A DNA stretch of 64,000 nucleotides. Origin: Thermobifida cellulosilytica TB100. GTDB taxonomy: Bacteria; Actinomycetota; Actinomycetes; Streptosporangiales; Streptosporangiaceae. Location of the stretch: the NCBI RefSeq assembly GCF_001517975.1, contig NZ_KQ950184.1:169029-233028 (forward strand), given 5' to 3'. Under the pieces are notes generated by a model. That model saw only the letters and a program-made list of their open reading frames with translations, was not told the DNA's origin and made no database searches. The stretch's first letter is position 1, and each line of letters begins with the position of its first letter. Shown here piece after piece: positions 1 through 64,000 of this stretch. The position numbers were made by a program, and so were the translations under genes.

Positions 1-1
1 C

Positions 2-91
2 GGCCGGGAGCTGCCCGCCGCTCCCGGGCCGTTCACGGCCAAGGCGATGGCGGTGTTCGCGGAGCGCAGCGCGGCCGACCTGGACCCCTGA
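2..91 (+). CDS. C-terminal end of an unidentified protein (partial)
   Basis: An open frame enters from the left edge and ends at the TGA at 89-91, giving 29 residues rich in Ala, with the ending AADLDP. A strong hairpin follows, consistent with the end of a transcription unit. Too little is present to name a family. The call rests on high-GC codon use and the downstream terminator only. Confidence 0.45.
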   Translation, partial: GRELPAAPGPFTAKAMAVFAERSAADLDP

Positions 92-117
92 CCCTGCGTC
101 CCGGCCCTCGGGCGGAG

Positions 118-159
118 ACGGAGAATGCCGCGATTCTGAGGAACCGCGGCATTCTCCGT
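118..159. terminator. Perfect 15-bp stem-loop
   Basis: Bases 118-132 and 145-159 are exact reverse complements around a 12-base loop. It follows the stop codon at 91 and could also serve the opposite-strand ssgB gene ending at 263. There is no strong T run, as is common for actinobacterial terminators. Confidence 0.65.
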
Positions 160-262
160 GTTCTGCCAGGTATGGCGGTTTAGCCGATGGGCGGCCGGGT
201 AAAGCACTGTGCGGAAGCTGCCGGACACCTCCGGTCGCCGGGGTGCGGGGGGTCCGACAGGG

Positions 263-679
263 TCAGCAGAGGTGCTCGGCGATCTCGGCGTCCAGGTCGA
301 TGTGCTCGCCCTCCTGGCCGGCCGGGACCAGTTCGTAGGTGCGGTGCAGGAACTCCGAGAGGGGGGACACCTGCGCATCGAACTGCGCCTGCCCGAAAGG
401 CGAGGAGAGCGCGATGTTGACGGTGCGCTCCCCCTCCCCCTGGGAGGGCCAGACGCGGACGTCGCCCTCACCGGCCGCGCGGACGATGCCGACGGTCAGT
501 AGCTCCCGCGCGAAGATCCACTCCACGGGCTCGTCCTCGCCCACGTGGAAGGCGGCCTTGATGGCGTAGGGGTCGTTCACGGAGTAGTCGAGCCGGGCGA
601 CCAGGGGCACGGGGGCACGGTCCGGGACGATCAGTCGCAGACCGAGTTCGCAGGTGACGGAGGTGCCGCTGCTGTTCAT
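263..679 (-). CDS. ssgB: SsgA-like sporulation/cell-division regulator, SsgB type
   Basis: 138 residues, the usual SsgB length (about 137). The SALP family is restricted to morphologically complex actinomycetes. SsgB helps recruit FtsZ to future sporulation septa (known for Streptomyces). Visible family features are the N-terminal CELGLRLIVPD strand, YSVNDPYAIKAAFHVG, VEWIFARELL, GDVRVWPS and IALSSPFGQA, ending in an acidic DLDAEIAEHLC. The ATG at 679 was chosen because GAAGG lies 8 bases upstream and the family begins here; an in-frame extension to 859 has no similarity. It is a single-gene unit facing away from the tRNA. SsgB rather than another SALP is inferred from length and the close match of these blocks. 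Confidence 0.88.
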   Translation of the reverse strand: MNSSGTSVTCELGLRLIVPDRAPVPLVARLDYSVNDPYAIKAAFHVGEDEPVEWIFARELLTVGIVRAAGEGDVRVWPSQGEGERTVNIALSSPFGQAQFDAQVSPLSEFLHRTYELVPAGQEGEHIDLDAEIAEHLC

Positions 680-1140
680 AAGCCAAACCTTCTCTCGTCC
701 GGGTCGGGTGCGTTCGGATGGCCAGGGCTTCCCCAGGCGTCGGGGCCTGCCATCTCGCCCGTTCCGACAGGGCCGGACGATCAGTGACGCGTAACCGGGG
801 AACTTTTCGATTGGAGGTGAGGCGGCGTCGCGCCGGGACTTCCCACACTCTTCGGCCAATGTAATGAGCTGGGGAAACGAAGAATTTCCCGCGGGCCTGT
901 GGGCCGCATCACCCAGGGGGTGGCGTGTGGGGCACCCGGGACCAGGGTATGCCTCGCATCGCCGATATATGAGGGGTTCTCACATTCTGTCCGTGTCAGC
1001 CTTCTCTTGCGCAAGTATTATGTGACATCGACCACACCTGTTGTCGAGAGGGCGCGCCCCAGAGTGGATCATCCACTCTCCGGGATGCGCTAGAGTCTTC
1101 CTTGTCCGGATCACCGCACGGGGAACCGAGACAGACGACC
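680..1140. other. Intergenic region with divergent promoters of ssgB and tRNA-Val
   Basis: About 460 bases without a convincing gene; the short frames inside lack ribosome sites and family features. It must hold the ssgB promoter on the minus strand and the tRNA promoter at its right end, where TAGAGT at 1091-1096 is a fair -10 match. A 19-base palindrome lies just upstream of that hexamer. Confidence 0.5.
1061..1079. promoter_or_regulatory. Perfect 19-base palindrome over the -35 area of tRNA-Val
   Basis: AGAGTGGAT-C-ATCCACTCT is an exact inverted repeat with a 9-base half-site. It ends 11 bases before the TAGAGT -10 candidate, so a protein bound there would cover the -35 region. Operator function is inferred; no regulator is identified. 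Confidence 0.4.
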
Positions 1141-1214
1141 GGGCGATTAGCTCAGTTGGTCAGAGCGCGTCGTTCACACCGACGAGGTCACTGGTTCGAG
1201 TCCAGTATCGCCCA
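1141..1214 (+). tRNA. tRNA-Val, anticodon CAC
   Basis: A 74-base cloverleaf. Acceptor GGGCGAT pairs with ATCGCCC (1207-1213) and A1214 is the discriminator. The anticodon arm is CGTCG / TTCACAC / CGACG with anticodon CAC at 1175-1177. The D arm has GCTCAGTTGGTCAGAGC and the T arm CTGGTTCGAGTCCAG. CCA is not encoded. The anticodon reads GUG valine codons. Confidence 0.96.
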
Positions 1215-1220
1215 CGGCCA

Positions 1221-1265
1221 CCCCAGGTTACCCGCTGGCTCTCCAGCAGGTCACCTGGGGTTTTG
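1221..1265 (+). terminator. Rho-independent terminator of tRNA-Val
   Basis: CCCCAGGT (1221-1228) pairs with ACCTGGGG (1253-1260). A second inner stem GCTGG/CCAGC lies in the loop, and TTTTGTT follows directly. It lies between the tRNA and the convergent gene ending at 1288. Confidence 0.85.
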
Positions 1266-1287
1266 TTCTTCAGCGAAGTTGCGGAGC

Positions 1288-1683
1288 CTAGGGGGAGTGC
1301 GCATCGCCCGGGGGCGAGGAACGGCGCGCCCGGTGCTCCCGGATCCGTTCGGCCGCCTGGGACCTCACCCGCGCGGCGTAGCCGCGGGCCCGCCGCAGCA
1401 GGCGGCGTGCCCACGAGAACTCCGTGGCCAGGATCGCCAGGCCCACGATGACTCCGCCGATGCCCGGCCCTGGGGTCACGCACATCACCACGCCTCCGAG
1501 CAGGACGGCCGCACCGACCAGACCGACCGTGAACCGCCAGGTCAGGTGGAGCGCCGGATGGGAGTGCATGAGCCTGCGCCACAGGCGGGAACGGGCGCGG
1601 AGCCTCCGCCAGCGGCGGCCCCCGGCGCGGCGTCCCGGCAGTACGGCCGCGCTGCTCGGGCCGGTCACTGGGTGTACAGACAT
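1288..1683 (-). CDS. Small membrane protein of the PGPGW/TIGR02611 family
   Basis: 131 residues. A basic N-terminus precedes two close hydrophobic segments around FTVGLVGAAVLLGGVVMC and IGGVIVGLAILATEF, separated by the family signature TPGPGIGG. The C-terminus is strongly basic (Arg-rich). Members occur throughout actinobacteria as small inner-membrane proteins of unknown function. The ATG at 1683 was chosen because the family core begins soon after; the upstream extension to 1815 would overlap the next gene. The gene may be co-transcribed with the monooxygenase upstream of it (64-base gap, same strand). Confidence 0.75.
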   Translation of the reverse strand: MSVHPVTGPSSAAVLPGRRAGGRRWRRLRARSRLWRRLMHSHPALHLTWRFTVGLVGAAVLLGGVVMCVTPGPGIGGVIVGLAILATEFSWARRLLRRARGYAARVRSQAAERIREHRARRSSPPGDAHSP

Positions 1684-1747
1684 GGCTCCACGATAACCGC
1701 CCCCGTGCCGGTGGCCCGGGGAAGACTCCGCGCGGGGCGCCGGGCGG

Positions 1748-2875
1748 TCAGCGGCCGCCGACATCCTCCAGACCCCGCGGCGGTCCGGCCGCCACGCCGG
1801 CCTCGCTCGCGGCACGCAGTTCGGTCAACGAGTCCAGCAGTTCCTGGGAGAGCTCCTGCAGGGAGCCGATCTGGCCCTGCCGCGCCGCGGCGTAGCGCTC
1901 CAGCACCGCCTCCACCGTCGGTCCGGTGGCCGTGCGCAGCAGGTCGGCCAGCGCCACCGCGTCCTCGACCGACTGGGCCAGCCCTTGGGGGAGGAAGGGC
2001 AGCACCGGGTGGGCCGCGTCGCCCATGAGCGCCACCCGGCCCCGGTTCCACGTGCTCGCCGGGGGAAGCTGCTGGGGCGTCCACACGCCGATCCACTCCG
2101 CGGCGGCGACCAGGCCGGTGACCTCGTCGCTCCAGCCCGCGAAGGCGGCGAGCAGGTCGTCGATCCTCCTGCGGGGCGCCCAGGACTCCAGCTGCCCCGG
2201 CTCGCTGGGCAGGACCGCGCCGAAACTGAGGGTGTGCCCGCCCTCCACCGGGTAGCAGGTGAAGTACCGGTCCGCCCGCGGCCACACCCTGATCCGCGCC
2301 TCGCCGGTGTCCGGCAGGCGCGCGGCCGGGGCCAGCCCCCGGCAGACCCGCAGTTGCAGGGGCCGGGGCACGGCGGGCAGCACGGCCTGGCGCACCGTCG
2401 AGTGGGCGCCGTCCGCGGCGATCACCGCCTCCGCGCGGACCCGGGTGCCGTCCGCGCAGCACAGGGTGACCACGTCGGTGCCGTCCAGCACGTCGGTGAC
2501 GTAGCTGCCGGTCCGCACCGTCCCGGCGGGCAGCGCCTCCAGCAGCGTCGCGTGCAGCTCCGAGCGGAGCATCGTGTAGTAGGGCGCGCCGAAGCGGCGC
2601 TCGCAGTCGGGGCCCAGCGTCAGCTCCTCCAGCGGTGAGCCGTCCCGCCAGTCGAGGACGTCGACCCCGGTGGGACGGACGCCGCGGCGGTCCAGGGCCT
2701 CGCCCAGCCCGATCCTCCTGAGCCGGTGGACCACGGACGGGGGGACCTGGACCCCGGTGCCGGGCGGGGCGGGGTGGTGCGACTGTTCCAGCACGACCGG
2801 GGTGATGCCGTGGCGGCGCAGCGCGACCGCCAGGGTGAGCCCGGCGATCCCTGCCCCCACGATGACGATGCGCAC
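1748..2875 (-). CDS. FAD-dependent monooxygenase (PHBH / salicylate hydroxylase-like)
   Basis: 375 residues. The N-terminal Rossmann motif IVGAGIAG binds the FAD ADP moiety, AADGAHSTVRQ is the DG motif, and ALMGDAAHPVLPFLPQG is the GD motif contacting the FAD ribityl chain. Together these define class A flavoprotein aromatic hydroxylases, which use NAD(P)H and oxygen. The substrate cannot be read from sequence. The GTG at 2875 was chosen because the FAD motif must begin within about five residues; an in-frame ATG at 2938 adds 21 uncharacteristic residues. It is divergent from thrS. It could serve in aromatic catabolism or in tailoring a secondary metabolite. Confidence 0.85.
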   Translation of the reverse strand: MRIVIVGAGIAGLTLAVALRRHGITPVVLEQSHHPAPPGTGVQVPPSVVHRLRRIGLGEALDRRGVRPTGVDVLDWRDGSPLEELTLGPDCERRFGAPYYTMLRSELHATLLEALPAGTVRTGSYVTDVLDGTDVVTLCCADGTRVRAEAVIAADGAHSTVRQAVLPAVPRPLQLRVCRGLAPAARLPDTGEARIRVWPRADRYFTCYPVEGGHTLSFGAVLPSEPGQLESWAPRRRIDDLLAAFAGWSDEVTGLVAAAEWIGVWTPQQLPPASTWNRGRVALMGDAAHPVLPFLPQGLAQSVEDAVALADLLRTATGPTVEAVLERYAAARQGQIGSLQELSQELLDSLTELRAASEAGVAAGPPRGLEDVGGR

Positions 2876-3060
2876 CTGTTCTTCACCCCGTTCGATGAGG
2901 TCCCACTGAAGGTCTACCCGCGGTGTCCGCCGATGCACCCCCCGGGGTAACGCGGAGGCGTGGACCGGCGAAGGCCGCTAGCATCGGAACGGCGGGACGA
3001 TCCCGCCGCCGGGCCGGTCCGGTCCGGTTTCCGGTACAGAGAACTTTCCAAGGAGACACC

Positions 3061-5040
3061 GTGTCCGCCGTGCCTGAACTGCGTATCACCCTCGCCGGAG
3101 CCGAGCGTGTGGTGGCGGCGGGCACCACGGCGGGCCAGGCCCTGGAAGCGGACGGGCGTACCGTGGTCGCCGCGCTGGTCAACGGGGAGCAGCGGGACCT
3201 CAGCCACGAACTCGCCGACGGCGACGTGGTGGAGGCGATCCGCATCGACTCCGAGGAGGGGCGCGCCATCCTGCGCCACTCCTGCGCGCACGTGCTCGCC
3301 CAGGCGGTCCAGGAGCTGTTCCCCGAGGCCAAGCTGGGCATCGGCCCGCCCGTGGAGAACGGCTTCTACTACGACTTCGACGTCGCCGAGCCGTTCACCC
3401 CCGACGACCTCAAGCGCATCGAGAAGCGGATGCAGGAGATCGTCAAGCAGGGGCAGCGCTTCTCCCGGCGCGCCGTCTCCGACGACGAGGCCCGGGCCGA
3501 ACTCGCCCACGAGCCCTACAAGCTGGAGCTGATCGGCCTCAAGGGCGGCGCGGGCGAGGCCGCGGAGGGGGCCAGCGTCGAGGTCGGCGCGGGGCAGCTC
3601 ACCATCTACGACAACCTGCACCCCCGCACCGGCGAGGTCTGCTGGAAGGACCTGTGCCGCGGGCCGCACCTGCCCGACACCAGGGCCATCCCCGCCTTCA
3701 AGCTGATGCGCACCGCCGCCGCCTACTGGCGCGGCAGCGAGAAGAACCCGCAGTTGCAGCGGATCTACGGCACCGCCTGGGAGAGCCGGGACCAGCTCAA
3801 GTCCTACCTCACCATGCTGGAGGAGGCGGCCAAGCGCGACCACCGCAAGCTCGGGGTGGAGCTCGACCTGTTCTCCTTCCCCGACGAGCTCGGCTCGGGC
3901 CTGGCCGTGTTCCACCCCAAGGGCGGGGTGGTGCGCAAGACCATGGAGGAGTACTCGCGCCGCCGCCACGAGGAGGCCGGGTACCAGTTCGTCAACACCC
4001 CGCACATCTCCAAGGCCAGGCTGTTCGAGACCTCCGGGCACCTGCCGAACTACGCGGACGCGATGTTCCCGCCCATGCAGTTCGAGGGGGCCGACTACTA
4101 CCTCAAGGCCATGAACTGCCCCATGCACAACCTGATCTACCGGTCCCGGGGCCGTTCCTACCGCGAGCTGCCGCTGCGGCTGTTCGAGTTCGGCACCGTC
4201 TACCGGTACGAGAAGTCGGGGGTGGTGCACGGCCTGACCCGGGCGCGCGGCTTCACCCAGGACGACTCGCACATCTACTGCACCAAGGAGCAGATGCCGG
4301 CCGAGCTGGACAGCCTGCTCACCTTCGTGCTGGACCTGCTGCGCGACTACGGCCTGAGCGACTTCTACCTGGAGCTGTCCACCCGCGACGACTCCCCGAA
4401 GTTCATCGGCGAGCCGGAGGAGTGGGAGGAGGCCACCGAGATCCTGCGACAGGCCGCCCAGAAGCAGAACCTGGAGCTGGTCATGGACCCGGGCGGGGCC
4501 GCCTACTACGGCCCGAAGATCTCGGTGCAGGCCAAGGACGCCATCGGGCGCACCTGGCAGATGTCCACCATCCAGGTCGACTTCCAGCAGCCCAAGCGCT
4601 TCGAGCTGGAGTACCAGGCGGCCGACGGCTCCCGGCAGCGCCCGGTGATGATCCACCGCGCCCTGTTCGGCTCCATCGAGCGCTTCTTCGCGGTGCTGCT
4701 GGAGCACTACGCGGGCGCCTTCCCCGCCTGGCTGGCGCCGGTGCAGGCCGTGGGCATCCCGATCGCCGGCGAGCACGTGCCCTACCTGGAGGAGGTGGCG
4801 CGTCGGCTGCGCGAGCACGGGGTGCGGGTCGAGGTGGACGCCAGCGACGACCGGATGCAGAAGAAGATCCGCAACGCCCAGAAGCAGAAGATCCCCTTCA
4901 TGCTGCTGGCCGGTGACGACGACGTCAGCAAGGGCGCGATCTCCTTCCGCTACCGCGACGGCTCGCAGAACAACGGCGTGCCCGTCGACGACGCGATCGC
5001 CGAGATCCTCAGCGCGATCCGCGAGCGCCGCCAGGTGTGA
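3061..5040 (+). CDS. thrS: Threonyl-tRNA synthetase
   Basis: 659 residues. It charges tRNA-Thr in the cytoplasm. Order: a TGS domain (about 1-65), an editing domain starting at [13 protein letters not shown] (HxxxH), a class II catalytic core with [25 protein letters not shown] and [13 protein letters not shown] (motif 2, with the zinc-site cysteine in MNCPMH), GPKISVQ, and an anticodon-binding domain ([10 protein letters not shown]). The GTG at 3061 follows AAGGAG with a 5-base spacer. An in-frame extension back to 2923 overlaps the divergent gene's promoter and shows no TGS features. The gene stands at the head of the conserved actinobacterial thrS-HIT-pgsA-pimA order, here interrupted by three genes. 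Confidence 0.97.
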
Positions 5041-5053
5041 CGCAGCGGGTCCC

Positions 5054-5087
5054 GGCGGGGCCGGAGGCGCGCGCCTCCGGCCCCGCC
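5054..5087 (+). terminator. 17-bp GC-rich palindrome after thrS
   Basis: 5054-5070 and 5071-5087 are exact reverse complements with no spacer, 13 bases after the thrS stop, followed by CGCTTTCC. It is a strong hairpin that probably ends thrS transcription. Confidence 0.65.
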
Positions 5088-5102
5088 CGCTTTCCGGGGG
5101 GA

Positions 5103-5165
5103 GAGTTGGTTTCTCCAACTCGCCAGGTGTACGCTTCTGTCGTCTAATCAGTTGGATATTCCAAC
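5103..5165. promoter_or_regulatory. Two copies of a GTTGG-N5-CCAAC operator upstream of the thioesterase gene
   Basis: Copy 1 is GTTGGtttctCCAAC within 5103-5121, with extended arms GAGTTGG/CCAACTC. Copy 2 is GTTGGatattCCAAC at 5151-5165. Their centres are about 46 bp apart and the second ends 29 bases before the ATG at 5195. Two identical half-site pairs in this GC-rich DNA are unlikely by chance. Binding by a dimeric repressor, with the promoter between or under the sites, is inferred. Confidence 0.6.
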
Positions 5166-5194
5166 CCACTGTCCTGTGTGACCGAGGAGCCCTC

Positions 5195-5962
5195 ATGACG
5201 ACGGTGACCCCCGAGCACTCGCTGACGATCGACCGCTCCTGGTGGTCGTGGAGCGGCGTCCACGGCGGCCTGCTCGCCTTCCACATGGTCGAGCGGCTGC
5301 GCGCCGAGCACCCCGACCGGCACCTGCGCGACCTCTCCGTCGGCTTCCTCGCCGCCCCCGACGACCGTCCCATCACGATGGAGACCACCGCGCGGCCCGC
5401 GGGCCGCAACACCGTCTTCACGGACCTGCTGGCCCTCCAGGACGGGACCCCTGTTGCCACCGCACGGGCCGTGCTCGGCCGCAACCGGACCGGTCCGGCC
5501 TACACCGGAACGCCCGCACCGCAGGCGCCCCGGCCGGACGACATCGCGCCGCTGGACTTCCCCATCGAGCCGATCCCCTTCACCCAGCACCTGGAGTTCC
5601 GGCCGGTCAGCGCCGCCCGCCCGTTCGGCGGCGGCGACCGCGCCGACATGCTCACCTGGGTGCGGCTGCGCGACGGGCGCCCGCTGACCCCCGCCACGGT
5701 CGCCCTCCTGCTCGACGCGTTCGCCCCCGCCCTGTACGCGACGCTGCGCGACCCGGTCCCCATCCCCACCGTGCAGTTCAACCTCCAGCTCACCTCCCGC
5801 CTCGACGGGGAGCCGGTGGAGGGCTGGGCGCTGGGCCGCATCTCCACCCGCCACGCAGGCGACGGCTGGGCGGTCGACGACAGCGCGATCTGGTCCGTCA
5901 CGGGGGACCTGCTGGGCCTGGGCCGCCAGACCCGCCGCGTCATCGTCCCCGCGCGCGGGTAG
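5195..5962 (+). CDS. Thioesterase-like protein (double-hotdog acyl-CoA thioesterase family)
   Basis: 255 residues. The start region SWWSWSGVHGGLLAFHMVERL is typical of actinobacterial acyl-CoA thioesterase-like proteins with two hotdog folds. The second half carries FRPVSAARPFGGGDRADMLTWVRLRDG and PTVQFNLQLTSRLDGEPVEGWALG. These enzymes hydrolyse acyl-CoA in lipid turnover, but the substrate here is unknown. The ATG at 5195 has GAGGAG five bases upstream. The two palindromic sites upstream suggest repressor control, possibly by a lipid-responsive regulator encoded elsewhere. Confidence 0.75.
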   Translation: MTTVTPEHSLTIDRSWWSWSGVHGGLLAFHMVERLRAEHPDRHLRDLSVGFLAAPDDRPITMETTARPAGRNTVFTDLLALQDGTPVATARAVLGRNRTGPAYTGTPAPQAPRPDDIAPLDFPIEPIPFTQHLEFRPVSAARPFGGGDRADMLTWVRLRDGRPLTPATVALLLDAFAPALYATLRDPVPIPTVQFNLQLTSRLDGEPVEGWALGRISTRHAGDGWAVDDSAIWSVTGDLLGLGRQTRRVIVPARG

Positions 5963-6042
5963 CGCACCGGGCGGCACCGCCGGGGGCCGACATCCCGCGC
6001 GGTGCCCGGCAGCCGGGCCGGGGCGCTGGCAGGATGGAGGAG

Positions 6043-7731
6043 ATGACTCCGCCAGCAGAACCCCAGCAGCCCGACCCCGGCGTCAACGCCATGACCGACC
6101 GGTTCCGCGCCACCGCGGAGAAGATCCTCGACCGGCTGCTCGCCGACAACCCCGAGTGGGCCTTGCAGCTCGGCGACACCCGCAGCGCCGGGCAGCTCAC
6201 CGACCGCTCGCCCGGAGCCTGGCAGGACCGCGCCGACGTCCTGGCCGACGGGCTGCGCGCGCTCGACGACATCGACGACACGCTGCTGCCCGCCGCCGAC
6301 CGCGTCGACCTGGAGACGCTGCGCACCCGGCTCGGCGCGGACCTGTGGCGCACCACCGAGCTGCGCCCCCACACCTGGGACCCGCTGGCCACGCTGCCCA
6401 GCGACGCGCTCTACGCGGTCCTGCACCGCGGTCCCCTGACACCCGCCGAGCGCGCCGCCGCGCTCGGCGCCTACTGCTCGGCCCTGCCGGAGGCACTGCG
6501 CCAGGCACGGGACCTGCTGGCGGACGGACCCGGCATGCCCCGCGTGCACGTCGAGACCGCCGTCGGCCGCGCCCGCGGCGCCGCCGCGATGCTGGAGACG
6601 GACGCCCGTCGGCTGCTCGCCGCCCACGGGGACCGCCACCCCGGCCTGGCCGACCTGTGCGACAGCGCCCACCGGGAGTTCACCGACCACGCCGCCTGGC
6701 TGGAGGACCGCCTCGAAGAGTCCGCCGCCGACCCCCGCCTGGGCGAACGGGACTACGCCGCGCAGTTGTGGTACACCCTCGACTCCGAACTGGACCCGCA
6801 GACCCTGCTCACCCGGGCCGAGAGCGACCTGATCGCCACCGAGGAGGAGATCGCCGAGGTCGCCGCCGCCTACGAGGGGCGGCCGCGCCGCGCGGGCCAG
6901 GTCCGCGAGGTGCTCGACCGGCTCGCCGCCGAGGCGGCGTGCCCGCCCGACGCCGTGCGGCCGGTGTGCGAGCAGGCCCTGCGCCACCTGGCGGCCCGCA
7001 CCGCAGACCTCGACCTGGTCACGCTCCCCGACCGGGAGGTGCGCGTCGTCGCCATGCCCGAGGTCCGCCGCGGGGTGGCCGTCGCCTACTGCGACCCGCC
7101 CGGACCGCTCGCCCCGGGAGACGAGCCCACCCTCGTGGCCGTCGCCCCGCCGCCCGACACCTGGCCGCGCGCCCGCCGCGAGTACCACACCTTCGCGCTG
7201 CGCAACCTGATGGTGCACGAGGCCGTTCCCGGGCACGCGCTGCAACTCGCGCACGCCGGGCGGCACGACGGCCCCACCCGGGTGCGCTCCGTGCTGCGCA
7301 GCGGCTCCATGATCGAGGGCTGGGCCGTCTACGCCGAGGAGGTGGTGGCCCGCGCGGGCTGGACCGGCGACGGCGGGGCCGAGGACCTGGCGCTGCGCCT
7401 CGCCCAGTTGAAGACGCGGCTGCGCATGATCCTCAACGCGATCGTGGACGTGCGGTTCCACGCCGGCGACCTCGACGAGGCGGGCGCTATGGCGTTGCTC
7501 ACCGGACGCGGCCACCAGGAGGAGGGCGAGGCCGTCGGCAAGTGGCGGCGCGTCCAGCTCACCAGCGCCCAGTTGGCCACCTACTACGTCGGATACCAGG
7601 AGGTCAGCGGGATCGCCCGGGACCTGGCCGCGGCCCGCCCGCAGGCCGGCCCGCGCGCCCGGCACGACGCGATGCTCGCGCACGGCTCCCTCTCACCCCG
7701 GCACCTGCGCGCCCTGCTGGCAGTGGACTAG
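6043..7731 (+). CDS. DUF885 family putative metallopeptidase/hydrolase
   Basis: About 562 residues, the usual length for DUF885. The predicted metal site is VHEAVPGHALQLAH (HExxxGH), followed by EGWAVYAEEVV, which supplies the downstream glutamate. The N-terminal half is helical and Asp/Arg-rich. The family is annotated as zinc-dependent carboxypeptidase-like but few members are characterised. No signal peptide is seen, so it is probably cytoplasmic. The start is ambiguous: ATG at 6034, 6043 and 6091 are all in frame. GGAGGAG lies between the first two, and all three precede the conserved DRFRATAEKILDRLL. It sits 80 bases after the thioesterase gene. Confidence 0.8.
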   Translation: MTPPAEPQQPDPGVNAMTDRFRATAEKILDRLLADNPEWALQLGDTRSAGQLTDRSPGAWQDRADVLADGLRALDDIDDTLLPAADRVDLETLRTRLGADLWRTTELRPHTWDPLATLPSDALYAVLHRGPLTPAERAAALGAYCSALPEALRQARDLLADGPGMPRVHVETAVGRARGAAAMLETDARRLLAAHGDRHPGLADLCDSAHREFTDHAAWLEDRLEESAADPRLGERDYAAQLWYTLDSELDPQTLLTRAESDLIATEEEIAEVAAAYEGRPRRAGQVREVLDRLAAEAACPPDAVRPVCEQALRHLAARTADLDLVTLPDREVRVVAMPEVRRGVAVAYCDPPGPLAPGDEPTLVAVAPPPDTWPRARREYHTFALRNLMVHEAVPGHALQLAHAGRHDGPTRVRSVLRSGSMIEGWAVYAEEVVARAGWTGDGGAEDLALRLAQLKTRLRMILNAIVDVRFHAGDLDEAGAMALLTGRGHQEEGEAVGKWRRVQLTSAQLATYYVGYQEVSGIARDLAAARPQAGPRARHDAMLAHGSLSPRHLRALLAVD

Positions 7732-7834
7732 GAAACCGGACCGGTTGATTTTTATGCAAAACTTATTTTCTGTGCCCTAGAGTCCTTGCGCTTTCGACAG
7801 CCCCGTTGCTGACTACGTCCCGGAGCCGCGATCC

Positions 7835-8611
7835 ATGGCCGCTGATCTCATCATCGGATTTCTGACGCTGTCGCTGTTGGAGATCGTGCTCGGGATCGAC
7901 AACCTCGTCTTCATCTCGATCCTGTCCAACAAGCTCCCCGAGCACCAGCGCAGCAGGGCCCGCAAGACCGGTATCGCCCTGGCGCTGGGCACCCGCCTGC
8001 TGCTGCTGGCCTCCATCAGTTGGATCGTCCAGCTCACCACCCCGCTCTTCTCGATCGGCTCCTTCGAGTTCTCCGGACAGTCGATCATCCTGCTGGTCGG
8101 CGGCTTCTTCCTGCTCGGCAAGGGCACCTACGAGATCCACGAGAGCCTCGAAGGCGAGCACGGCCACAAGAGCGCCAGGGGAGGCGCGGTGTTCGGCGCC
8201 GTCGTGGCCCAGATCGTCGCCCTCGACATCGTCTTCTCCCTCGACTCGGTCATCACCGCGGTGGGCATGATCGACCCCGCGGGCCTCGGCATCTGGGTGA
8301 TGGTCGCCGCCGTCGTCATCGCCGTCGTCGTCATGCTCTTCCTGGCCAACCCGCTGTCGGAGTTCGTCAACAGGCATCCCACCGTCAAGATGCTCGCCCT
8401 GGCGTTCCTGCTGCTCATCGGCATGAGCCTGGTCGCCGAGGGCTTCGGCTTCCACATCGAGAAGGGCTTCATCTACGCGGCCATGGGCTTCTCGGTCTTC
8501 GTGGAGGCCCTCAACCTCCTCGCCGCCCGGCGCCGCAGGAAGCAGCTCGAAGAGGTCGCCGAGCCGGTCAAGCTGCACAGCCGCTACGCCGAGGAGGCCG
8601 AAACCGCCTGA
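7835..8611 (+). CDS. TerC/Alx family integral membrane protein
   Basis: 258 residues with seven or more membrane segments. Signature blocks are [20 protein letters not shown] near the N-terminus and [19 protein letters not shown] in the middle, carrying the conserved intramembrane aspartates. [22 protein letters not shown] is near the end. Family members relate to manganese export, metal loading of secreted enzymes or tellurite resistance. An AT-rich stretch at 7747-7775 precedes the gene and TAGAGT near 7778 could be a -10. I found no yybP-ykoY manganese riboswitch in the roughly 100-base leader. Confidence 0.92.
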
Positions 8612-8630
8612 CCTGGGAAACCATGCTGCG

Positions 8631-8665
8631 CCGGGCTGTTCCCGACCATTCCGGGGACAGCCCGG
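8631..8665 (+). terminator. 13-bp stem-loop after terC
   Basis: 8631-8643 pairs with 8653-8665 with one G-U pair and a 9-base loop, 19 bases after the terC stop, followed by TTCTATGCTT. Probable terminator separating terC from the HIT gene. Confidence 0.65.
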
Positions 8666-8703
8666 TTCTATGCTTGCCTTGCACGGACGAGAAAGGTGGG
8701 TCG

Positions 8704-9267
8704 GTGAGTATGCAGCGGGAAGCCCCGGACGACGGCGAGGGTCGGCAGACGCGCGGCCCCGACGGACTCCAGCGGTTGTGGACCCCGCACCGCATGGCCT
8801 ACATCAAGGGCGAGAACAAGCCCAAGGGCACGGCGGCGGGGGAGGACTGCCCGTTCTGCCGCGCCCCCGGCCTGCCGGACGAGGAAGGGCTGGTGCTGGC
8901 CCGCGGCAAGACCGCCTTCGCACTGCTCAACCTCTACCCCTACAACAGCGGGCACCTCATGGTCTGCCCCTACCGGCACGTCGCCGACTACACCGAACTC
9001 GACGAGACCGAGACCGCCGAGATCGCCTCGCTCACCCAGGCCGGCATCACCGCGCTGCGCTCCGCCTACGGGGCGCAGGGCTGCAACGTCGGCATGAACC
9101 TGGGCGTGGCCGCGGGCGCAGGCATCGCCGCCCACCTCCACCAGCACGTCGTCCCCCGCTGGGGCGGCGACACCAACTTCATGCCGGTGGTGGGGCAGAC
9201 CAAGGTGCTGCCCGAGATGCTCGACCAGACCCGCGAACAGCTCGTCGCCCACTGGCCGCGGCCATGA
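8704..9267 (+). CDS. HIT-domain protein, Ap4A phosphorylase-like (Rv2613c type)
   Basis: 187 residues. The histidine triad is AHLHQHVVPRW (HxHxHxx); the N-terminal CPFCRAPGLPDEEG supplies a Cys pair and LNLYPYNSGHLMVCPYRHV is the HIT core. The Mycobacterium homologue (Rv2613c, next to pgsA) degrades diadenosine tetraphosphate by phosphorolysis; position here between thrS and pgsA supports orthology. Starts at GTG 8704 or ATG 8710; AAAGG lies upstream of both. The stop overlaps the next ATG (ATGA), implying translational coupling. Confidence 0.87.
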   Translation: MSMQREAPDDGEGRQTRGPDGLQRLWTPHRMAYIKGENKPKGTAAGEDCPFCRAPGLPDEEGLVLARGKTAFALLNLYPYNSGHLMVCPYRHVADYTELDETETAEIASLTQAGITALRSAYGAQGCNVGMNLGVAAGAGIAAHLHQHVVPRWGGDTNFMPVVGQTKVLPEMLDQTREQLVAHWPRP

Positions 9268-9638
9268 CCGCCCCGGTGCTCGTCTACGACGGGGAGTGCG
9301 GCTTCTGCCTCTCCTGGGTGCGCGCCGTCGAACGCCGGGTCACCGACGGCAGCGGAGTGCGCAGTGCCGCCTGGCAGGAGCTCGACCTCGCCGAGCCGCT
9401 GCGGCGGCGCGCCCGCGAGGAGGCGCTGCTGCTGCACCCGGACGGGCGCCGCGTCTGGGGCGGTGTGGACGCCGCCGCGGTACTCCTGCTCAACAGCACC
9501 CACCCGTACTGGTGGCCGGTCGGCTCCCTGCTGCGCCGTCCGCTCGCGCGTCTTCTGGGCGCGGCCGCCTACCGCTGGGTCGCCCGCAATCGCAGCCGAC
9601 TCCCGGGCGCTCCGGCACGCTGGACAACCGGAAAGTGA
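9264..9638 (+). CDS. DCC-family thiol-disulfide oxidoreductase-like protein (DUF393)
   Basis: 124 residues beginning with VLVYDGECGFCLSWVRAVERR. This is the DxxCxxC signature of the DCC family, thought to have a thioredoxin-like fold with a redox-active CxxC. The C-terminus WVARNRSRLPG is also typical. It overlaps the HIT gene by four bases and precedes pgsA, so all three are probably co-transcribed. Substrate and redox partner are unknown. Confidence 0.85.
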   Translation: MTAPVLVYDGECGFCLSWVRAVERRVTDGSGVRSAAWQELDLAEPLRRRAREEALLLHPDGRRVWGGVDAAAVLLLNSTHPYWWPVGSLLRRPLARLLGAAAYRWVARNRSRLPGAPARWTTGK

Positions 9639-9703
9639 GTCCCCCGTGCTCAGGTGATGCAGTTCCGATGACCGGAGCCCAACTCCACGACGATGAAGAG
9701 ATC

Positions 9704-10339
9704 ATGCTGAGAATCCTGCGTCCCGTCACCGCCCGACTGCTCGCGCCCATCGGCCGTGGCCTCGTGCGCGTCGGCATCACTCCGAACACGGTCACACTCG
9801 TGGGAACCGCCGGCGTCGTCATCAGCTCGCTGGTGTTCTATCCCCTGGGCGAGCTCTACATCGGCACCCTCGTCATCGCGTTCTTCGCGCTGTTCGACAT
9901 GCTCGACGGAGCGGTCGCCCGCGCCTCCGGGGAGACCAGCCGCTGGGGCGCGTTCCTCGACTCCACCCTGGACCGGCTCTCCGACGCCGCCGTCTTCGCG
10001 GGGCTGCTGGTGTGGCTCATCGACGGCGGACGAGACGAGGTCCTGGCCTGGCTGTCCCTGTTCTGCCTGATCACCGGATTCGGGGTGTCCTACATCAAGG
10101 CGCGCGCCGAATCCCTGGGCGCCAACTGCGACGTCGGCATCGCCGAACGCACCGAACGCTTCATCATCATCCTGGTCGCGGTCGGCCTGCACGGACTCGG
10201 CGTCCCCTACGTCTTGGCCGCCGGACTGTGGCTGCTGTCCGTCCTCAACGCCGTCACCATCGTGCAGCGCCTGATCGAGACCCGTATCCGCCTCACCGAC
10301 CCCGAGGACAGGACCCTCAAGGAGACCGAGACTTCCTGA
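9704..10339 (+). CDS. pgsA: CDP-alcohol phosphatidyltransferase, phosphatidylinositol phosphate synthase
   Basis: About 211 residues. It joins inositol phosphate to CDP-diacylglycerol at the membrane, the first step toward phosphatidylinositol and PIMs. The CDP-alcohol phosphotransferase motif is present as DGAVARASGETSRWGAFLDSTLDR (read from position 9907; DGxxAR…GxxxDxxxD), with several membrane helices. SYIKARAESLG and ERTERFIII match mycobacterial PgsA1. ATG at 9668 is in frame 12 codons upstream; 9704 better matches family N-termini (LLAPIGRGLVRVGITPN). It is followed two bases later by the acyltransferase gene, matching the mycobacterial Rv2612c-Rv2611c-pimA order. Confidence 0.9.
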   Translation: MLRILRPVTARLLAPIGRGLVRVGITPNTVTLVGTAGVVISSLVFYPLGELYIGTLVIAFFALFDMLDGAVARASGETSRWGAFLDSTLDRLSDAAVFAGLLVWLIDGGRDEVLAWLSLFCLITGFGVSYIKARAESLGANCDVGIAERTERFIIILVAVGLHGLGVPYVLAAGLWLLSVLNAVTIVQRLIETRIRLTDPEDRTLKETETS

Positions 10340-10341
10340 CC

Positions 10342-11265
10342 ATGCGTCCCGCCACCACGGACCGCGCGGTCGCCGCGGCCTACTCGCTGGGCTGGGCCCT
10401 CGTCCGGCACCTGCCCGAACGGGTCGGACGGTGGGCGTTCACCAGGATCGCCGACCACACGTGGCGGCGCCGCCCGAGCGGGGTCCGCCAACTGGAGGCG
10501 AACCTGCGCCGCCTCCTGGGCCCCGAGGCCACCCAGGCCGAACTGCGCGCCCTGTCCCGGGCGAGCGTCCGCTCCTACCTGCGCTACTGGTACGAACTGT
10601 TCCGCCTGCCCGCGATGGACCCCGGCGACCTCCTCGACCGCACCCTCAGCAGCGGGGTCGACAGACTGGAGGCGCACCTGGCGGCGGGCCGCGGCGTCGT
10701 CGCCGCCCTGCCGCACATGGGCAACTGGGACCACGCGGGAGCCTGGATCACCCTGCGCGGCTTCCCGCTGACCACGGTCGCCGAGCGGCTGCGCCCCGAG
10801 ACCCTGTTCCGGCGGTTCACCGCGGTCCGCGAAGGACTGGGCATGGAAGTCCTGCCCCTCACCGGCGGCACCGCCAACACGGCCGGAACCCTCGCCCGCC
10901 GGCTCCGCGCGGGCGGCCTGGTGTGCCTGCTGGCCGACCGCGACCTCACCGCGCAGGGCGTCGAGGTCACCTTCTTCGGGGAGCGGGCGCGGATGCCCGC
11001 CGGGCCCGCCGCGCTGGCGCTGAGCACGGGCGCGGCGCTCATGCCCGTGTCGCTGTGGTTCGACGGACCGCACTGGGGCATCCGGGTACACGAGGAGATC
11101 GCACCGCCCTCCCACGGGGACCGCGCCTCCCGGATCCGCGCGATGACCCAGGAGCTGGCCTGCGTCTTCGAACAGGAGATCGCCGCACACCCCGAGGACT
11201 GGCACATGATGCAACCCGTGTTCACCGCCGACCTCACCGGACCGACGGACGGGGCGGGCCGATGA
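10342..11265 (+). CDS. Phosphatidylinositol mannoside acyltransferase (PatA-like)
   Basis: 307 residues of the LpxL/HtrB acyltransferase family. The catalytic HxxxxD is HMGNWD, and CLLADRDLTAQGVEVTFFGERARMPAGPA is the second conserved block. In mycobacteria the enzyme at this locus (Rv2611c) acylates the mannose of PIM1 from acyl-CoA on the cytoplasmic membrane face. The position between pgsA and pimA makes that role likely. It overlaps pimA by four bases. Confidence 0.88.
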   Translation: MRPATTDRAVAAAYSLGWALVRHLPERVGRWAFTRIADHTWRRRPSGVRQLEANLRRLLGPEATQAELRALSRASVRSYLRYWYELFRLPAMDPGDLLDRTLSSGVDRLEAHLAAGRGVVAALPHMGNWDHAGAWITLRGFPLTTVAERLRPETLFRRFTAVREGLGMEVLPLTGGTANTAGTLARRLRAGGLVCLLADRDLTAQGVEVTFFGERARMPAGPAALALSTGAALMPVSLWFDGPHWGIRVHEEIAPPSHGDRASRIRAMTQELACVFEQEIAAHPEDWHMMQPVFTADLTGPTDGAGR

Positions 11266-12401
11266 GGGTCGGCCTGGTCTGCCCCTACACCTGGGACGTC
11301 CCCGGCGGGGTGCAGCAGCACGTCGGCGACCTCGCCGAGGCGCTCATGGAGCTCGGACACGAGGTGTCGGTGCTGGCTCCCTGCGACTCCGACACCGAAC
11401 TGCCCGCCCACATCGTCTCCGCGGGCCGGGCCGTCCCGGTGCCCTACAACGGGTCGGTGGCCCGCCTCGCCTTCGGGCTGCGCGCCGCCAACCGCGTCCG
11501 CCGCTGGATCCGCGAGGGCGCCTTCGACGTGCTGCACGTCCACGAGCCCGCCGCGCCCAGCCTGTCCCTGCTGGCCTGCTGGGTCGCCGACGGTCCCATC
11601 GTGGCGACCTGCCACACCTCCAACCCGCGCTCCCGCGCCATGGCCGCCTCCGCCGGCATGCTGAAGACCGCGCTGGAGAAGGTCAACGGCAGCATCGCCG
11701 TCTCCGAGGCCGCCCGCAAGACCCTGGTCGAGCACCTGGGCGGCGACGCCGTGCTCATCCCCAACGGGGTCTGGGTGCGCCGCTACGCCGACGCCGAACC
11801 GCTGCCCGGCTGGCCCGGTCCGGGCGGGGCGATCGGCTTCCTCGGCCGCATGGACGAGCCCCGCAAAGGGCTGGCGGTGCTCCTGGAGGCCTTCAACGAC
11901 CTGGGCCGCCGTCGCCCCGGACTGCGGCTGCTGCTCGCCGGCCCCGGCGACGCCGACGAGGCGCGCGCCCGCGTCGCGCCGGACCTGCGGGACCGGGTGA
12001 CCGTCCTGGGACGGGTCAGCGAGGCCGACAAGGCGCGCGTCTACCACTCCGTCGACGTCTTCTGCGCGCCCAACCTGGGCGGCGAGAGCTTCGGGATCGT
12101 CCTGACCGAGGCCATGGCCTCCGGCGCGGCCGTCCTGGCCAGCGACATCCCCGCCTTCCGGCACGTGCTGCGCGACGGCGCCGCCGGGGAGCTCTTCACC
12201 GTCGCCGACGCCGGATCGCTCGCACGCCGCGCCGCCGCGCTGCTGGACGACCCGGCGCGCCGCCAGGAGCTGTCCCGGGCCGCGCGCCGGGCCGTGCGCG
12301 CCTACGACTGGCCTGCCGTCGCCGCCGACGTGGTGCGCGTGTACCAGACGGTGCTGCCCGCCGGGGTCGGCGGACTGGTGGGGGCGGGGACCGACCGGTG
12401 A
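11262..12401 (+). CDS. pimA: Phosphatidylinositol alpha-mannosyltransferase (GT4)
   Basis: 379 residues, GT-B fold. The N-terminal GLVCPYTWDVPGGVQQHV forms the acceptor loop typical of PimA, CHTSNPRS follows, and the C-terminal domain has GFLGRMDEPRKGL and GESFGIVLTEAMASGAAVLAS, the EX7E motif that binds GDP-mannose. It transfers the first mannose to phosphatidylinositol. The ATG overlaps the acyltransferase stop, and its own stop overlaps the next gene's GTG, so the module is translationally coupled. Confidence 0.92.
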   Translation: MRVGLVCPYTWDVPGGVQQHVGDLAEALMELGHEVSVLAPCDSDTELPAHIVSAGRAVPVPYNGSVARLAFGLRAANRVRRWIREGAFDVLHVHEPAAPSLSLLACWVADGPIVATCHTSNPRSRAMAASAGMLKTALEKVNGSIAVSEAARKTLVEHLGGDAVLIPNGVWVRRYADAEPLPGWPGPGGAIGFLGRMDEPRKGLAVLLEAFNDLGRRRPGLRLLLAGPGDADEARARVAPDLRDRVTVLGRVSEADKARVYHSVDVFCAPNLGGESFGIVLTEAMASGAAVLASDIPAFRHVLRDGAAGELFTVADAGSLARRAAALLDDPARRQELSRAARRAVRAYDWPAVAADVVRVYQTVLPAGVGGLVGAGTDR

Positions 12402-12955
12402 CCGAGGTGCTCGCCGTCGTCTGCACCCTGCTGGTGGTGCTGGCGGTCTCCTTCTACCTGTCGTGGCGGGCCAGCCGGCTGGACCGGCTGCACACCCGGC
12501 TGGAGACCGCGCAGGCCGCCCTCGACGCCGCACTGGCCCGCCGCGGCGCGGTGGTGGGCGAGCTGGCCGCCTCCGGGGTGCTGGGACCGGCCGCCGGGGT
12601 GCTGCTCTCCGACGCCGCGGCCCGGGCCCGGCGCGCCGAGGACCGCGCCGAGCGCGAGGTCGCGGAGAGCAACCTCTCCCGGGTCCTGCGCGCGGTCCTC
12701 GCCGAGGCCGGGGATCTTGCCGCCGACGGCGACCTGCTCGCCGAGGTGCACGCCGCGGCCCGACACGTCCACATCGCCCGCCGCTTCTACAACGACACGG
12801 TCACCGCCGTCCACACGGCCCGCTCCTCACGCCTGGTCGGGGTCCTGCACCTGGCCGGGCACGCGCGGCTGCCCGCCTACTTCGAGATGGACGACGAGCC
12901 CCCGGGGCTTCCCGACCCGCACTGGCCGGATCCGGAAGGCGGGAATGACCGGTGA
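12398..12955 (+). CDS. Conserved membrane-anchored protein after pimA (LemA-like layout)
   Basis: 185 residues. One N-terminal membrane segment (VLAVVCTLLVVLAVSFYLSW) is followed by a long helical region rich in Arg/Ala (coiled-coil-like, about 27-120), then AARHVHIARRFYNDTVTAVH. The RRFYNDTV block resembles LemA-family proteins. An unnamed protein occupies this place after pimA in many actinobacteria. Starts with GTG overlapping the pimA stop. Function unknown; a role near PIM synthesis is only suggested by position. Confidence 0.7.
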   Translation: MTEVLAVVCTLLVVLAVSFYLSWRASRLDRLHTRLETAQAALDAALARRGAVVGELAASGVLGPAAGVLLSDAAARARRAEDRAEREVAESNLSRVLRAVLAEAGDLAADGDLLAEVHAAARHVHIARRFYNDTVTAVHTARSSRLVGVLHLAGHARLPAYFEMDDEPPGLPDPHWPDPEGGNDR

Positions 12956-13160
12956 CAGCGCGGTGTTGTGCCAACGGGTCGCCACTGTGGCGCAAACCTG
13001 CCGCCTGGCACGCCGGAATGTCCGCAAAAACGGACAAAACCGGATCTACCATTGAGAGTGCGGGTGAGGGAGCCGCCGCAGACGGCACACGTCCCACCCA
13101 ATAAGATCCTCCTCGCATCGAGGCGATAGTCGTGTCCATCGAGAACCTGGAGCTGCAGTC

Positions 13161-14072
13161 GTGACCAACACCGCCGAGAACACAACCGAAAGCACGGTCG
13201 GCACCGATCGCGTCAAGCGCGGAATGGCCGAGCAGCTCAAGGGCGGTGTGATCATGGACGTGGTCACGCCGGAGCAGGCCAAGATCGCCGAGGACGCCGG
13301 TGCGGTCGCGGTCATGGCCCTGGAGCGTGTTCCCGCCGACATCCGCAGGGACGGCGGCGTGGCCCGCATGTCCGACCCGGACATGATCGAGGGCATCATC
13401 AACGCCGTCTCCATCCCCGTCATGGCCAAGGTCCGCATCGGCCACTTCGTCGAGGCGCAGGTCCTCCAGGCGCTGAACGTGGACTTCATCGACGAGTCCG
13501 AGGTGCTCACCCCGGCCGACGAGTCCTACCACATCAACAAGTGGGACTTCACCGTGCCGTTCGTGTGCGGCGCCACCAACCTGGGCGAGGCGCTGCGCCG
13601 CATCGCCGAGGGCGCGGCCATGATCCGCTCCAAGGGCGAGGCCGGCACCGGCAACGTCGTCGAGGCCGTCCGCCACATGCGGCAGATCCGCTCCGAGATC
13701 CGGCGGCTCACCCAGCTCGACGACGCCGAGCTGTTCGGCGCCGCCAAGGAGCTGCGCGCCCCCTACGAGATCGTCAAGGAGGTCGCGCGCGAGGGCAAGC
13801 TGCCCGTCCCGCTGTTCTCCGCCGGAGGCGTGGCCACCCCCGCCGACGCCGCGCTGATGCGCCAGCTCGGCGCCGAGAGCGTCTTCGTCGGCTCGGGCAT
13901 CTTCAAGTCCGGCGACCCGGTCAAGCGCGCCAAGGCCATCGTCGAGGCCACCACCGCCTACGACGACCCGGCCGTCATCGCCAAGGTCTCCCGCGGCCTG
14001 GGCGAGGCCATGGTCGGCATCAACCTCGACGAGCTTGACGCCTCCCAGCGCTACGCGGGACGCGGCTGGTAG
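13161..14072 (+). CDS. pdxS: Pyridoxal 5'-phosphate synthase lyase subunit
   Basis: 303 residues. It condenses ribose 5-phosphate, glyceraldehyde 3-phosphate and glutamine-derived ammonia to PLP together with PdxT. Diagnostic blocks are [58 protein letters not shown] and RLGAES-type [19 protein letters not shown]. The protein forms a TIM barrel assembling as a dodecamer. The GTG at 13161 has GGAG 8 bases upstream. A 205-base spacer precedes it, so pdxS probably has its own promoter. pdxT follows after about 290 bases with a hairpin between, which may lower pdxT expression relative to pdxS. Confidence 0.97.
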
Positions 14073-14079
14073 ACCTACC

Positions 14080-14121
14080 GCGGGCGGGGCACCCGGCGAA
14101 GGAGCCGGGAGCCCCGCCCGC
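14080..14121 (+). terminator. Stem-loop between pdxS and pdxT
   Basis: 14080-14090 pairs with 14111-14121 (11 bp), with a nested CCCGG/CCGGG stem in the loop. It begins 8 bases after the pdxS stop, with no T run. It could end or attenuate the pdxS transcript. Confidence 0.55.
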
Positions 14122-14358
14122 TCGGCGAAGAGCACGGTCCCGGGCGCAGAGCCGGACGGCCTCCGCAGCGGGCCGCCGCGCGGCGGCCCCGGGGCTCCTC
14201 CGGCACGCACCGCACCCAACCCGGCGCCCCGCGCCGTCCCGCGCGTTCCACCGCACCGCCTACCCTGGAGAACGCGGGACGGCGTCTCGGGCGCGGCCCG
14301 CGCCGCCGAACAGCACGTCGGCGGGCCGAGCAGCACGAGCAGTCAGCGAGGTCGTCCC

Positions 14359-14964
14359 TTGTCGTCCGTCCCACCCGTCATCGGAGTGCTCGCCCTCCAG
14401 GGCGACGTCCGCGAGCACGTCCAGGCCCTGGAGCAGGTGGGCGCCCGTGCGCGCGGCGTCCGCCGTCCCGACGAACTCGACTCCATCGACGGACTGGTCA
14501 TCCCCGGCGGGGAGTCCACCACCATGTGGCGGCTGGCCGTCTCCTTTGACATGCTCGAACCGCTGCGCAAGTGCATCGCGGCGGGAATGCCCGCCTACGG
14601 CACCTGCGCGGGCATGATCATGCTGGCCGACCGGATCGAAGGCGGAGTCCCCGGACAGCAGACCGTCGGCGGGATCGACATGACGGTGCGGCGCAACGCC
14701 TTCGGACGCCAGGTCGAGTCCTTCGAAGCGCCGGTCGAGCTGGCCGGAGTGGACGGCGGCCCCGTCGAGGCCGTCTTCATCCGCGCCCCCTGGGTCGAGT
14801 CGGTCGGCGAGTCCGCCGAGGTGCTCGGACACGTCTCCCGCGGGGAGCAGGCGGGTAGGATCGTCGCGGTGCGGCAGGGGAGGCTGCTGGCGACCTCGTT
14901 CCACCCCGAACTCACCGGTGACACCCGTGTCCACCGGCTCTTCGTCGACATGGTGAAAGGATAG
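14359..14964 (+). CDS. pdxT: Pyridoxal 5'-phosphate synthase glutaminase subunit
   Basis: 201 residues. Class I glutamine amidotransferase that supplies ammonia to PdxS. The nucleophile lies in YGTCAGMI and the His-Glu pair in [18 protein letters not shown] is the family's PGGEST block. The likely start is TTG at 14359, 8 bases after a GCGAGG site. The family begins at [14 protein letters not shown], and no ATG or GTG lies close enough; the open frame upstream to 14035 has unrelated sequence. yebC starts two bases after the stop. Confidence 0.94.
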
Positions 14965-14966
14965 GC

Positions 14967-15716
14967 ATGGCCGGCCACTCCAAATGGGCCACCACCAAGC
15001 ACAAGAAAGCCGTCATCGACGCCAGGCGAGGCAAGCTCTTCGCGAAGCTGATCAAGAACATCGAGGTGGCGGCACGCACCGGAGGCGGCGACCCCGAGGG
15101 CAACCCGACGCTCTACGACGCCATCCAGAAGGCCAAGAAGAACTCGGTCCCGCTGGACAACATCGAGCGCGCCCGCAAGCGCGGCGCCGGTGAGGAGGCG
15201 GGCGGCGCCGACTGGCAGACCGTCATGTACGAGGGCTACGCTCCCGGCGGTGTCGCCCTGCTGGTCGAGTGCCTCACCGACAACCGCAACCGCGCCGCCT
15301 CCGAGGTGCGTGTGGCGGTCACCCGCAACGGCGGGTCCATGGCCGACGCGGGCTCGGTGTCCTACCTGTTCAACCGCAAGGGCGTGGTGATCGTCCCCAA
15401 GGAGGGCACCACCGAGGACGACGTCACCCTCGCGGTGCTCGAAGCCGGTGCCGAGGACGTCAACGACCTGGGCGACTCCTTCGAGATCGTCTGCGAGGCC
15501 AGCGACCTCGTCGCGGTGCGCACCGCCCTGCAGGAGGCCGGCATCGAGTACGAGTCCGCCGAGGCGAGCTTCCTGCCGAGCATGGAGGTCCCCCTCGACG
15601 AGGAGGGCGCCAAGAAGGTGCTGCGCCTCGTGGAGGCCCTGGAGGACTCCGACGACGTGCAGAACGTCTACACCAACGCCGACATCCCCGACGAGGTCAT
15701 GGCGAAGATCAGTTGA
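14967..15716 (+). CDS. YebC/PmpR family transcriptional regulatory / translation-associated protein
   Basis: 249 residues, standard length. The family signature [22 protein letters not shown] (read from 14967) and [22 protein letters not shown] are present. YebC proteins were annotated as regulators; some members act on ribosomes stalled at proline stretches. It lies between pdxT and ruvC, its usual actinobacterial place. Start ATG has AAAGGA upstream overlapping the end of pdxT. Confidence 0.95.
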
Positions 15717-15807
15717 TCCGCCCCTCCCGTTCACGCACGCCCCGGCACGGTCCGGGGCGCGCGTGTTTTCCGGGTACGCCAGGAGAGGCGGCGGACGGTA
15801 GGCTCTG

Positions 15808-15821
15808 CGAACGAGCGTTCG
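15808..15821. promoter_or_regulatory. LexA binding site (SOS box) upstream of ruvC
   Basis: CGAACGAGCGTTCG matches the Gram-positive/actinobacterial consensus CGAAC-RNRY-GTTCG at every defined position and lies 17 bases before the ruvC start. LexA control of ruvCAB is known in mycobacteria. Confidence 0.85.
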
Positions 15822-15837
15822 AGAAAACGGGGGAGCA

Positions 15838-16386
15838 GTGCGCGTACTGGGAATCGACCCGGGTCTGACCCGCTGCGGCGTGGGTGTGGTCGACGGCGCC
15901 GTCGGCCGCACGCTCACCCTGGTCGCCGCGGGCGCCGTGCGCACCCCCGCCGACGAGGAGCTCCCCGCGCGCCTGCTCGGTGTCGAACAGGGCATCGAGC
16001 AGTGGCTCGACGACTACCGGCCCGACGCGGTCGCGGTGGAACGGGTCTTCGCCCAGCACAACGTGCGCACCGTCATGGGCACCGCTCAGGCCGGAGCCAT
16101 CGCCGTGGTCTGCGCCGCACGCCGCGGCCTGCCCGTCGCCCTGCACACCCCCAGCGAGGTCAAGGCCGCCATCACCGGAAGCGGACGGGCCGACAAGGCC
16201 CAGGTGGGCGCCATGGTCGCCCGCATCCTGCGGCTCGACGGCCCGCCCCGGCCCGCCGACGCCGCCGACGCGGTGGCCCTGGCCATCTGCCACCTGTGGC
16301 GCGGCAGCGCCCAGGCCCACCTCGCCCGGGCCCGCCAGGAGTTCGCCCGTCGGATCGAGACCGCACGCCAGGCCCACGGCCTGTGA
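15838..16386 (+). CDS. ruvC: Crossover junction endodeoxyribonuclease
   Basis: 182 residues. It resolves Holliday junctions with RuvAB. Catalytic acidic residues are in [13 protein letters not shown] (Asp near residue 7), [10 protein letters not shown] (Glu) and [15 protein letters not shown] (Asp pair). The GTG at 15838 directly follows a GGGGGAGC ribosome site. First gene of ruvCAB and preceded by a perfect SOS box, so induced by DNA damage by inference. Confidence 0.96.
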
Positions 16387-16414
16387 ACCAGCACAGCACA
16401 GGGAGAGCACAACC

Positions 16415-17023
16415 GTGATCGCGTTCCTCAGCGGCCGGGTCGCGTCCCGCGGAGCCGGGACCGCGGTCATCGACGTGGGCGGCGTCGGCATGACCGTGCA
16501 CTGCACCCCGGCCACCCTGGCCCGGTTGCAGGTGGGAGAGCAGGCCACCGTCGCCACCGCCCTGGTGGTCCGGGAGGACTCCCTCACCCTGTTCGGCTTC
16601 GCCGACGAGGACGAGCGCGACACCTTCGAGCGCCTCCAGACCGCCGGAGGGGTCGGGCCGCGCCTCGCCCTGGCCATGCTCTCCGTCCACACCCCCGACG
16701 CGCTGCGCCGCGCCGTCGCCGCCGAGGACACCGCGGCGCTCACCCGCGTGCCGGGCATCGGCAGGAAGGGCGCCCAGCGCATCGTGCTGGAGCTGAAGGG
16801 CAAACTCGGCGAGCCCGTCGGGGGCGAGACGGCCGCCCCCGCGCAGCCCGCCGCGCAGGAGCCCCTGCCGTGGCGTCCGCAGGTGGTCTCCGGCCTGGTC
16901 AACCTGGGCTGGTCGACCCGCGAGGCCGAGGCCGCCGCCGACGCCGTCGCCGCCGAGGCGGGCGAGCAGGCCGACGTCGCCGCCCTGCTGCGCAGCGCCC
17001 TGCGCAGACTCAGCCGGGTCTAA
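16415..17023 (+). CDS. ruvA: Holliday junction branch migration DNA-binding subunit
   Basis: 202 residues. N-terminal OB fold (MIAFLSGRVASRG…VIDVGGVGMTVHC), a tandem helix-hairpin-helix region (LQTAGGVGPRLALAML and LTRVPGIGRKGAQRIVLELK), an Ala/Pro linker, and a C-terminal RuvB-binding domain (VVSGLVNLGWSTREAEAA). RuvA tetramers hold the junction for RuvB. GTG start with GGGAG upstream; 28 bases after ruvC. Confidence 0.96.
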   Translation: MIAFLSGRVASRGAGTAVIDVGGVGMTVHCTPATLARLQVGEQATVATALVVREDSLTLFGFADEDERDTFERLQTAGGVGPRLALAMLSVHTPDALRRAVAAEDTAALTRVPGIGRKGAQRIVLELKGKLGEPVGGETAAPAQPAAQEPLPWRPQVVSGLVNLGWSTREAEAAADAVAAEAGEQADVAALLRSALRRLSRV

Positions 17024-17035
17024 GGAGGCACCCTG

Positions 17036-18091
17036 ATGAGCGAACACGAACGGGACCTGGTGTCGCCGGAGGCCGCCCTGGACGACCACGCCGTCGAGGG
17101 CGCCCTGCGCCCCCGCACCCTCGACGAGTTCGTCGGCCAGGACCGCGTCCGCGAGCAGCTCGCCCTGGTGCTGCGCAGCGCCCAGCAGCGCGGCAGGGCG
17201 CCCGACCACATCCTGATGTCCGGCGGCCCCGGGCTCGGCAAGACCACACTGGCCATGATCATCGCCGCCGAACTGGGCGCCCCGCTGCGCATCACCTCGG
17301 GGCCCGCCATCGAGCGGTCCGGGGACCTCGCCGCGGTCCTGTCCACCCTGCGCGAGGGCGAGGTGCTGTTCCTCGACGAGATCCACCGCATGGCCCGCCC
17401 CGCCGAGGAGATGCTCTACGTCGCCATGGAGGACTTCCGGGTGGACGTCGTCGTCGGCAAGGGGCCCGGAGCCACCGCGATCCCCCTGGACATCGCCCCG
17501 TTCACCCTGGTCGGCGCCACCACCCGGGCCGGCATGCTGCCCGCCCCGCTGCGCGACCGGTTCGGGTTCGTCGCGCACATGGACTTCTACCGGCCCGAGG
17601 AGCTGGAGGTCATCCTGCGCCGCTCCGCCGGTCTGCTGGGCGCCCGCCTGGAGGACGACGCCGCCGCCGAGATCGCCCGCCGCTCCCGCGGCACCCCCCG
17701 CATCGCCAACCGGCTGCTGCGCCGGGTCCGCGACTACGCCCAGGTCCGCGGCGACGGGCGGCTGACCCTGGAGAGCGCCCGCGCCGCGCTCGACCTCTAC
17801 GAGGTCGACAACGAGGGACTGGACCGCCTGGACCGGGCCGTGCTGGACGCGCTGCTGCGCCGCTTCCGCGGCGGCCCCGTGGGGCTGTCCACCCTCGCGG
17901 TGTCGGTGGGGGAGGAGCCCGAGACGGTGGAGGTGGTCGCCGAGCCCTTCCTCGTCCGCTCGGGGTTCATCGCCCGCACCCCCCGCGGCCGCGTCGCCAC
18001 CCCCCAGGCGTGGGCCCACATGGGGCTGACCCCGCCGCCGGACGCCGCTTTCGGTGCGGCCGCGCTGTTCGACACCGATGAGGAGCCGTAG
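17036..18091 (+). CDS. ruvB: Holliday junction branch migration ATPase
   Basis: 351 residues. AAA+ motor: Walker [12 protein letters not shown], Walker B LFLDEIHR, sensor 1 [19 protein letters not shown], and the C-terminal winged helix [24 protein letters not shown]. It drives branch migration on RuvA-bound junctions. It starts 12 bases after ruvA with AAGGAGG upstream. Confidence 0.97.
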
Positions 18092-18228
18092 GCTGGCAGC
18101 ACGGGCGGCAGCATGCGCCCCGCTCCGGAGGGGACGCCCGAAGCGGACCGTTCGTTGACGGCAGCGTGCCCCTGACCGCAGCCGCGCCCGTCGGTGCGCG
18201 GCCACGAGAACCCAGAAAGGACGCCCCC

Positions 18229-18600
18229 GTGCAGGGCCTGATCACTCTCGCAGAGCAACAGCAGCAGAACCAGGGCGCCGGCCTGATCAGTCAACTGCTG
18301 ATGTTCGCCCTCATCATCGTCGTCTTCTACCTGCTGTTCTTCCGGCCGCAGCAGAAGCGTCGGCAGCAGGAGCTCCAGATGCAGAACTCGCTGACGCCGG
18401 GCACCGAGGTGCTGACCAAGGCGGGCATCTACGCCACCGTCGTCGAGGTCCACGACGGCGACGTCGAGCTGGAGATCTCCCCGGGAACCCGCATCCGCAT
18501 GGTCAAGGGCGGCGTGGGGGAGATCATCACCCGCCAGGAGCCCGACGCCGGCCAGCCCGAGGAGCGCCCCGACTCCGGCGACGACAGGGGCGACTCCTGA
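18229..18600 (+). CDS. yajC: Preprotein translocase auxiliary subunit YajC
   Basis: 123 residues. A single membrane helix (LISQLLMFALIIVVFYLLFF) is followed by RPQQKRRQQE and the cytoplasmic domain LTPGTEVLTKAGIYATVVEV. YajC associates with SecDF at the Sec translocon. The GTG at 18229 has AAAGGA eight bases upstream; a longer frame from 18166 is in leader sequence. Unusually, the next gene is apt rather than secD. Confidence 0.92.
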   Translation: MQGLITLAEQQQQNQGAGLISQLLMFALIIVVFYLLFFRPQQKRRQQELQMQNSLTPGTEVLTKAGIYATVVEVHDGDVELEISPGTRIRMVKGGVGEIITRQEPDAGQPEERPDSGDDRGDS

Positions 18601-18689
18601 CCGGACTCCCCGCACCGTGATCCCCGGTACCGGCCCGGCCCCGGAGAGCCGGTACCGCCGTCCCCACCAACCAAGAAAGCCGTCCACCC

Positions 18690-19220
18690 ATGACCGCTGA
18701 CCTGAACACGCTGATCACCCGGTACGTTCGTGACATTCCCGACTATCCGCAGCCCGGCGTGGTCTTCAAGGACATCACCCCGCTGCTCGCCCACCCCTCC
18801 GGCCTGGCCACCGTCGTCGACGCCCTCGTCGAACCGTTGCAGGGCAAGGGGATCGACCTGGTCGCGGGACTCGAGGCACGCGGGTTCATCTTCGGCGCGC
18901 CCGCGGCGGTACGGCTGGGAGCAGGTTTCGTACCGCTGCGCAAAGCGGGGAAACTCCCCTCACGCACCCTTTCCCAGTCCTATGATCTGGAGTACGGTAC
19001 CTCCACCGTCGAGATGCACGCGGACGCGGTCGCTCCCGGCAGCCGGGTGCTCATCGTCGACGACGTGCTCGCCACCGGGGGCACAGGGCGGGCCGCGGTG
19101 GATCTGATCCGGCGGGCGGGTGGTACCGTCGTGGAATTCTCGGTCCTTCTGGAACTCGGGTTCCTCAAGGGGCGCGAGAAGCTGGCCGACGTCGAACTGC
19201 GGTCACTGGCCACCGTCTGA
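18690..19220 (+). CDS. apt: Adenine phosphoribosyltransferase
   Basis: 176 residues. It salvages adenine to AMP with PRPP. The PRPP-binding loop is [21 protein letters not shown], the dimer/substrate strand is [13 protein letters not shown], and the N-terminus carries [20 protein letters not shown]. Normally secF precedes it in actinobacteria; here yajC lies 89 bases upstream. Precedes rel, the usual order. Confidence 0.95.
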
Positions 19221-19228
19221 CCCCGGTG

Positions 19229-19259
19229 GGCGTGCCGCGGGACTCCTCGCGGGCACGCC
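19229..19259 (+). terminator. Stem-loop after apt
   Basis: GGCGTGCC (19229-19236) pairs with GGCACGCC (19252-19259), with further GC pairs in the loop, 9 bases after the apt stop. Probable terminator or attenuator before the 210-base rel leader. Confidence 0.55.
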
Positions 19260-19470
19260 GCCCGGGCACCCCCCTCCGCCGCCGGTGGGGCCTAGACCGG
19301 GAATGACGGCACCGCAGTGCCGCGTTGGAAGAGGACATAAGGGCGCGTTCCGGACGCCCGCCCACAAACCGGTGTGCCGAATGGCGACGACCACGTCCCG
19401 CTCGTCTCGGCCTGTACGAACCGTCCGGCGTGGTGGCGGCCTCGCCGGCCCAGCCGCGGGAGGGTGCCCA

Positions 19471-21918
<2,448 letters not shown>

Positions 21919-21966
21919 GCGGAGTGTCACGCTCTGTCCGTCGCGCCCATCGCGCAGACTGACAGC

Positions 21967-22350
21967 ATGCAGAAACTCTCACTGGACGCGCTCGCCGACC
22001 ACCAGCTCCGGCTCGCCCTCGACTCCTCGGCCGGCCGCAGCGCCACCACCGTCTACGGCGGGCACGAGCGCTCCCTGCGCCAGACCGTGATCGCGCTCCG
22101 TGAGGGAGCAGGCCTGTCCGAACACCCCAACCCCGGCCAGAGCACCCTCCAGGTGCTGCGCGGCAGGGTGCGGCTTACCGCCGGGGAGGACTCCTGGGAG
22201 GCCCGCACCGGAGACATGATCATCGTCCCGGAGGCCCGGCACGCGCTGACCGCGCTGGCCGACTCGGCGGTGCTGCTGACCGTGGTGATGAACGACGAGC
22301 CTCCGGAGGAGGTCAGCCGCCGCCGTCGCCAAGAGCAGCGGACGCCGTGA
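21967..22350 (+). CDS. Cupin-domain protein
   Basis: 127 residues with one small beta-barrel domain. EHPNPGQSTLQVLRGRVRL is cupin motif 1 and GDMIIVPEARHALTALADSAVLLTV is motif 2, with a histidine in each likely to bind a metal. Single-domain cupins serve as sensors, isomerases or dioxygenases, and nothing here selects between them. It converges on the DUF349 gene through a shared hairpin and follows rel by 48 bases. Confidence 0.82.
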   Translation: MQKLSLDALADHQLRLALDSSAGRSATTVYGGHERSLRQTVIALREGAGLSEHPNPGQSTLQVLRGRVRLTAGEDSWEARTGDMIIVPEARHALTALADSAVLLTVVMNDEPPEEVSRRRRQEQRTP

Positions 22351-22358
22351 CCGCGTCG

Positions 22359-22401
22359 GCGGGGCGGGCAACAACCCGGGGCCGGGAGCCGCCCGCCCCG
22401 C
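22359..22401. terminator. Bidirectional terminator between cupin and DUF349 genes
   Basis: GCGGGGCGGGC (22359-22369) pairs exactly with GCCCGCCCCGC (22391-22401), and a smaller CCGGG stem is possible in the loop. It lies between two convergent stop codons at 22350 and 22408. Confidence 0.7.
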
Positions 22402-22407
22402 TCGCGC

Positions 22408-23638
22408 CTAGCTCATCTCCGCCAGCGCCCGCTCGGCCTCGGCCAGCCACGCCCGCCGGGCCTCCAGCGCCTCCTGCGCCTGCTCGGCCTTGCGCTCGTT
22501 GCCCGCCTCGCGGGCGTCGGCCAGTTGCTTCTCCAGGTTGTCGATGGACTCACGCAACTGGGCGATGGTCGCCTCGGCACGGGCGCGCGCCTCGGGGTTG
22601 GTGCGCTGCCACTCCTGCTCCTCGGCCTTGCGCACGGCCTCCTCGATCTTGCGGAAGGCGCCCTCCAGCCGGTCCCGGACGTCGCGCGGCGCCGGCCCCG
22701 CCTCCTCCCAGCGCTCCTGGAAGTCGCGCAGCTTCGCGCGGGCCTCCCGCGGGGGTCACCGGCAGCAGCGTCTGCCGCGCCTCCTCCAGCAGCTTCTCCT
22801 TGATCTCGGCGTTGCCGCGCAGCTCCGCGTCGCGTTCGGCGAACACCGCGTTGCGGGCCGCGAAGAAGCGGTCCTGGGCGCCCTTGAAGCGGCTCCACAG
22901 CGCGTCCTCGGTGGCGCGGTCGGCGCGTCCGGCAGCCTTCCACTGCTGCATCAGCTCGCGGTAGCGGCTGGCGGTGGGCCCCCAGTCGGTGGAGTCGGCG
23001 ATGGCCTCGGCCTCGGCGACGATGCGCTCCTTGACCTCACGCACCTGCTCGCGCTGCTCGTCCAGACCGGCGAAGTACGCCTTGCGGCGCTTGGAGAACG
23101 CGTTGCGCGCGGCCGACATGCGCTTCCACAGCGCCTGCTCGGTGGCGCGGTCGGCGCGCGGCGCGGCCTTCCACTCGTCGATGAGCTGCCGCATGCGCTC
23201 GCCGCCGGTCTTCCAGTGCGTCGTCTCCTCGGCGACCCGCTCGGCCTCGGCGACGATGCGCTCCTTGATCTCGCGGGCCTGGTTGCGGGCTTCCTCCTGG
23301 GCCTTCTTCTGCTCGATCCGTCGCTGCTCGATCCGCTCGGCGAGCACGTCCAGGCGCTTGGCCAGGGAATCCAGGTCGCCGACGGCGTGTGCCTCGGTCA
23401 CGGCCGTACGCAGCTTCTGCACGCTCGCCAGTGCCTGCGCGGCGGACAGGTCGGTGGTGGCCAGACGCTTCTCCAGCAGCTCCACTTCGGTCAGCAGCGA
23501 ATCGTACTTGCGCTTGAAGAAGGCGAGGGCCTCCTCTGGCGCCCCCGCCTGCCATGACCCGACGACACGTTCGCCCTCGCTCGTGCGCACATAGACCGTG
23601 CCGTCGTCGTCTACGCGGCCCCAGGGGTCCGTGGTCAC
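22408..23638 (-). pseudogene. DUF349 coiled-coil protein, interrupted by one frameshift
   Basis: The gene starts at GTG 23638 (AGGAGG five bases upstream; TTDPWGRVDDDGTVYVRTSEG). It has repeated helical units of the DUF349 type (ERIVAEAE, LWKRMSAARNAFSKRRKAYF, LWSRFKGAQDRFFAARNAVF). The frame is correct to residues LLPVTP, then is lost at the five-G run 22751-22755. Removing one base restores REARAKLRDFQERWEEAG and continues without a stop to EAERALAEMS. Corrected length is about 409 residues, normal for actinobacterial homologues, which usually lie after rel. The intact coding character on both sides suggests either a very recent mutation or a sequencing error. Confidence 0.82.
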
Positions 23639-24120
23639 CGTGTCCTCCTGTGTGATGAGCCTGATGCTCGTCAGGTCCGTATGGTCGTGGCAGCGTGCCA
23701 CCAGCACTGCGGCCGAGACGTCATCTCCCGCCGGAGCGACGGCGCGTTGGCACGTGTATGGGAACGAATCTACCCGTATCCGCCGGATCGACCTGTGATG
23801 TTGCCGCCCAGGTCCGTCGTCGTCCACCAAGCACGGTCCGGGCAGGGACCAATATGACACCGTCACGGCGTTTGGCAAAGAGCCACAGGCAGCGTGGTGA
23901 CCGAATGGTGATGAATCGGGGCGGCAGAGTGACGGTTTCCCGGTATGCCCGTCCCGGACGGCGCCGCCCGGACCGTACCGCCGACGGCGCCCGCGGGCGA
24001 CGGCCGCAGGCCGCGCCGCCGACGTGGGGGCTTGTCAAGTCGCCACCACCGGCGCCGCGTCGGTACGCTCATGGGGTAACCGACAGCGTCCCCGCTCTGG
24101 AAACGAGGTCAGCGCCGACC
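23639..24120. other. Divergent promoter region between DUF349 and MBL genes
   Basis: 482 bases with no convincing gene. It should contain leftward promoters for DUF349 and rightward ones for the hydrolase. In related actinobacteria a cyclophilin gene (ppiB) often lies here; I see no remnant of it. Confidence 0.4.
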
Positions 24121-24795
24121 GTGCTCATCGCAGACTTCCCCGCCGGACCGCTCGCGGCCAACTGCTACGTGGTGGCCTCGGCCGCGGAGGCCGAGTGCGT
24201 CATCGTCGACCCGGGCCAGCAGGCCGCGGAGGGAGTGGCCAAGCTGGTGGACGAGTACGCGCTGACCCCGGTCGCCGTCCTGCTCACCCACGGCCACTTC
24301 GACCACGTGTGGTCGGCCGCGCAGGTGTGCCGGACCTACGGCGTCGCGGCGTACGCGCACCCCGCGGACCGGCCGCTGCTGAGCGACCCGGCCAGGGGGG
24401 TCGACCCGGGACTGGCCGCGCAGTTGGCGGCGCTGTTCGGCGGCGAGCGGCTGCGCGAACCGGAGCGGGTGGTCGAGGTCGCCGACGGCCAGGTCCTGGA
24501 CCTGGCGGGACTGGAGATCACCGTGGCGCACGCGCCGGGCCACACGCCAGGGTCGGTCGTCTACGCGCTGCCCGCGACCGGGGACGCCCCCGAGGTCCTG
24601 CTCACCGGGGACCTGCTGTTCGCGGGCTCCATCGGACGCACCGACTTCCCCGGCGGCGACCACGCCGAGATCCTGCGCAGCCTCTCCCGGGTCTGCCTGA
24701 GCCGCGCAGACGACACCGCGGTGCTCCCGGGGCACGGTCCGCGCACCACCATCGGCCGGGAACGCGCCACCAACCCCTTCCTGCGCGACCTGTAG
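24121..24795 (+). CDS. MBL-fold metallohydrolase (glyoxalase II-like, Rv2581c type)
   Basis: 224 residues. Metal ligands lie in THGHFDHVW (HxHxDH), PGHTPGS, TGDLLF and LPGHGPRTT, the order of the glyoxalase II-like metallo-beta-lactamase fold. The N-terminal FPAGPLAANCYVV is typical of the group found next to rel in actinobacteria. Hydrolysis of S-lactoylglutathione is unlikely since these bacteria use mycothiol, so another thioester is probable. The GTG at 24121 is the best of the weak start signals. aspS follows after 186 bases, with no hisS between. Confidence 0.85.
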   Translation: MLIADFPAGPLAANCYVVASAAEAECVIVDPGQQAAEGVAKLVDEYALTPVAVLLTHGHFDHVWSAAQVCRTYGVAAYAHPADRPLLSDPARGVDPGLAAQLAALFGGERLREPERVVEVADGQVLDLAGLEITVAHAPGHTPGSVVYALPATGDAPEVLLTGDLLFAGSIGRTDFPGGDHAEILRSLSRVCLSRADDTAVLPGHGPRTTIGRERATNPFLRDL

Positions 24796-24898
24796 ACGGA
24801 CGCTGTCCAGCGCGAGGAACCGGGAACCAAGGACCATGAGCAGCATCGCCCCGCATGCGGTTTCGGGAGCACGGCCGCCGCGGAGACGAGATACCGGC

Positions 24899-24923
24899 AC
24901 CGGCTCCGCACCGTGGAGCCGGT
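24899..24923 (+). repeat. 9-bp stem-loop in the aspS leader
   Basis: ACCGGCTCC (24899-24907) pairs with GGAGCCGGT (24915-24923) around a 7-base loop, 58 bases before the aspS start. No T run follows. It may be an RNA element of the leader or the end of the preceding transcript. Confidence 0.4.
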
Positions 24924-24981
24924 CGACCGCACGCCTCAGGCAACCACCGCGACATTCCGAAACTGCTGAAGGAGAACTCCG

Positions 24982-26718
24982 TTGATCCGCACGCACGAGG
25001 CGGGCACACTACGCGCCGAACACGCCGACGAGACCGTGGTCCTGGCCGGTTGGGTGGCCCGACGCCGCGACCACGGCGGCGTCGTCTTCCTGGACCTGCG
25101 TGACGCCTCCGGTGTCGTCCAGGTCGTGGTCCGCGAGGACGAGCTCGCCCACGACCTCCGCTCGGAGTACTGCGTCAAGGTGACCGGTACGGTCCGGATC
25201 CGTCCCGAGGGCAACGAGAACCCGGACATCGCCACCGGCGCCGTCGAGGTCGCCGCCGACCGCATCGAGGTGCTGAGCGAGTCCGCTCCGCTGCCCTTCC
25301 CGCTCGACGGCGTCCAGGAGGTCTCCGAGGAGGCCCGGCTGCGCTACCGCTACCTGGACATGCGCCGCCCGGAGACGGCGGAGGCGCTGCGCGTCCGGTC
25401 CCGGGCGACCTTCGTCGTCCACGACGTCATGCGCGAGCACGGCTTCGTCAACATCGAGACCCCGTACCTGACCCGCTCCACCCCCGAGGGCGCCAGGGAC
25501 TTCCTGGTGCCGGTGCGCCTACAGCCGGGGCACTGGTACGCCCTGCCGCAGTCCCCGCAACTGTTCAAGCAGTTGCTCATGGTGGGCGGCATGGAGCGGT
25601 ACTACCAGATCGCCCGCTGCTTCCGCGACGAGGACTTCCGCGCCGACCGGCAGCCGGAGTTCACCCAGATCGACATCGAGATGAGCTTCGTCGACCAGGA
25701 GGACGTTATCGGCGTCGGCGAGGCGCTGGTGGCCCGGCTGTGGGGCGAGATCCTCGGCTATGAAATCCCGCTGCCGCTGCCGCGGATGCCGTTCCGCGAG
25801 GCGATGGACCGCTTCGGCTCGGACAAGCCCGACCTGCGCTTCGGGGTGGAGCTGACCGAGCTGACCGAGCTGTTCGCCGACACCTCCTTCCGGGTCTTCC
25901 AGGCCCCCTACGTGGGCGCCGTGGTGATGCCGGGCGGTGCCTCGCAGACCCGCAAGCAGCTCGACGGCTGGCAGGAGTGGGCCCGGTCGCGTGGGGCCAA
26001 AGGGCTGGCTTACGTGCTGGTCCAGCAGGACGGGACGCTTGGCGGCCCGGTCGCCAAGAACCTGTCCGAGGCCGAGAAGGCCGGGCTGCTGGAGGCTACC
26101 GGAGCCGCGCCGGGCGACGCCGTCTTCTTCGCCGCGGGCACCCGCCGCCAGGCCCAGGAGCTGCTGGGGGCGGCACGGCTGGAGATCGGCAACCGGCTCG
26201 ACCTGATCGACCGGTCCCAGTGGTCGTTCCTGTGGGTGGTGGACGCCCCCATGTTCGAGGAGGACGGCGAGGGCGGCTGGACCTCGGTCCACCACCCGTT
26301 CACGGCTCCCAAGCCGGAGTTCGCCGCCACGTTCCACGAGGACCCGGCCAACGCGCTGGCCTACGCCTACGACATGGTCTGCAACGGCCAGGAGATCGGC
26401 GGCGGGTCGATCCGTATCCACCGGAGCGAGATGCAGCAGCGGGTCTTCGAGACGCTGGGCATCAGCAAGGACGAGGCCGAGGCGAAGTTCGGCTTCCTGC
26501 TGGAGGCGTTCAAGTTCGGTCCCCCGCCGCACGGCGGCATCGCGTTCGGCTGGGACCGCATCGTCGCCCTGCTGTCCGGGGGGAGCTCGATCCGCGACGT
26601 CATCGCCTTCCCCAAGACCGCGTCGGGGGCCGACCCGTTGACGGGGGCGCCCACCCCGATCACGGCGGAGCAGCGCCGGGAGGCGGGTGTCGACGCCGTT
26701 CCGGAGGAGTCGGCCTGA
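24982..26718 (+). CDS. aspS: Aspartyl-tRNA synthetase
   Basis: 578 residues. Class IIb enzyme: an N-terminal OB anticodon-binding domain ([23 protein letters not shown]), motif 2 [19 protein letters not shown], the bacterial GAD insertion in the middle, and motif 3 [18 protein letters not shown]. Start is TTG at 24982, eight bases after AAGGAG, since the family begins with MIRTHEAG. Whether it also charges tRNA-Asn depends on GatCAB, which is not in this window. Confidence 0.96.
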
Positions 26719-26737
26719 CCCGTCCGGGCGGAGTCTG

Positions 26738-26769
26738 CGGGGCGGGCGGCCGCGGGGCTGCCCGCCCCG
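26738..26769 (+). terminator. Terminator after aspS
   Basis: CGGGGCGGGC (26738-26747) pairs exactly with GCCCGCCCCG (26760-26769) around a 12-base loop, followed by TTCGGG, 19 bases after the aspS stop. Confidence 0.7.
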
Positions 26770-26991
26770 TTCGGGTCAGGGCGGGGGAGAAGAGAACCCC
26801 TGGTGGTCGGAGAACGGTCCGAGGAAGATTCGCTTTCCGGTCATACAGCGCTTTTCTTGTTATTTTTCTCTCATTACAGTGATGTTGCGTCGCGGAACGG
26901 TCGCCGACAGTGATCGACTGTGTGGTGTCGGCCCGTGGGGAGCACCCGCGTCGCGTGTCCCGGAAGGACTGGACCAGCGAAAGGCGTGCCC

Positions 26992-27441
26992 ATGCCCACC
27001 ACGACACTCCGACGCTCCCTGGCCCTCCTGGCGGCCACCGGCTGCGCCGTCCTCGGCTTCGGCGCCAGCGCGGCCGCCGACGCGGTGGACTCTCCGCAGC
27101 GTCCGCCCACGGCCAGCCTCGTGCTCACGATCACCCCGGAAATCGACTCCCCCGTGGTCAGCCACGAGGTCCAACGGCCCCAGGCCAGGAGGGTGACGCT
27201 GACCTGCGGCCCCGACGGGGGCAGCCACCCCGCTCCGGAGAAGGCGTGCGAGGCGCTGCGCGAGGTCGACGGCTACTTCGAGCGGCTGCCCTCCATTCCC
27301 AACGTGTTCTGCCCGGCGGTCTGGGACCCGGTGCGGGTCACCGCGACCGGAAGCTGGGGGAACCGCAGGGTCGTCTACGCGGAGAGGTTCGGCAACTCCT
27401 GCGAGGCGGGAGTGGGGACCAACGGGGTCTTCTTCTTCTGA
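26992..27441 (+). CDS. Secreted subtilisin inhibitor-like (SSI) protein
   Basis: 149 residues. Signal peptide 1-35 with RRSLALLAATGCAVLGF and an AxA-type site (ASAAADA). The mature part shows SSI features: VTLTCGPDGGSHP, CEALREVDGYFERL, VFCPAVWDPVRVTATGSW and an FGNSC cysteine near the end, four cysteines forming the two conserved disulfides. The reactive-site P1 residue by alignment with FCP-x-VxDP is Ala. SSI proteins inhibit extracellular serine proteases of the same or neighbouring bacteria. The ATG at 26992 has AAAGG upstream. The AT-rich stretch 26840-26885 probably holds the promoter. Confidence 0.87.
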   Translation: MPTTTLRRSLALLAATGCAVLGFGASAAADAVDSPQRPPTASLVLTITPEIDSPVVSHEVQRPQARRVTLTCGPDGGSHPAPEKACEALREVDGYFERLPSIPNVFCPAVWDPVRVTATGSWGNRRVVYAERFGNSCEAGVGTNGVFFF

Positions 27442-27791
27442 CCGGTTGGAGGAAGGTGAGAGCCCGGCCGGTGCGGCCGGGCCCTCGTCGTGTGTCGCGT
27501 GTGCTTGATGTGTCTCAGGTCACAGGAACCACGAGGATGCTCGCGGAGTCTGATGGGGTGATGTGTCGACTGGTGGGTGGATTGACCGGTTGCGGCGTAA
27601 AAAGATCGAACATGTCGTAGCCGAGTGCTAGGGTCGCTCCACCAGATGCCACCCGCTTGGACGCCAGTTCAGGCCAGCCATGCCCCCGTACGTGGCCTGG
27701 GCGGTGGGACGACGGAGGATTCCGGGCTCTTCTGTTTCCCTCCGGTCGGCATCAGAAGAACCCCCGTATGCACGCAACAGTTGGAGAATTG
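27442..27791. other. Intergenic region with terminator of the SSI gene
   Basis: 350 bases. GCCCGGCCG (27462-27470) pairs with CGGCCGGGC (27474-27482), a 9-bp stem with a 3-base loop 20 bases after the SSI stop, probably its terminator. The remainder should hold the promoter of the following lipoprotein gene; TAGGGT near 27629 is only a weak -10 candidate. Confidence 0.5.
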
Positions 27792-28340
27792 ATGACCCTG
27801 GGTTCGTCCCGGTGGGGGATCGGCCGTGTCGCCGCCGCCACCGCGATCGCTGCTGCAACCCTCGCCGTGTCCGGCTGCGGACTGCTCCTGAACCGCGGCG
27901 GAAACGCTCTGGACCAGACCCTCGACGAGCTGGAGCAGAACCTCGACGAGCTGGAGAACCCGAGCGGGACCACCGAGGAGGACGTCTTCAACATCGGCGT
28001 CGGGGACTGCTTCCCCTCCGAGGAGACCCAGGCCGAAGGGGAGGTCTCGACCGTCCAGACCGTTCCCTGCAGCGAGCCCCACGACGGCGAGGCGTACGCG
28101 GCCGGGGACATGCCCGACGGCGATTTCCCCGGTGAGGTGGAGATCCAGAACTTCGCGGACGACTTCTGCATCACCGAGTTCGACCTCTTCGTGGGAGTCT
28201 CCTACGAGCAGTCCGAGCTCGACTTCACCTACTACTACCCCACCGCCGAGTCCTGGGCCAGCGGGGACCGCGAGATCCTGTGCGTCGTCTACGACCCCGC
28301 GGGCGACGTCACCGGAACCCTCGAGGGCGCCGCTCGCTGA
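27792..28340 (+). CDS. Lipoprotein of the septum-formation-related (DUF4190-like C-terminal) group
   Basis: 182 residues. Signal peptide with lipobox LAVSGC (Cys near residue 29), a short Leu/Glu helical stretch (LDQTLDELEQNLDELENP), then a domain with GDCFPSE, TVPCSEPHDGEAYA and REILCVVYDPAG. The paired cysteines and CxxPHDGE motif are typical of actinobacterial proteins annotated 'septum formation family'. It is anchored outside the membrane; function is not known. The ATG at 27792 follows GGAG; an alternative ATG at 27768 adds eight residues. Confidence 0.72.
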   Translation: MTLGSSRWGIGRVAAATAIAAATLAVSGCGLLLNRGGNALDQTLDELEQNLDELENPSGTTEEDVFNIGVGDCFPSEETQAEGEVSTVQTVPCSEPHDGEAYAAGDMPDGDFPGEVEIQNFADDFCITEFDLFVGVSYEQSELDFTYYYPTAESWASGDREILCVVYDPAGDVTGTLEGAAR

Positions 28341-28353
28341 CCTGTGACCCCGC

Positions 28354-28388
28354 ACGGCCCCGTCGTGGCACCGCCACTGCGGGGCCGT
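28354..28388 (+). terminator. Terminator after the lipoprotein gene
   Basis: ACGGCCCCG (28354-28362) pairs with CGGGGCCGT (28380-28388), with an inner GTGGC/GCCAC stem, followed by CTTGTGTG; 13 bases after the stop. Confidence 0.7.
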
Positions 28389-28674
28389 CTTGTGTGTACG
28401 GGAAGACGGCCGATGTCACAACGGGGGGACGGTCGGGTTGAACCGCTAGAATTGTGAACGCTGTGCCGAGAATCCCGATGGCGTCAGGCAAGGGAATGGT
28501 CAAGGATCGGCAAGAAAAGTTCTGTCAGGGCGGAAGGATCGCGGCGAATTTCGGGGGACCGGCGGTTCTCAGACCCTGATACGGATGATCTCCAAGCGAC
28601 CGAATCAAGCGAGAGTTCCCCTCGGCTGGTGACCCGAACGAAGGGGGATATTTCGTTAAAATGGGCTGAAACGG
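28389..28674. other. Leader region of the PAS/SpoIIE phosphatase gene
   Basis: About 290 bases with no gene. TAGAAT near 28450 is a good -10 match but lacks a -35 at proper distance. The region is less GC-rich than its surroundings. No clear operator is seen. Confidence 0.35.
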
Positions 28675-30756
28675 ATGTCCGGGAGGGGTTCGCTGTGCGG
28701 ACAGGACATTCGCGACGACACGGGGATGATCGATTACGTGAACGGATCGACCGGAACAACGGGCGACTTCGCCGGTTCTGGAGGAAAGACTGACGCTCTC
28801 GGGGCGGGAATGGACAATCCAGCGGGCACGGCCTTCCACCATGCGCCGACAGCAATGCTCGTGGCCGATCACGCCGGATCCGTCCTCGTGGCCAACCAGG
28901 CCCTCACTGCCCTCCTGGGACACCCGTCCAGCGAGATCACGGGCCGCCCCTGGCCCGAACTGTTCATTCCGGACGACCACGGCCGGGCCTGGGAGCAGCA
29001 CAACAGGGCGCTGCGGGGAACCGTCTCCGGCCCCTGGCCCGACCTCACCCTCCGCACGGCGCAGGGACGGTCGCAGCGCACCGTCGTCCAGGCCCACCCC
29101 CTCCCCGCCGCACCCGGGGAGGACGGCCCCGGTGTCGTCGTCCAGATGTCGGTCGCCAGCCGCGACGAGGAGACCCTGCGCATCGTCACCGAACTGCGGC
29201 TCCGTGAGGCGGACACCGCCCTGTGGTCGCTCGACCTCACCACCGGCGAACTGAGCGAGTTGTTCGGCCCGTCCCCGCTGGGCCGGATGCTCGCCGGCGA
29301 GTCCTGCACCCTGGAGGACTGCCTGGCCCGGGTGCACCGCGACGACGTCGCCCGGCTGCGCGACGCACTGGAGACCTCCTACCAGGGGCGCGACTACGAG
29401 CAGCGGTTCCGCATGTTCGACCAGGTGGGCGACGAGCGGTGGCTGTACGCCCGCGCCACCCACGTCGGCGGTGAGCGCCCCCGGCTCGTCGGCGTCGTCG
29501 ACGACATGACCGAGCACGTCCAGCTCGTCCGCCGCCTGGCCGACCGCCGCCGGATCGAGGCCGCCCAGGGGCGGCAGGTCAACGAACTGGCCGCCAAACT
29601 GGTCTCCGCCACCACGGTGCAGGAGGTCACCGACCTGCTCAGCAAGGAGTTCATGCCGATCTTCGGCGGCGACGGCGGCCACGTCCTGCTGCTGGACCAG
29701 GACGAACTGCAGATCTACCCCGCGGACACCAGGGATGCGGGCAGGTGGCTGCACCCCGGCGAACACCGGGACGTCTCCCACCCCACCGGGGCAGTCCTCC
29801 AGGACCGCCAGCTGCGCTTCTTCGAGAGCCGTTCCGAGCTGCTGGAACGGTTCCCCGCGGTGGAGGGGGCGCTGCGCCGCATCGGAAGCCACTCCTGGGC
29901 CTTCGTCCCGGTCTTCGGGGACGCCAAGGTGGCCCTGGGCGTGTGGGTGGTGGCCTGGACCCAGCCCCACCACGCCACCCCGGACGAGCGGGCGCTCATG
30001 CTGACCCTCGCCGGACTGGCCGGGCAGGCCCTGCAACGCGTCAACCGCCAGCGCGCCGAACTGGAGCTCGCCGACGCGGTCCAACGGCGCATGCTGCCCC
30101 CGCAGCCCCCGGACTTCTCCGAGCTCGACGTGGCCGTGCGCTACCTGCCCGCGCGGGCCGGCTGGCGGGTGTGCGGCGACTTCTACGACGCCATCAGACT
30201 GCCCGGACGGCGCATCGGCCTGGTCGTGGGCGACGTCCAGGGCCACGGCGTGGAGGCCGCCGCCGCGATGGGCCAGATCCGCATGGCGTTCCGCGCCTAC
30301 GCCAGCAACCAGAGCGACCCCGGCACGGTCCTCACCGAGACCAACCGGCTGCTCACCGAGACCGGGGAGATCGTCTTCGCCACCTGCGGCTACCTGGTGA
30401 TCGACGTCGACCTGGGGCAGTTGCAGGCGGCGTGGGCGGGACAGCCGCCCGTCGTCCTGGCCACCACCTCCGGCTTCGAGGTGTGGGAGCCCGAGACCGG
30501 GCCGCCGGTCGGCGTGGACGCGGAGGCGAAGTACCCGGTCAGCTCCCGCTCCCTGCCGTCCGGCAGCACCCTGCTGATGTGCTCGGACGGGCTCGTGGAG
30601 AGCGCCGAGGTGAACATGGACGACGGTCTGGCCGCGGTCGGCAACGAACTCAGCGCCAAGGCCGCCGACGTGCACAGCGCGGCCACCGCCCTGGCCGACC
30701 TCGCACCGGCGGGACGCGGCGACGACATCGCGATCCTCGTCGCCCGGGTCCGCTGA
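28675..30756 (+). CDS. PAS/GAF sensor with SpoIIE-type PP2C phosphatase domain
   Basis: 693 residues. Order: a PAS domain (about 50-150, FHHAPTAMLVADHAGSVLVANQA), a second PAS-like domain (about 175-290, ending VGVVDDMTEHVQLVRRL), GAF (about 300-455) and a PPM/SpoIIE phosphatase (about 470-693: VCGDFYDAIRLP, GDVQGHGVEAAAAMGQIR, MCSDGLVES, GDDIAILVARVR). The metal-binding aspartates are present. Such proteins dephosphorylate anti-anti-sigma factors, releasing alternative sigma factors in response to signals. No anti-sigma partner is adjacent. The start at ATG 28675 is weakly supported; ATG 28726 is also possible. Confidence 0.9.
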   Translation: MSGRGSLCGQDIRDDTGMIDYVNGSTGTTGDFAGSGGKTDALGAGMDNPAGTAFHHAPTAMLVADHAGSVLVANQALTALLGHPSSEITGRPWPELFIPDDHGRAWEQHNRALRGTVSGPWPDLTLRTAQGRSQRTVVQAHPLPAAPGEDGPGVVVQMSVASRDEETLRIVTELRLREADTALWSLDLTTGELSELFGPSPLGRMLAGESCTLEDCLARVHRDDVARLRDALETSYQGRDYEQRFRMFDQVGDERWLYARATHVGGERPRLVGVVDDMTEHVQLVRRLADRRRIEAAQGRQVNELAAKLVSATTVQEVTDLLSKEFMPIFGGDGGHVLLLDQDELQIYPADTRDAGRWLHPGEHRDVSHPTGAVLQDRQLRFFESRSELLERFPAVEGALRRIGSHSWAFVPVFGDAKVALGVWVVAWTQPHHATPDERALMLTLAGLAGQALQRVNRQRAELELADAVQRRMLPPQPPDFSELDVAVRYLPARAGWRVCGDFYDAIRLPGRRIGLVVGDVQGHGVEAAAAMGQIRMAFRAYASNQSDPGTVLTETNRLLTETGEIVFATCGYLVIDVDLGQLQAAWAGQPPVVLATTSGFEVWEPETGPPVGVDAEAKYPVSSRSLPSGSTLLMCSDGLVESAEVNMDDGLAAVGNELSAKAADVHSAATALADLAPAGRGDDIAILVARVR

Positions 30757-30760
30757 CCCG

Positions 30761-31396
30761 ATGGCGCGGATCGGGGCGGCCGCGGCCGGGCTGCTGCTCG
30801 CCTTCACGGCCCTGGCGCTCCTCCTGGCCGCGGGGACGGGCCGGTCCCCCGTCCACGGGTGGGACGCCGTCCTCACCGGAGCGGTCGCCGACACGCGGTC
30901 CCCCTTCGCGACCGGAGCGGCGCTGCTGCTCCACCACGTCGGGGCGTGGCCGTGGGGGAGCGTCCTGGTGGTCGGGCTGCTGCTGCCGCTGGTGCTGCTG
31001 CGCCGCTGGATCTCGGCCCTGCTGGTCGCGCTCGCCTGGGCCGCCACCTTCCTGGCCGCGGTCCCCCTGGCCAAGGACGTGGTCGGCCGCGGCCGCCCCG
31101 CGCAGGGCCTGGTCGTCGAGGACTCGGCGGCCTACCCGTCCGGGCACACCGCGTTCGCCGCGGCGCTGGCCGTCGCCGCGGCGGCCGTCAGCCCGCCGCG
31201 GGCGCGGATCCCCGTGCTGCTGGCCGGGGCCGCGTTCACCGCGGTGATGGCCTGGAGCCGGATGTACCTGGGAGTGCACTGGTTCTTCGACACGGTCGGG
31301 GGAGCGCTGCTGGGCGCCGGACTCGGACTGCTGGTCTGGTGGCTGCTCCACCCGCTGCTCCCGCGCCCCGTCACCGGAGGGGAGAGGCGGGACTAG
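30761..31396 (+). CDS. PAP2-family membrane phosphatase
   Basis: 211 residues with six predicted membrane helices. The three phosphatase motifs are KDVVGRGRP (KxxxxxxRP), YPSGHTAF (PSGH) and SRMYLGVHWFFD (SRxxxxxHxxxD). Family members dephosphorylate lipid substrates such as phosphatidate, phosphatidylglycerophosphate or undecaprenyl diphosphate on the outer membrane face. It starts four bases after the SpoIIE gene and is 9 bases from rarA, so it is probably co-transcribed with both. Confidence 0.9.
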   Translation: MARIGAAAAGLLLAFTALALLLAAGTGRSPVHGWDAVLTGAVADTRSPFATGAALLLHHVGAWPWGSVLVVGLLLPLVLLRRWISALLVALAWAATFLAAVPLAKDVVGRGRPAQGLVVEDSAAYPSGHTAFAAALAVAAAAVSPPRARIPVLLAGAAFTAVMAWSRMYLGVHWFFDTVGGALLGAGLGLLVWWLLHPLLPRPVTGGERRD

Positions 31397-31405
31397 GCTG
31401 AAGAC

Positions 31406-32731
31406 GTGTCCGAAACGCTGTTCGACGACGCCGGAGCCGAAGCCCACCGCTCCGAGGAGCCGCTGGCGGTGCGGATGCGCCCCCGCACCCTCGACGAGGT
31501 GGTCGGCCAGCGGCACCTGCTGGGGGAGGGGAGCCCGCTGCGCAGGCTCGTCGAGGACGACGCGCCCATGTCGCTGCTGCTGTGGGGGCCGCCCGGAACC
31601 GGCAAGACCACGCTGGCCACCGTGGTCAGCAGGGCCACCCGCAGGCGCTTCGTGGAGCTGTCGGCGGTCACCTCCGGCGTCAAGGACATCCGCGCGGTGG
31701 TCGACGAGGCCCGCCGCGAACTCGGCATGCGCGGCGTGCGCACCCTGCTCTTCGTCGACGAGGTCCACCGCTTCAGCAAGACCCAGCAGGACGCCCTGCT
31801 GCCCTCGGTGGAGAACCGCTGGGTCAGCTTCATCGGCGCCACCACCGAGAACCCGTTCTTCTCGGTCATCAGCCCGCTGCTGTCCCGCTCGCTGCTGCTC
31901 ACCCTGGAGTCGCACACCGACGACGACATCCGCACTGTCCTGGAACGGGCCCTGGTCGACGAACGCGGCCTCGCCGGCCGCTACACCCTGGCCGCCGACG
32001 CCGCCGACCACCTGGTACGGCTCGCCGGGGGAGACGCCCGGCGCTCGCTGACCTACCTGGAGGCCGCCGCACTGGTCGCGGGGGAGCGCACCGAGATCAC
32101 CGTGACCGACGTCGAGCGCGCGGCCGACCGCACCGCGGTGCGCTACGACCGCTCCGGCGACCAGCACTACGACGTGGTCAGCGCGTTCATCAAGAGCATG
32201 CGCGGCAGCGACGTCGACGCGGCCCTGCATTACCTGGCCCGCATGATCGAGGCGGGGGAGGACCCGCGGTTCATCGCCCGCCGCATCGTGGTGCACGCCA
32301 GCGAGGACGTGGGCATGGCCGACCCCACCGCACTGCAGGTCGCGGTCGCCGCCGCCCAGGCCGTCGAACTGGTCGGCCTGCCCGAGGCGCGCATCAACCT
32401 CGCCCAGGCGGTCATCCACATCGCGCTCGCACCCAAGTCCAACGCGGTGGTCACCGCCATCGACCGGGCCGTCGGCGACGTGCGCGCCGGGCGGCTCGGC
32501 GCGGTCCCCGCCCACCTGCGCGACAGCCACTACCGGGGCGCCGCCGACCTCGGCCACGGTGTGGGCTACCGCTACCCGCACGACCATCCGGGCGGGGTGG
32601 TGGCCCAGCGGCACCTGCCCGAAGGGCTGGAGAACGCCGAGTACTACCGGCCCACCACCCACGGCGCCGAGCGCCGCTTCGGCGAGGTGCTGCGGCGGAT
32701 CAGGGGAGTGCTGCGCGGCGGCTCCGACTGA
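31406..32731 (+). CDS. rarA: Replication-associated recombination AAA ATPase RarA/MgsA
   Basis: 441 residues. AAA+ core: [17 protein letters not shown], Walker [12 protein letters not shown], Walker [16 protein letters not shown], sensor 1 [12 protein letters not shown], and the C-terminal tetramerisation domain ([31 protein letters not shown]). It acts at stalled replication forks and gaps. GTG start. In Streptomyces the gene lies close to rpsD and alaS; here the large accessory block begins downstream. Confidence 0.94.
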
Positions 32732-33293
32732 CCGCGGGCGGGAGCGTGCGGCTCCGCGGCGTACCGCACGCGTGCGGCGCCGGGAACGCGGGGACTGCTC
32801 CGGAGGCGCGCTGTGCGGCGGGGCGCTCCGCGGTTTCCGGTGTTGCGGACGCGACGGCGCGGTGCTCCCGAGTCCCCCGGTGCCGCACGGGAAATCTTCT
32901 CCGGAGGCCGGCCGGTGGGGAGACGCTTTCCTCGGCTGCGGTGCGTTTCCGGGGTTTCCGGGTTGCGGAGCTCTTCGGAAGATTGGCGACAGAAGAGATG
33001 TGTGTTGCTGTATCGCCATCAAAAGTAATGGATGTCGTTTTTGAGAGATTCTGTGCCGGTGGGCACCGGGCCGCCGCCCCCTCCTCCGAGTGGTTGGCAC
33101 TCTCGGTGACCGTGTGACTCCTCTCGAGGGCTTCTTCGGGGGGCAGGGCTCTCTCAAGGTGTTTTTTGTGCTTATCCCCAAAAATGGGGGTGATCCATTG
33201 CCAGGGTGAACTATTAGGGTTATTCGTAATGACTTTTCGGACGGCTGACAGCGGCGTCTCCGCACGGACGCCGAACAGGGCGGGAAGCACTGG
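32732..33293. other. Intergenic region before the GTPase/pseudokinase operon
   Basis: 562 bases. The left part is GC-rich without a supported gene. The right part (32960-33240) is clearly more AT-rich than the rest of the window and contains a C4/G4 hairpin around 33177-33190. TTGCCA at 33198-33203 followed 17 bases later by TATTCG is a possible promoter for the operon. In relatives rpsD often lies in this interval; no trace is seen. Confidence 0.45.
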
Positions 33294-34364
33294 ATGACCG
33301 AGTACGCCACCGGAACGGTGCAGGAGGACGGCCGCTACCGCTACTCCTTCCGCGCCGACAGCAGCGGCGGCAGTGGACGGGCCGAGGTTCTCATCGAAAC
33401 GGTCGACCCGCAGCTCACCGAAGAGCTGGCCGCCGAGGCGGCCCTGGCAGCAGAGGCCACCGGCGCGGTCATGGACGGGACCGGAGGAAGGTTCCCGCGC
33501 ACCCTGGCCGAGTACGTCGAGGCGGGAACCGGCGCCAACAGCTCCCGGAGCACGCTCGTGCTGCGCGTGCCCAGGGGGAGGGGCCAGCTCCTCTACCTGG
33601 AACCGGCGATCCAGGACAACCCCCGCCTCCTGCCGGTCACCCCCAAGGTCGTCCGCAAGATCGCCGTCGACGTGTACGAGGCGCTCGCCGTCCTGCACAG
33701 CGTCGGCTACGCCCACGGCGCCGTGAACACCTCCAGCCTGCTGTGGAACCGGCGCGAGGCGGTGCTCGCCCGCTACCACCGCGTCATCAGCGACCCCGAC
33801 GGACGGCGAAGCAGCATCGACGTGGCCGACGCGGCCCGCCTGCTCTACCACGTCGCCACCGGACGGCCGCTGAGCGGCGAGCTGACCCACAGCGCCCACC
33901 GGGAGCTGAACAGCCGAGTGTCCGGCCTGGGCGACCTCGTCGCCGCCGCCCTGGACCCGCCCGACCGGCGGATCAGCGCCGCCGAGGCCCGGGACCGGGC
34001 CCGCCAACTGGTCCCGGTGGAGGAGAACGCACAGAGCGACGCGGCCTCCGCGCCCCGACGAGAGGACACCCCGGAGGAGGCCGCGGCACGGCGGGAGTTC
34101 CGGGAGCTCAGGGTCGAGCAGCAGGACGCCCGCCGCAGACGCCACCCTCCCGAGCCTCTCCCCGAGCCGCGCTGGCCCACGCCCGACCCGGGCCTCCTGA
34201 AGCCCCGGTCGCCGTGGCGGGTGCTGCTGGACGAGGGGGTCGGACCCGCCGCGCGCCAACTGCTCGACCGCGCCGGCGGACCGGCGACCCGGCCCCTGGC
34301 CGTCGGGACGGCAGCCGTGCTGCTGGTGATCATCCTCGGGGTACTGCTGGGAAGGATGCTGTGA
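33294..34364 (+). CDS. Tail-anchored pseudokinase-like protein
   Basis: 356 residues. Residues about 115-240 read like a protein-kinase C-lobe: VVRKIAVDVYEALAVLHSVG, then HGAVNTSSLLWN in place of the catalytic HRDxKxxN loop (the aspartate is lost), and DVADAARLLYHVATGRPL matching the alpha-F helix. No glycine-rich loop, lysine or DFG is evident, so it should be inactive. A charged, Arg-rich linker (245-330) leads to a single C-terminal membrane helix (AVGTAAVLLVIILGVLLG) with three residues after it, so the bulk is cytoplasmic. The stop overlaps the next ATG (TGATG). First gene of the five-gene operon. Role inferred: membrane scaffold or signal receiver. Confidence 0.7.
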   Translation: MTEYATGTVQEDGRYRYSFRADSSGGSGRAEVLIETVDPQLTEELAAEAALAAEATGAVMDGTGGRFPRTLAEYVEAGTGANSSRSTLVLRVPRGRGQLLYLEPAIQDNPRLLPVTPKVVRKIAVDVYEALAVLHSVGYAHGAVNTSSLLWNRREAVLARYHRVISDPDGRRSSIDVADAARLLYHVATGRPLSGELTHSAHRELNSRVSGLGDLVAAALDPPDRRISAAEARDRARQLVPVEENAQSDAASAPRREDTPEEAAARREFRELRVEQQDARRRRHPPEPLPEPRWPTPDPGLLKPRSPWRVLLDEGVGPAARQLLDRAGGPATRPLAVGTAAVLLVIILGVLLGRML

Positions 34365-35785
34365 TGAGCCGACCGGTGGACCTGCCGCCGACGGTGGACT
34401 GTCCGTACTGCCTCGCACGGATCGACACCTCGCGCGCCAGAAGCGTCATCCGCGACATCGCCACCCAGGAGGTGAAAGGCGACGTCACCGACGTCGTCCG
34501 GCAGCACGGACTCATCGGTGTCGCCCCCTACAACCGCGGCAACACCTACCTGGAGTGCACCCGCAGGGTGCGCCTCGACCCCACGTCGGCGACAGGCTAC
34601 GGTGCCGGCCTCCTGGACGAGCCCACCACCGTCGTCGTGGGCGGCTCCGGGGACGGCGAGCCCACGACCGCCTTCACCGGCGGCATCGACTTCGACGACC
34701 CGGACGACGAACCCACCGGGTCCCCCCTCTCACTGGACGACGACGTCGACGGGGAGGACGACGGGGACGGCTGGGAGAGCTCCACCGGCACCCAGCCCCG
34801 CCCTGTCCTGCCGACCCAGACCGACGAGAACGAACTGCCCGACCCGCACTACCTCCCCTACGAGTACTGCCAGATACGGCGCACCCTCAACATCGGACTC
34901 ATCGGAACCACCCGCTCCGGCAAGTCGCACCTGCTCGCGGCGATGCTGTACCGGCTGCGGGAGGAGGAGAGGCGGCTCGCCCGGCTCGGCGTGCACGTGG
35001 AACCCTTCGCCGAGATGTGGGAACACTACATGCAGCGCGAGGACATCGCCGGCTTCCTCGCCCCCGACCGGCGCACCGCCCTGCGCCGCACCAACCGGAC
35101 CGACCCGGTCGAGTTCCGCATGGCCTACACGGTCACCAGCACCTGGAACGGCGAGCCGACCGACTGCGTGGTGAGCTTCTTCGACGTGGCCGGAGAGCTC
35201 TTCCTCGACGCCAAGGCGCGCCGCCGCCTCCAGTTCATCTACGGCCTGGACGCCTACATCTTCGTCGCGGACAGCCAGGCGCTGTACGGCTGGGACGGCA
35301 AGCGCCGCGGCCTGCTCCACCGGTCGGGGTTCGACGAAGTCATCAACCAGATCCTCCAGAACGAGCGTCACATGGCGCACGCCACGAAGCAGAGACGGGA
35401 GACCTTCCTTCCCAAGCCCGCGGTGGTGGTCCTCGCCAAGGCCGACCTCCTGCTCGCCCAGAACGAGTACTGGACCAGCAGGTGGCTGGAGCGCGACGAC
35501 GACTTCGAACTGGAGACGGTCGACGAGGAGAGCGAGGACGTCTACGTCTACTGCGCGACCAACGGGGCCAGGGAATGGCTGAAGCCGGTCAGCGCGTTCG
35601 AGGACGCCACCCTCCACTTCACCTCGGCCACCGGCTGCGAGGAGCGGGACGGGCACTACAACAAGCGGAAGTTCCGCCACATGCGCGTCCTGCGCCCCCT
35701 GCTGGCCCTGTTCGCCATGACGGGAATCATCGACCCGAAGACGATCAACCACGCCTACGTGCCAGGCGTGCGCGACCCGAGGTGA
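34364..35785 (+). CDS. Zinc-ribbon plus P-loop GTPase, resembling double-GTPase/TRAFAC-type conflict-system GTPases
   Basis: 473 residues. CPYC at 13-16 and another Cys near 65 suggest a degenerate zinc ribbon. An acidic, disordered linker spans about 100-160. The GTPase domain begins LNIGLIGTTRSGKSHLLAAML (P-loop GTTRSGKS, 181-188); FFDVAGE at 272-278 is the DxxG position and VVLAKADLLL near 355-364 replaces NKxD. The layout matches what has been described computationally as DO-GTPase2-like proteins in actinobacterial conflict systems; I assign this from memory of the motif pattern. It lies between a pseudokinase and a GAP1-like protein, which fits that assignment. Start ATG overlaps the previous stop. 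Confidence 0.75.
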   Translation: MSRPVDLPPTVDCPYCLARIDTSRARSVIRDIATQEVKGDVTDVVRQHGLIGVAPYNRGNTYLECTRRVRLDPTSATGYGAGLLDEPTTVVVGGSGDGEPTTAFTGGIDFDDPDDEPTGSPLSLDDDVDGEDDGDGWESSTGTQPRPVLPTQTDENELPDPHYLPYEYCQIRRTLNIGLIGTTRSGKSHLLAAMLYRLREEERRLARLGVHVEPFAEMWEHYMQREDIAGFLAPDRRTALRRTNRTDPVEFRMAYTVTSTWNGEPTDCVVSFFDVAGELFLDAKARRRLQFIYGLDAYIFVADSQALYGWDGKRRGLLHRSGFDEVINQILQNERHMAHATKQRRETFLPKPAVVVLAKADLLLAQNEYWTSRWLERDDDFELETVDEESEDVYVYCATNGAREWLKPVSAFEDATLHFTSATGCEERDGHYNKRKFRHMRVLRPLLALFAMTGIIDPKTINHAYVPGVRDPR

Positions 35786-35796
35786 AAGGGGACGGG

Positions 35797-38619
35797 GTGA
35801 GCACGACCCGCGCAGAGCGGGACACGCGCGTCCACCAGGTGGTGTTCCGGTGGACCGACCAGCACCTGCTGGGCGGACGCGGCATAGGCCCGGTGGGAAC
35901 GTCGCTGCCGGAGCAGCGGGACCTGGCCCGGTGGAGCGACCTGTTGGACAACGGGGACCTGGTCGGGCCGATGCACCCCGACCGGCCCGCGGTGGGGCTG
36001 CTGCGGCCGCGGTCCCGTTCCGGCCTGGCCGTGATCGTCCGCGCCGACGCGGTGCCCACCTCGTCCCGGGGCTCCCACCAGGTCCACGCCCTGGTGGGGG
36101 CGGCCGACGTGCTGACCGCACGGCTCGCCCTCGGCCTGCGGGACTGGACGGGATGGCTGCCCCCCGAGGACGGCCCGCTGCCCGACCCGCAACTGGAGGC
36201 GCTCGACGCCGCCGCCCTGGAGGCCGCGTGCGCGCGGCCCGGCAGCGCCGACCCGGGCGAGGTCGCGGCGCTGCTGCGGCACGTGCTGCACCACCCCGAC
36301 TACCACTTCCACTTCGCCGGGGCGGCCAGCGACCCCTACGCCCTGGGGCACGCGCTGGCGAGCCTGCTGGACGTCTCCCTGATGGTGGAGGGCGACGTGC
36401 AGGCGGTCACGGCCCAGCCGCGGATCGCGGTCACCGTGGAGAAGACCCACCTGCGCATCCCGCCCTCGCACTGGTACCGCAAGTCCCCCGCCAGCCGCGC
36501 ACCGCTGGAGGAGTGGGCCGAGGACATCGCCTACCTGGTGGAACGGGAGCTCGCCGCCCCGCGGACCACCCCGCGCAGCCCCCGGGAACTCCTGCGGAGC
36601 CTGTCCGACCTGCACTACCAGAAAGAGGGCCTGTACTGGGCCCTCAGCCACGCGCTCCAGGGAAACGCCAAGGTCCGCCGCTACCTGACCCAGGAGGACG
36701 GCCTGCACTGGGCACGGCAGGAGTTCGCCGCCCTGACCCCCGACGAGCTGGAGAAGCTCTGCCGGGCCTGGGGCGGCTGGCCCAACGCGCCCGGACAGCT
36801 CACCGAGGAGCTGAGAGGCAGGGTGGCCGCCCTGTCCCTGGACTGGCAGGACGATCCCGCCCTCGACAGCCTGCGCGACGCGGGCCGCCAGGTGTTCCGC
36901 CCGGCCCCCGGGGCCTCCACGGAGGAGCGCCGCGAACAGCTCCGACCGGTGGTCGAACGGATCCACCACCTGTGGCGCGACCGGCACAGGCGCTTCCTCA
37001 CGGACTGCGAGGTGCTGCTGTGGCACGCCCACCAGCTCGCCCACCTGTCCTCCGACGAGGTCCACAGCCTCCTCAAGGTCCTGGAGGTCCCCGCAGCGGA
37101 CCTGGTCGTGATCGCCCACCACTACACCGGGGACGCCGGGGCACGGGAGTTCCGTCGCGGAGTGCTGGAAGCGCTGCAGCAGGCCCCGACCACCCTGCAG
37201 GACCGCCCGAAGACACGCGAGGAGTTGCGGGGGAGCGACTTCCTGCTGGACACGTTGGCCGAGGTGACACCGGAACGACGGCGGGCGCTCTTCGCCCGTC
37301 TGCTGGAGCTCGGCTACGGCCCGTCCCAGGAGGTCCGGGACGACCTTCAGACCTCCGAGAAGCTGGGCAGGGACCTGGTCTCCGTCTCCGGGCACCGGGT
37401 GTTTCCCTCCCTGCTCCCGGTGGCGGCCCGCCACCTCCACACTGCGGCGCGCTTGGGAGTGTGGCGCGAGCTGCGGAGCGCCCTGACCAGCAGGGAGACC
37501 ACCCCGCTGCTCGACGGCGCGCTCGCCTACCTGGTGGACCAGCTCATCGGTGCCCAGAACCTGGACTTCTTCCGCGAGGCCCTGCGCTTGCTCGTCGACC
37601 TGCGGCGCGCCGACGCGCTGCCGCTGCGCGAGCTCCAGCAGAAGCTCCGCAAGCACGACTACTTCCAGGAGAAGCTGCACGGCTTCGGCGGCAAGGACCG
37701 CTACGGCGCGGTGGGCAGGGAGATCATCCTCGCCTTCGCGGACCTGATGTGGCTGGCCAGCGGGGAGGTGCCCCCGCTGGACCACAGCCGCCCCCTGCCC
37801 GAGAAGAAGGTGCAGGAACTGGAACGGGCGGAGCGGTACCGCGACCCCGCCTACTTCCGGCTGGCGCTGATCCGCGTCTCCCGTACCGCCTCGGCCCGCA
37901 CCCCGGCCTCCGAACGCCTGTGGAGCGATTTCCCCCCCGAAGTGGTGGAGAGTTTCCGGGACCGCCCCGAACTCCTCCGGCTGATCGGGGAACCCCCCAG
38001 GAACAGGGACGACCACGCCCGGATCTGGGAGGTGGGGCCGCGGAGCTCGCAAAGAAGCACTGGAGCGAAGGGCGAGCCGCCCTCGCGCGTCCTGTCCTAC
38101 CGCAGGGGCGCAGCCGAGGTGGACCGGGACTCGGACTACGACAAGGAGTTGTTCGAGGACGAGGAGCCCGCGGCTGCCGCGTCCCTCCGGCCGCTGGGAA
38201 CCGGCGGCACCGGCTCCGCGGACGCCGCATTCACTGACGATGCGTGGGACCCCGAGGACGAACCGCTCTGGGAACAGGGGGCGAAGCTCCGCACGGCCGA
38301 GGACACCGCATCCGCCGACGACGAGCGGGAGGACGAGCCCACACCGTTCTGGAAACGGGTGACGGGGCGCTGGAAGCGCCGGAAGACCGAGGACACCGCC
38401 GAGGCCGACCCGCAATACAGCGATTGGAGACCCTGGCTGGCAACCTTGGCTGTCTTGGCGATAATCGCCGCCGTCGCCGCTCTGATCCTCTACTTCAGTG
38501 CCCGGCTTCTCGACAGCCCGGCGAACGGCGGCCCCACTCCGGACCGGCCCGGTGCCGCCACCCCGACGCAGAGCCACGCCCCCTCCCCGTCGCCTTCAAC
38601 TGAGGAGACTTCCAGGTGA
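35797..38619 (+). CDS. Large GTPase-associated protein 1 (GAP1)-like protein, C-terminally membrane anchored
   Basis: 940 residues from the GTG at 35797 (AAAGGGG five bases upstream). The N-terminus HQVVFRWTDQHLLGGRGIGP and HQVHALVGAADVLTARLALGL resemble the GAP1 N-terminal domain found beside GTPases in predicted conflict systems. The middle (about 250-700) is alpha-helical and repeat-like. The segment 740-870 is acidic and low in complexity. A single membrane helix (WLATLAVLAIIAAVAALILYF) lies near residue 885, followed by a Pro/Ser-rich tail outside. It is 11 bases after the GTPase gene, and its stop overlaps the next gene's GTG. An open frame continues upstream to 34555 but runs through the GTPase gene. 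Confidence 0.7.
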   Translation: MSTTRAERDTRVHQVVFRWTDQHLLGGRGIGPVGTSLPEQRDLARWSDLLDNGDLVGPMHPDRPAVGLLRPRSRSGLAVIVRADAVPTSSRGSHQVHALVGAADVLTARLALGLRDWTGWLPPEDGPLPDPQLEALDAAALEAACARPGSADPGEVAALLRHVLHHPDYHFHFAGAASDPYALGHALASLLDVSLMVEGDVQAVTAQPRIAVTVEKTHLRIPPSHWYRKSPASRAPLEEWAEDIAYLVERELAAPRTTPRSPRELLRSLSDLHYQKEGLYWALSHALQGNAKVRRYLTQEDGLHWARQEFAALTPDELEKLCRAWGGWPNAPGQLTEELRGRVAALSLDWQDDPALDSLRDAGRQVFRPAPGASTEERREQLRPVVERIHHLWRDRHRRFLTDCEVLLWHAHQLAHLSSDEVHSLLKVLEVPAADLVVIAHHYTGDAGAREFRRGVLEALQQAPTTLQDRPKTREELRGSDFLLDTLAEVTPERRRALFARLLELGYGPSQEVRDDLQTSEKLGRDLVSVSGHRVFPSLLPVAARHLHTAARLGVWRELRSALTSRETTPLLDGALAYLVDQLIGAQNLDFFREALRLLVDLRRADALPLRELQQKLRKHDYFQEKLHGFGGKDRYGAVGREIILAFADLMWLASGEVPPLDHSRPLPEKKVQELERAERYRDPAYFRLALIRVSRTASARTPASERLWSDFPPEVVESFRDRPELLRLIGEPPRNRDDHARIWEVGPRSSQRSTGAKGEPPSRVLSYRRGAAEVDRDSDYDKELFEDEEPAAAASLRPLGTGGTGSADAAFTDDAWDPEDEPLWEQGAKLRTAEDTASADDEREDEPTPFWKRVTGRWKRRKTEDTAEADPQYSDWRPWLATLAVLAIIAAVAALILYFSARLLDSPANGGPTPDRPGAATPTQSHAPSPSPSTEETSR

Positions 38620-39830
38620 GCACCCCGACCAGCAGTGCCCACGACCTGGCCGACATCGCCGAACAGCTCGACCGCCACGCCCGCACCGCCCCTCCGGCGG
38701 GCGCGCAGGTGCTGCGCTCGCTCGCGCGCAGCCTGGCCGACGGCGGAGCGGACCTGGCCGCCACCGACCTGGCCGCCGCCTACCCGCCCGACTCCCTGAT
38801 GCCCGACCTCCCGCCGCCGCGCTGGATGAGCCTGCTGCTGTGGCTGCTGCGCGGGGCCCGCGACGTCCTCATCTTCCTCCCGGTGTTCTGGACCTGGTAC
38901 CAGCTCATGCAGGTGCTGTCCGCCTTCGGCGACGCCCCCGAGGGAGCCAACTTCCTCTACGGCTGGCAGCAGGGCGGCTTCACCGGCACCGGCCAGTTCG
39001 AGCCGCTCAGCACCACCGCGTCCTGGGTCTGCGTCTTCCTGCTCGGCGTCATCGGCGCGACCCTCCTCGTCCACGTCCTGGAGGGGGTGACCGGCGCGCT
39101 CAGCGACCGCAGCCGCCGGCGCGAGCACATCGCCCAACTGCTGGCTCTGGCCACCTACCTGATCCCCGACCGCCCCGACTCGGTGCGCGCGGAGGTCCGC
39201 GGCGCCACCGAGACCCTGCAGGGGATCCGCCGGGCGATGGCCGGCATGGAGAACGCGCTGAGCGCCGCCACCGACAGCATGCACGGGGCCGCGGCCGACA
39301 TGCGCCAGGCGGCCGACGGCATCGCCGAGGCGCTCGCCGGAGACCCCCGGGAGCAGCTCATCCGGGCACTGGACGAGTGGCAGACCCGGATGGGGCAGCT
39401 CGCCGACGCCGTCCGCGAGGCCCGCACCCCCGCCGAGCTCCTCGACAGCCTCACCGGACTCACCCGCAGCGCCGTCGAGGGCCAGGAGCGGTTCAGCGAG
39501 CAGACCCGCCGCATCCTGGAGCTGCTCAAGGAGCAGAGCGAGCTCGTGGAGCGGCACACCGCCGAGTCCGCGCGGTTCGCGACGGACACCATGGACCGCG
39601 TCACCGCCGCCCTGGAGAAGCTGGAGAAGGTCTCCGATGAGCTGGCCGCGGCCCAGGACAGGCTCGGCGCCTTCACCGAGCAGTCCAGCAACACCCTGCG
39701 GCAGGCGCTCGACGAGTTCACCGACCTCGCCGACGACCTCGGCTTCCTCGTCAAGGACGTGCAGCGCGCCGCGGCCCGGCACCGGGACGAGGAGACGTCG
39801 GGCGGACGCGAGGAGGACCCGTGGTCCTGA
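38616..39830 (+). CDS. Two-TM membrane protein with long cytoplasmic coiled coil (ZorA/MotA-like candidate)
   Basis: 404 residues. Membrane segments at about 71-102 (WMSLLLWLLRGARDVLIFLP…) and 134-160 (TASWVCVFLLGVIGATLLVHV) enclose an extracytoplasmic loop of about 30 residues. From 165 to 390 the protein is a heptad-rich helix with many Ala/Glu/Arg/Leu (ILELLKEQSELVERHTAES, LEKLEKVSDELAAAQDRL). This membrane-core-plus-long-tail plan recalls ZorA and other MotA/ExbB relatives, which have three or four helices, so it may be a reduced or unrelated form. Its immediate partner is MotB-like, which is the main support. GTG start overlaps the GAP1-like stop; its end overlaps the next gene by 10 bases. 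Confidence 0.62.
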   Translation: MSTPTSSAHDLADIAEQLDRHARTAPPAGAQVLRSLARSLADGGADLAATDLAAAYPPDSLMPDLPPPRWMSLLLWLLRGARDVLIFLPVFWTWYQLMQVLSAFGDAPEGANFLYGWQQGGFTGTGQFEPLSTTASWVCVFLLGVIGATLLVHVLEGVTGALSDRSRRREHIAQLLALATYLIPDRPDSVRAEVRGATETLQGIRRAMAGMENALSAATDSMHGAAADMRQAADGIAEALAGDPREQLIRALDEWQTRMGQLADAVREARTPAELLDSLTGLTRSAVEGQERFSEQTRRILELLKEQSELVERHTAESARFATDTMDRVTAALEKLEKVSDELAAAQDRLGAFTEQSSNTLRQALDEFTDLADDLGFLVKDVQRAAARHRDEETSGGREEDPWS

Positions 39831-40354
39831 CCAGGCGCCGCGGACGCACCGGCGGACGGGTCCCGGCCATCCACCTGGCGGGCTGGCTCTTCGCCGACCT
39901 GCTCCTGGTGCTGTTCCTCGTCTCGCTCAGCGCACAGCACGCCCCCGAGGCCCCCGAACCCCCGCCGCCGCCCCCGCCGAAACTGCTGAGCCCCGAATCC
40001 TGCGAGTTCACCGTCCGGCTGGGCAACGGGTTCACCGCGGACCGGGACCGGGTCGTCTCCGAGCTGGAACGCATCCTGTCCGCCCCGAAGGACAGCGACT
40101 TCAACACCGACGACGGCCACGGCGCACCCAGCGACAAGTGCCGCGAGCACCTGGCCGAGCAGCGGGACGTCGGCTTCGTCATCGCCTTCGGCAGTGGCAG
40201 CAACCAGCAGATAGGGGCGGCCAAGGAGTTCGCCGCCGACGTCGCCGAGATCGCGATCGAGGAGATCCCCCAGTTCAAGGACGCCAAGTACCGCGAGCTG
40301 TGGACCGGCGGCAGCCCCGGGTCGGTCGAGCTCTCCGTGTTCTTCCTGGAGTGA
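39821..40354 (+). CDS. MotB/ZorB-like one-TM protein with divergent OmpA-like domain
   Basis: 177 residues. A basic N-terminus is followed by one helix AGWLFADLLLVLFLVSLS with an aspartate (residue 26) early in the membrane, the place of the proton-carrying Asp of MotB, ExbD and ZorB. A poly-Pro linker (about 47-53) follows, then an external domain whose end, VGFVIAFGSGSNQQIGAAKEFA … GSVELSVFF, has the order of an OmpA-type peptidoglycan-binding fold without its classical motif. GTG at 39821 with AGGAGG upstream, inside the preceding gene. Last gene of the operon; ends in a 42-bp palindrome. Assignment to the MotB class is by topology and motif, not by alignment. Confidence 0.65.
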   Translation: MVLTRRRGRTGGRVPAIHLAGWLFADLLLVLFLVSLSAQHAPEAPEPPPPPPPKLLSPESCEFTVRLGNGFTADRDRVVSELERILSAPKDSDFNTDDGHGAPSDKCREHLAEQRDVGFVIAFGSGSNQQIGAAKEFAADVAEIAIEEIPQFKDAKYRELWTGGSPGSVELSVFFLE

Positions 40355-40389
40355 GGTGGTCCGCCGCGCGCGGCGGACCACCTCACTCC
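40348..40389. terminator. Perfect 42-bp palindrome shared by two convergent stop codons
   Basis: 40348-40368 is the exact reverse complement of 40369-40389, a 21-bp stem without loop. It contains the stop codon of the MotB-like gene (40352-40354) and that of the kinase gene on the other strand (40383-40385). Best read as a compact bidirectional terminator. Confidence 0.8.
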
Positions 40390-42041
40390 CGCCCGGCGGC
40401 CTCGGCGAACCGCCGGGCCGTGTCCGCGGCGACCGAGGCGATGACCACCCAGGCCAGCCCGCGGGCCGTGTCGGGGTCGGCGCGCACCACCGCCTCCTGC
40501 TGGCTGGTCCACCAGCGGGTGGGACAGCGCAGCGCCAGCACCGCCGCGCGGTGCCGGTCGAGTTCGGCGCTGCGCCGCCGCACCAGCAGCGCCGTCGCGT
40601 ACACCCGGTCGGTCAGTTCCCGGTCCGGGGGCAGCAGGATCTGCGGGTGCCCCAGCGTGTCGTGCTCGGCCCAGATCTGGTGGCGCAGTTCGCGCAGCGG
40701 CTCCCTGGTGCGGTCCACGACCTCGGCGACCTGGGAGCGGAGCCGCCGCAGCACCCGGCAGCCCCGCCCGAGGTGCTTGCCCACGCACAGGCCGTGCCGG
40801 CAGACGTGCCGGGCCGCGTACCTCTCGACGATCACGCTGCGCTCCCCGAGGAGGCGGCGCAGCAGGGCCTGCTCCTGCGCCCCGCCGGAGGCCAGCGCCA
40901 CCAGCCCGTCCTCGTCCACGGGGTGGCCCCGGTAGCGGGGCCGCTCGTGCGGGGCGAGCCGCAGGGCGATCTCCGCGAGGGCCTCCTCCAGCTCGGACAG
41001 CTCCAGGTACTCCTCCTCTGCGACCCGGCGCACCAGGTCGCGCAGGCCGCGGTCGGTGAGCCCGAGGCGCCGCGCCTCGCCGAGGAGGCGCTCCCGGTTG
41101 CGGCGCAGCCAGGGCACCGGGTTGCCGTGGTGCTGCTGCATCTCCAGGACCAGCAGGGTCGCCGCGTCTCCCGCTTTCCGGGAGGGGCGGTCCCGGGGCG
41201 CGGCGGCAGACCGGGGGGAGCCGAGCGCGTCGAGCTCCTTCAGCAACTGCTCCGCGGTGGGGCGCTTCTTGGGATCCTTGTCCATCGCCCGCACCGCCAG
41301 GTCCGCCAGCGGCCCGCGCAGGCCGTGCAGCTCGGGCGGGGAGTGCAGCACCCGGTTCATGACCTCCTCGGGTGAGGAGGCGGTGAACGGCAGCCGTCCG
41401 GTCGCGGCGAACACCACCACGCAGCCCCAGGCGAAGACGTCCGAGGGCGGTTCGGACACGCCCCGGTACCGTTCCGGGCTCATCGTGCCCGCCGTGCCGA
41501 TCGGCGGCGCCCCGGTCCCGGTGAGCCCTTGGGCGTCCGCCGCCCGCGCGATGCCGAAGTCCAGCACGACCGGTGTGCCGTCGGGGCGGACCATGACGTT
41601 GGAGGGCTTGAGGTCGCGGTGGACGACACCGGCCCGGTGGATGGCGCACAGTGCGGCGGCCACCCCCCGGGCCAGCAGGAGCAGGCGCCGACCGGACAGC
41701 TTCCCGCACCGCTGCAGGGTGCGTCCCGGCACGTAGTCGGTGACCAGCCAGGGGTGCCCGTCGGAGACGCCGGAGTCCAGCAGCGGGACCACGTGCTCGC
41801 TGCGCAGCCGCTGCAGCGCCCGGACCTCCTCCTGGAAGCGCCGGTGCCGGTGGTCGACGTCCGGGGGCATCCCGGAGCGCATGAGCTTCACCGCCACGGG
41901 GCGCCCCCGGGAGTCCAGGGCGGCGTAGACGACGCCCATGCCCCCCGTGCCCAGGCGGCCGACCAGCCGGTAGCCGGGAATGCGGACGGCGTGGTCGCCG
42001 GGGCGCAGGGGGGACAGGTCGGGCGGAAAACCGTGGGGCAT
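40383..42041 (-). CDS. Serine/threonine protein kinase with a long uncharacterised C-terminal region
   Basis: 552 residues. The kinase domain (about 22-290) is complete: glycine loop GRLGTGGMGVVYA (28-40), VAVK (Lys52), HRDLKPSN (141-148), DFGIA (161-165), GTAGTMSPERYRG activation/APE region, and DVFAWGCVVVFAATGRLPF. No membrane helix or PASTA repeats are seen. Residues 310-552 are helical and Arg/Leu-rich, with CRHGLCVGKHLGRGC in the middle, a possible metal site. The ATG at 42041 fits the family. It lies 113 bases downstream of the second kinase-like gene on the same strand. Likely a cytosolic kinase serving the neighbouring system. Confidence 0.88.
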   Translation of the reverse strand: MPHGFPPDLSPLRPGDHAVRIPGYRLVGRLGTGGMGVVYAALDSRGRPVAVKLMRSGMPPDVDHRHRRFQEEVRALQRLRSEHVVPLLDSGVSDGHPWLVTDYVPGRTLQRCGKLSGRRLLLLARGVAAALCAIHRAGVVHRDLKPSNVMVRPDGTPVVLDFGIARAADAQGLTGTGAPPIGTAGTMSPERYRGVSEPPSDVFAWGCVVVFAATGRLPFTASSPEEVMNRVLHSPPELHGLRGPLADLAVRAMDKDPKKRPTAEQLLKELDALGSPRSAAAPRDRPSRKAGDAATLLVLEMQQHHGNPVPWLRRNRERLLGEARRLGLTDRGLRDLVRRVAEEEYLELSELEEALAEIALRLAPHERPRYRGHPVDEDGLVALASGGAQEQALLRRLLGERSVIVERYAARHVCRHGLCVGKHLGRGCRVLRRLRSQVAEVVDRTREPLRELRHQIWAEHDTLGHPQILLPPDRELTDRVYATALLVRRRSAELDRHRAAVLALRCPTRWWTSQQEAVVRADPDTARGLAWVVIASVAADTARRFAEAAGRE

Positions 42042-42154
42042 GGGCGTTCCTGGTTCCGGGGGGATGCTCCGTCGTCGATTATCGACTCTCGGACCGCTCC
42101 GTACTGCGGTTTCCCCGAAACCGGAAGGGGGCGCGACCGGCGCGCCCCCCACAC

Positions 42155-44041
42155 TCAGCCCGCGGGCGGGTACAACTCCGTGACCGCCGTGATCACGGGC
42201 AGGCCGGTCTCGGGGTCGCGGTCGCCGAAGGTCACCTCGGCGATGACCACGTCTCCCCAGCTCAGGTAGTTGGCCAGGTCGCGTCCGGTGACCTTGTAGG
42301 TGCCCCGCCCGTCCTCGTCGACGAACACCTGGTCGGGGTTGAGACAGAAGTGCGCGCACATCACCTCGGCGTCGCTGGAGATCAGTGCCTCCAGCGGCTG
42401 GTCCGCCCCCTCGACCGGGGTCCACCGCTCGCTCCAGTCCTGCGGGGTGAGCTCGCTGCCGTTCTGCCCGGCGAACGCGTCGTCGCCGGACGCGGGCTCC
42501 ACCGGGGTGTAGGGCCACGGCCCGGACAGCAGGTTGACCTCGCTGGAGCTGTCGAGGCGCACCACGAGGGTGCCGGAGTCCCACTCGGGCGGCGGGGCGG
42601 CCTCCGGGGTCTCCTCGCCTCCGGACGCGGGCTGCGCGGAGTTCTGCTGGGGGGCGGGGGAGTCGCCGCCGAGCAGGGAGACTGCTCCCCAGACGACACC
42701 GCCCACCAGGAGCAGGGCCGCGGCGCCGCCGCCCGCCAGCAGCAGGAGCCGCTTGTTCGACCCGCCCGAGCCCGACGGTCCGCCGGAGGACTGCGCGGGA
42801 ACCGCGGCGGGTTTTTCGACCGGGGCGGGGGGCGCTTCGGCGACGGCGGTGGACGTCGCGAAGGTGGCGGTGGTCGAGGCCGCTTCGGCAGAGGCCGCGG
42901 CAGGCTTCTCGGCCGCAGCGGCGGGTTTTTCGGTCGGCACGGCACCGGCGTCCGAGCCGGAGGACCCCGCGCCCTGTGCCTTGGCCGGAGCGGCCTCCGG
43001 AGCCGTCTGTTGCAGCGACGAGAGCACCGGCACGGGCATGGTGAGGGACGACAGCCGTCCGCCCTTCTTGCCCTTGGGACGGCCGCCCACGTGGACCACC
43101 CGCGGCAGCAGCGCCGGTTCCACGATGCCCTGCCACTCCCGGTGCAGCACCCGGGTGACCCCGGAGCCCCGGCCGGCGTCGCTGCCGACCGACCCCAGAC
43201 CGGTCTCCCACAGTTCGATGGAGGAGCGCACCAGGCTGCGCACGTCGGGCCGCTCCCCGGGGTCGGCTGCCAGCGCCGACTCCAGCAGCGGGCGGATCTC
43301 GTCGGCGACACCGTCGAGATCGGGCTGCTGCTCGCCGATCCGCCCGGCGACCTCCTCGGGGGTCCCGGTGCCGAACGGCGGACGCCCGGTCCCGGCGAAG
43401 GCGAGGACGGCGCCCCAGGAGAACACGTCGGAGGCCGGGGTGGGGGCCTCGCCGCGCAGCCGCTCCGGGCTCAGCCACGGGGCCGACCCGGGCGGCACCG
43501 CCGTCTCCCCGGACAGGGCGCAGTCCAGGATGCGCGGCCCCTGGGAGCTCAGCAGCACGCTGCCGGGCTTGAGGTCGCCGTGCACCAGGTCCAGGGAGTG
43601 CAGCGCCGACAGCCCCTCGCCCAGCCCGGCGGCCAGGGCGGTGAGCCGCCCCAGGGTCATGGGGCCGCGCTGCCTGGTGTACTGCTCCAGCGGGGTTCCG
43701 GGAGCGTAGCGCGTCGCCAGCCACGCGGGCGTGCTGCGGACGTCGAACGCCACGGGCGGCACGTAGCAGCGCCCGTCCACGGCACCCAGGACACGCAGTC
43801 GCTGCTCCAGCCGGGCGCGAGCGGCCTCGTCCGGGACGAGGGCGGGCGGAACGACCTTGACCGCCAGCAGTACGTCCGGTTCGACGTCCGGATGCACCGC
43901 GGCGTAGACACTGCCCGCACCCGTCGAACCGAGCCGACCCACCAGCACGTACGGGCCGATGGAGCTGGGATCCTCCGGCGTGGTGGGGGCCAGGTCAGGG
44001 GGGACCAGAACGGAAACCGTTCGTTCGGAACGTCGACTCAT
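42155..44041 (-). CDS. Membrane-spanning kinase-like protein with degraded catalytic motifs (probable pseudokinase)
   Basis: 628 residues. The kinase fold spans about 28-290: VGRLGSTGAGSVYAA (weak glycine loop), LLAVKVV (Lys62 kept), HGDLKPGSVLL at 154-164 (Arg lost, Asn replaced by Ser) and LDCAL at 172-176 in place of DFG. Loss of the Asn and of the DFG aspartate context argues against normal phosphotransfer. An Ala/Pro/Glu-rich linker (330-425) precedes a membrane helix (LLLLAGGGAAALLLVGGVVWGAV). An external domain of about 170 residues with two close cysteines (MCAHFCLNPDQVFVDEDG) follows. It probably senses something outside the cell. Transcribed toward the active kinase gene. Confidence 0.8.
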   Translation of the reverse strand: MSRRSERTVSVLVPPDLAPTTPEDPSSIGPYVLVGRLGSTGAGSVYAAVHPDVEPDVLLAVKVVPPALVPDEAARARLEQRLRVLGAVDGRCYVPPVAFDVRSTPAWLATRYAPGTPLEQYTRQRGPMTLGRLTALAAGLGEGLSALHSLDLVHGDLKPGSVLLSSQGPRILDCALSGETAVPPGSAPWLSPERLRGEAPTPASDVFSWGAVLAFAGTGRPPFGTGTPEEVAGRIGEQQPDLDGVADEIRPLLESALAADPGERPDVRSLVRSSIELWETGLGSVGSDAGRGSGVTRVLHREWQGIVEPALLPRVVHVGGRPKGKKGGRLSSLTMPVPVLSSLQQTAPEAAPAKAQGAGSSGSDAGAVPTEKPAAAAEKPAAASAEAASTTATFATSTAVAEAPPAPVEKPAAVPAQSSGGPSGSGGSNKRLLLLAGGGAAALLLVGGVVWGAVSLLGGDSPAPQQNSAQPASGGEETPEAAPPPEWDSGTLVVRLDSSSEVNLLSGPWPYTPVEPASGDDAFAGQNGSELTPQDWSERWTPVEGADQPLEALISSDAEVMCAHFCLNPDQVFVDEDGRGTYKVTGRDLANYLSWGDVVIAEVTFGDRDPETGLPVITAVTELYPPAG

Positions 44042-44544
44042 CGTGGTCCTGTCTCAAAAAATTCGAGGTGGAGTGCTGGAACGCGCAGTAGTGGGAAACG
44101 CGCAGTGGTCGGCAGTAGTAGCCGGTCGGTAGTTGTCGCCATTATCGGGAGAACTCGGTCATCTTGTCAGACCGAGACGCTTCTATCCTCTTCCCTGTCG
44201 CCCTCCGATCGAATGCGCCACTCCGTGTTGCCAAATCTCTACGTAAAGTGTCTGTCCTGTGAGATTGGTGCGTGAATCGGGGAAAGGTCCGGACTGCGGG
44301 GCCGCCCCGGCGGCGGGGTGACCGGCCACAGCGGGCGGACCGGACCGGGGAAACGGCGGGAAAGCGCCGCCGGAGGTCCCGTGGGGAACAGGAGAACCGC
44401 GATAGTGTCAGACCCAATCCGGTTCTTCCTGAGGTGGCGGCCCGACCCCCTGGGCAGCCCGGCCGCCGATCGAAGGCCGTCCTGCGCCGACCTCCGCGTC
44501 GGCTGCCCGAAACTCCAATGATCCCAAGTGTTAGCGGAGTCCGC
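44042..44544. other. Divergent intergenic region with a direct repeat upstream of the pseudokinase
   Basis: About 500 bases. AACGCGCAGT occurs twice, at 44080-44089 and 44097-44106, 17 bp apart and 39 bp upstream of the pseudokinase start, a candidate tandem operator. GATAGTGT near 44401 is a possible -10 for the DUF948 gene on the plus strand. The frame open from 44272 toward DUF948 has no ribosome site and is not called. Confidence 0.4.
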
Positions 44545-44937
44545 ATGCTCACCGGAGGAGAACTCGCGGCCCTGGTCGCGGCCGTGGCCTGGGCCGTGGT
44601 GGCCGTGTTCCTGTGCATCGCCCTCATCAAGCTCATCCGCCTGCTGACCGAGGCGACCAGCGCCGTGGCCGAGCTCCGGGCGCGCACCACCCCCCTGCTC
44701 GACGACCTCGCGACCACGGTCGAACGGGCCAACAGCTCGCTCGACCGGGTCGAGGAGATCACCGCCAACCTCGCCAGCAGCAGCGAGGACGTCTCCACGG
44801 TCACCGCGCTCACCCGTTCCGCGGTGACCGGCCCCCTCGTCAAGGTGGCGTCGCTGTCCTACGGGGTGCGCCAGGTCCTGGGACGGCGCAAGACCCTGGC
44901 GCTGATCCGCACCCGGCGCCGGAAGGAGCGCGTGTGA
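44545..44937 (+). CDS. DUF948 family membrane protein
   Basis: 130 residues. An N-terminal membrane helix (LAALVAAVAWAVVAVFLCIALIKLI) is followed by a helical, coiled-coil-like region (LLDDLATTVERANSSLDRVEEIT) and a basic end. DUF948 proteins lie before alaS in many actinobacteria. Function unknown; membrane-associated. The ATG at 44545 has GGAG five bases upstream; ATG 44518 is a weaker alternative. The stop overlaps the GTG of the next gene. Confidence 0.82.
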   Translation: MLTGGELAALVAAVAWAVVAVFLCIALIKLIRLLTEATSAVAELRARTTPLLDDLATTVERANSSLDRVEEITANLASSSEDVSTVTALTRSAVTGPLVKVASLSYGVRQVLGRRKTLALIRTRRRKERV

Positions 44938-45182
44938 TCGGCAGGGCCTTCTACTTCGTGGCCGGGGCGCTGGTCGGCGGCTACGCGGTCTACCGCGCCA
45001 CCCGCGCCGCCCGGGCCTGGTCCCCCGGCGGCATCGCCGACCGCGTCGAGAAGCGGGTCTCCTCCTACCGCGAGGCGCTGCGCGAGCTCAACGAGGACGT
45101 CGCCGCGGCCGTGCGCGCCCACGAGGAGGAACTGCTGCGCCGCTACGCCGCCGACCCGTACCCGGAACTGCCCCGGCGTTGA
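44934..45182 (+). CDS. DUF6167-type small membrane-associated protein
   Basis: 82 residues. One N-terminal hydrophobic segment (FYFVAGALVGGYAVYRATR) is followed by a charged helix (EALRELNEDVAAAVRAHEEELLRRY). A protein of this kind regularly follows DUF948 before alaS in actinobacteria. Overlaps DUF948 by four bases, with GGAAGGAG upstream. The pair probably works together; role unknown. Confidence 0.75.
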   Translation: MIGRAFYFVAGALVGGYAVYRATRAARAWSPGGIADRVEKRVSSYREALRELNEDVAAAVRAHEEELLRRYAADPYPELPRR

Positions 45183-45183
45183 C

Positions 45184-45233
45184 CTTGACGGGAAGGGGCG
45201 CCTCCCCGCGCGAAGCAGCCCTCTCCCGTCAAG
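45184..45233. terminator. Stem-loop between convergent genes
   Basis: CTTGACGGGA (45184-45193) pairs with TCCCGTCAAG (45224-45233), with further pairing possible inside. It lies just after the DUF6167 stop and before the end of the opposite-strand gene at 45261. Confidence 0.6.
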
Positions 45234-45260
45234 ATCGTCAAAGGGATCGGGGGCGAGCCC

Positions 45261-45620
45261 TCAGCCCTGTGGGGGCGCGCCGTTGAGGATGCCGGTGATG
45301 GTGGCGGCGAGCCGGACGGCGGGGGTGTTCTCGGGGATCTCGTCGCCCGCGTCCAGGGACCACTCGGCGCTGCGGTCCTCGCGCATGTCGAGCTCCACGG
45401 TGTAGCCGGTGCGGGGGTGGCAGACCCGCAGCGAGGCCGGGTCCTCGGCGGAGTGGTGCACGGTCAGACCGGCCGCCTCCAGCAGGGCGGCCACGGTGGC
45501 GGTGTAGCGCTCGAACTGCTCCTCGCAGAGCAGCCGCGGGGTCTCGGTGTCGATGGAGGTGTCGACCTCCTGCCACGCCTGGGAGACAATCGGCGTGGGG
45601 AGTGCGTGGACATCGGTCAT
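45261..45620 (-). CDS. Hypothetical protein next to the XRE/DUF397 pair
   Basis: 119 residues, acidic, no signal or membrane segment. No family recognised. The start at ATG 45620 follows GGAGGAG with an 8-base spacer, a strong ribosome site that makes the gene real. It is divergent from the XRE regulator at 45838, sharing a 217-base promoter region of lower GC content, so the regulator may control it. Confidence 0.65.
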   Translation of the reverse strand: MTDVHALPTPIVSQAWQEVDTSIDTETPRLLCEEQFERYTATVAALLEAAGLTVHHSAEDPASLRVCHPRTGYTVELDMREDRSAEWSLDAGDEIPENTPAVRLAATITGILNGAPPQG

Positions 45621-45837
45621 GCGGTGTTCTCCTCCCTGCGGCACCGCCCGGAGTGGTTGAGGGTTCCAAGCTCAAGAATCACTTCGGGCGGTGTTCTATT
45701 TGTCTGTTTTGCGGGCCTCTGGCCTGCGCTAAGTAATTCTTCGTGAGCTCTCCTTCACGTACTGCTAGAGTGATCCACGGGCAAGGGTAAGTCAAGTTTT
45801 AGGTCAAATTTTCCAAACTTCTCTCAAGGGGTAGCGG

Positions 45838-46689
45838 ATGTCCAAACGGCGGCCGACGCTGCGGGCGCAGTGGCTGGGCAAGATGCTCAAGGAACTTCGG
45901 GAACAGAACGGGCTCAAGCTGACCGACAGTGCCGAGTACCTCCAGCGCAGCTTCTCCGCGATCAGCAAGTTCGAGTCCGGGGCACTGCCCATCCGGGAAC
46001 CGGAGGTGCGCGCCCTGATGGACCTCTACGGAGTGGAGGGGGAGCGCCAGCGCGCCGCGCTGATCCAGTTGTCCCGCGAGGTCAGCAAGACCGGCTGGTG
46101 GGAGAAGTACTCCGACGACATCACCGACTGGTTCGTCGACTACGTGTGGTTGGAGAGCCGGGCCAGGCATATCCGCGCCTACGAGGTGACACCGGTCAAC
46201 GGGCTGTTGCAGACGAGGGAGTATGCGGAAGCATGGATGCGTGCGGTGAATCCCCATGACTCCGCTGCTCAGATCGAGCGGGGCGTCGAGTTGAGAATGG
46301 CACGCCAGAAGATTCTGCGTGGTGAGAAGGCGGTCGAGTTGGAGGTTCTCCTGGACGAGGCAGCTTTGCGCAGGATCGTTGGTGGCCGGGACGTGATGAG
46401 AGAGCAACTCCAACACCTGCTGGTCTGTGGGAAACAGTCCAACATCGAGATTCGAGTCCTTCCTTATTCGGCTGGAGCCCACGCAAGTCCGGACGGAGGT
46501 TTCACCCTGCTCCACTTGGAAGACCCGTTCCCCTTGGTCGCCTACACCGTGGGAGTCGCTGGAGGGGTTTACTTGGAATCACACGAAGCAGAGAGAGTCG
46601 ACGTCCTGTACAACCGTCTTCGAGAGAGCAGTCTGAGTCCAGAGGAGTCGGCCAAGTTGATCGTGGAACTCCAGAAGGAGATGAGATGA
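45838..46689 (+). CDS. XRE-family regulator with DUF5753 domain
   Basis: 283 residues. N-terminal helix-turn-helix (about 12-70, LGKMLKELREQNGLKLTDSA, RSFSAISKFESG) and a C-terminal DUF5753 domain (about 90-275, VNGLLQTREYAEAWMR, QLQHLL…IRVLPYSAGAH, FTLLHLEDP). Such proteins pair with small DUF397 proteins in actinomycetes and often control development or secondary metabolism. TAGAGT near 45769 is a -10 candidate. The stop overlaps the DUF397 ATG. Its location beside the lanthipeptide genes suggests it may regulate them. Confidence 0.9.
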   Translation: MSKRRPTLRAQWLGKMLKELREQNGLKLTDSAEYLQRSFSAISKFESGALPIREPEVRALMDLYGVEGERQRAALIQLSREVSKTGWWEKYSDDITDWFVDYVWLESRARHIRAYEVTPVNGLLQTREYAEAWMRAVNPHDSAAQIERGVELRMARQKILRGEKAVELEVLLDEAALRRIVGGRDVMREQLQHLLVCGKQSNIEIRVLPYSAGAHASPDGGFTLLHLEDPFPLVAYTVGVAGGVYLESHEAERVDVLYNRLRESSLSPEESAKLIVELQKEMR

Positions 46690-46949
46690 ACCAGGACGAC
46701 ACTTTGGTTCTCGACTGGAGAATCAGCAGCTACAGTCCAAGCGGCGGCAAGAGCTGCGTCGAAGTTGGCTGGCACATCAGCAGCTACAGCGCCAACGGCG
46801 GTGGCAGGTGCGTCGAAGCGGGTCCTCTCCTCGACACCCCCGCCCGGGTCGCGGTCCGCGACTCCACGCAGCGCGGTCTCGGGTTCCTCACCTTCCCCGC
46901 CGCCGAGTGGCACGCCTTCCTCCGCGCGGCCACGAGCGGCGCGCTGTAG
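46686..46949 (+). CDS. DUF397 protein with an internal duplication
   Basis: 87 residues. DUF397 proteins carry one W-x-x-SSYS…G…CVE motif, then VAVRDS and a closing F…W…FL. Here the first motif is present twice in tandem (residues 11-27 and 29-45), followed by a single ARVAVRDST…LTFPAAEWHAFL. It is translated with the upstream XRE gene (ATGA overlap). DUF397 proteins are thought to act with their XRE partner. Confidence 0.88.
   Translation: MNQDDTLVLDWRISSYSPSGGKSCVEVGWHISSYSANGGGRCVEAGPLLDTPARVAVRDSTQRGLGFLTFPAAEWHAFLRAATSGAL
46716..46823 (+). repeat. Tandem 54-base duplication inside the DUF397 gene
   Basis: Unit 1 is 46716-46769 and unit 2 is 46770-46823. Both encode W-x-ISSYS-x-x-G-G-x-x-CVE-x-G. 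The two copies have diverged at several bases, so the duplication is not very recent. Confidence 0.8.
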
Positions 46950-47053
46950 GGCACTCGGCGTTCCGACCGAAGCGGGCATGCGCCGCTCCACTCCTCCGGG
47001 CGGGACTCTCCCGCACCGCTTTCTCGCCCCAGCAGACGGAGTCAAGGCTCCGG

Positions 47054-48280
47054 TCAGCGGATCAGCAGGCATGCGTCCCAGTCGGACGCGGGAGGCTCGG
47101 GACGTGCGGCGGTGCGGAGCGCGAGAGCGAGCCCCGCGTCCCCGTCCAGGAACCCGGCCTCCTCGCCTCGCCGGGAAGCGCCGCACGTGATGAGGTGTTC
47201 GGCGAGGCGCGGCAGGCAGTCCGCGAGCACCGGGGTGTGCGAGTCGCGGGCGGTGCGCCAGACGGTCTGGAACACCCCGGCCCAACCGTGGCACAGGCCG
47301 GGGTCGATGATCTGGCCGAGTTGGGCCGGATCGTTCAGACAATCGGCGAGAACCTGCTCGGCCCTGCGCTGCCTGACGAGGTCTCCGGTGGCGAGGGCGG
47401 CGAGCTGCTGGGCCCGCGCGATCGCCGGAGTGCCGTAGCACCAGGAGGGGCGCAGCGGCCCCGGCTGTGTGCAGCGGCGGGCGCGGTGCTCGTCCCGGGT
47501 GATCCAGCGGGGCCACCAAGCCCCAGCGGGAGCGTCCTGCTGCCAGGAGTCCAGCCAGGCGCAGATGCGGACGATCGCCCCGACCTGCCCCGTGACGATG
47601 GCTCCTTGCTGGAGTGCCAGGGAGAGCAGAGCCAGGGGGCCGGTGATGCCGTGTGCCATGCCGAGGTTGGCGTGCCCACCGGCGAAGCCGGTCCGGTCGC
47701 CCTGATGAGGAGCGTGGCCCACCCACCACCCCGGCAGCGGGCAGCCGTCGACACGGACCGGTTCGGTCAGTCGGACCAGGTAGGACAGCACCCGTTCCAG
47801 AGCAGAGGAAGCCGGGTCCGTGCGCAGCAGTACGGCGCCGATGCCGGTCAGGCCGCTGAGGAGGTCGTACTCGCCGAAGACGGGGAGAGCGCCCCGGTCC
47901 ATGCGGGCAAACGCCGCATCGAGGCGACGGTGGGCCACGGCACGGACATGGTGCGTCATCGTGCTGCGGGCCGTGGCGTAGCGTCCGCTTTCGTCGTCGG
48001 CGCAGACCAGGACAGCCGCCAGCGCGGGAGCACCGTGGAAGAGGCGGGCCCGGTCGGTGGCGTCCACGCCGTCGCGGGCCGCAGCCTGCAACCAGGCATG
48101 GGCACTGCGCCATGCTGCCTCGTCGCCGCCGCGGGCGCGTTCGATGTGCACGAGCGCGATTCCGAGCGCTCCCGCCGCCAGGGACTGGGGAGGAGCACCT
48201 AGGGGCACGGCGGCGGGCTCGGTCAGGCGCGCGGCCGCGGCGGCCGCGGCGGCCGCGGCGCGTCCGGCACGGATCGGCAT
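47054..48280 (-). CDS. Lanthionine synthetase C family cyclase
   Basis: 408 residues. It joins Cys thiols to dehydrated Ser/Thr to close lanthionine rings. Zinc ligands Cys281 (WCYGTPA) and Cys330-His331 (LCHGWAG) are present, as is the GxxHGxxG-like GMAHGITGPLALL, giving the alpha/alpha-barrel of LanC. Residues 8-17 are an uninterrupted alanine run encoded by a GGCCGC-type repeat (about 48228-48262), which is odd for the family and raises doubt about the exact N-terminus. It overlaps the LanB stop by one base pair set (ATGA), so the two are coupled. Confidence 0.92.
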   Translation of the reverse strand: MPIRAGRAAAAAAAAAARLTEPAAVPLGAPPQSLAAGALGIALVHIERARGGDEAAWRSAHAWLQAAARDGVDATDRARLFHGAPALAAVLVCADDESGRYATARSTMTHHVRAVAHRRLDAAFARMDRGALPVFGEYDLLSGLTGIGAVLLRTDPASSALERVLSYLVRLTEPVRVDGCPLPGWWVGHAPHQGDRTGFAGGHANLGMAHGITGPLALLSLALQQGAIVTGQVGAIVRICAWLDSWQQDAPAGAWWPRWITRDEHRARRCTQPGPLRPSWCYGTPAIARAQQLAALATGDLVRQRRAEQVLADCLNDPAQLGQIIDPGLCHGWAGVFQTVWRTARDSHTPVLADCLPRLAEHLITCGASRRGEEAGFLDGDAGLALALRTAARPEPPASDWDACLLIR

Positions 48281-51219
48281 CAGGGTTTCCCGGCTGTTCG
48301 GGTGTGTCTGCGGGTGAGGGCGACCGCGCGGGCCAAAGCCTGCACTCGCTGTTCGTCATCGCGGTCGGGTCCGCGGACACGGTTGTGGTGCATGTGGAAC
48401 AGGGAGGGCAGCACTTGGCGCGGACGGGGGAGGCAGGCCAGGTAGGCGGTGAGGGCCTGGTCGCGGTCCGCCCAGGCGGCTGCCAACGGTGGGGAGAAGC
48501 TGCCGGGCCGGGTGAGGATGCGCGAGGCCAGGGCACGGGCCGCACGGTCCACAGGATCGGCTGGGCGGGGCAGATGGTCGAGCAGCCAGGTAGTGCCGGT
48601 ATCAGCAGCGGCGGCCAGGCGTAAAAGGGAGGCCGCGGCCAGGGCACGGGTGCGAGTGGGGTCATGGTCGGCCGAGGCCAGTTGGGTCTGGGCGGCGCGG
48701 CTGTCGGCGACGAAGAAAGCCTCGGCGGCGGCCAGCGCGGGACCGTGGCCGTAACGGGCGGTCTCGGGCCGATAGGTGTGCAGGCTCAGAGAATGCAGCA
48801 GGCCGCAGGCGTGTAGAGACCGTGCCCAGGTGCCCACGGCAGCGGTCGGTTCCGCGGGGCTGGTTTCGGTGCGCAGCCGCAGCCGCAGATGCGGGCCGTC
48901 ATGGTCGCGGTAGCGCACAAACCAGAAATCGCCAGGCCCTCCCAGAAGATCCCACAGTTCGGGAAGGCGGTCCAGGATCAGCAAGCACAGGTCAGGGCCG
49001 GTATACAGGTGGACGGACAGCCAGGGGCCGGTGCCGGGCGGGTCCGCCACCGGCGGCGACTGCGGACGGGCGGATACGGCGGTAACGGCCGAGAGCTGAG
49101 GAGCCGGGACAGGGGCTGCGGTGCGGCGCAGCGGAACCACGAGTTCGTGAGGGCGGCCGCCGCACCAGCCGAACGCCTCCTCATCCGGAGCTTCGGTGAG
49201 GACCGCGGTGCCGTACCGTGCCAGGTGGGTCTCCAGCAGGTGACGGTGGGCGGACCGGGACAGGTCAAGGGGCAGACAGCGTTCGCCCTCAACGAGCTGG
49301 ACCCGCTGCGGCAGCGGCGGGTGGGAGCGGACGGTGGACAGGTCCTCGGCGGTGACGCGCCACTGGGCCGGGGCCGCGACGGTGCGGCCGCTGCGCAGCC
49401 GCGGCAGGAAAACGCAGTCACTGGCGGCGGACGGCCAGGTGAACCCCAGAGAGGGCAGGGTACGGGCGCGGGGGAGTTCGGTGACGAACCGGGCCAGGGG
49501 GTGGGTGTAGTGGTGCGGTTCCAGCGCCGAGGCCAGGAACGGTTCGATCACGCGTCCGGTGGGCAGGTGCAGCAGCCGCAGGTGGTCGGCGTCGACGCGC
49601 ACGCCCACCTCCCGCGGGTTGATGACTTCGATTCCGGGAGCCGGCGGCGGGTGTTCGTCGATGACCAGTACGTGAGCAGCCACCACGGGGGAACGGGCCA
49701 CATGGGCCGCGGTGTCGGCCATCGGCGGAGCCAGGACCTGAACGGTTACAGCCCTCTCGGTGAGTGTGGGCAGAGCCCGGTCCAGATCAGCGGGAACCAT
49801 GCCGTCCAGGTGGGCGAACCGGCCGGTGAGCGTGCCCACCCCTCGGGAAACTGCGGTGATCCACAGACGGAAATCGCCCGCGTCCACCACTTCGGGGGTG
49901 GCAGCGTGCAGTTGGGCGCGGAGTTCCACGTGTACCGGCGGGTGAACCGTCTGCTCACCGCTCAGGTGCTGCCAGGCCGGGTCTTGCAGGTCGATCTCGA
50001 ACAGGCCCTGGAGGGCGGCGGTGTGCAGGGCGGCGACCAGAATCCGGGAGCGTTCGAGGTTTCCCCGGTCCGGGGCGGGGGCGGACAGACGTGAGCCCCG
50101 GTAGCCGTGTGGGAATCCCAGCCCGGCAGGGCCGGTGAGGTCGAGCAGTCCCACAACCGTCCCCTGGCCGTAGGTCTCCAGGCAACGGGTGTGGTAGTCG
50201 ATCCAGGCGGGGTGGCCGGTGGGGTGTGGGGCCAGCGTAGCCAGAACCCCGGCTGCGCGGGCTGCCTCATGGGCGACCTGGTGGGGCAGGACGAGGTCCA
50301 CGTCCAGGCGGGTGTCCACCGCCAGCCGCGGCAGCGTCTCGGTGTCGGTGTCCGGTAGCCGCCGCAGGATCTGGCCGCGCAGGCCGGGGCGTTCCCCGGC
50401 GGGAGTACCGGGATCGTTGTGGCACTCCAGGAGTTCACTGGCCGCTTTCAGTCCGGGGTCGTGGTCGGCCAGGTGGGCCAGTGGCCGTGGATGCCAGACG
50501 GGAGGCCGCTGGGAGCCGATGAGGATGCGGTGCTCCAGGAGGGAGTCCACCAGCGCGGCGGCCTCTCGCGGATCGGCGTCGGGATAGGAGTCGCCGAGCA
50601 TGCGGAGAAGCTCCGCGAGCGGCACAGGGGTTCGGGCGTTCTCCACCACCAGGGCGACGGCAGGAGTGAGACGTACCGACACCTCGGCCGCCTGGCGCGG
50701 ATCGTCTGCCCCGGGCTTGTGGGACAGGACCAGCCGATCGCCCCGGACACGAGCGGTGGAGGCCGCCACCACAGTGGTGAAGGAGCCCGGGACTGGGTGG
50801 TGACGGGCGCGGACGGCCAGCCAGGCCGAAGCCGGCTGGGCTGTCTCCCGGTGATGCTCGCCCCACCGGACGCGGGTTCGACCACCCGAAGTCAGCGGAG
50901 CAACCCCCGTGAACAGCCCGTAAGGAGTTGGGCGGCCACCGTAGCGGAGCAGATAGCGCATGAGGGAGACAGCAGCCCGGCGGACCTTCTTCGCCGCGAC
51001 GGCATCGGCGCCGACGATGGCGTCCAACTGCCGGACTAGGGAAGGGCTGGCCACGGCCAGGGCCTCGATCAGGGCGTGGTCACGGGTGTGGAGGTCGTGA
51101 ATCCAACCGCGCAGCTCCTCGATGGGGGCGGTGCCCGGATCAGGCCAGGGGGTTTCCGTGTCGGGGGTGCGGGTGGTGGCGCGCAGGGTCAGGCCCACCG
51201 ATTCCAGGGGGGCGTACAC
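48280..51219 (-). CDS. Full-length class I lanthipeptide dehydratase (LanB)
   Basis: 979 residues. The N-terminal glutamylation domain (about 1-650: KKVRRAAVSLMRYLLRYGGRPTPYGLFTGVA read from 50986 leftward) activates Ser/Thr with Glu-tRNA. The C-terminal elimination domain (about 690-979, SpaB_C/thiopeptide type: WLSVHLYTG, FWFVRYRDHDGPHLRLRLR) releases glutamate. Both halves are fused as in class I lanthipeptide loci. The GTG at 51219 has AAAGGA six bases upstream; the longer frame to 51366 overlaps the precursor gene. It lies 71 bases downstream of the precursor, with a hairpin between. Confidence 0.92.
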   Translation of the reverse strand: MYAPLESVGLTLRATTRTPDTETPWPDPGTAPIEELRGWIHDLHTRDHALIEALAVASPSLVRQLDAIVGADAVAAKKVRRAAVSLMRYLLRYGGRPTPYGLFTGVAPLTSGGRTRVRWGEHHRETAQPASAWLAVRARHHPVPGSFTTVVAASTARVRGDRLVLSHKPGADDPRQAAEVSVRLTPAVALVVENARTPVPLAELLRMLGDSYPDADPREAAALVDSLLEHRILIGSQRPPVWHPRPLAHLADHDPGLKAASELLECHNDPGTPAGERPGLRGQILRRLPDTDTETLPRLAVDTRLDVDLVLPHQVAHEAARAAGVLATLAPHPTGHPAWIDYHTRCLETYGQGTVVGLLDLTGPAGLGFPHGYRGSRLSAPAPDRGNLERSRILVAALHTAALQGLFEIDLQDPAWQHLSGEQTVHPPVHVELRAQLHAATPEVVDAGDFRLWITAVSRGVGTLTGRFAHLDGMVPADLDRALPTLTERAVTVQVLAPPMADTAAHVARSPVVAAHVLVIDEHPPPAPGIEVINPREVGVRVDADHLRLLHLPTGRVIEPFLASALEPHHYTHPLARFVTELPRARTLPSLGFTWPSAASDCVFLPRLRSGRTVAAPAQWRVTAEDLSTVRSHPPLPQRVQLVEGERCLPLDLSRSAHRHLLETHLARYGTAVLTEAPDEEAFGWCGGRPHELVVPLRRTAAPVPAPQLSAVTAVSARPQSPPVADPPGTGPWLSVHLYTGPDLCLLILDRLPELWDLLGGPGDFWFVRYRDHDGPHLRLRLRTETSPAEPTAAVGTWARSLHACGLLHSLSLHTYRPETARYGHGPALAAAEAFFVADSRAAQTQLASADHDPTRTRALAAASLLRLAAAADTGTTWLLDHLPRPADPVDRAARALASRILTRPGSFSPPLAAAWADRDQALTAYLACLPRPRQVLPSLFHMHHNRVRGPDRDDEQRVQALARAVALTRRHTRTAGKP

Positions 51220-51246
51220 CGGGAATCCTTTCTCCGGACAGGAACT

Positions 51247-51276
51247 TCCTGGGCGCCCCGAGGAAGGCGCCCAGGA
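51247..51276 (-). terminator. Hairpin between lanthipeptide precursor and dehydratase genes
   Basis: TCCTGGGCGCC (51247-51257) pairs exactly with 51266-51276 around an 8-base loop. Without a T run it is likely a partial terminator or RNA-stability element, letting the precursor be made in excess of the enzymes, a usual arrangement in lanthipeptide operons. Confidence 0.65.
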
Positions 51277-51290
51277 GTCGGTGGAGGAAC

Positions 51291-51491
51291 TCAGCCGTTG
51301 TCGGTGCAGCTGGGGGTGCAGGCCGTCTCGCAGGTCTTGCCGCATCCGTCGTTGGTCATCGACCACAGCGGCTCGCCCTGCTGCGGCACGTGGACACGCA
51401 GGTCCAGGTCGAACAGGTCGCCGGCGGGGTGGCGGTCCCGGCTCACCGGGACCATGCCGTCGGGGGTGTCGGAGACCGTGAGTGTGCTCAC
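51291..51491 (-). CDS. FxLD-family lanthipeptide precursor peptide
   Basis: 66 residues, GTG start with AAGGAAGG upstream. The leader carries LFDLDLRV (F27-D28-L29-D30), the FxLD motif that names the family and recruits LanB. The core begins near residue 41 and ends in CGKTCETACTPSCTDNG. It has cysteines at 50, 54, 58 and 62, spaced exactly four apart, with Ser/Thr at 44, 46, 53, 56, 59, 61 and 63 as ring partners. Asp48-Gly49 just before the first Cys is the expected target of the adjacent PCMT-like methyltransferase. Four rings at most are possible. Confidence 0.92.
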   Translation of the reverse strand: MSTLTVSDTPDGMVPVSRDRHPAGDLFDLDLRVHVPQQGEPLWSMTNDGCGKTCETACTPSCTDNG

Positions 51492-51514
51492 TGGTTGTTC
51501 CTTCCTTTCTCTCT

Positions 51515-52777
51515 CTAAGGGGTGATGGTCCAGGTCAGGACCGTGCGGGTGTGGCGTTTGTCCACCACGCGCCCCCCGGGCAGGCGGTCGTCGGGGGTGG
51601 TGGCGGGAAACAGGGTGATGCGGGGGCCGGGGCCGCGGCGGTGGTCGCGGTCCCACTCACCGATCAGATGGGCCAGGTGTTCGGCGGTTGCGCGGGCATG
51701 CGGGCCGTGGCCGACCGCGCCGAACTCCCACCGGTCCGCGCGCCCGGGGCAGCGGCGCAGGGTCCGGTAGGCGAAGCCGGTGCCCTCGGCACTGATCAGG
51801 GCCGGGGTGCCCAGGCGGGAGATCGGGCTGACGAGTCCGGCTTTGATCGCACCGCGCTCGGCGGTCAACTGCGCCCACCGGTCGGCGACCGAGGCCAGGT
51901 ACAGGTCCTGGGAGTCGGTGGGCTCTTCCGCGCCCACCTCGACGTTCGACCAGACAGTGACCGGCTCGCAGGCCAGGGCCTCACGCAGGGCCTTCTCCTC
52001 CACTTCGGGGCCGTCCTCCAGACGCAGCGCGACCTGGCAGCCGTCCTCGTCGTGGAGGCAGGGCATGGCCTCCCAGTGCTCGTCCCGGCCCCGCATCCGC
52101 ACGAACCCGCACATGTCCACCGCCACCGCCTCCCAGCACCCCTCTTCGGGAGCGCGGCGCAGGGTCAGGCAGCGGGTCAGGCCCCGAATCCGCATGGGCA
52201 CCACCAGAACCCCGTCCTCGGTGAGTTGCTGCTCCCAGGCGGGCGGCAGGTCCCAGGCTCCTGCGGTCACAATGATCCGGTCAAAGGGCGCCCGGGCGGC
52301 GAACCCGTGGGCGCCGTCGCCGACCGCCAGGTGCACGTCGTCGACGCCGATGCTCTTCAGGCACCGCTCGGCGCGGGCGACGACTTCGGGGTCGATGTCG
52401 ATGGAGACCACCTGGCCGTCCACGCCAACCAGACGGCGAATCAGAGCGGCGTTGTAGCCACCGGAACCGACCTCCAGCACCCGATGCCCGGGACGCAGGT
52501 CGGCACGTTCCAACATGGTGGCGACGATGGTGGGCGCCGACACCGAACTGAGCGCCACTCCCCGCTCGTCGTCGCGCTTGGTCACCACCGCCTGGTGCGG
52601 GTCGTAGGCCTCGGTCAGCGGCAGTCCGGGCAGGAACGCCTCGCGGGGAACGGCACGCAGGGCTTCCTCCACGGCTCGTGGCAGCGGCTGTGCGCCGAGT
52701 CGTGCGCGCTCGGCCGCCATGGCGTCAACCATGGCCATGCGCGCCTGTTCAGGAGTGGGCGGGAGTGGTGAGGACAC
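51515..52777 (-). CDS. PCMT-like methyltransferase of FxLD lanthipeptide systems
   Basis: 420 residues. The N-terminal half is a protein-L-isoaspartate O-methyltransferase fold (AFLPGLPLTEAYDPHQAVVT, SAM-binding VLEVGSGGYNAALI near 100-113, VSIDIDPEVVARAERCL, FDRIIVTAGAWDLP). A C-terminal extension (about 230-420) is specific to the lanthipeptide-associated group. Such enzymes methylate an Asp in the modified core; the ester collapses to a succinimide and then isoAsp. GTG start. First gene of the leftward operon, 24 bases before the precursor; divergent from the XRE-TPR gene. Confidence 0.9.
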   Translation of the reverse strand: MSSPLPPTPEQARMAMVDAMAAERARLGAQPLPRAVEEALRAVPREAFLPGLPLTEAYDPHQAVVTKRDDERGVALSSVSAPTIVATMLERADLRPGHRVLEVGSGGYNAALIRRLVGVDGQVVSIDIDPEVVARAERCLKSIGVDDVHLAVGDGAHGFAARAPFDRIIVTAGAWDLPPAWEQQLTEDGVLVVPMRIRGLTRCLTLRRAPEEGCWEAVAVDMCGFVRMRGRDEHWEAMPCLHDEDGCQVALRLEDGPEVEEKALREALACEPVTVWSNVEVGAEEPTDSQDLYLASVADRWAQLTAERGAIKAGLVSPISRLGTPALISAEGTGFAYRTLRRCPGRADRWEFGAVGHGPHARATAEHLAHLIGEWDRDHRRGPGPRITLFPATTPDDRLPGGRVVDKRHTRTVLTWTITP

Positions 52778-53025
52778 GGACTCTTCCCAACGTCGGTTGT
52801 CGTGGCTGAGTAGGAGTGCGGCGTGTTCGTCCGATCGCGATAGGGGATACGAGCGAGCACGGATTGGCGGAGTGACCGGATACTCCGGTCAGCCACAGAA
52901 AGAATGGCTTCGGGTGCCGAGAGTAGTGGCGCGGTGTCTTCCGGAGTACCAGGAAAGTGACAGCCCCTCGCGTCGGAGAGGTGCGTAGGCTGTCCTCGCC
53001 ATGGCCAGTACGCGAAGGAGAGCTC

Positions 53026-54227
53026 ATGGACGCATCCGCCCCTCGGCCGGAGACGCTGGGGCAGCGTATCGCCGCTGCACGTAAACTCGCGGGCCTGAGC
53101 CAGCAGGAGCTGGCCCGGCGCACCAACTACAGCGTGAGCCTGGTCCGGGCTGTGGAACAGGCCGCGAACCGGCTTCAGCGTCGTTCACCGCCGAGGTCAG
53201 CACAGTGCTCGGAGTGCTGCCTCAGGAACTCACCGGGCAGCCCTTCCAAACCCTGCTCGCCCAGGAGGGCGCTGCCCTCGGCGGGGCACAGGAGTTGCAA
53301 GCGCTGCTGACCGAAGGGCCTTTCCTCCATGCGGTCGAACCGGCTTCCCCGGCCGGCCTGGAAAGTGATTTGGCGGCACTTCGCGCAGACCGCCATCAGG
53401 ACCGGTCCCTCGCGGCGCTGAAGCGGGCTCCGTCCCTGCTGCGCCAGTTGCACGGTCTCGTCCGCTCCGCGTCCGGGGAGGAAGACCGTGAGCATGCCTG
53501 GGAGCTGCTTGCCGACGCCTATGCCAACGTTTCCCAGATCACCTACCGGTTCGGCCTGCTGACCATGGCCGCCACGCTGCTGGAACGGATGGAGCATGCC
53601 GCAGAGCAGGCGGGGCAGCAGTTGCGAGTAGCACATGCCGCCCAGCAGCGTGCTCTGCTGCTCCTCTCCCATGCTGCCTACGACATTGGGCAGCGGTGCG
53701 TGGAACGGTCCCTCGACCTGGTCGGTCCGCCGCAGAACGAGACAGCTCTGGCTTTGGCCGGGTCGGCGCACCTGCGTGGTGCGGTCCTGGCAGCGCGTGC
53801 CCTGGATCTGGACCGGGCGTCGGCTCATCTGGATGAAGCTGAGGACCTGGCCCGCAGGATCGGACACGAGTCCGGGGTTTTCGACACCAACTTCGGCCCC
53901 GGTAACGTCGCAATCCACCGCGTGGCCGTTGAACTGGAGGCAGGAGACCCCGGACGAGCCGCACACACCGGTGAACACCTGCGTCTGCCCGCGGACGTCA
54001 AGCCCACCCGGGTGGGACGTCACTGGCAGGACATGGCGCGTGCCCACCTGCTGTCCGGCTCCCCAGCCAAGGCGTTCGCAGCACTGCAGAAGGCACGGGC
54101 TGTGGCTCCTCAGCAGACCCGCCACCATCCGCAGGTCCACGAGACCATGCGTGCCCTGGCGGCTGCCCGCCATCCCCCCTCGCCCGCGGTCACAGCCTTC
54201 GCCCGCTGGCTCGGGGTGCGGGCTTGA
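53026..54227 (+). pseudogene. XRE regulator with TPR-like C-terminal domain, broken by one frameshift
   Basis: ATG 53026 follows GAAGGAG. Residues 12-45 form a helix-turn-helix (LGQRIAAARKLAGLSQQELARRTNYSVSLVRAVEQAAN read from 53056). At about 53167-53171 (AACCGG) the frame is lost. Adding one C gives N-P-A-S-A-S-F-T-A-E-V-STVLGV, the normal end of such a domain, and the frame then runs intact to 54227. The C-terminal 300 residues are helical repeats (HAWELLADAYANVSQ, AARALDLDRASAHLDEAEDLAR). Corrected length is about 400. The unrepaired downstream frame could be translated from GTG 53205. It probably regulated the divergent lanthipeptide genes. Confidence 0.82.
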
Positions 54228-54371
54228 GGGGGAGCAGTACTCGGAAGGAACGGGAAGAATCAGAACGACAGCGGTTCTCAGCCGAAGAACCGGTGACGTC
54301 CCGAAAGTAAGGGGCAGCCGGGTCGAGAGCGGACGATGCATCAGCAGCCACGGCCGCCCGGCAGAGACACG

Positions 54372-54402
54372 GTCCGGGACCGTGCGCAGCCCGGTCCCGG
54401 AC
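54372..54402 (+). terminator. 11-bp stem-loop after the XRE-TPR gene
   Basis: GTCCGGGACCG (54372-54382) pairs with CGGTCCCGGAC (54392-54402) around a 9-base loop, 145 bases after the stop at 54227. The 54228-54500 gap otherwise shows nothing recognisable. Confidence 0.5.
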
Positions 54403-54500
54403 TCTCTGCAGCGGCCGTACCGCGGAGCCGTAGCGGGACACCCCGGGCGGTCCCAAGGGCAAGGGGGCAGACCTCCACAGGCACGACCAGAGAGACACCA

Positions 54501-55169
54501 ATGTCCAACACTCCACCGACGATCAGCGATGAGCACTACCGCCTGGCCGAGCGGATCTGGGACTACCACCGGATGGGCCATGACCTGCGGCCGGTGGACG
54601 TGGCGGTCGTGCTGGGCTGCCACGACCTGGGCGTGGCGGCGTGCGCGGCGAAGCTGTACCAGGCCGGATTCTTTGCCCGCATGGTGCTCACCGGCGGCAA
54701 CAGCCCCTCCACCGCCGAGGTGTTTCCCCGGGGCGAGGCCGTGCACTACCGGCAGCACGTCCTGGACCTGGGGGTGCCCGACGAGGCCGTCCTGGTGGAG
54801 CCCCGGGCGGCCAACACCGGGCAGAACATCACCCTGTCCCGACAACTGCTGGCCGAGGCGGGCCTGGCCCCGGCCACGGTGATGCTGGTGACCATGCCCT
54901 ACATGCAGCGACGCGCCTACGCCACCACCCGCCGGGTCTGGCCCGAGGTCACCGTGGTGTGCGCCTCCGAACCGGTGGGCTTCCGCGACTACCTCGCGGG
55001 CATCGGCGACGACCGGCTCGTCATCGACACCATGGTCGGCGACCTGCAACGGGTCATCGAGTACCCCGACCGCGGCTTCGCCGTCGAACAGCACGTGCCC
55101 GACGACGTCCGCGCCGCCTACCGGGCACTCGTCGACGCCGGATTCACCAGCCGCCTCATCGGAGCCTGA
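54501..55169 (+). CDS. YdcF/SanA-type DUF218 protein
   Basis: 222 residues. It has the DUF218 pattern: DVAVVLGCHDLGVAACAA near the start, VLTGGNSP, GEAVHYRQHVLDLGVPDEAVLVEP…ANTGQNITLSRQL and VMLVTMPYMQRRAYATTRRVWP. No membrane segment or signal is seen, so it is of the cytosolic YdcF type. YdcF binds S-adenosylmethionine in E. coli but its reaction is unknown. Start at ATG 54501 with only a weak AGAGAG site. Co-regulation with the neighbouring regulator or lanthipeptide locus is possible but not shown. Confidence 0.82.
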   Translation: MSNTPPTISDEHYRLAERIWDYHRMGHDLRPVDVAVVLGCHDLGVAACAAKLYQAGFFARMVLTGGNSPSTAEVFPRGEAVHYRQHVLDLGVPDEAVLVEPRAANTGQNITLSRQLLAEAGLAPATVMLVTMPYMQRRAYATTRRVWPEVTVVCASEPVGFRDYLAGIGDDRLVIDTMVGDLQRVIEYPDRGFAVEQHVPDDVRAAYRALVDAGFTSRLIGA

Positions 55170-55598
55170 CCCGTACCCTCGTGCCGGGGAAGGGCCCTGG
55201 AGGCAGAAAACGGCGTCGGATCTGGCCCTGGGGCCAAGATCACGAGTGGGTTACTCCCGGAACCGGTGCCGCTAAGATCCTGAACCGCCGCAATCCCCGG
55301 GTTTCGGGCGTGTTCTATTCTGCTGTGCGTCCGCCACCCCAGCGAGTAGCCTTGGGCGTGAACGGTGCGTGACCGCATTCCCCCCGTTTCGGACGGGATG
55401 TCGCGGGGCACTGCACCGGCCGACGTCAACAGGGTGTCTCCGACCTCGGAGCTTTCCGGGACGGCGTGGAATGGGAAACGTCCGCGTCCCGTTCCCTCTA
55501 CCATGGGCGCCTGATATCTGCTCACGCGCCGAGTCTCGACCGGGGCACCCAGTCCACCCGTACCGGTCGACTGGAGTCTCACACCAGGAGGGCATCAC
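55170..55598. other. Long leader region before alaS
   Basis: 429 bases without a supported gene. I looked for a T-box (specifier loop, TGGNACCGCG-type antiterminator) and found none. AAGATCC near 55275 and TAGCCT near 55347 are weak -10 candidates. A strong AGGAGG site lies just before alaS. Confidence 0.4.
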
Positions 55599-58268
<2,670 letters not shown>

Positions 58269-58283
58269 GCAGAGAACGGCGTC

Positions 58284-58327
58284 CGGCGCCCCGGCACCCG
58301 GCAGGGACGGAGGAGCCGGGCGCCGGT
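58284..58327 (+). repeat. Stem-loop between alaS and ruvX
   Basis: CCGGCGCCC (58284-58292) pairs with GGGCGCCGG (58319-58327). With no T run and only 85 bases to ruvX, it may attenuate rather than stop transcription. Confidence 0.4.
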
Positions 58328-58353
58328 GTCCGACCCGCCCCGGGAGCCCTCCG

Positions 58354-58833
58354 GTGAGGACCGGCGTGCGGCTCGGGGTGGACCCCGGCGCGGCCCGCAT
58401 CGGCGTGGCCCGCAGCGACCCCAGCGGCATCCTCGCAACCCCGGTGGAGACGATCCGCCGGGGACCGGGAGATCTCGACAGGATCGCCGCACTTGTGCTT
58501 GAGTACGAGGCCCGGGAGGTCATCGTCGGCTATCCGGCGTCGCTGTCCGGAGCCGAGGGGCGTGCCGCGCGCACGGCGCGCTCGTTCGCCCGGGCACTGG
58601 CACGCAAGATCGCACCGGTCCCGGTGCGGCTGGTCGACGAACGGCTCACCACGGTGACCGCGCAGCAGCAACTGCGTGCCGGCGCCGCGTACGGCAGGCG
58701 CGGGGCCAGCGGCGGCAGGGCACGCCGCTCGGTCATCGACCAGGCCGCGGCCACCGTGCTGTTGCAGAGCGCCCTCGACACCGAGCGGCGTACCCAACTG
58801 CCTCCCGGTGAACTCGTCGAGGGGACGCCATGA
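58354..58833 (+). CDS. ruvX: Putative Holliday junction resolvase / pre-16S rRNA nuclease (YqgF)
   Basis: 159 residues of the RNase H-like YqgF family. RLGVDPGAARIGVARSDPSG holds the first catalytic Asp, VIVGYPASLSG and VPVRLVDERLTTVTAQQQL follow, and SVIDQAAATVLLQSALD supplies the last Asp. In E. coli the enzyme matures the 16S rRNA 5' end. GTG start with GGGAG upstream; the stop overlaps mltG (ATGA). Confidence 0.93.
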   Translation: MRTGVRLGVDPGAARIGVARSDPSGILATPVETIRRGPGDLDRIAALVLEYEAREVIVGYPASLSGAEGRAARTARSFARALARKIAPVPVRLVDERLTTVTAQQQLRAGAAYGRRGASGGRARRSVIDQAAATVLLQSALDTERRTQLPPGELVEGTP

Positions 58834-60749
58834 ACGGCAACGACCGGTATGACGACTACCCGCGCCGATCGCGTCGGCCCGACCCGCTGACCGACCCCTG
58901 GCCGCCCCACCAGGAGGCCGAAGGGCCGCGCACCAGGGCTTCGGCCGTCGACTACGACGGCCTCGGCTACCGCGACGAGCACGGCACGGGACGCCGACGG
59001 CGCGCGGACCTCCCGCCGCTGGACGACACCTCCTGGCAGTACCCCCGCGCCTCCCGCTCCTCCGCCGACCCTGGGCCGGACCGCCCGCCGGAGGCCGAGG
59101 AGCGCCCCCGCGGCCGCCGCAGACGCCCGGGGCCCGCCGACACCGGCTCGTTCTCCGTGCCCCTGTCGGAGGCCGAGGCGCTGCGCGAACGCCCCCGCGG
59201 GCGGCGGCGCAAACCCGACAGCGAGGACGCGCCTGCCGTCTCCCCCTACTACCGGGAACTGGCCCAGACGGCGTTCGACGAGAGGGAGCCGAGCCCGCGG
59301 CGGTCCAGCCGCCACAGCGCTGCCCCGGACGCCCCCGCCCGCGCGGACTCCGCGGACTGGCAGGAGGCCCCGCGCTCCCGGCGGGCCCACCGCCGGGCCG
59401 CGGAGGAGTGGCCGGAGGAGCCGGTCCGCCCGCGCCAGGAACACCGCCACGAGGAGGACGACGACCGGCCCGCAGCGGGCCGCTCCCGGCGGCGCGCCCC
59501 GGCGGAGGAGGACCTCGACCCCCCGAGACGGCGCCGGGCGCGCTCCGCCGCCGACGACTCCGACGACGACTCCGCCGACGACTCGTTCGCGCTGCCGTTC
59601 GATGACGACGACTCCGACGAGGAGGAGCGCCCCAGGCGCTCCCGGAGCAGCCGCCACGGCGGCAGGAGGGCCTCCGGCCGCCGCGCCGCCAAGCGCAAGC
59701 GCAAGAAGAGGAGCAAGGCCGCCCTGGTCAGCGCCGTGCTCGTGCTGTCGCTGTTCGTGCTCTCCGCCGGGGCCGGCGGCTACCTGCTGCTGCGCACCTA
59801 CATCGTCCCCCCGGACTACTCCGGCGAGGGCACCGGCGAGGTCAGCATCGTCATCGAGCAGGGCGACAGCGGGACCGCCATCGCCGAGAAGCTCTACGCG
59901 GCCGGGGTGATCGCGAGCGTGCGCGCGTTCACCAACGAGATCCGCTTCTCCGACGCCAACTTCGTGCCCGGCACCTACCAGTTGCGCGAGCGGATGAGCG
60001 CCGAGGCGGCCATCGCGCTGCTGCTCGACCCGGCCAGCCGCATCGCCGTCAACGTGACGGTCCCCGAGGGGCTGCGGTCCGGCCAGATCCTCGACCTGCT
60101 GGCCGAGCAGACCAACATCCCGCTGGAGGAGTTCCAGGCCGCCTACGAGGACCACGAGTCGCTGGGGCTGCCCGAGTACGCCACCCAGGGGCCGGAGGGG
60201 TACCTGTTCCCCGAGACCTACAAGTTCGACAGCAGCGCCACGGCCGCCGACATCCTGCGTCAGATGGTGGCCCAGTACTGGAGGGTCGCCACCGACATCA
60301 ACCTGGAGAGCCGCGCCGAGGAGGCCGGGTACGACCCGAACGAGATCATGGCGGCCGCCGCGATCGTGCAGGCCGAGTCCGGGAGCGTGGAGGACATGGG
60401 CAAGGTCGCCCGGGTCATCTACAACCGCCTGGCCGACGGCATGTACCTCAAGATGGACAGCACCTGCTTCTACGCCCTCGGCGAGTACGGCATCTCGCTC
60501 AACCAGGAGCAGCAGGAACGGTGCCGCAGCGACGAGACCGGCTACGACACCTACTTCCACGAAGGGCTTCCGGCCGGCCCGATCGTCAGCCCCGGCCGGG
60601 AGGCCATCGAGGCGGCGCTCTCCCCGGAGGACGGGCCGTGGCTGTACTTCGTGACCACCGACCCCGAGAACGGTGTCACCGAGTTCACCGACAACGAGGC
60701 CGAGTTCTGGGACCTGGTCAACAAGTTCAACCAGAACCAGGGCAACTGA
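58830..60749 (+). CDS. mltG: Endolytic transglycosylase MltG (YceG)
   Basis: 639 residues. It cuts nascent peptidoglycan glycan strands at the outer membrane face. The first 290 residues are disordered, rich in Arg, Asp and Pro (cytoplasmic), much longer than in most bacteria. A membrane helix (ALVSAVLVLSLFVLSAGAGGYLLL) follows, then a LysM-like part (VSIVIEQGDSGTAIAEKLYAAGV) and the catalytic YceG domain (MAAAAIVQAESGSVEDMGKVARVIYNRLADGM read from 60349, with the catalytic Glu in QAESG, and LPAGPIVSPGREAIEAAL). Confidence 0.94.
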   Translation: MNGNDRYDDYPRRSRRPDPLTDPWPPHQEAEGPRTRASAVDYDGLGYRDEHGTGRRRRADLPPLDDTSWQYPRASRSSADPGPDRPPEAEERPRGRRRRPGPADTGSFSVPLSEAEALRERPRGRRRKPDSEDAPAVSPYYRELAQTAFDEREPSPRRSSRHSAAPDAPARADSADWQEAPRSRRAHRRAAEEWPEEPVRPRQEHRHEEDDDRPAAGRSRRRAPAEEDLDPPRRRRARSAADDSDDDSADDSFALPFDDDDSDEEERPRRSRSSRHGGRRASGRRAAKRKRKKRSKAALVSAVLVLSLFVLSAGAGGYLLLRTYIVPPDYSGEGTGEVSIVIEQGDSGTAIAEKLYAAGVIASVRAFTNEIRFSDANFVPGTYQLRERMSAEAAIALLLDPASRIAVNVTVPEGLRSGQILDLLAEQTNIPLEEFQAAYEDHESLGLPEYATQGPEGYLFPETYKFDSSATAADILRQMVAQYWRVATDINLESRAEEAGYDPNEIMAAAAIVQAESGSVEDMGKVARVIYNRLADGMYLKMDSTCFYALGEYGISLNQEQQERCRSDETGYDTYFHEGLPAGPIVSPGREAIEAALSPEDGPWLYFVTTDPENGVTEFTDNEAEFWDLVNKFNQNQGN

Positions 60750-60754
60750 GCGAC

Positions 60755-60776
60755 CGGTCCCGCGGGCGCGGGACCG
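60755..60776 (+). terminator. 9-bp stem-loop between mltG and aroE
   Basis: CGGTCCCGC (60755-60763) pairs with GCGGGACCG (60768-60776) around GGGC, 6 bases after the mltG stop. aroE begins 26 bases later, so readthrough is likely. Confidence 0.45.
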
Positions 60777-60801
60777 CGGCGACGACCCCGCAGGAGGAAC
60801 C

Positions 60802-61650
60802 GTGAAACGTGCGGCCGTGCTCGGCTCACCGATCGCCCACTCCCTCTCCCCGGTGCTGCACACGGCGGGATACACCGCGCTCGGCATCGCCGACCAGTGG
60901 CACTACGGCCGCCACGAGTGCGACGAAGAGGGCCTGGCCGCGTTCCTCGACGGCTGCGACGACTCCTGGGCGGGCCTGTCGCTGACCATGCCGCTCAAGC
61001 GGGTCGCGATGACGCTGGTGGACGAGGTCGACGAGATCGCGACCGCGGTCGGCGGGGCGAACACCATCCTCTTCCGGGACGGGCGGCGCCACGCCTGCAA
61101 CACGGACGTCACCGGGATCGTCGAGGCGCTGCGGGAGGCCGGGCTGGACCGGCTGCGCACCGTCACCGTCCTGGGCGCGGGGGCGACCGCCGCGTCCGCG
61201 CTCGCGGCCGTGCGCCGCCTGGGCGCCACCGAGCCGGGCGCGGTCACGGTACTGGCCCGCGACCTCTCCCGCACCGGCGACCTCGCCGCGGCGGCCGAGC
61301 GCATGTCGGCCGAGGTGGTGCTGGCCCCGCTCGCCGACATCGACCGGCACCTGGGAGTGGACCTGGTGGTGTCCACGCTCCCCTCCGGGGCGGCCGACCG
61401 GTGGGCGCAGCCGGTGGCCGAGGCGAAGACCGCGGTCTTCGACGTGGTCTACGCGCCGTGGCCCACCGTGCTGGGGGCCGCGGCCCAGGAGGCCGGGGCG
61501 GTCGTGGTGGGCGGCTTCCCCATGCTGCTGCACCAGGCGGCGGCCCAGTTGACCCTGATGACCGGCCGCCCCGCGCCGGTCGAGGCGATGCGCGCCGCCG
61601 GCGAGTCGGAGTTGGCACGCCGGTCTGCCGGGAATACCCTGAAAGCGTGA
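60802..61650 (+). CDS. aroE: Shikimate dehydrogenase
   Basis: 282 residues. It reduces 3-dehydroshikimate with NADPH in aromatic amino acid synthesis. N-terminal substrate domain AAVLGSPIAHSLSPVLHTAGY and SLTMPLKRVAMTLVDE (catalytic Lys in MPLK), VGGANTILF and NTDVTGI (Asn and Asp of the site). The NADP-binding loop is VLGAGATAASAL, and the C-terminus has GFPMLLHQAAAQLTLMTG. GTG 60802 follows AGGAGG. Confidence 0.94.
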   Translation: MKRAAVLGSPIAHSLSPVLHTAGYTALGIADQWHYGRHECDEEGLAAFLDGCDDSWAGLSLTMPLKRVAMTLVDEVDEIATAVGGANTILFRDGRRHACNTDVTGIVEALREAGLDRLRTVTVLGAGATAASALAAVRRLGATEPGAVTVLARDLSRTGDLAAAAERMSAEVVLAPLADIDRHLGVDLVVSTLPSGAADRWAQPVAEAKTAVFDVVYAPWPTVLGAAAQEAGAVVVGGFPMLLHQAAAQLTLMTGRPAPVEAMRAAGESELARRSAGNTLKA

Positions 61651-61982
61651 GTGTTGCCACTCATGGGGACTTCGGTGGCGGTACGTCCGGTGTAACGAGT
61701 GTTTCCCGGTGGCCAGGTTTTCTTGGTACAGTGAACAGCGACCTGATCCGGTGCACGAGCGCCGGAGATGCAAGCGGAGGGTGAACCTCCCACCTGTAGC
61801 GCCTACGGGTGCTGCGGGTCCTGGTAGAAACCGTACGGGTACGCCGCGACGGCGTCCGGCCCGTGCGGCGGTTCGACCCCGCTTGCAGCAGCCAGCGGGG
61901 TTTTCGTTGTCCCGGCGCACAGCCACTCTGGAGACCCCCGCACCAGAAGACGAGAACCCGACGAATTTTAGGGAGGGGTCCC
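61651..61982 (+). promoter_or_regulatory. infC leader with intrinsic terminator/attenuator
   Basis: 332 bases. TACAGT near 61727 is a -10 candidate. CCCCGC (61877-61882) pairs with GCGGGG (61895-61900) and is followed by TTTTCGTTGT, a proper intrinsic terminator placed about 80 bases before infC and downstream of the putative promoter, so an attenuator. A possible leader peptide of 17 codons starts at GTG 61732. Attenuated infC-rpmI-rplT leaders are known in other bacteria; the mechanism here is not determined. Confidence 0.65.
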
Positions 61983-62582
61983 ATCAGCGCTGAGCCCCGC
62001 ATCAACGACCGTATCCGGGTACCCGAGGTTCGCCTCGTCGGCCCCAACGGGGAACAGGTGGGCATCGTTCCGGTGAGCGACGCCCTGCGCCTCGCCCAAG
62101 AAGCCGACCTCGACCTCGTTGAGGTGGCGCCGACCGCTCGCCCGCCGGTCGCCAAGCTGATGGACTACGGCAAGTTCAAGTACGAGTCCGCGGTCAAGGC
62201 CCGGGAGGCGCGCAGGAACCAGACGAACACGATCATCAAGGAGATCAAGCTCCGTCCCAAGATCGACCAGCACGACTACGAGACCAAGAGGGGTCACGTC
62301 GAGCGGTTCCTGCGGGGCGGGGACAAGGTCAAGGTGACGATCATGTTCCGCGGTCGCGAGCAGTCCCGGCCGGAGCTGGGGTACCGCCTCCTGCGGAGGC
62401 TGGCCGAAGACGTCCAGGAACTGGGTCAGGTCGAATCCCAGGCCAAGCAGGACGGCCGCAACATGGTCATGGTGATCGGCCCGCACAAGCGCCGCGCCGA
62501 GCACAAGGCCGAAGCGCGTGCCGCCGCGCAGGCCGCCAAAACCCGCGGCGGGAGCGGCCGGAATTCCGAGAAATCGGGCTGA
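61983..62582 (+). CDS. infC: Translation initiation factor IF-3 (ATC start)
   Basis: 199 residues. N-domain [20 protein letters not shown] and [18 protein letters not shown], linker, C-domain [23 protein letters not shown] and [20 protein letters not shown]. Basic C-terminal tail. The family begins at the Ser-Ala-Glu-Pro codons after 61985, and the only suitable start is ATC at 61983, four bases after GGGAGGGG. The nearest canonical start (61809) would add 58 residues translated through the terminator. Rare start codons on infC allow self-control by IF3 in E. coli. Confidence 0.93.
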
Positions 62583-62626
62583 CCGGACCGATACACCCGC
62601 CTGACGTACCGAGACGAGCGCGGTCG

Positions 62627-62648
62627 CGCGGCCCGTGAGGGCCGCGCA
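62627..62648 (+). terminator. 9-bp stem-loop between infC and rpmI
   Basis: GCGCGGCCC (62627-62635) pairs with GGGCCGCGC (62640-62648) around GTGA, with a possible outer GAGCG/CGCTC pairing. No T run. It may adjust IF3 against L35/L20 levels. Confidence 0.45.
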
Positions 62649-62732
62649 CCCCGCTCTCTTCGTGCGCGGCGGAAAACCGCGCCGTCCCCGTGGCGGCACA
62701 CCGACTGAGTAGTGAAAAGGAGCGACGGCGGC

Positions 62733-62924
62733 ATGCCGAAGAACAAATCCCACAGTGGGGCCAGCAAGCGTTTCCGCGTCACCGGCACCGGCAAGATCAT
62801 GCGTCGCCGCACCAACAAGAACCACCTGCTGGAGCACAAGCCGAGCAAGCGCACCCGGCGCCTGAGCGCGGACGCCCAGCTTCCCCCGGCCGACGCCAGG
62901 AAGATCAAGAAGCTGCTCGGCTAG
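62733..62924 (+). CDS. rpmI: 50S ribosomal protein L35
   Basis: 63 residues, highly basic. [20 protein letters not shown] and [17 protein letters not shown] are the L35 signature. Start at ATG 62733 with AAAAGGAG about 11 bases upstream. Between infC and rplT as usual. Confidence 0.96.
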
Positions 62925-63080
62925 GCCGAGTCGCCCCGTCATCCGGGGACGCGGCCGTCGGACATCCCGCGCACGGGTGCGCGGAGGCGGCCGCACCGGT
63001 CCAGGAACCCCTGCCGAACTTCCTGGCGGCCCTCGCCGGGTGGTGTGCCCGGCACGTCAGTCTCAACCGAGGAGTCACAA

Positions 63081-63458
63081 GTGGCACGCGTCAAGCGGTC
63101 TCTCAACGCAAAGAAGAAGCGCCGGGTCGTTCTCGAACGCGCCAGCGGCTACCGCGGCCAGCGGTCGCGCCTCTACCGCAAGGCCAAGGAGCAGATGCTC
63201 CACTCGATGACGTACGCCTACCGCGACCGCAAGGACCGCAAGGGCCAGTTCCGTCGTCTGTGGATCCAGCGCATCAACGCCGCCGCCCGCGCCAACGGCC
63301 TGACCTACAACCGCTTCATGCAGGGACTCAAGGCCGCCGGCATCGAGGTGGACCGCCGCATGCTCGCCGAGCTCGCGGTCAACGACGCCGCCACCTTCGC
63401 GGCGCTGGTCGAGACCGCCAAGAAGGCCATCCCCGCACCTGCCGGGTCCGCTTCCTGA
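63081..63458 (+). CDS. rplT: 50S ribosomal protein L20
   Basis: 125 residues. Starts [20 protein letters not shown], with [36 protein letters not shown] and [21 protein letters not shown]20 binds 23S rRNA early in assembly. GTG 63081 follows GAGGAG; an open extension to 63045 is not family-like. Confidence 0.96.
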
Positions 63459-63476
63459 ACGACGGTGTGATCGACC

Positions 63477-64000
63477 ATGGCGAGCCACGAGTTCACGAGT
63501 ATTCGGTCCCCCAGAATCAAGGGGGCTCGTCGGCTCGCCAAACGCGCCTTCCGGCAGCGTGAGCGGCGCTTCCTCGCGGAGGGGCCGCAGGCCGTGCGGG
63601 AGGCGCTCGCCGTACCGGGAGTGGTGCGCGAACTGTACGCCACCGTCGAGGCGATGCAGCGCCACGACCCCCTGGTCCGCGCCGCGGAACAGGCCGGAGT
63701 CCCCGTCCACCGGGTCACCCTGGAGGTGATGGGCGAACTGGCGCAGACGGTCACCCCCCAGGGGCTGCTCGCGGTCTGCTCCTTCGTCGACGTCCCGCTG
63801 ACGGCACTGGAGAACCCCCGGCTCGTCGTGGTCCTGTCCCACGTCCGCGACCCCGGCAACGCGGGGACCGTGCTGCGCACCGCGGACGCGGCCGGGGCCG
63901 ACGCGGTCGTCTTCACCGACGCCTCGGTCGACCCCTACAACGGCAAGTGCGTCCGGGCCTCCGCCGGCAGCCTCTTCCACCTGCCAGTCGTGGTGGGAGC
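63477..64000 (+). CDS. SpoU/TrmH-family RNA 2'-O-methyltransferase (3' end beyond window)
   Basis: At least 174 residues, running off the right edge with no stop. N-terminal substrate-binding part (SPRIKGARRLAKRAFRQRER, RRFLAEGPQAVREAL) and the start of the SPOUT domain with motif 1 DPGNAGTVLRTADAAGADAVVF. Enzymes of this type next to rplT methylate rRNA riboses (TsnR/RlmB relatives). Exact target is not clear. The ATG at 63477 has only a weak ribosome site, 18 bases after rplT. Confidence 0.88.
   Translation, partial: MASHEFTSIRSPRIKGARRLAKRAFRQRERRFLAEGPQAVREALAVPGVVRELYATVEAMQRHDPLVRAAEQAGVPVHRVTLEVMGELAQTVTPQGLLAVCSFVDVPLTALENPRLVVVLSHVRDPGNAGTVLRTADAAGADAVVFTDASVDPYNGKCVRASAGSLFHLPVVVG

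What the first reader, a model, noticed from the sequence alone, without database searches (positions are those of the whole stretch)
33294..44041. Candidate undescribed membrane signalling/defence system: pseudokinase, GTPase, GAP1-like protein, coiled-coil membrane protein and MotB-like protein with two kinase-like partners
Five plus-strand genes are coupled by overlaps or an 11-base gap. In order they encode a tail-anchored pseudokinase, a zinc-ribbon P-loop GTPase, a 940-residue GAP1-like anchored protein, a two-TM coiled-coil protein and a MotB/ZorB-like protein. Two kinase-like genes converge on them. Four of the five operon products are membrane-anchored, so a GTP- and kinase-controlled complex at the membrane is plausible. 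GTPase/GAP1 pairs have been proposed computationally as conflict-system components and Zorya uses a MotAB-like motor. Combining both in one operon is, as far as I know, not described.
Basis: partly seen in the sequence, partly recalled or inferred. Interest (0 to 1): 0.85.

Follow-up and report, generated by a model that had tools for sequence, protein, structure and literature searches.

The report
GTPase-linked motor-like membrane gene cassette
A conserved block of genes in soil bacteria joins a molecular switch to two membrane proteins that resemble a wall-anchored, ion-driven motor, and in several relatives it sits beside, or shares its motor-like pair with, known or predicted virus-defence systems.

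Summary
The five-gene operon is real. It encodes a tail-anchored pseudokinase (A), P-loop GTPase (B), GAP1-like anchored protein (C), two-TM coiled-coil protein (D) and OmpA/MotB-like protein (E). All five lie in one order in 18 of 18 loci with a strong D match (window included, 7 genera, 4 held out). One kinase (F) travels with the cassette; the second (G) does not: it sits between rarA and DUF948 in five relatives lacking the cassette.

E has one membrane helix with an Asp present in 19 of 19 readable rows, then an OmpA-like fold. Its profile's top PDB matches are ExbD, Asp in register, at non-significant E-values. D-E also occurs without the GTPase: of 29 such loci examined, 19 hold vWA and 10 BrxD. 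In four genera the cassette stands head-to-head with an FtsH/ubiquitin-like/caspase conflict system.

Best reading: a GTPase- and kinase-regulated, peptidoglycan-anchored, motor-like defence module; a new variant of DO-GTPase systems, not Zorya. Motor activity, a GTPase-to-motor contact and anti-phage activity are inferred, not shown.

The parts
33294..34364 (+). gene A: tail-anchored pseudokinase (356 aa), C-terminal TM 335-353
   Evidence: (HRD Asp absent in 26 of 26 rows); matching gene upstream of the GTPase in 18 of 18 loci
34364..35785 (+). gene B: DO-GTPase2-like P-loop GTPase (473 aa) with an N-terminal CPYC motif
   Evidence: PF19993 E 2e-4, 21.6 bits, below cut-off 27; the two homologues scanned pass the cut-off (40.9 and 38.6 bits); G1/G3/G4 motifs in 23 of 23 rows
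35797..38619 (+). gene C: GAP1-N2-like protein (940 aa), TM 880-898
   Evidence: no Pfam hit; N-terminal profile matches the gene downstream of the GTPase in tubulin-type operons (hhalign prob 99.8) and remotely canonical GAP1-N2 (score 36.4 against at most 21.5 in 100 shuffles; 32.3 and prob 30 without two tubulin-type rows)
38616..39830 (+). gene D: N-terminal helical domain, two long TM helices (model 69-105 and 131-163), long cytoplasmic helical tail (404 aa)
   Evidence: pLDDT 62; P-x3-T-W motif in TM1 in 24 of 25 readable rows
39821..40354 (+). gene E: one TM with conserved Asp (AGWLFADL), proline-rich linker, OmpA-like domain (177 aa)
   Evidence: (pLDDT 84)
40383..42041 (-). gene F: Ser/Thr kinase with intact Lys, HRD and DFG motifs and a Cys-rich C-terminal region; travels with the cassette
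   Evidence: F-type kinase beside the cassette in 13 of 18 loci, not seen in G111 where the cassette is absent

Best explanation
A-F is a chromosomal conflict (defence) cassette built around a GTPase switch and a wall-anchored, motor-like membrane pair. SHOWN by sequence: A-B-C-D-E is one conserved unit; A is a pseudokinase tethered at the membrane; B keeps its GTP-binding motifs; C is a membrane-tethered, GAP1-like companion of B; F is an intact kinase. SUPPORTED by model and motif: E spans the membrane once, with a conserved Asp where TolR/ExbD/MotB carry their ion-binding Asp, and ends in an OmpA-like (peptidoglycan-binding type) domain; D has two TM helices with a conserved Pro and Thr and a long cytoplasmic helical tail, the layout of a GldL- or ZorA-like partner. 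INFERRED: several D surround an E dimer; envelope damage at phage entry lets E grip peptidoglycan and ions flow; D's tail turns or shifts; pseudokinase A, phosphorylated or released by F, and the B-C pair act as a threshold that gates or reads this movement. Output is cell-suicidal or protective: in four genera probably the neighbouring EAD1-CHAT protease and ubiquitin-like conjugation system, in BREX-like loci the BrxD/BrxHI/PglZ-like set, and in Thermobifida either ion leak through D-E itself or a second, unlinked gene.
For: Order A-B-C-D-E in 18 of 18 loci, 7 genera, with GTPases down to about 31-34% identity to the window's. D and E neighbouring in 28 of 29 further loci without GTPase; 19 of these 29 hold vWA and 10 BrxD, with PP2C, PglZ-like, BrxHI, DrmD and DrmMI-like genes in the locus scanned in full, L105. 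The D tree splits by context with 100/100 support, so D-E is a module used by two system types. E fold: of the nine best VIA rows seven are titled OmpA or OmpA-like (the other two, 3oon and 5jir, are so by recall), MotB and PomB further down. E profile against PDB: 4 of 5 listed matches are ExbD or TolR, Asp on Asp in the ExbD alignments shown; the wider profile gives ExbD as the top 2 of 5. Four cassettes lie head-to-head with E1, Ubl-E2, JAB, fvmX1, EAD1-CHAT, two-domain AAA+, MoxR-like and WD40 proteins (Pfam or PDB match in at least one locus each, the rest by homology), and the only fvmX1 match in each of these four genomes is at that place. Cassette absent as a block from G111, 198-base site.
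Against: No experiment. D shows no match to MotA/ExbB/TolQ families or to their fold (model pLDDT only 62); ZorA hits of D fall in the coiled coil only. E to ExbD/TolR E-values are 0.13-1.4, each non-significant alone, a hormone chain ranks above TolR, and the wider profile lost TolR and gained unrelated chains. OmpA-like Z is at most 7.2, while other rows reach 6.2-6.3, and Foldseek ranks other folds first. The tubulin-type counterpart of C does not match canonical GAP1-N2 (prob 0.5). One locus, L064, has a GTPase piece and a C-like gene but no A, D or E; L039 shows B-C only on a 3.9-kb contig. The window genome has no fvmX1 and the cassette holds no evident effector. Only 4 of 18 loci adjoin an FtsH-ternary system. 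In the PADLOC scan of 73 flanking proteins (14 of 18 loci), 19 of the 20 families listed were E1-E2, presumably the four ThiF genes of those same loci, plus one mad3 match: no general defence-island signal.
Confidence: 0.5

Rival explanations
1. Housekeeping envelope device: D-E and the GTPase-kinase set monitor or move cell-wall machinery in branching actinomycetes and have no role in defence.
For: Wall-anchor type fold of E; chromosomal: B has no match among phage records and one, in an 11.9-Mb Nonomuraea record, among plasmids; D and one BREX-type E have none among plasmids; GAP1-N2 systems are tied to multicellular habit (PMC7159879, passages).
Against: Patchy: 14 of 250 family genomes with GTPase-type D, absent as a block from a same-genus genome; D-E sits in BREX-like loci and beside FtsH-ternary systems.
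Confidence: 0.25
2. Static tether: E anchors a GTPase/pseudokinase signalling complex to peptidoglycan and D is a scaffold; no ions flow.
For: D has no detectable homology to motor A-subunits.
Against: Asp inside the E membrane helix in 19 of 19 readable rows and Pro and Thr inside D TM1 in 24 of 25 readable rows are costly for a mere tether.
Confidence: 0.2
3. D-E is an effector pore: on a GTPase signal it opens and depolarises the membrane, killing the infected cell.
For: Membrane pore effectors (SLATT) are fused to GAP1 in described systems (PMC7159879 passages); no other effector seen in the Thermobifida cassette.
Against: The OmpA-like wall anchor is unneeded for a pore; D-E also accompanies systems with effectors of their own.
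Confidence: 0.2

Closest known systems
GAP1-N2-type DO-GTPase systems (Kaur et al. 2020, PMC7159879; passages read)
   Same: DO-GTPase2-like GTPase followed by a TM-anchored GAP1-like protein; actinobacteria. Tubulin-type operons found here (Tubulin_2 confirmed in L041 only) share pseudokinase A (profile hits in 8 of 8), B, and a C-like gene (profile hits in 3 of 7; prob 99.8 profile to profile).
   Different: No Pfam match to FNIII, tubulin, HSP70, PP2C or vWA in A-F; D-E in their place; C below PF20013 detection.
Zorya ZorAB (PMC11890865; abstract in listing and passages read)
   Same: TM protein with conserved Asp and OmpA-like periplasmic domain plus a partner with a long cytoplasmic helical tail, in defence context.
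   Different: D shows only two TM helices and no MotA/ExbB match; no ZorC, ZorD or ZorE; a GTPase, GAP1-like protein and pseudokinase instead.
TolQR / ExbBD / MotAB / GldLM ion-driven motors
   Same: E membrane-helix Asp in register with ExbD; fold rows include MotB and PomB; two-TM partner as recalled for GldL.
   Different: Homology of D undetected; stoichiometry unknown.
FtsH ternary Ubl-conjugation systems (PMC7159879; passages read)
   Same: Neighbour of the cassette in four genera, with fvmX1, JAB, E1, Ubl-E2, EAD1-CHAT, MoxR-like and AAA+.
   Different: A-E is a separate, divergently read unit, and the window genome lacks fvmX1.

Membership tests
DO-GTPase2 (PF19993) | curated Pfam cut-off, window protein | tested here: not met
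   21.6 bits against 27
DO-GTPase2 (PF19993) | curated cut-off, homologues in cassettes | tested here: met
   L038 first GTPase 40.9 and L036 second GTPase 38.6 bits, the two homologues scanned
DO-GTPase2 (PF19993) | G1, G3, G4 motifs | tested here: met
   23 of 23 rows
GAP1-N2 system | GAP1-N2 domain by PF20013 cut-off | tested here: not met
   no hit in the window C or window genome; best cassette homologue 19.7-21.1 bits against 24
GAP1-N2 system | remote profile similarity of the GAP1 N-terminus | tested here: met
   hhalign score 36.4 (prob 53); 8 decoy families at most 16.9; 100 shuffles at most 21.5; C rows alone 32.3, prob 30
GAP1-N2 system | FNIII-repeat component | tested here: not met
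   no FNIII among A-F in Pfam at E up to 1
Zorya | ZorA MotA/ExbB membrane core | tested here: not met
   no MotA_ExbB hit for D; ZorA matches only in the coiled coil
Zorya | ZorC/ZorD or ZorE effector | tested here: not met
   none among A-G in PADLOC at E up to 1 (for F and G only the best 25 of 34 and 31 families were shown)
5:2 ion-driven motors | ion-carrying Asp in the B-subunit membrane helix | tested here: met
   present in 19 of 19 readable rows of 26; in register with ExbD; that it carries ions is not tested
5:2 ion-driven motors | peptidoglycan-binding OmpA-like domain (MotB/ZorB type) | tested here: inconclusive
   fold supported, Z 7.2 at 94 residues, rmsd 3.1-3.3; binding not tested
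5:2 ion-driven motors | A-subunit homologous to MotA/TolQ | tested here: inconclusive
   no sequence or fold match, low-confidence model
5:2 ion-driven motors | 5:2 assembly and ion flow | not testable with these tools
   needs structure or electrophysiology
FtsH ternary system | fvmX1 in the window genome | tested here: not met
   no match in G000; fvmX1, JAB, E1 and Ubl-E2 found in four related loci

The most novel reading that the evidence does not exclude
D-E is an undescribed, wall-anchored ion-driven motor family that serves as a plug-in infection sensor for at least three different defence architectures (GTPase/pseudokinase, BREX-like, and through the GTPase cassette FtsH/ubiquitin-like/caspase), with GTP hydrolysis and phosphorylation setting the firing threshold.
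Probability: 0.3. Interest if true: 0.92.

Novelty: new variant of a known kind. Interest (0 to 1): 0.74.

Why it matters
If right, it links two ideas kept apart so far: computationally predicted GTPase-GAP1 conflict systems, whose trigger is unknown, and motor-based defence as in Zorya. It gives a testable account of how such systems could sense envelope damage. The same D-E pair in BREX-like loci suggests that wall-anchored sensors may be a general add-on to restriction-like defence in actinomycetes, and the pairing with a caspase/ubiquitin-like system gives a possible route from a membrane signal to programmed cell death.

Tried and rejected
Second kinase G as partner: rejected, it is part of the rarA - G - DUF948 neighbourhood in genomes without the cassette. 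Zorya membership: rejected. Fold search of D against PDB: no meaningful match (model pLDDT 62). Profile of D against PDB sequences: SecY at E 0.3 and one other, taken as chance. Harvest of real ZorA from the phylum for a profile comparison: 4 of 198 genomes, all matches in the C-terminal part of the model, not used. E profile over the phylum: 2 of 396, the window and one weak partial match; only about 8 candidates a genome were scored, so misses are likely. D profile over the phylum: likewise 2 of 396. Plasmid and phage searches: no match for D or for one BREX-type E among plasmids, none for B among phages; B matches one Nonomuraea record among plasmids; D and E were not searched among phages. 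G042: an F/G-like kinase lies next to rarA; whether it is F or G could not be settled. The F profile was trained with that kinase in it, so F hits in L035 are circular. The A to E profiles were likewise trained on part of the first 14 loci; the 4 + 14 loci were not used in them. Rows dropped: L107 and D hits weaker than 1e-9 left out of the tree. Of the weaker D matches only 29 loci were fetched and examined; the rest were not. The site of the four VWA_2 members was not traced. Some D-E pairs have neither vWA nor BREX genes (L110, L117, L156, L157, L159, L164, L165) and their partners are unknown.

No VIA row that is absent is used as evidence.
Full report
WHERE. The window lies in a 4.43-Mb, 19-contig genome. 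A Thermobifida fusca record carries the GTPase at 74% identity, and the held genome with a contig of the same length (G040) is labelled same genus, so the window is taken to be Thermobifida (inference). The region stands between rarA (31406-32731) and DUF948 (44272-44937).

THE OBSERVATION. A has a strong hydrophobic segment at its C-terminus, C one near its C-terminus (and two weak ones), D two, E one near its N-terminus, B none. F converges on E.

WHAT BELONGS. In G111, same genus, searches with B and with D found nothing, and rarA and G are 198 bases apart; the order rarA - G - DUF948 also holds in G010, G018, G006 and G088 (5 of 5 genomes examined without the cassette). G is therefore an old neighbour, and the cassette is A-F, between rarA and G. 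T. fusca carries A-B-C at the end of one contig and D-E-F at the start of another.

LINKAGE. B matches were found in 34 of 150 family genomes. A profile of the D membrane part matches 53 of 250 family genomes, 14 of them at E under 1e-30, and 60 of 297 order genomes, 17 under 1e-30, all in the same family; outside, a phylum draw gave 2 of 396, the window and one weak partial match. Together these are 18 strong genomes in 7 genera. All 18 hold A-B-C-D-E in order: 14 (T. fusca over two contigs) held out. Three architectures exist: Thermobifida (3 loci) with F, plus the G042 locus with a kinase of unsettled kind; one genus (g38, 10 loci) with a second pseudokinase-GTPase pair and convergent F; and four genera (g5, g14, g29, g4) where no F was found but the cassette is head-to-head with another operon (below). 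Against strict linkage: L064 has a GTPase piece and a C-like gene without A, D or E, and L039 shows B-C only on a 3.9-kb contig.

GENES. A: no Asp at the HRD position in 26 of 26 rows, tubulin-type relatives included. B: G1 GxxxxGK[ST], G3 DxxG and G4 [ANTSG]K[AS]D in 23 of 23 rows. F: Lys, HxD and DFG in 9 of 9 rows, one of which is the unsettled G042 kinase. B scores 21.6 bits for DO-GTPase2, under the cut-off 27; both homologues scanned pass (40.9, 38.6). C has no Pfam hit. Its N-terminus matches, at prob 99.8, the gene downstream of the GTPase in tubulin-type operons (Tubulin_2 and vWA confirmed by Pfam in L041; the others judged by gene order and length); a whole-length C profile hits 3 of 7 of these proteins. 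It matches canonical GAP1-N2 of the same family remotely: score 32.3, prob 30 for C rows alone; 36.4, prob 53 with two tubulin-type rows and further C rows added, against at most 16.9 for eight decoy families and 21.5 for 100 column shuffles. The tubulin-type proteins alone do not match canonical GAP1-N2 (prob 0.5). In one search PF20013 rang in 15 of 22 genomes at E up to 1 (11 over the cut-off; 3 of 14 control genomes); of those matches only one fell in a C gene of a cassette, under the cut-off (G028, 21.1 bits).

D AND E. The E model (pLDDT 84) is a membrane helix, a linker and an alpha/beta domain. In the VIA comparison seven of the nine best rows are titled OmpA or OmpA-like (Z 6.4-7.2; 3oon and 5jir are so by recall), MotB and PomB follow at 5.6-6.1, and other rows such as CagT and a dihydroxyacetone kinase reach 6.2-6.3; this supports but does not prove the fold. 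Foldseek alone gave no match under 0.001 and ranked other folds first, OmpA eighth. The helix carries AGWLF[AV]DL with the Asp in 19 of 19 rows whose N-terminus was readable, of 26 rows. The E profile has five PDB matches at E up to 10, four being ExbD or TolR at 0.13-1.4, the fifth a hormone chain at 1.1; the ExbD alignments shown put Asp on Asp. A wider profile of 15 sequences gives ExbD as the top two, 0.53 and 0.78, and three unrelated chains. Each is non-significant alone; I weigh the recurrence and the register. The D model (pLDDT 62) shows an N-terminal helical part, two long membrane helices and a long helical tail; the P-x3-T-W pattern in TM1 holds in 24 of 25 readable rows of 26. D has no known relative by these tools.

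A SECOND LIFE OF D-E. Weaker D hits lie in another setting; 29 loci, a part of them, were fetched. Of 15 first examined, E is beside or near D in 15, vWA in 10, BrxD in 7, DrmD in 6, GTPase in 0. Of 14 held-out loci, D and E were both found in 13 (L157: E only at that threshold; a D-like neighbour shows), vWA with PP2C in 9, BrxD in 3, GTPase in 0. For L105 the set is a DrmMI/type IIG methylase-like protein, DrmD-like helicase, kinase, D, E, vWA, PP2C, PglZ-like, BrxD (E 5e-181) and BrxHI (1029 bits). Seven pairs have neither vWA nor BREX genes and unknown partners (L110, L117, L156, L157, L159, L164, L165). A tree of 25 D rows puts GTPase-type (13) and the other type (12) on two sides of one branch, support 100/100.

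THE NEIGHBOUR IN FOUR GENERA. Among 73 proteins flanking 14 of the 18 cassettes (the Thermobifida and G042 loci were left out), Pfam found ThiF 4, EAD1 4, CHAT 4, VWA_2 4 and fvmYukDl_N 2. By direct scan and homology the ThiF, EAD1 and CHAT genes fall in L037, L040, L048 and L102, divergent from gene A: CHAT (with EAD1 in L102), a Cys-rich small protein (seen in L037, L048 and L102), E1, EAD1-Ubl-E2, JAB-type and fvmX1. Further on come, in L167 (G004), a two-domain AAA+ (PDB best match VCP-like), a RavA-like MoxR and a WD40 protein; homologues of all three recur in 4 of 4 loci. This agrees with the Ubl-type FtsH ternary system of PMC7159879 (passages). fvmX1 was found in 6 of 34 genomes searched; in the four that also carry the cassette the single match is at this place, and two others (G106, G145) have it elsewhere. 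That paper states that core pairs of different systems are not exchanged (passage); here two cores stand side by side. The window genome has no fvmX1.

LITERATURE. Searches (open PMC papers only) listed no paper that I could see joining a DO-GTPase with an OmpA- or MotB-like protein. PMC7159879 was read in passages: no occurrence of MotB, ExbB, TolQ, Zorya or proton in its main text; OmpA once, for iSTAND systems. PMC11890865 was read as abstract in the listing and passages: ZorA5ZorB2, Asp24 of ZorB, peptidoglycan binding and the ZorA tail matter for defence. The other hits were seen in listings only. GldL as a two-TM motor protein is recalled.

MECHANISM AND VERDICT. The conserved unit, the pseudokinase, the GTPase motifs and the D-E module are shown. 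The motor-like reading of D-E is supported by motif and fold but rests on no homology of D. Defence is supported by company kept, not by test. I file it as a new variant of GTPase-centred conflict systems, not as Zorya and not as a canonical GAP1-N2 system.

Noticed in passing
L103, L105, L106, L108, L109, L113, L114, L155, L158, L160: D-E pair in loci with BrxD, usually with vWA, PP2C, PglZ-like and BrxHI and in several DrmD/DrmMI; described in no paper listed by the searches, and perhaps the more striking find.
   Followed up: partly
window 42155-44041 (-): Gene G: kinase-like protein (HGD, DFG changed to DCA in the window) with one TM, fixed between rarA and DUF948 in five further genomes.
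   Followed up: partly
window 45838-52777: Class I lanthipeptide-like cluster: HTH/DUF5753 regulator, LanC-like, LanB-like, PCMT methyltransferase, between DUF6167 and alaS; LanB and LanC not seen in G111 at this place.
   Followed up: no
L041-L047, L050-L054: Operons with a DO-GTPase and, where scanned (L041), Tubulin_2 and vWA genes; they share a pseudokinase like A and, in part, a C-like gene with the cassette.
   Followed up: partly
L104, L111, L112, L154, L161, L162, L163, L166: Compact D-E-vWA-PP2C loci followed by a gene with a weak kinase (Kdo) match in L104, without BREX genes or GTPase in the stretch fetched, possibly a minimal D-E system.
   Followed up: no
L037:1485-3737: Radical-SAM-like genes downstream of E in the G004 locus (judged by eye from sequence), which may be the peptide-processing companion of FtsH ternary systems.
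   Followed up: no
window 28675-31393: PAS/GAF-SpoIIE protein and PAP2 protein upstream of rarA; the SpoIIE gene is next to rarA or one gene away in the relatives examined.
   Followed up: no
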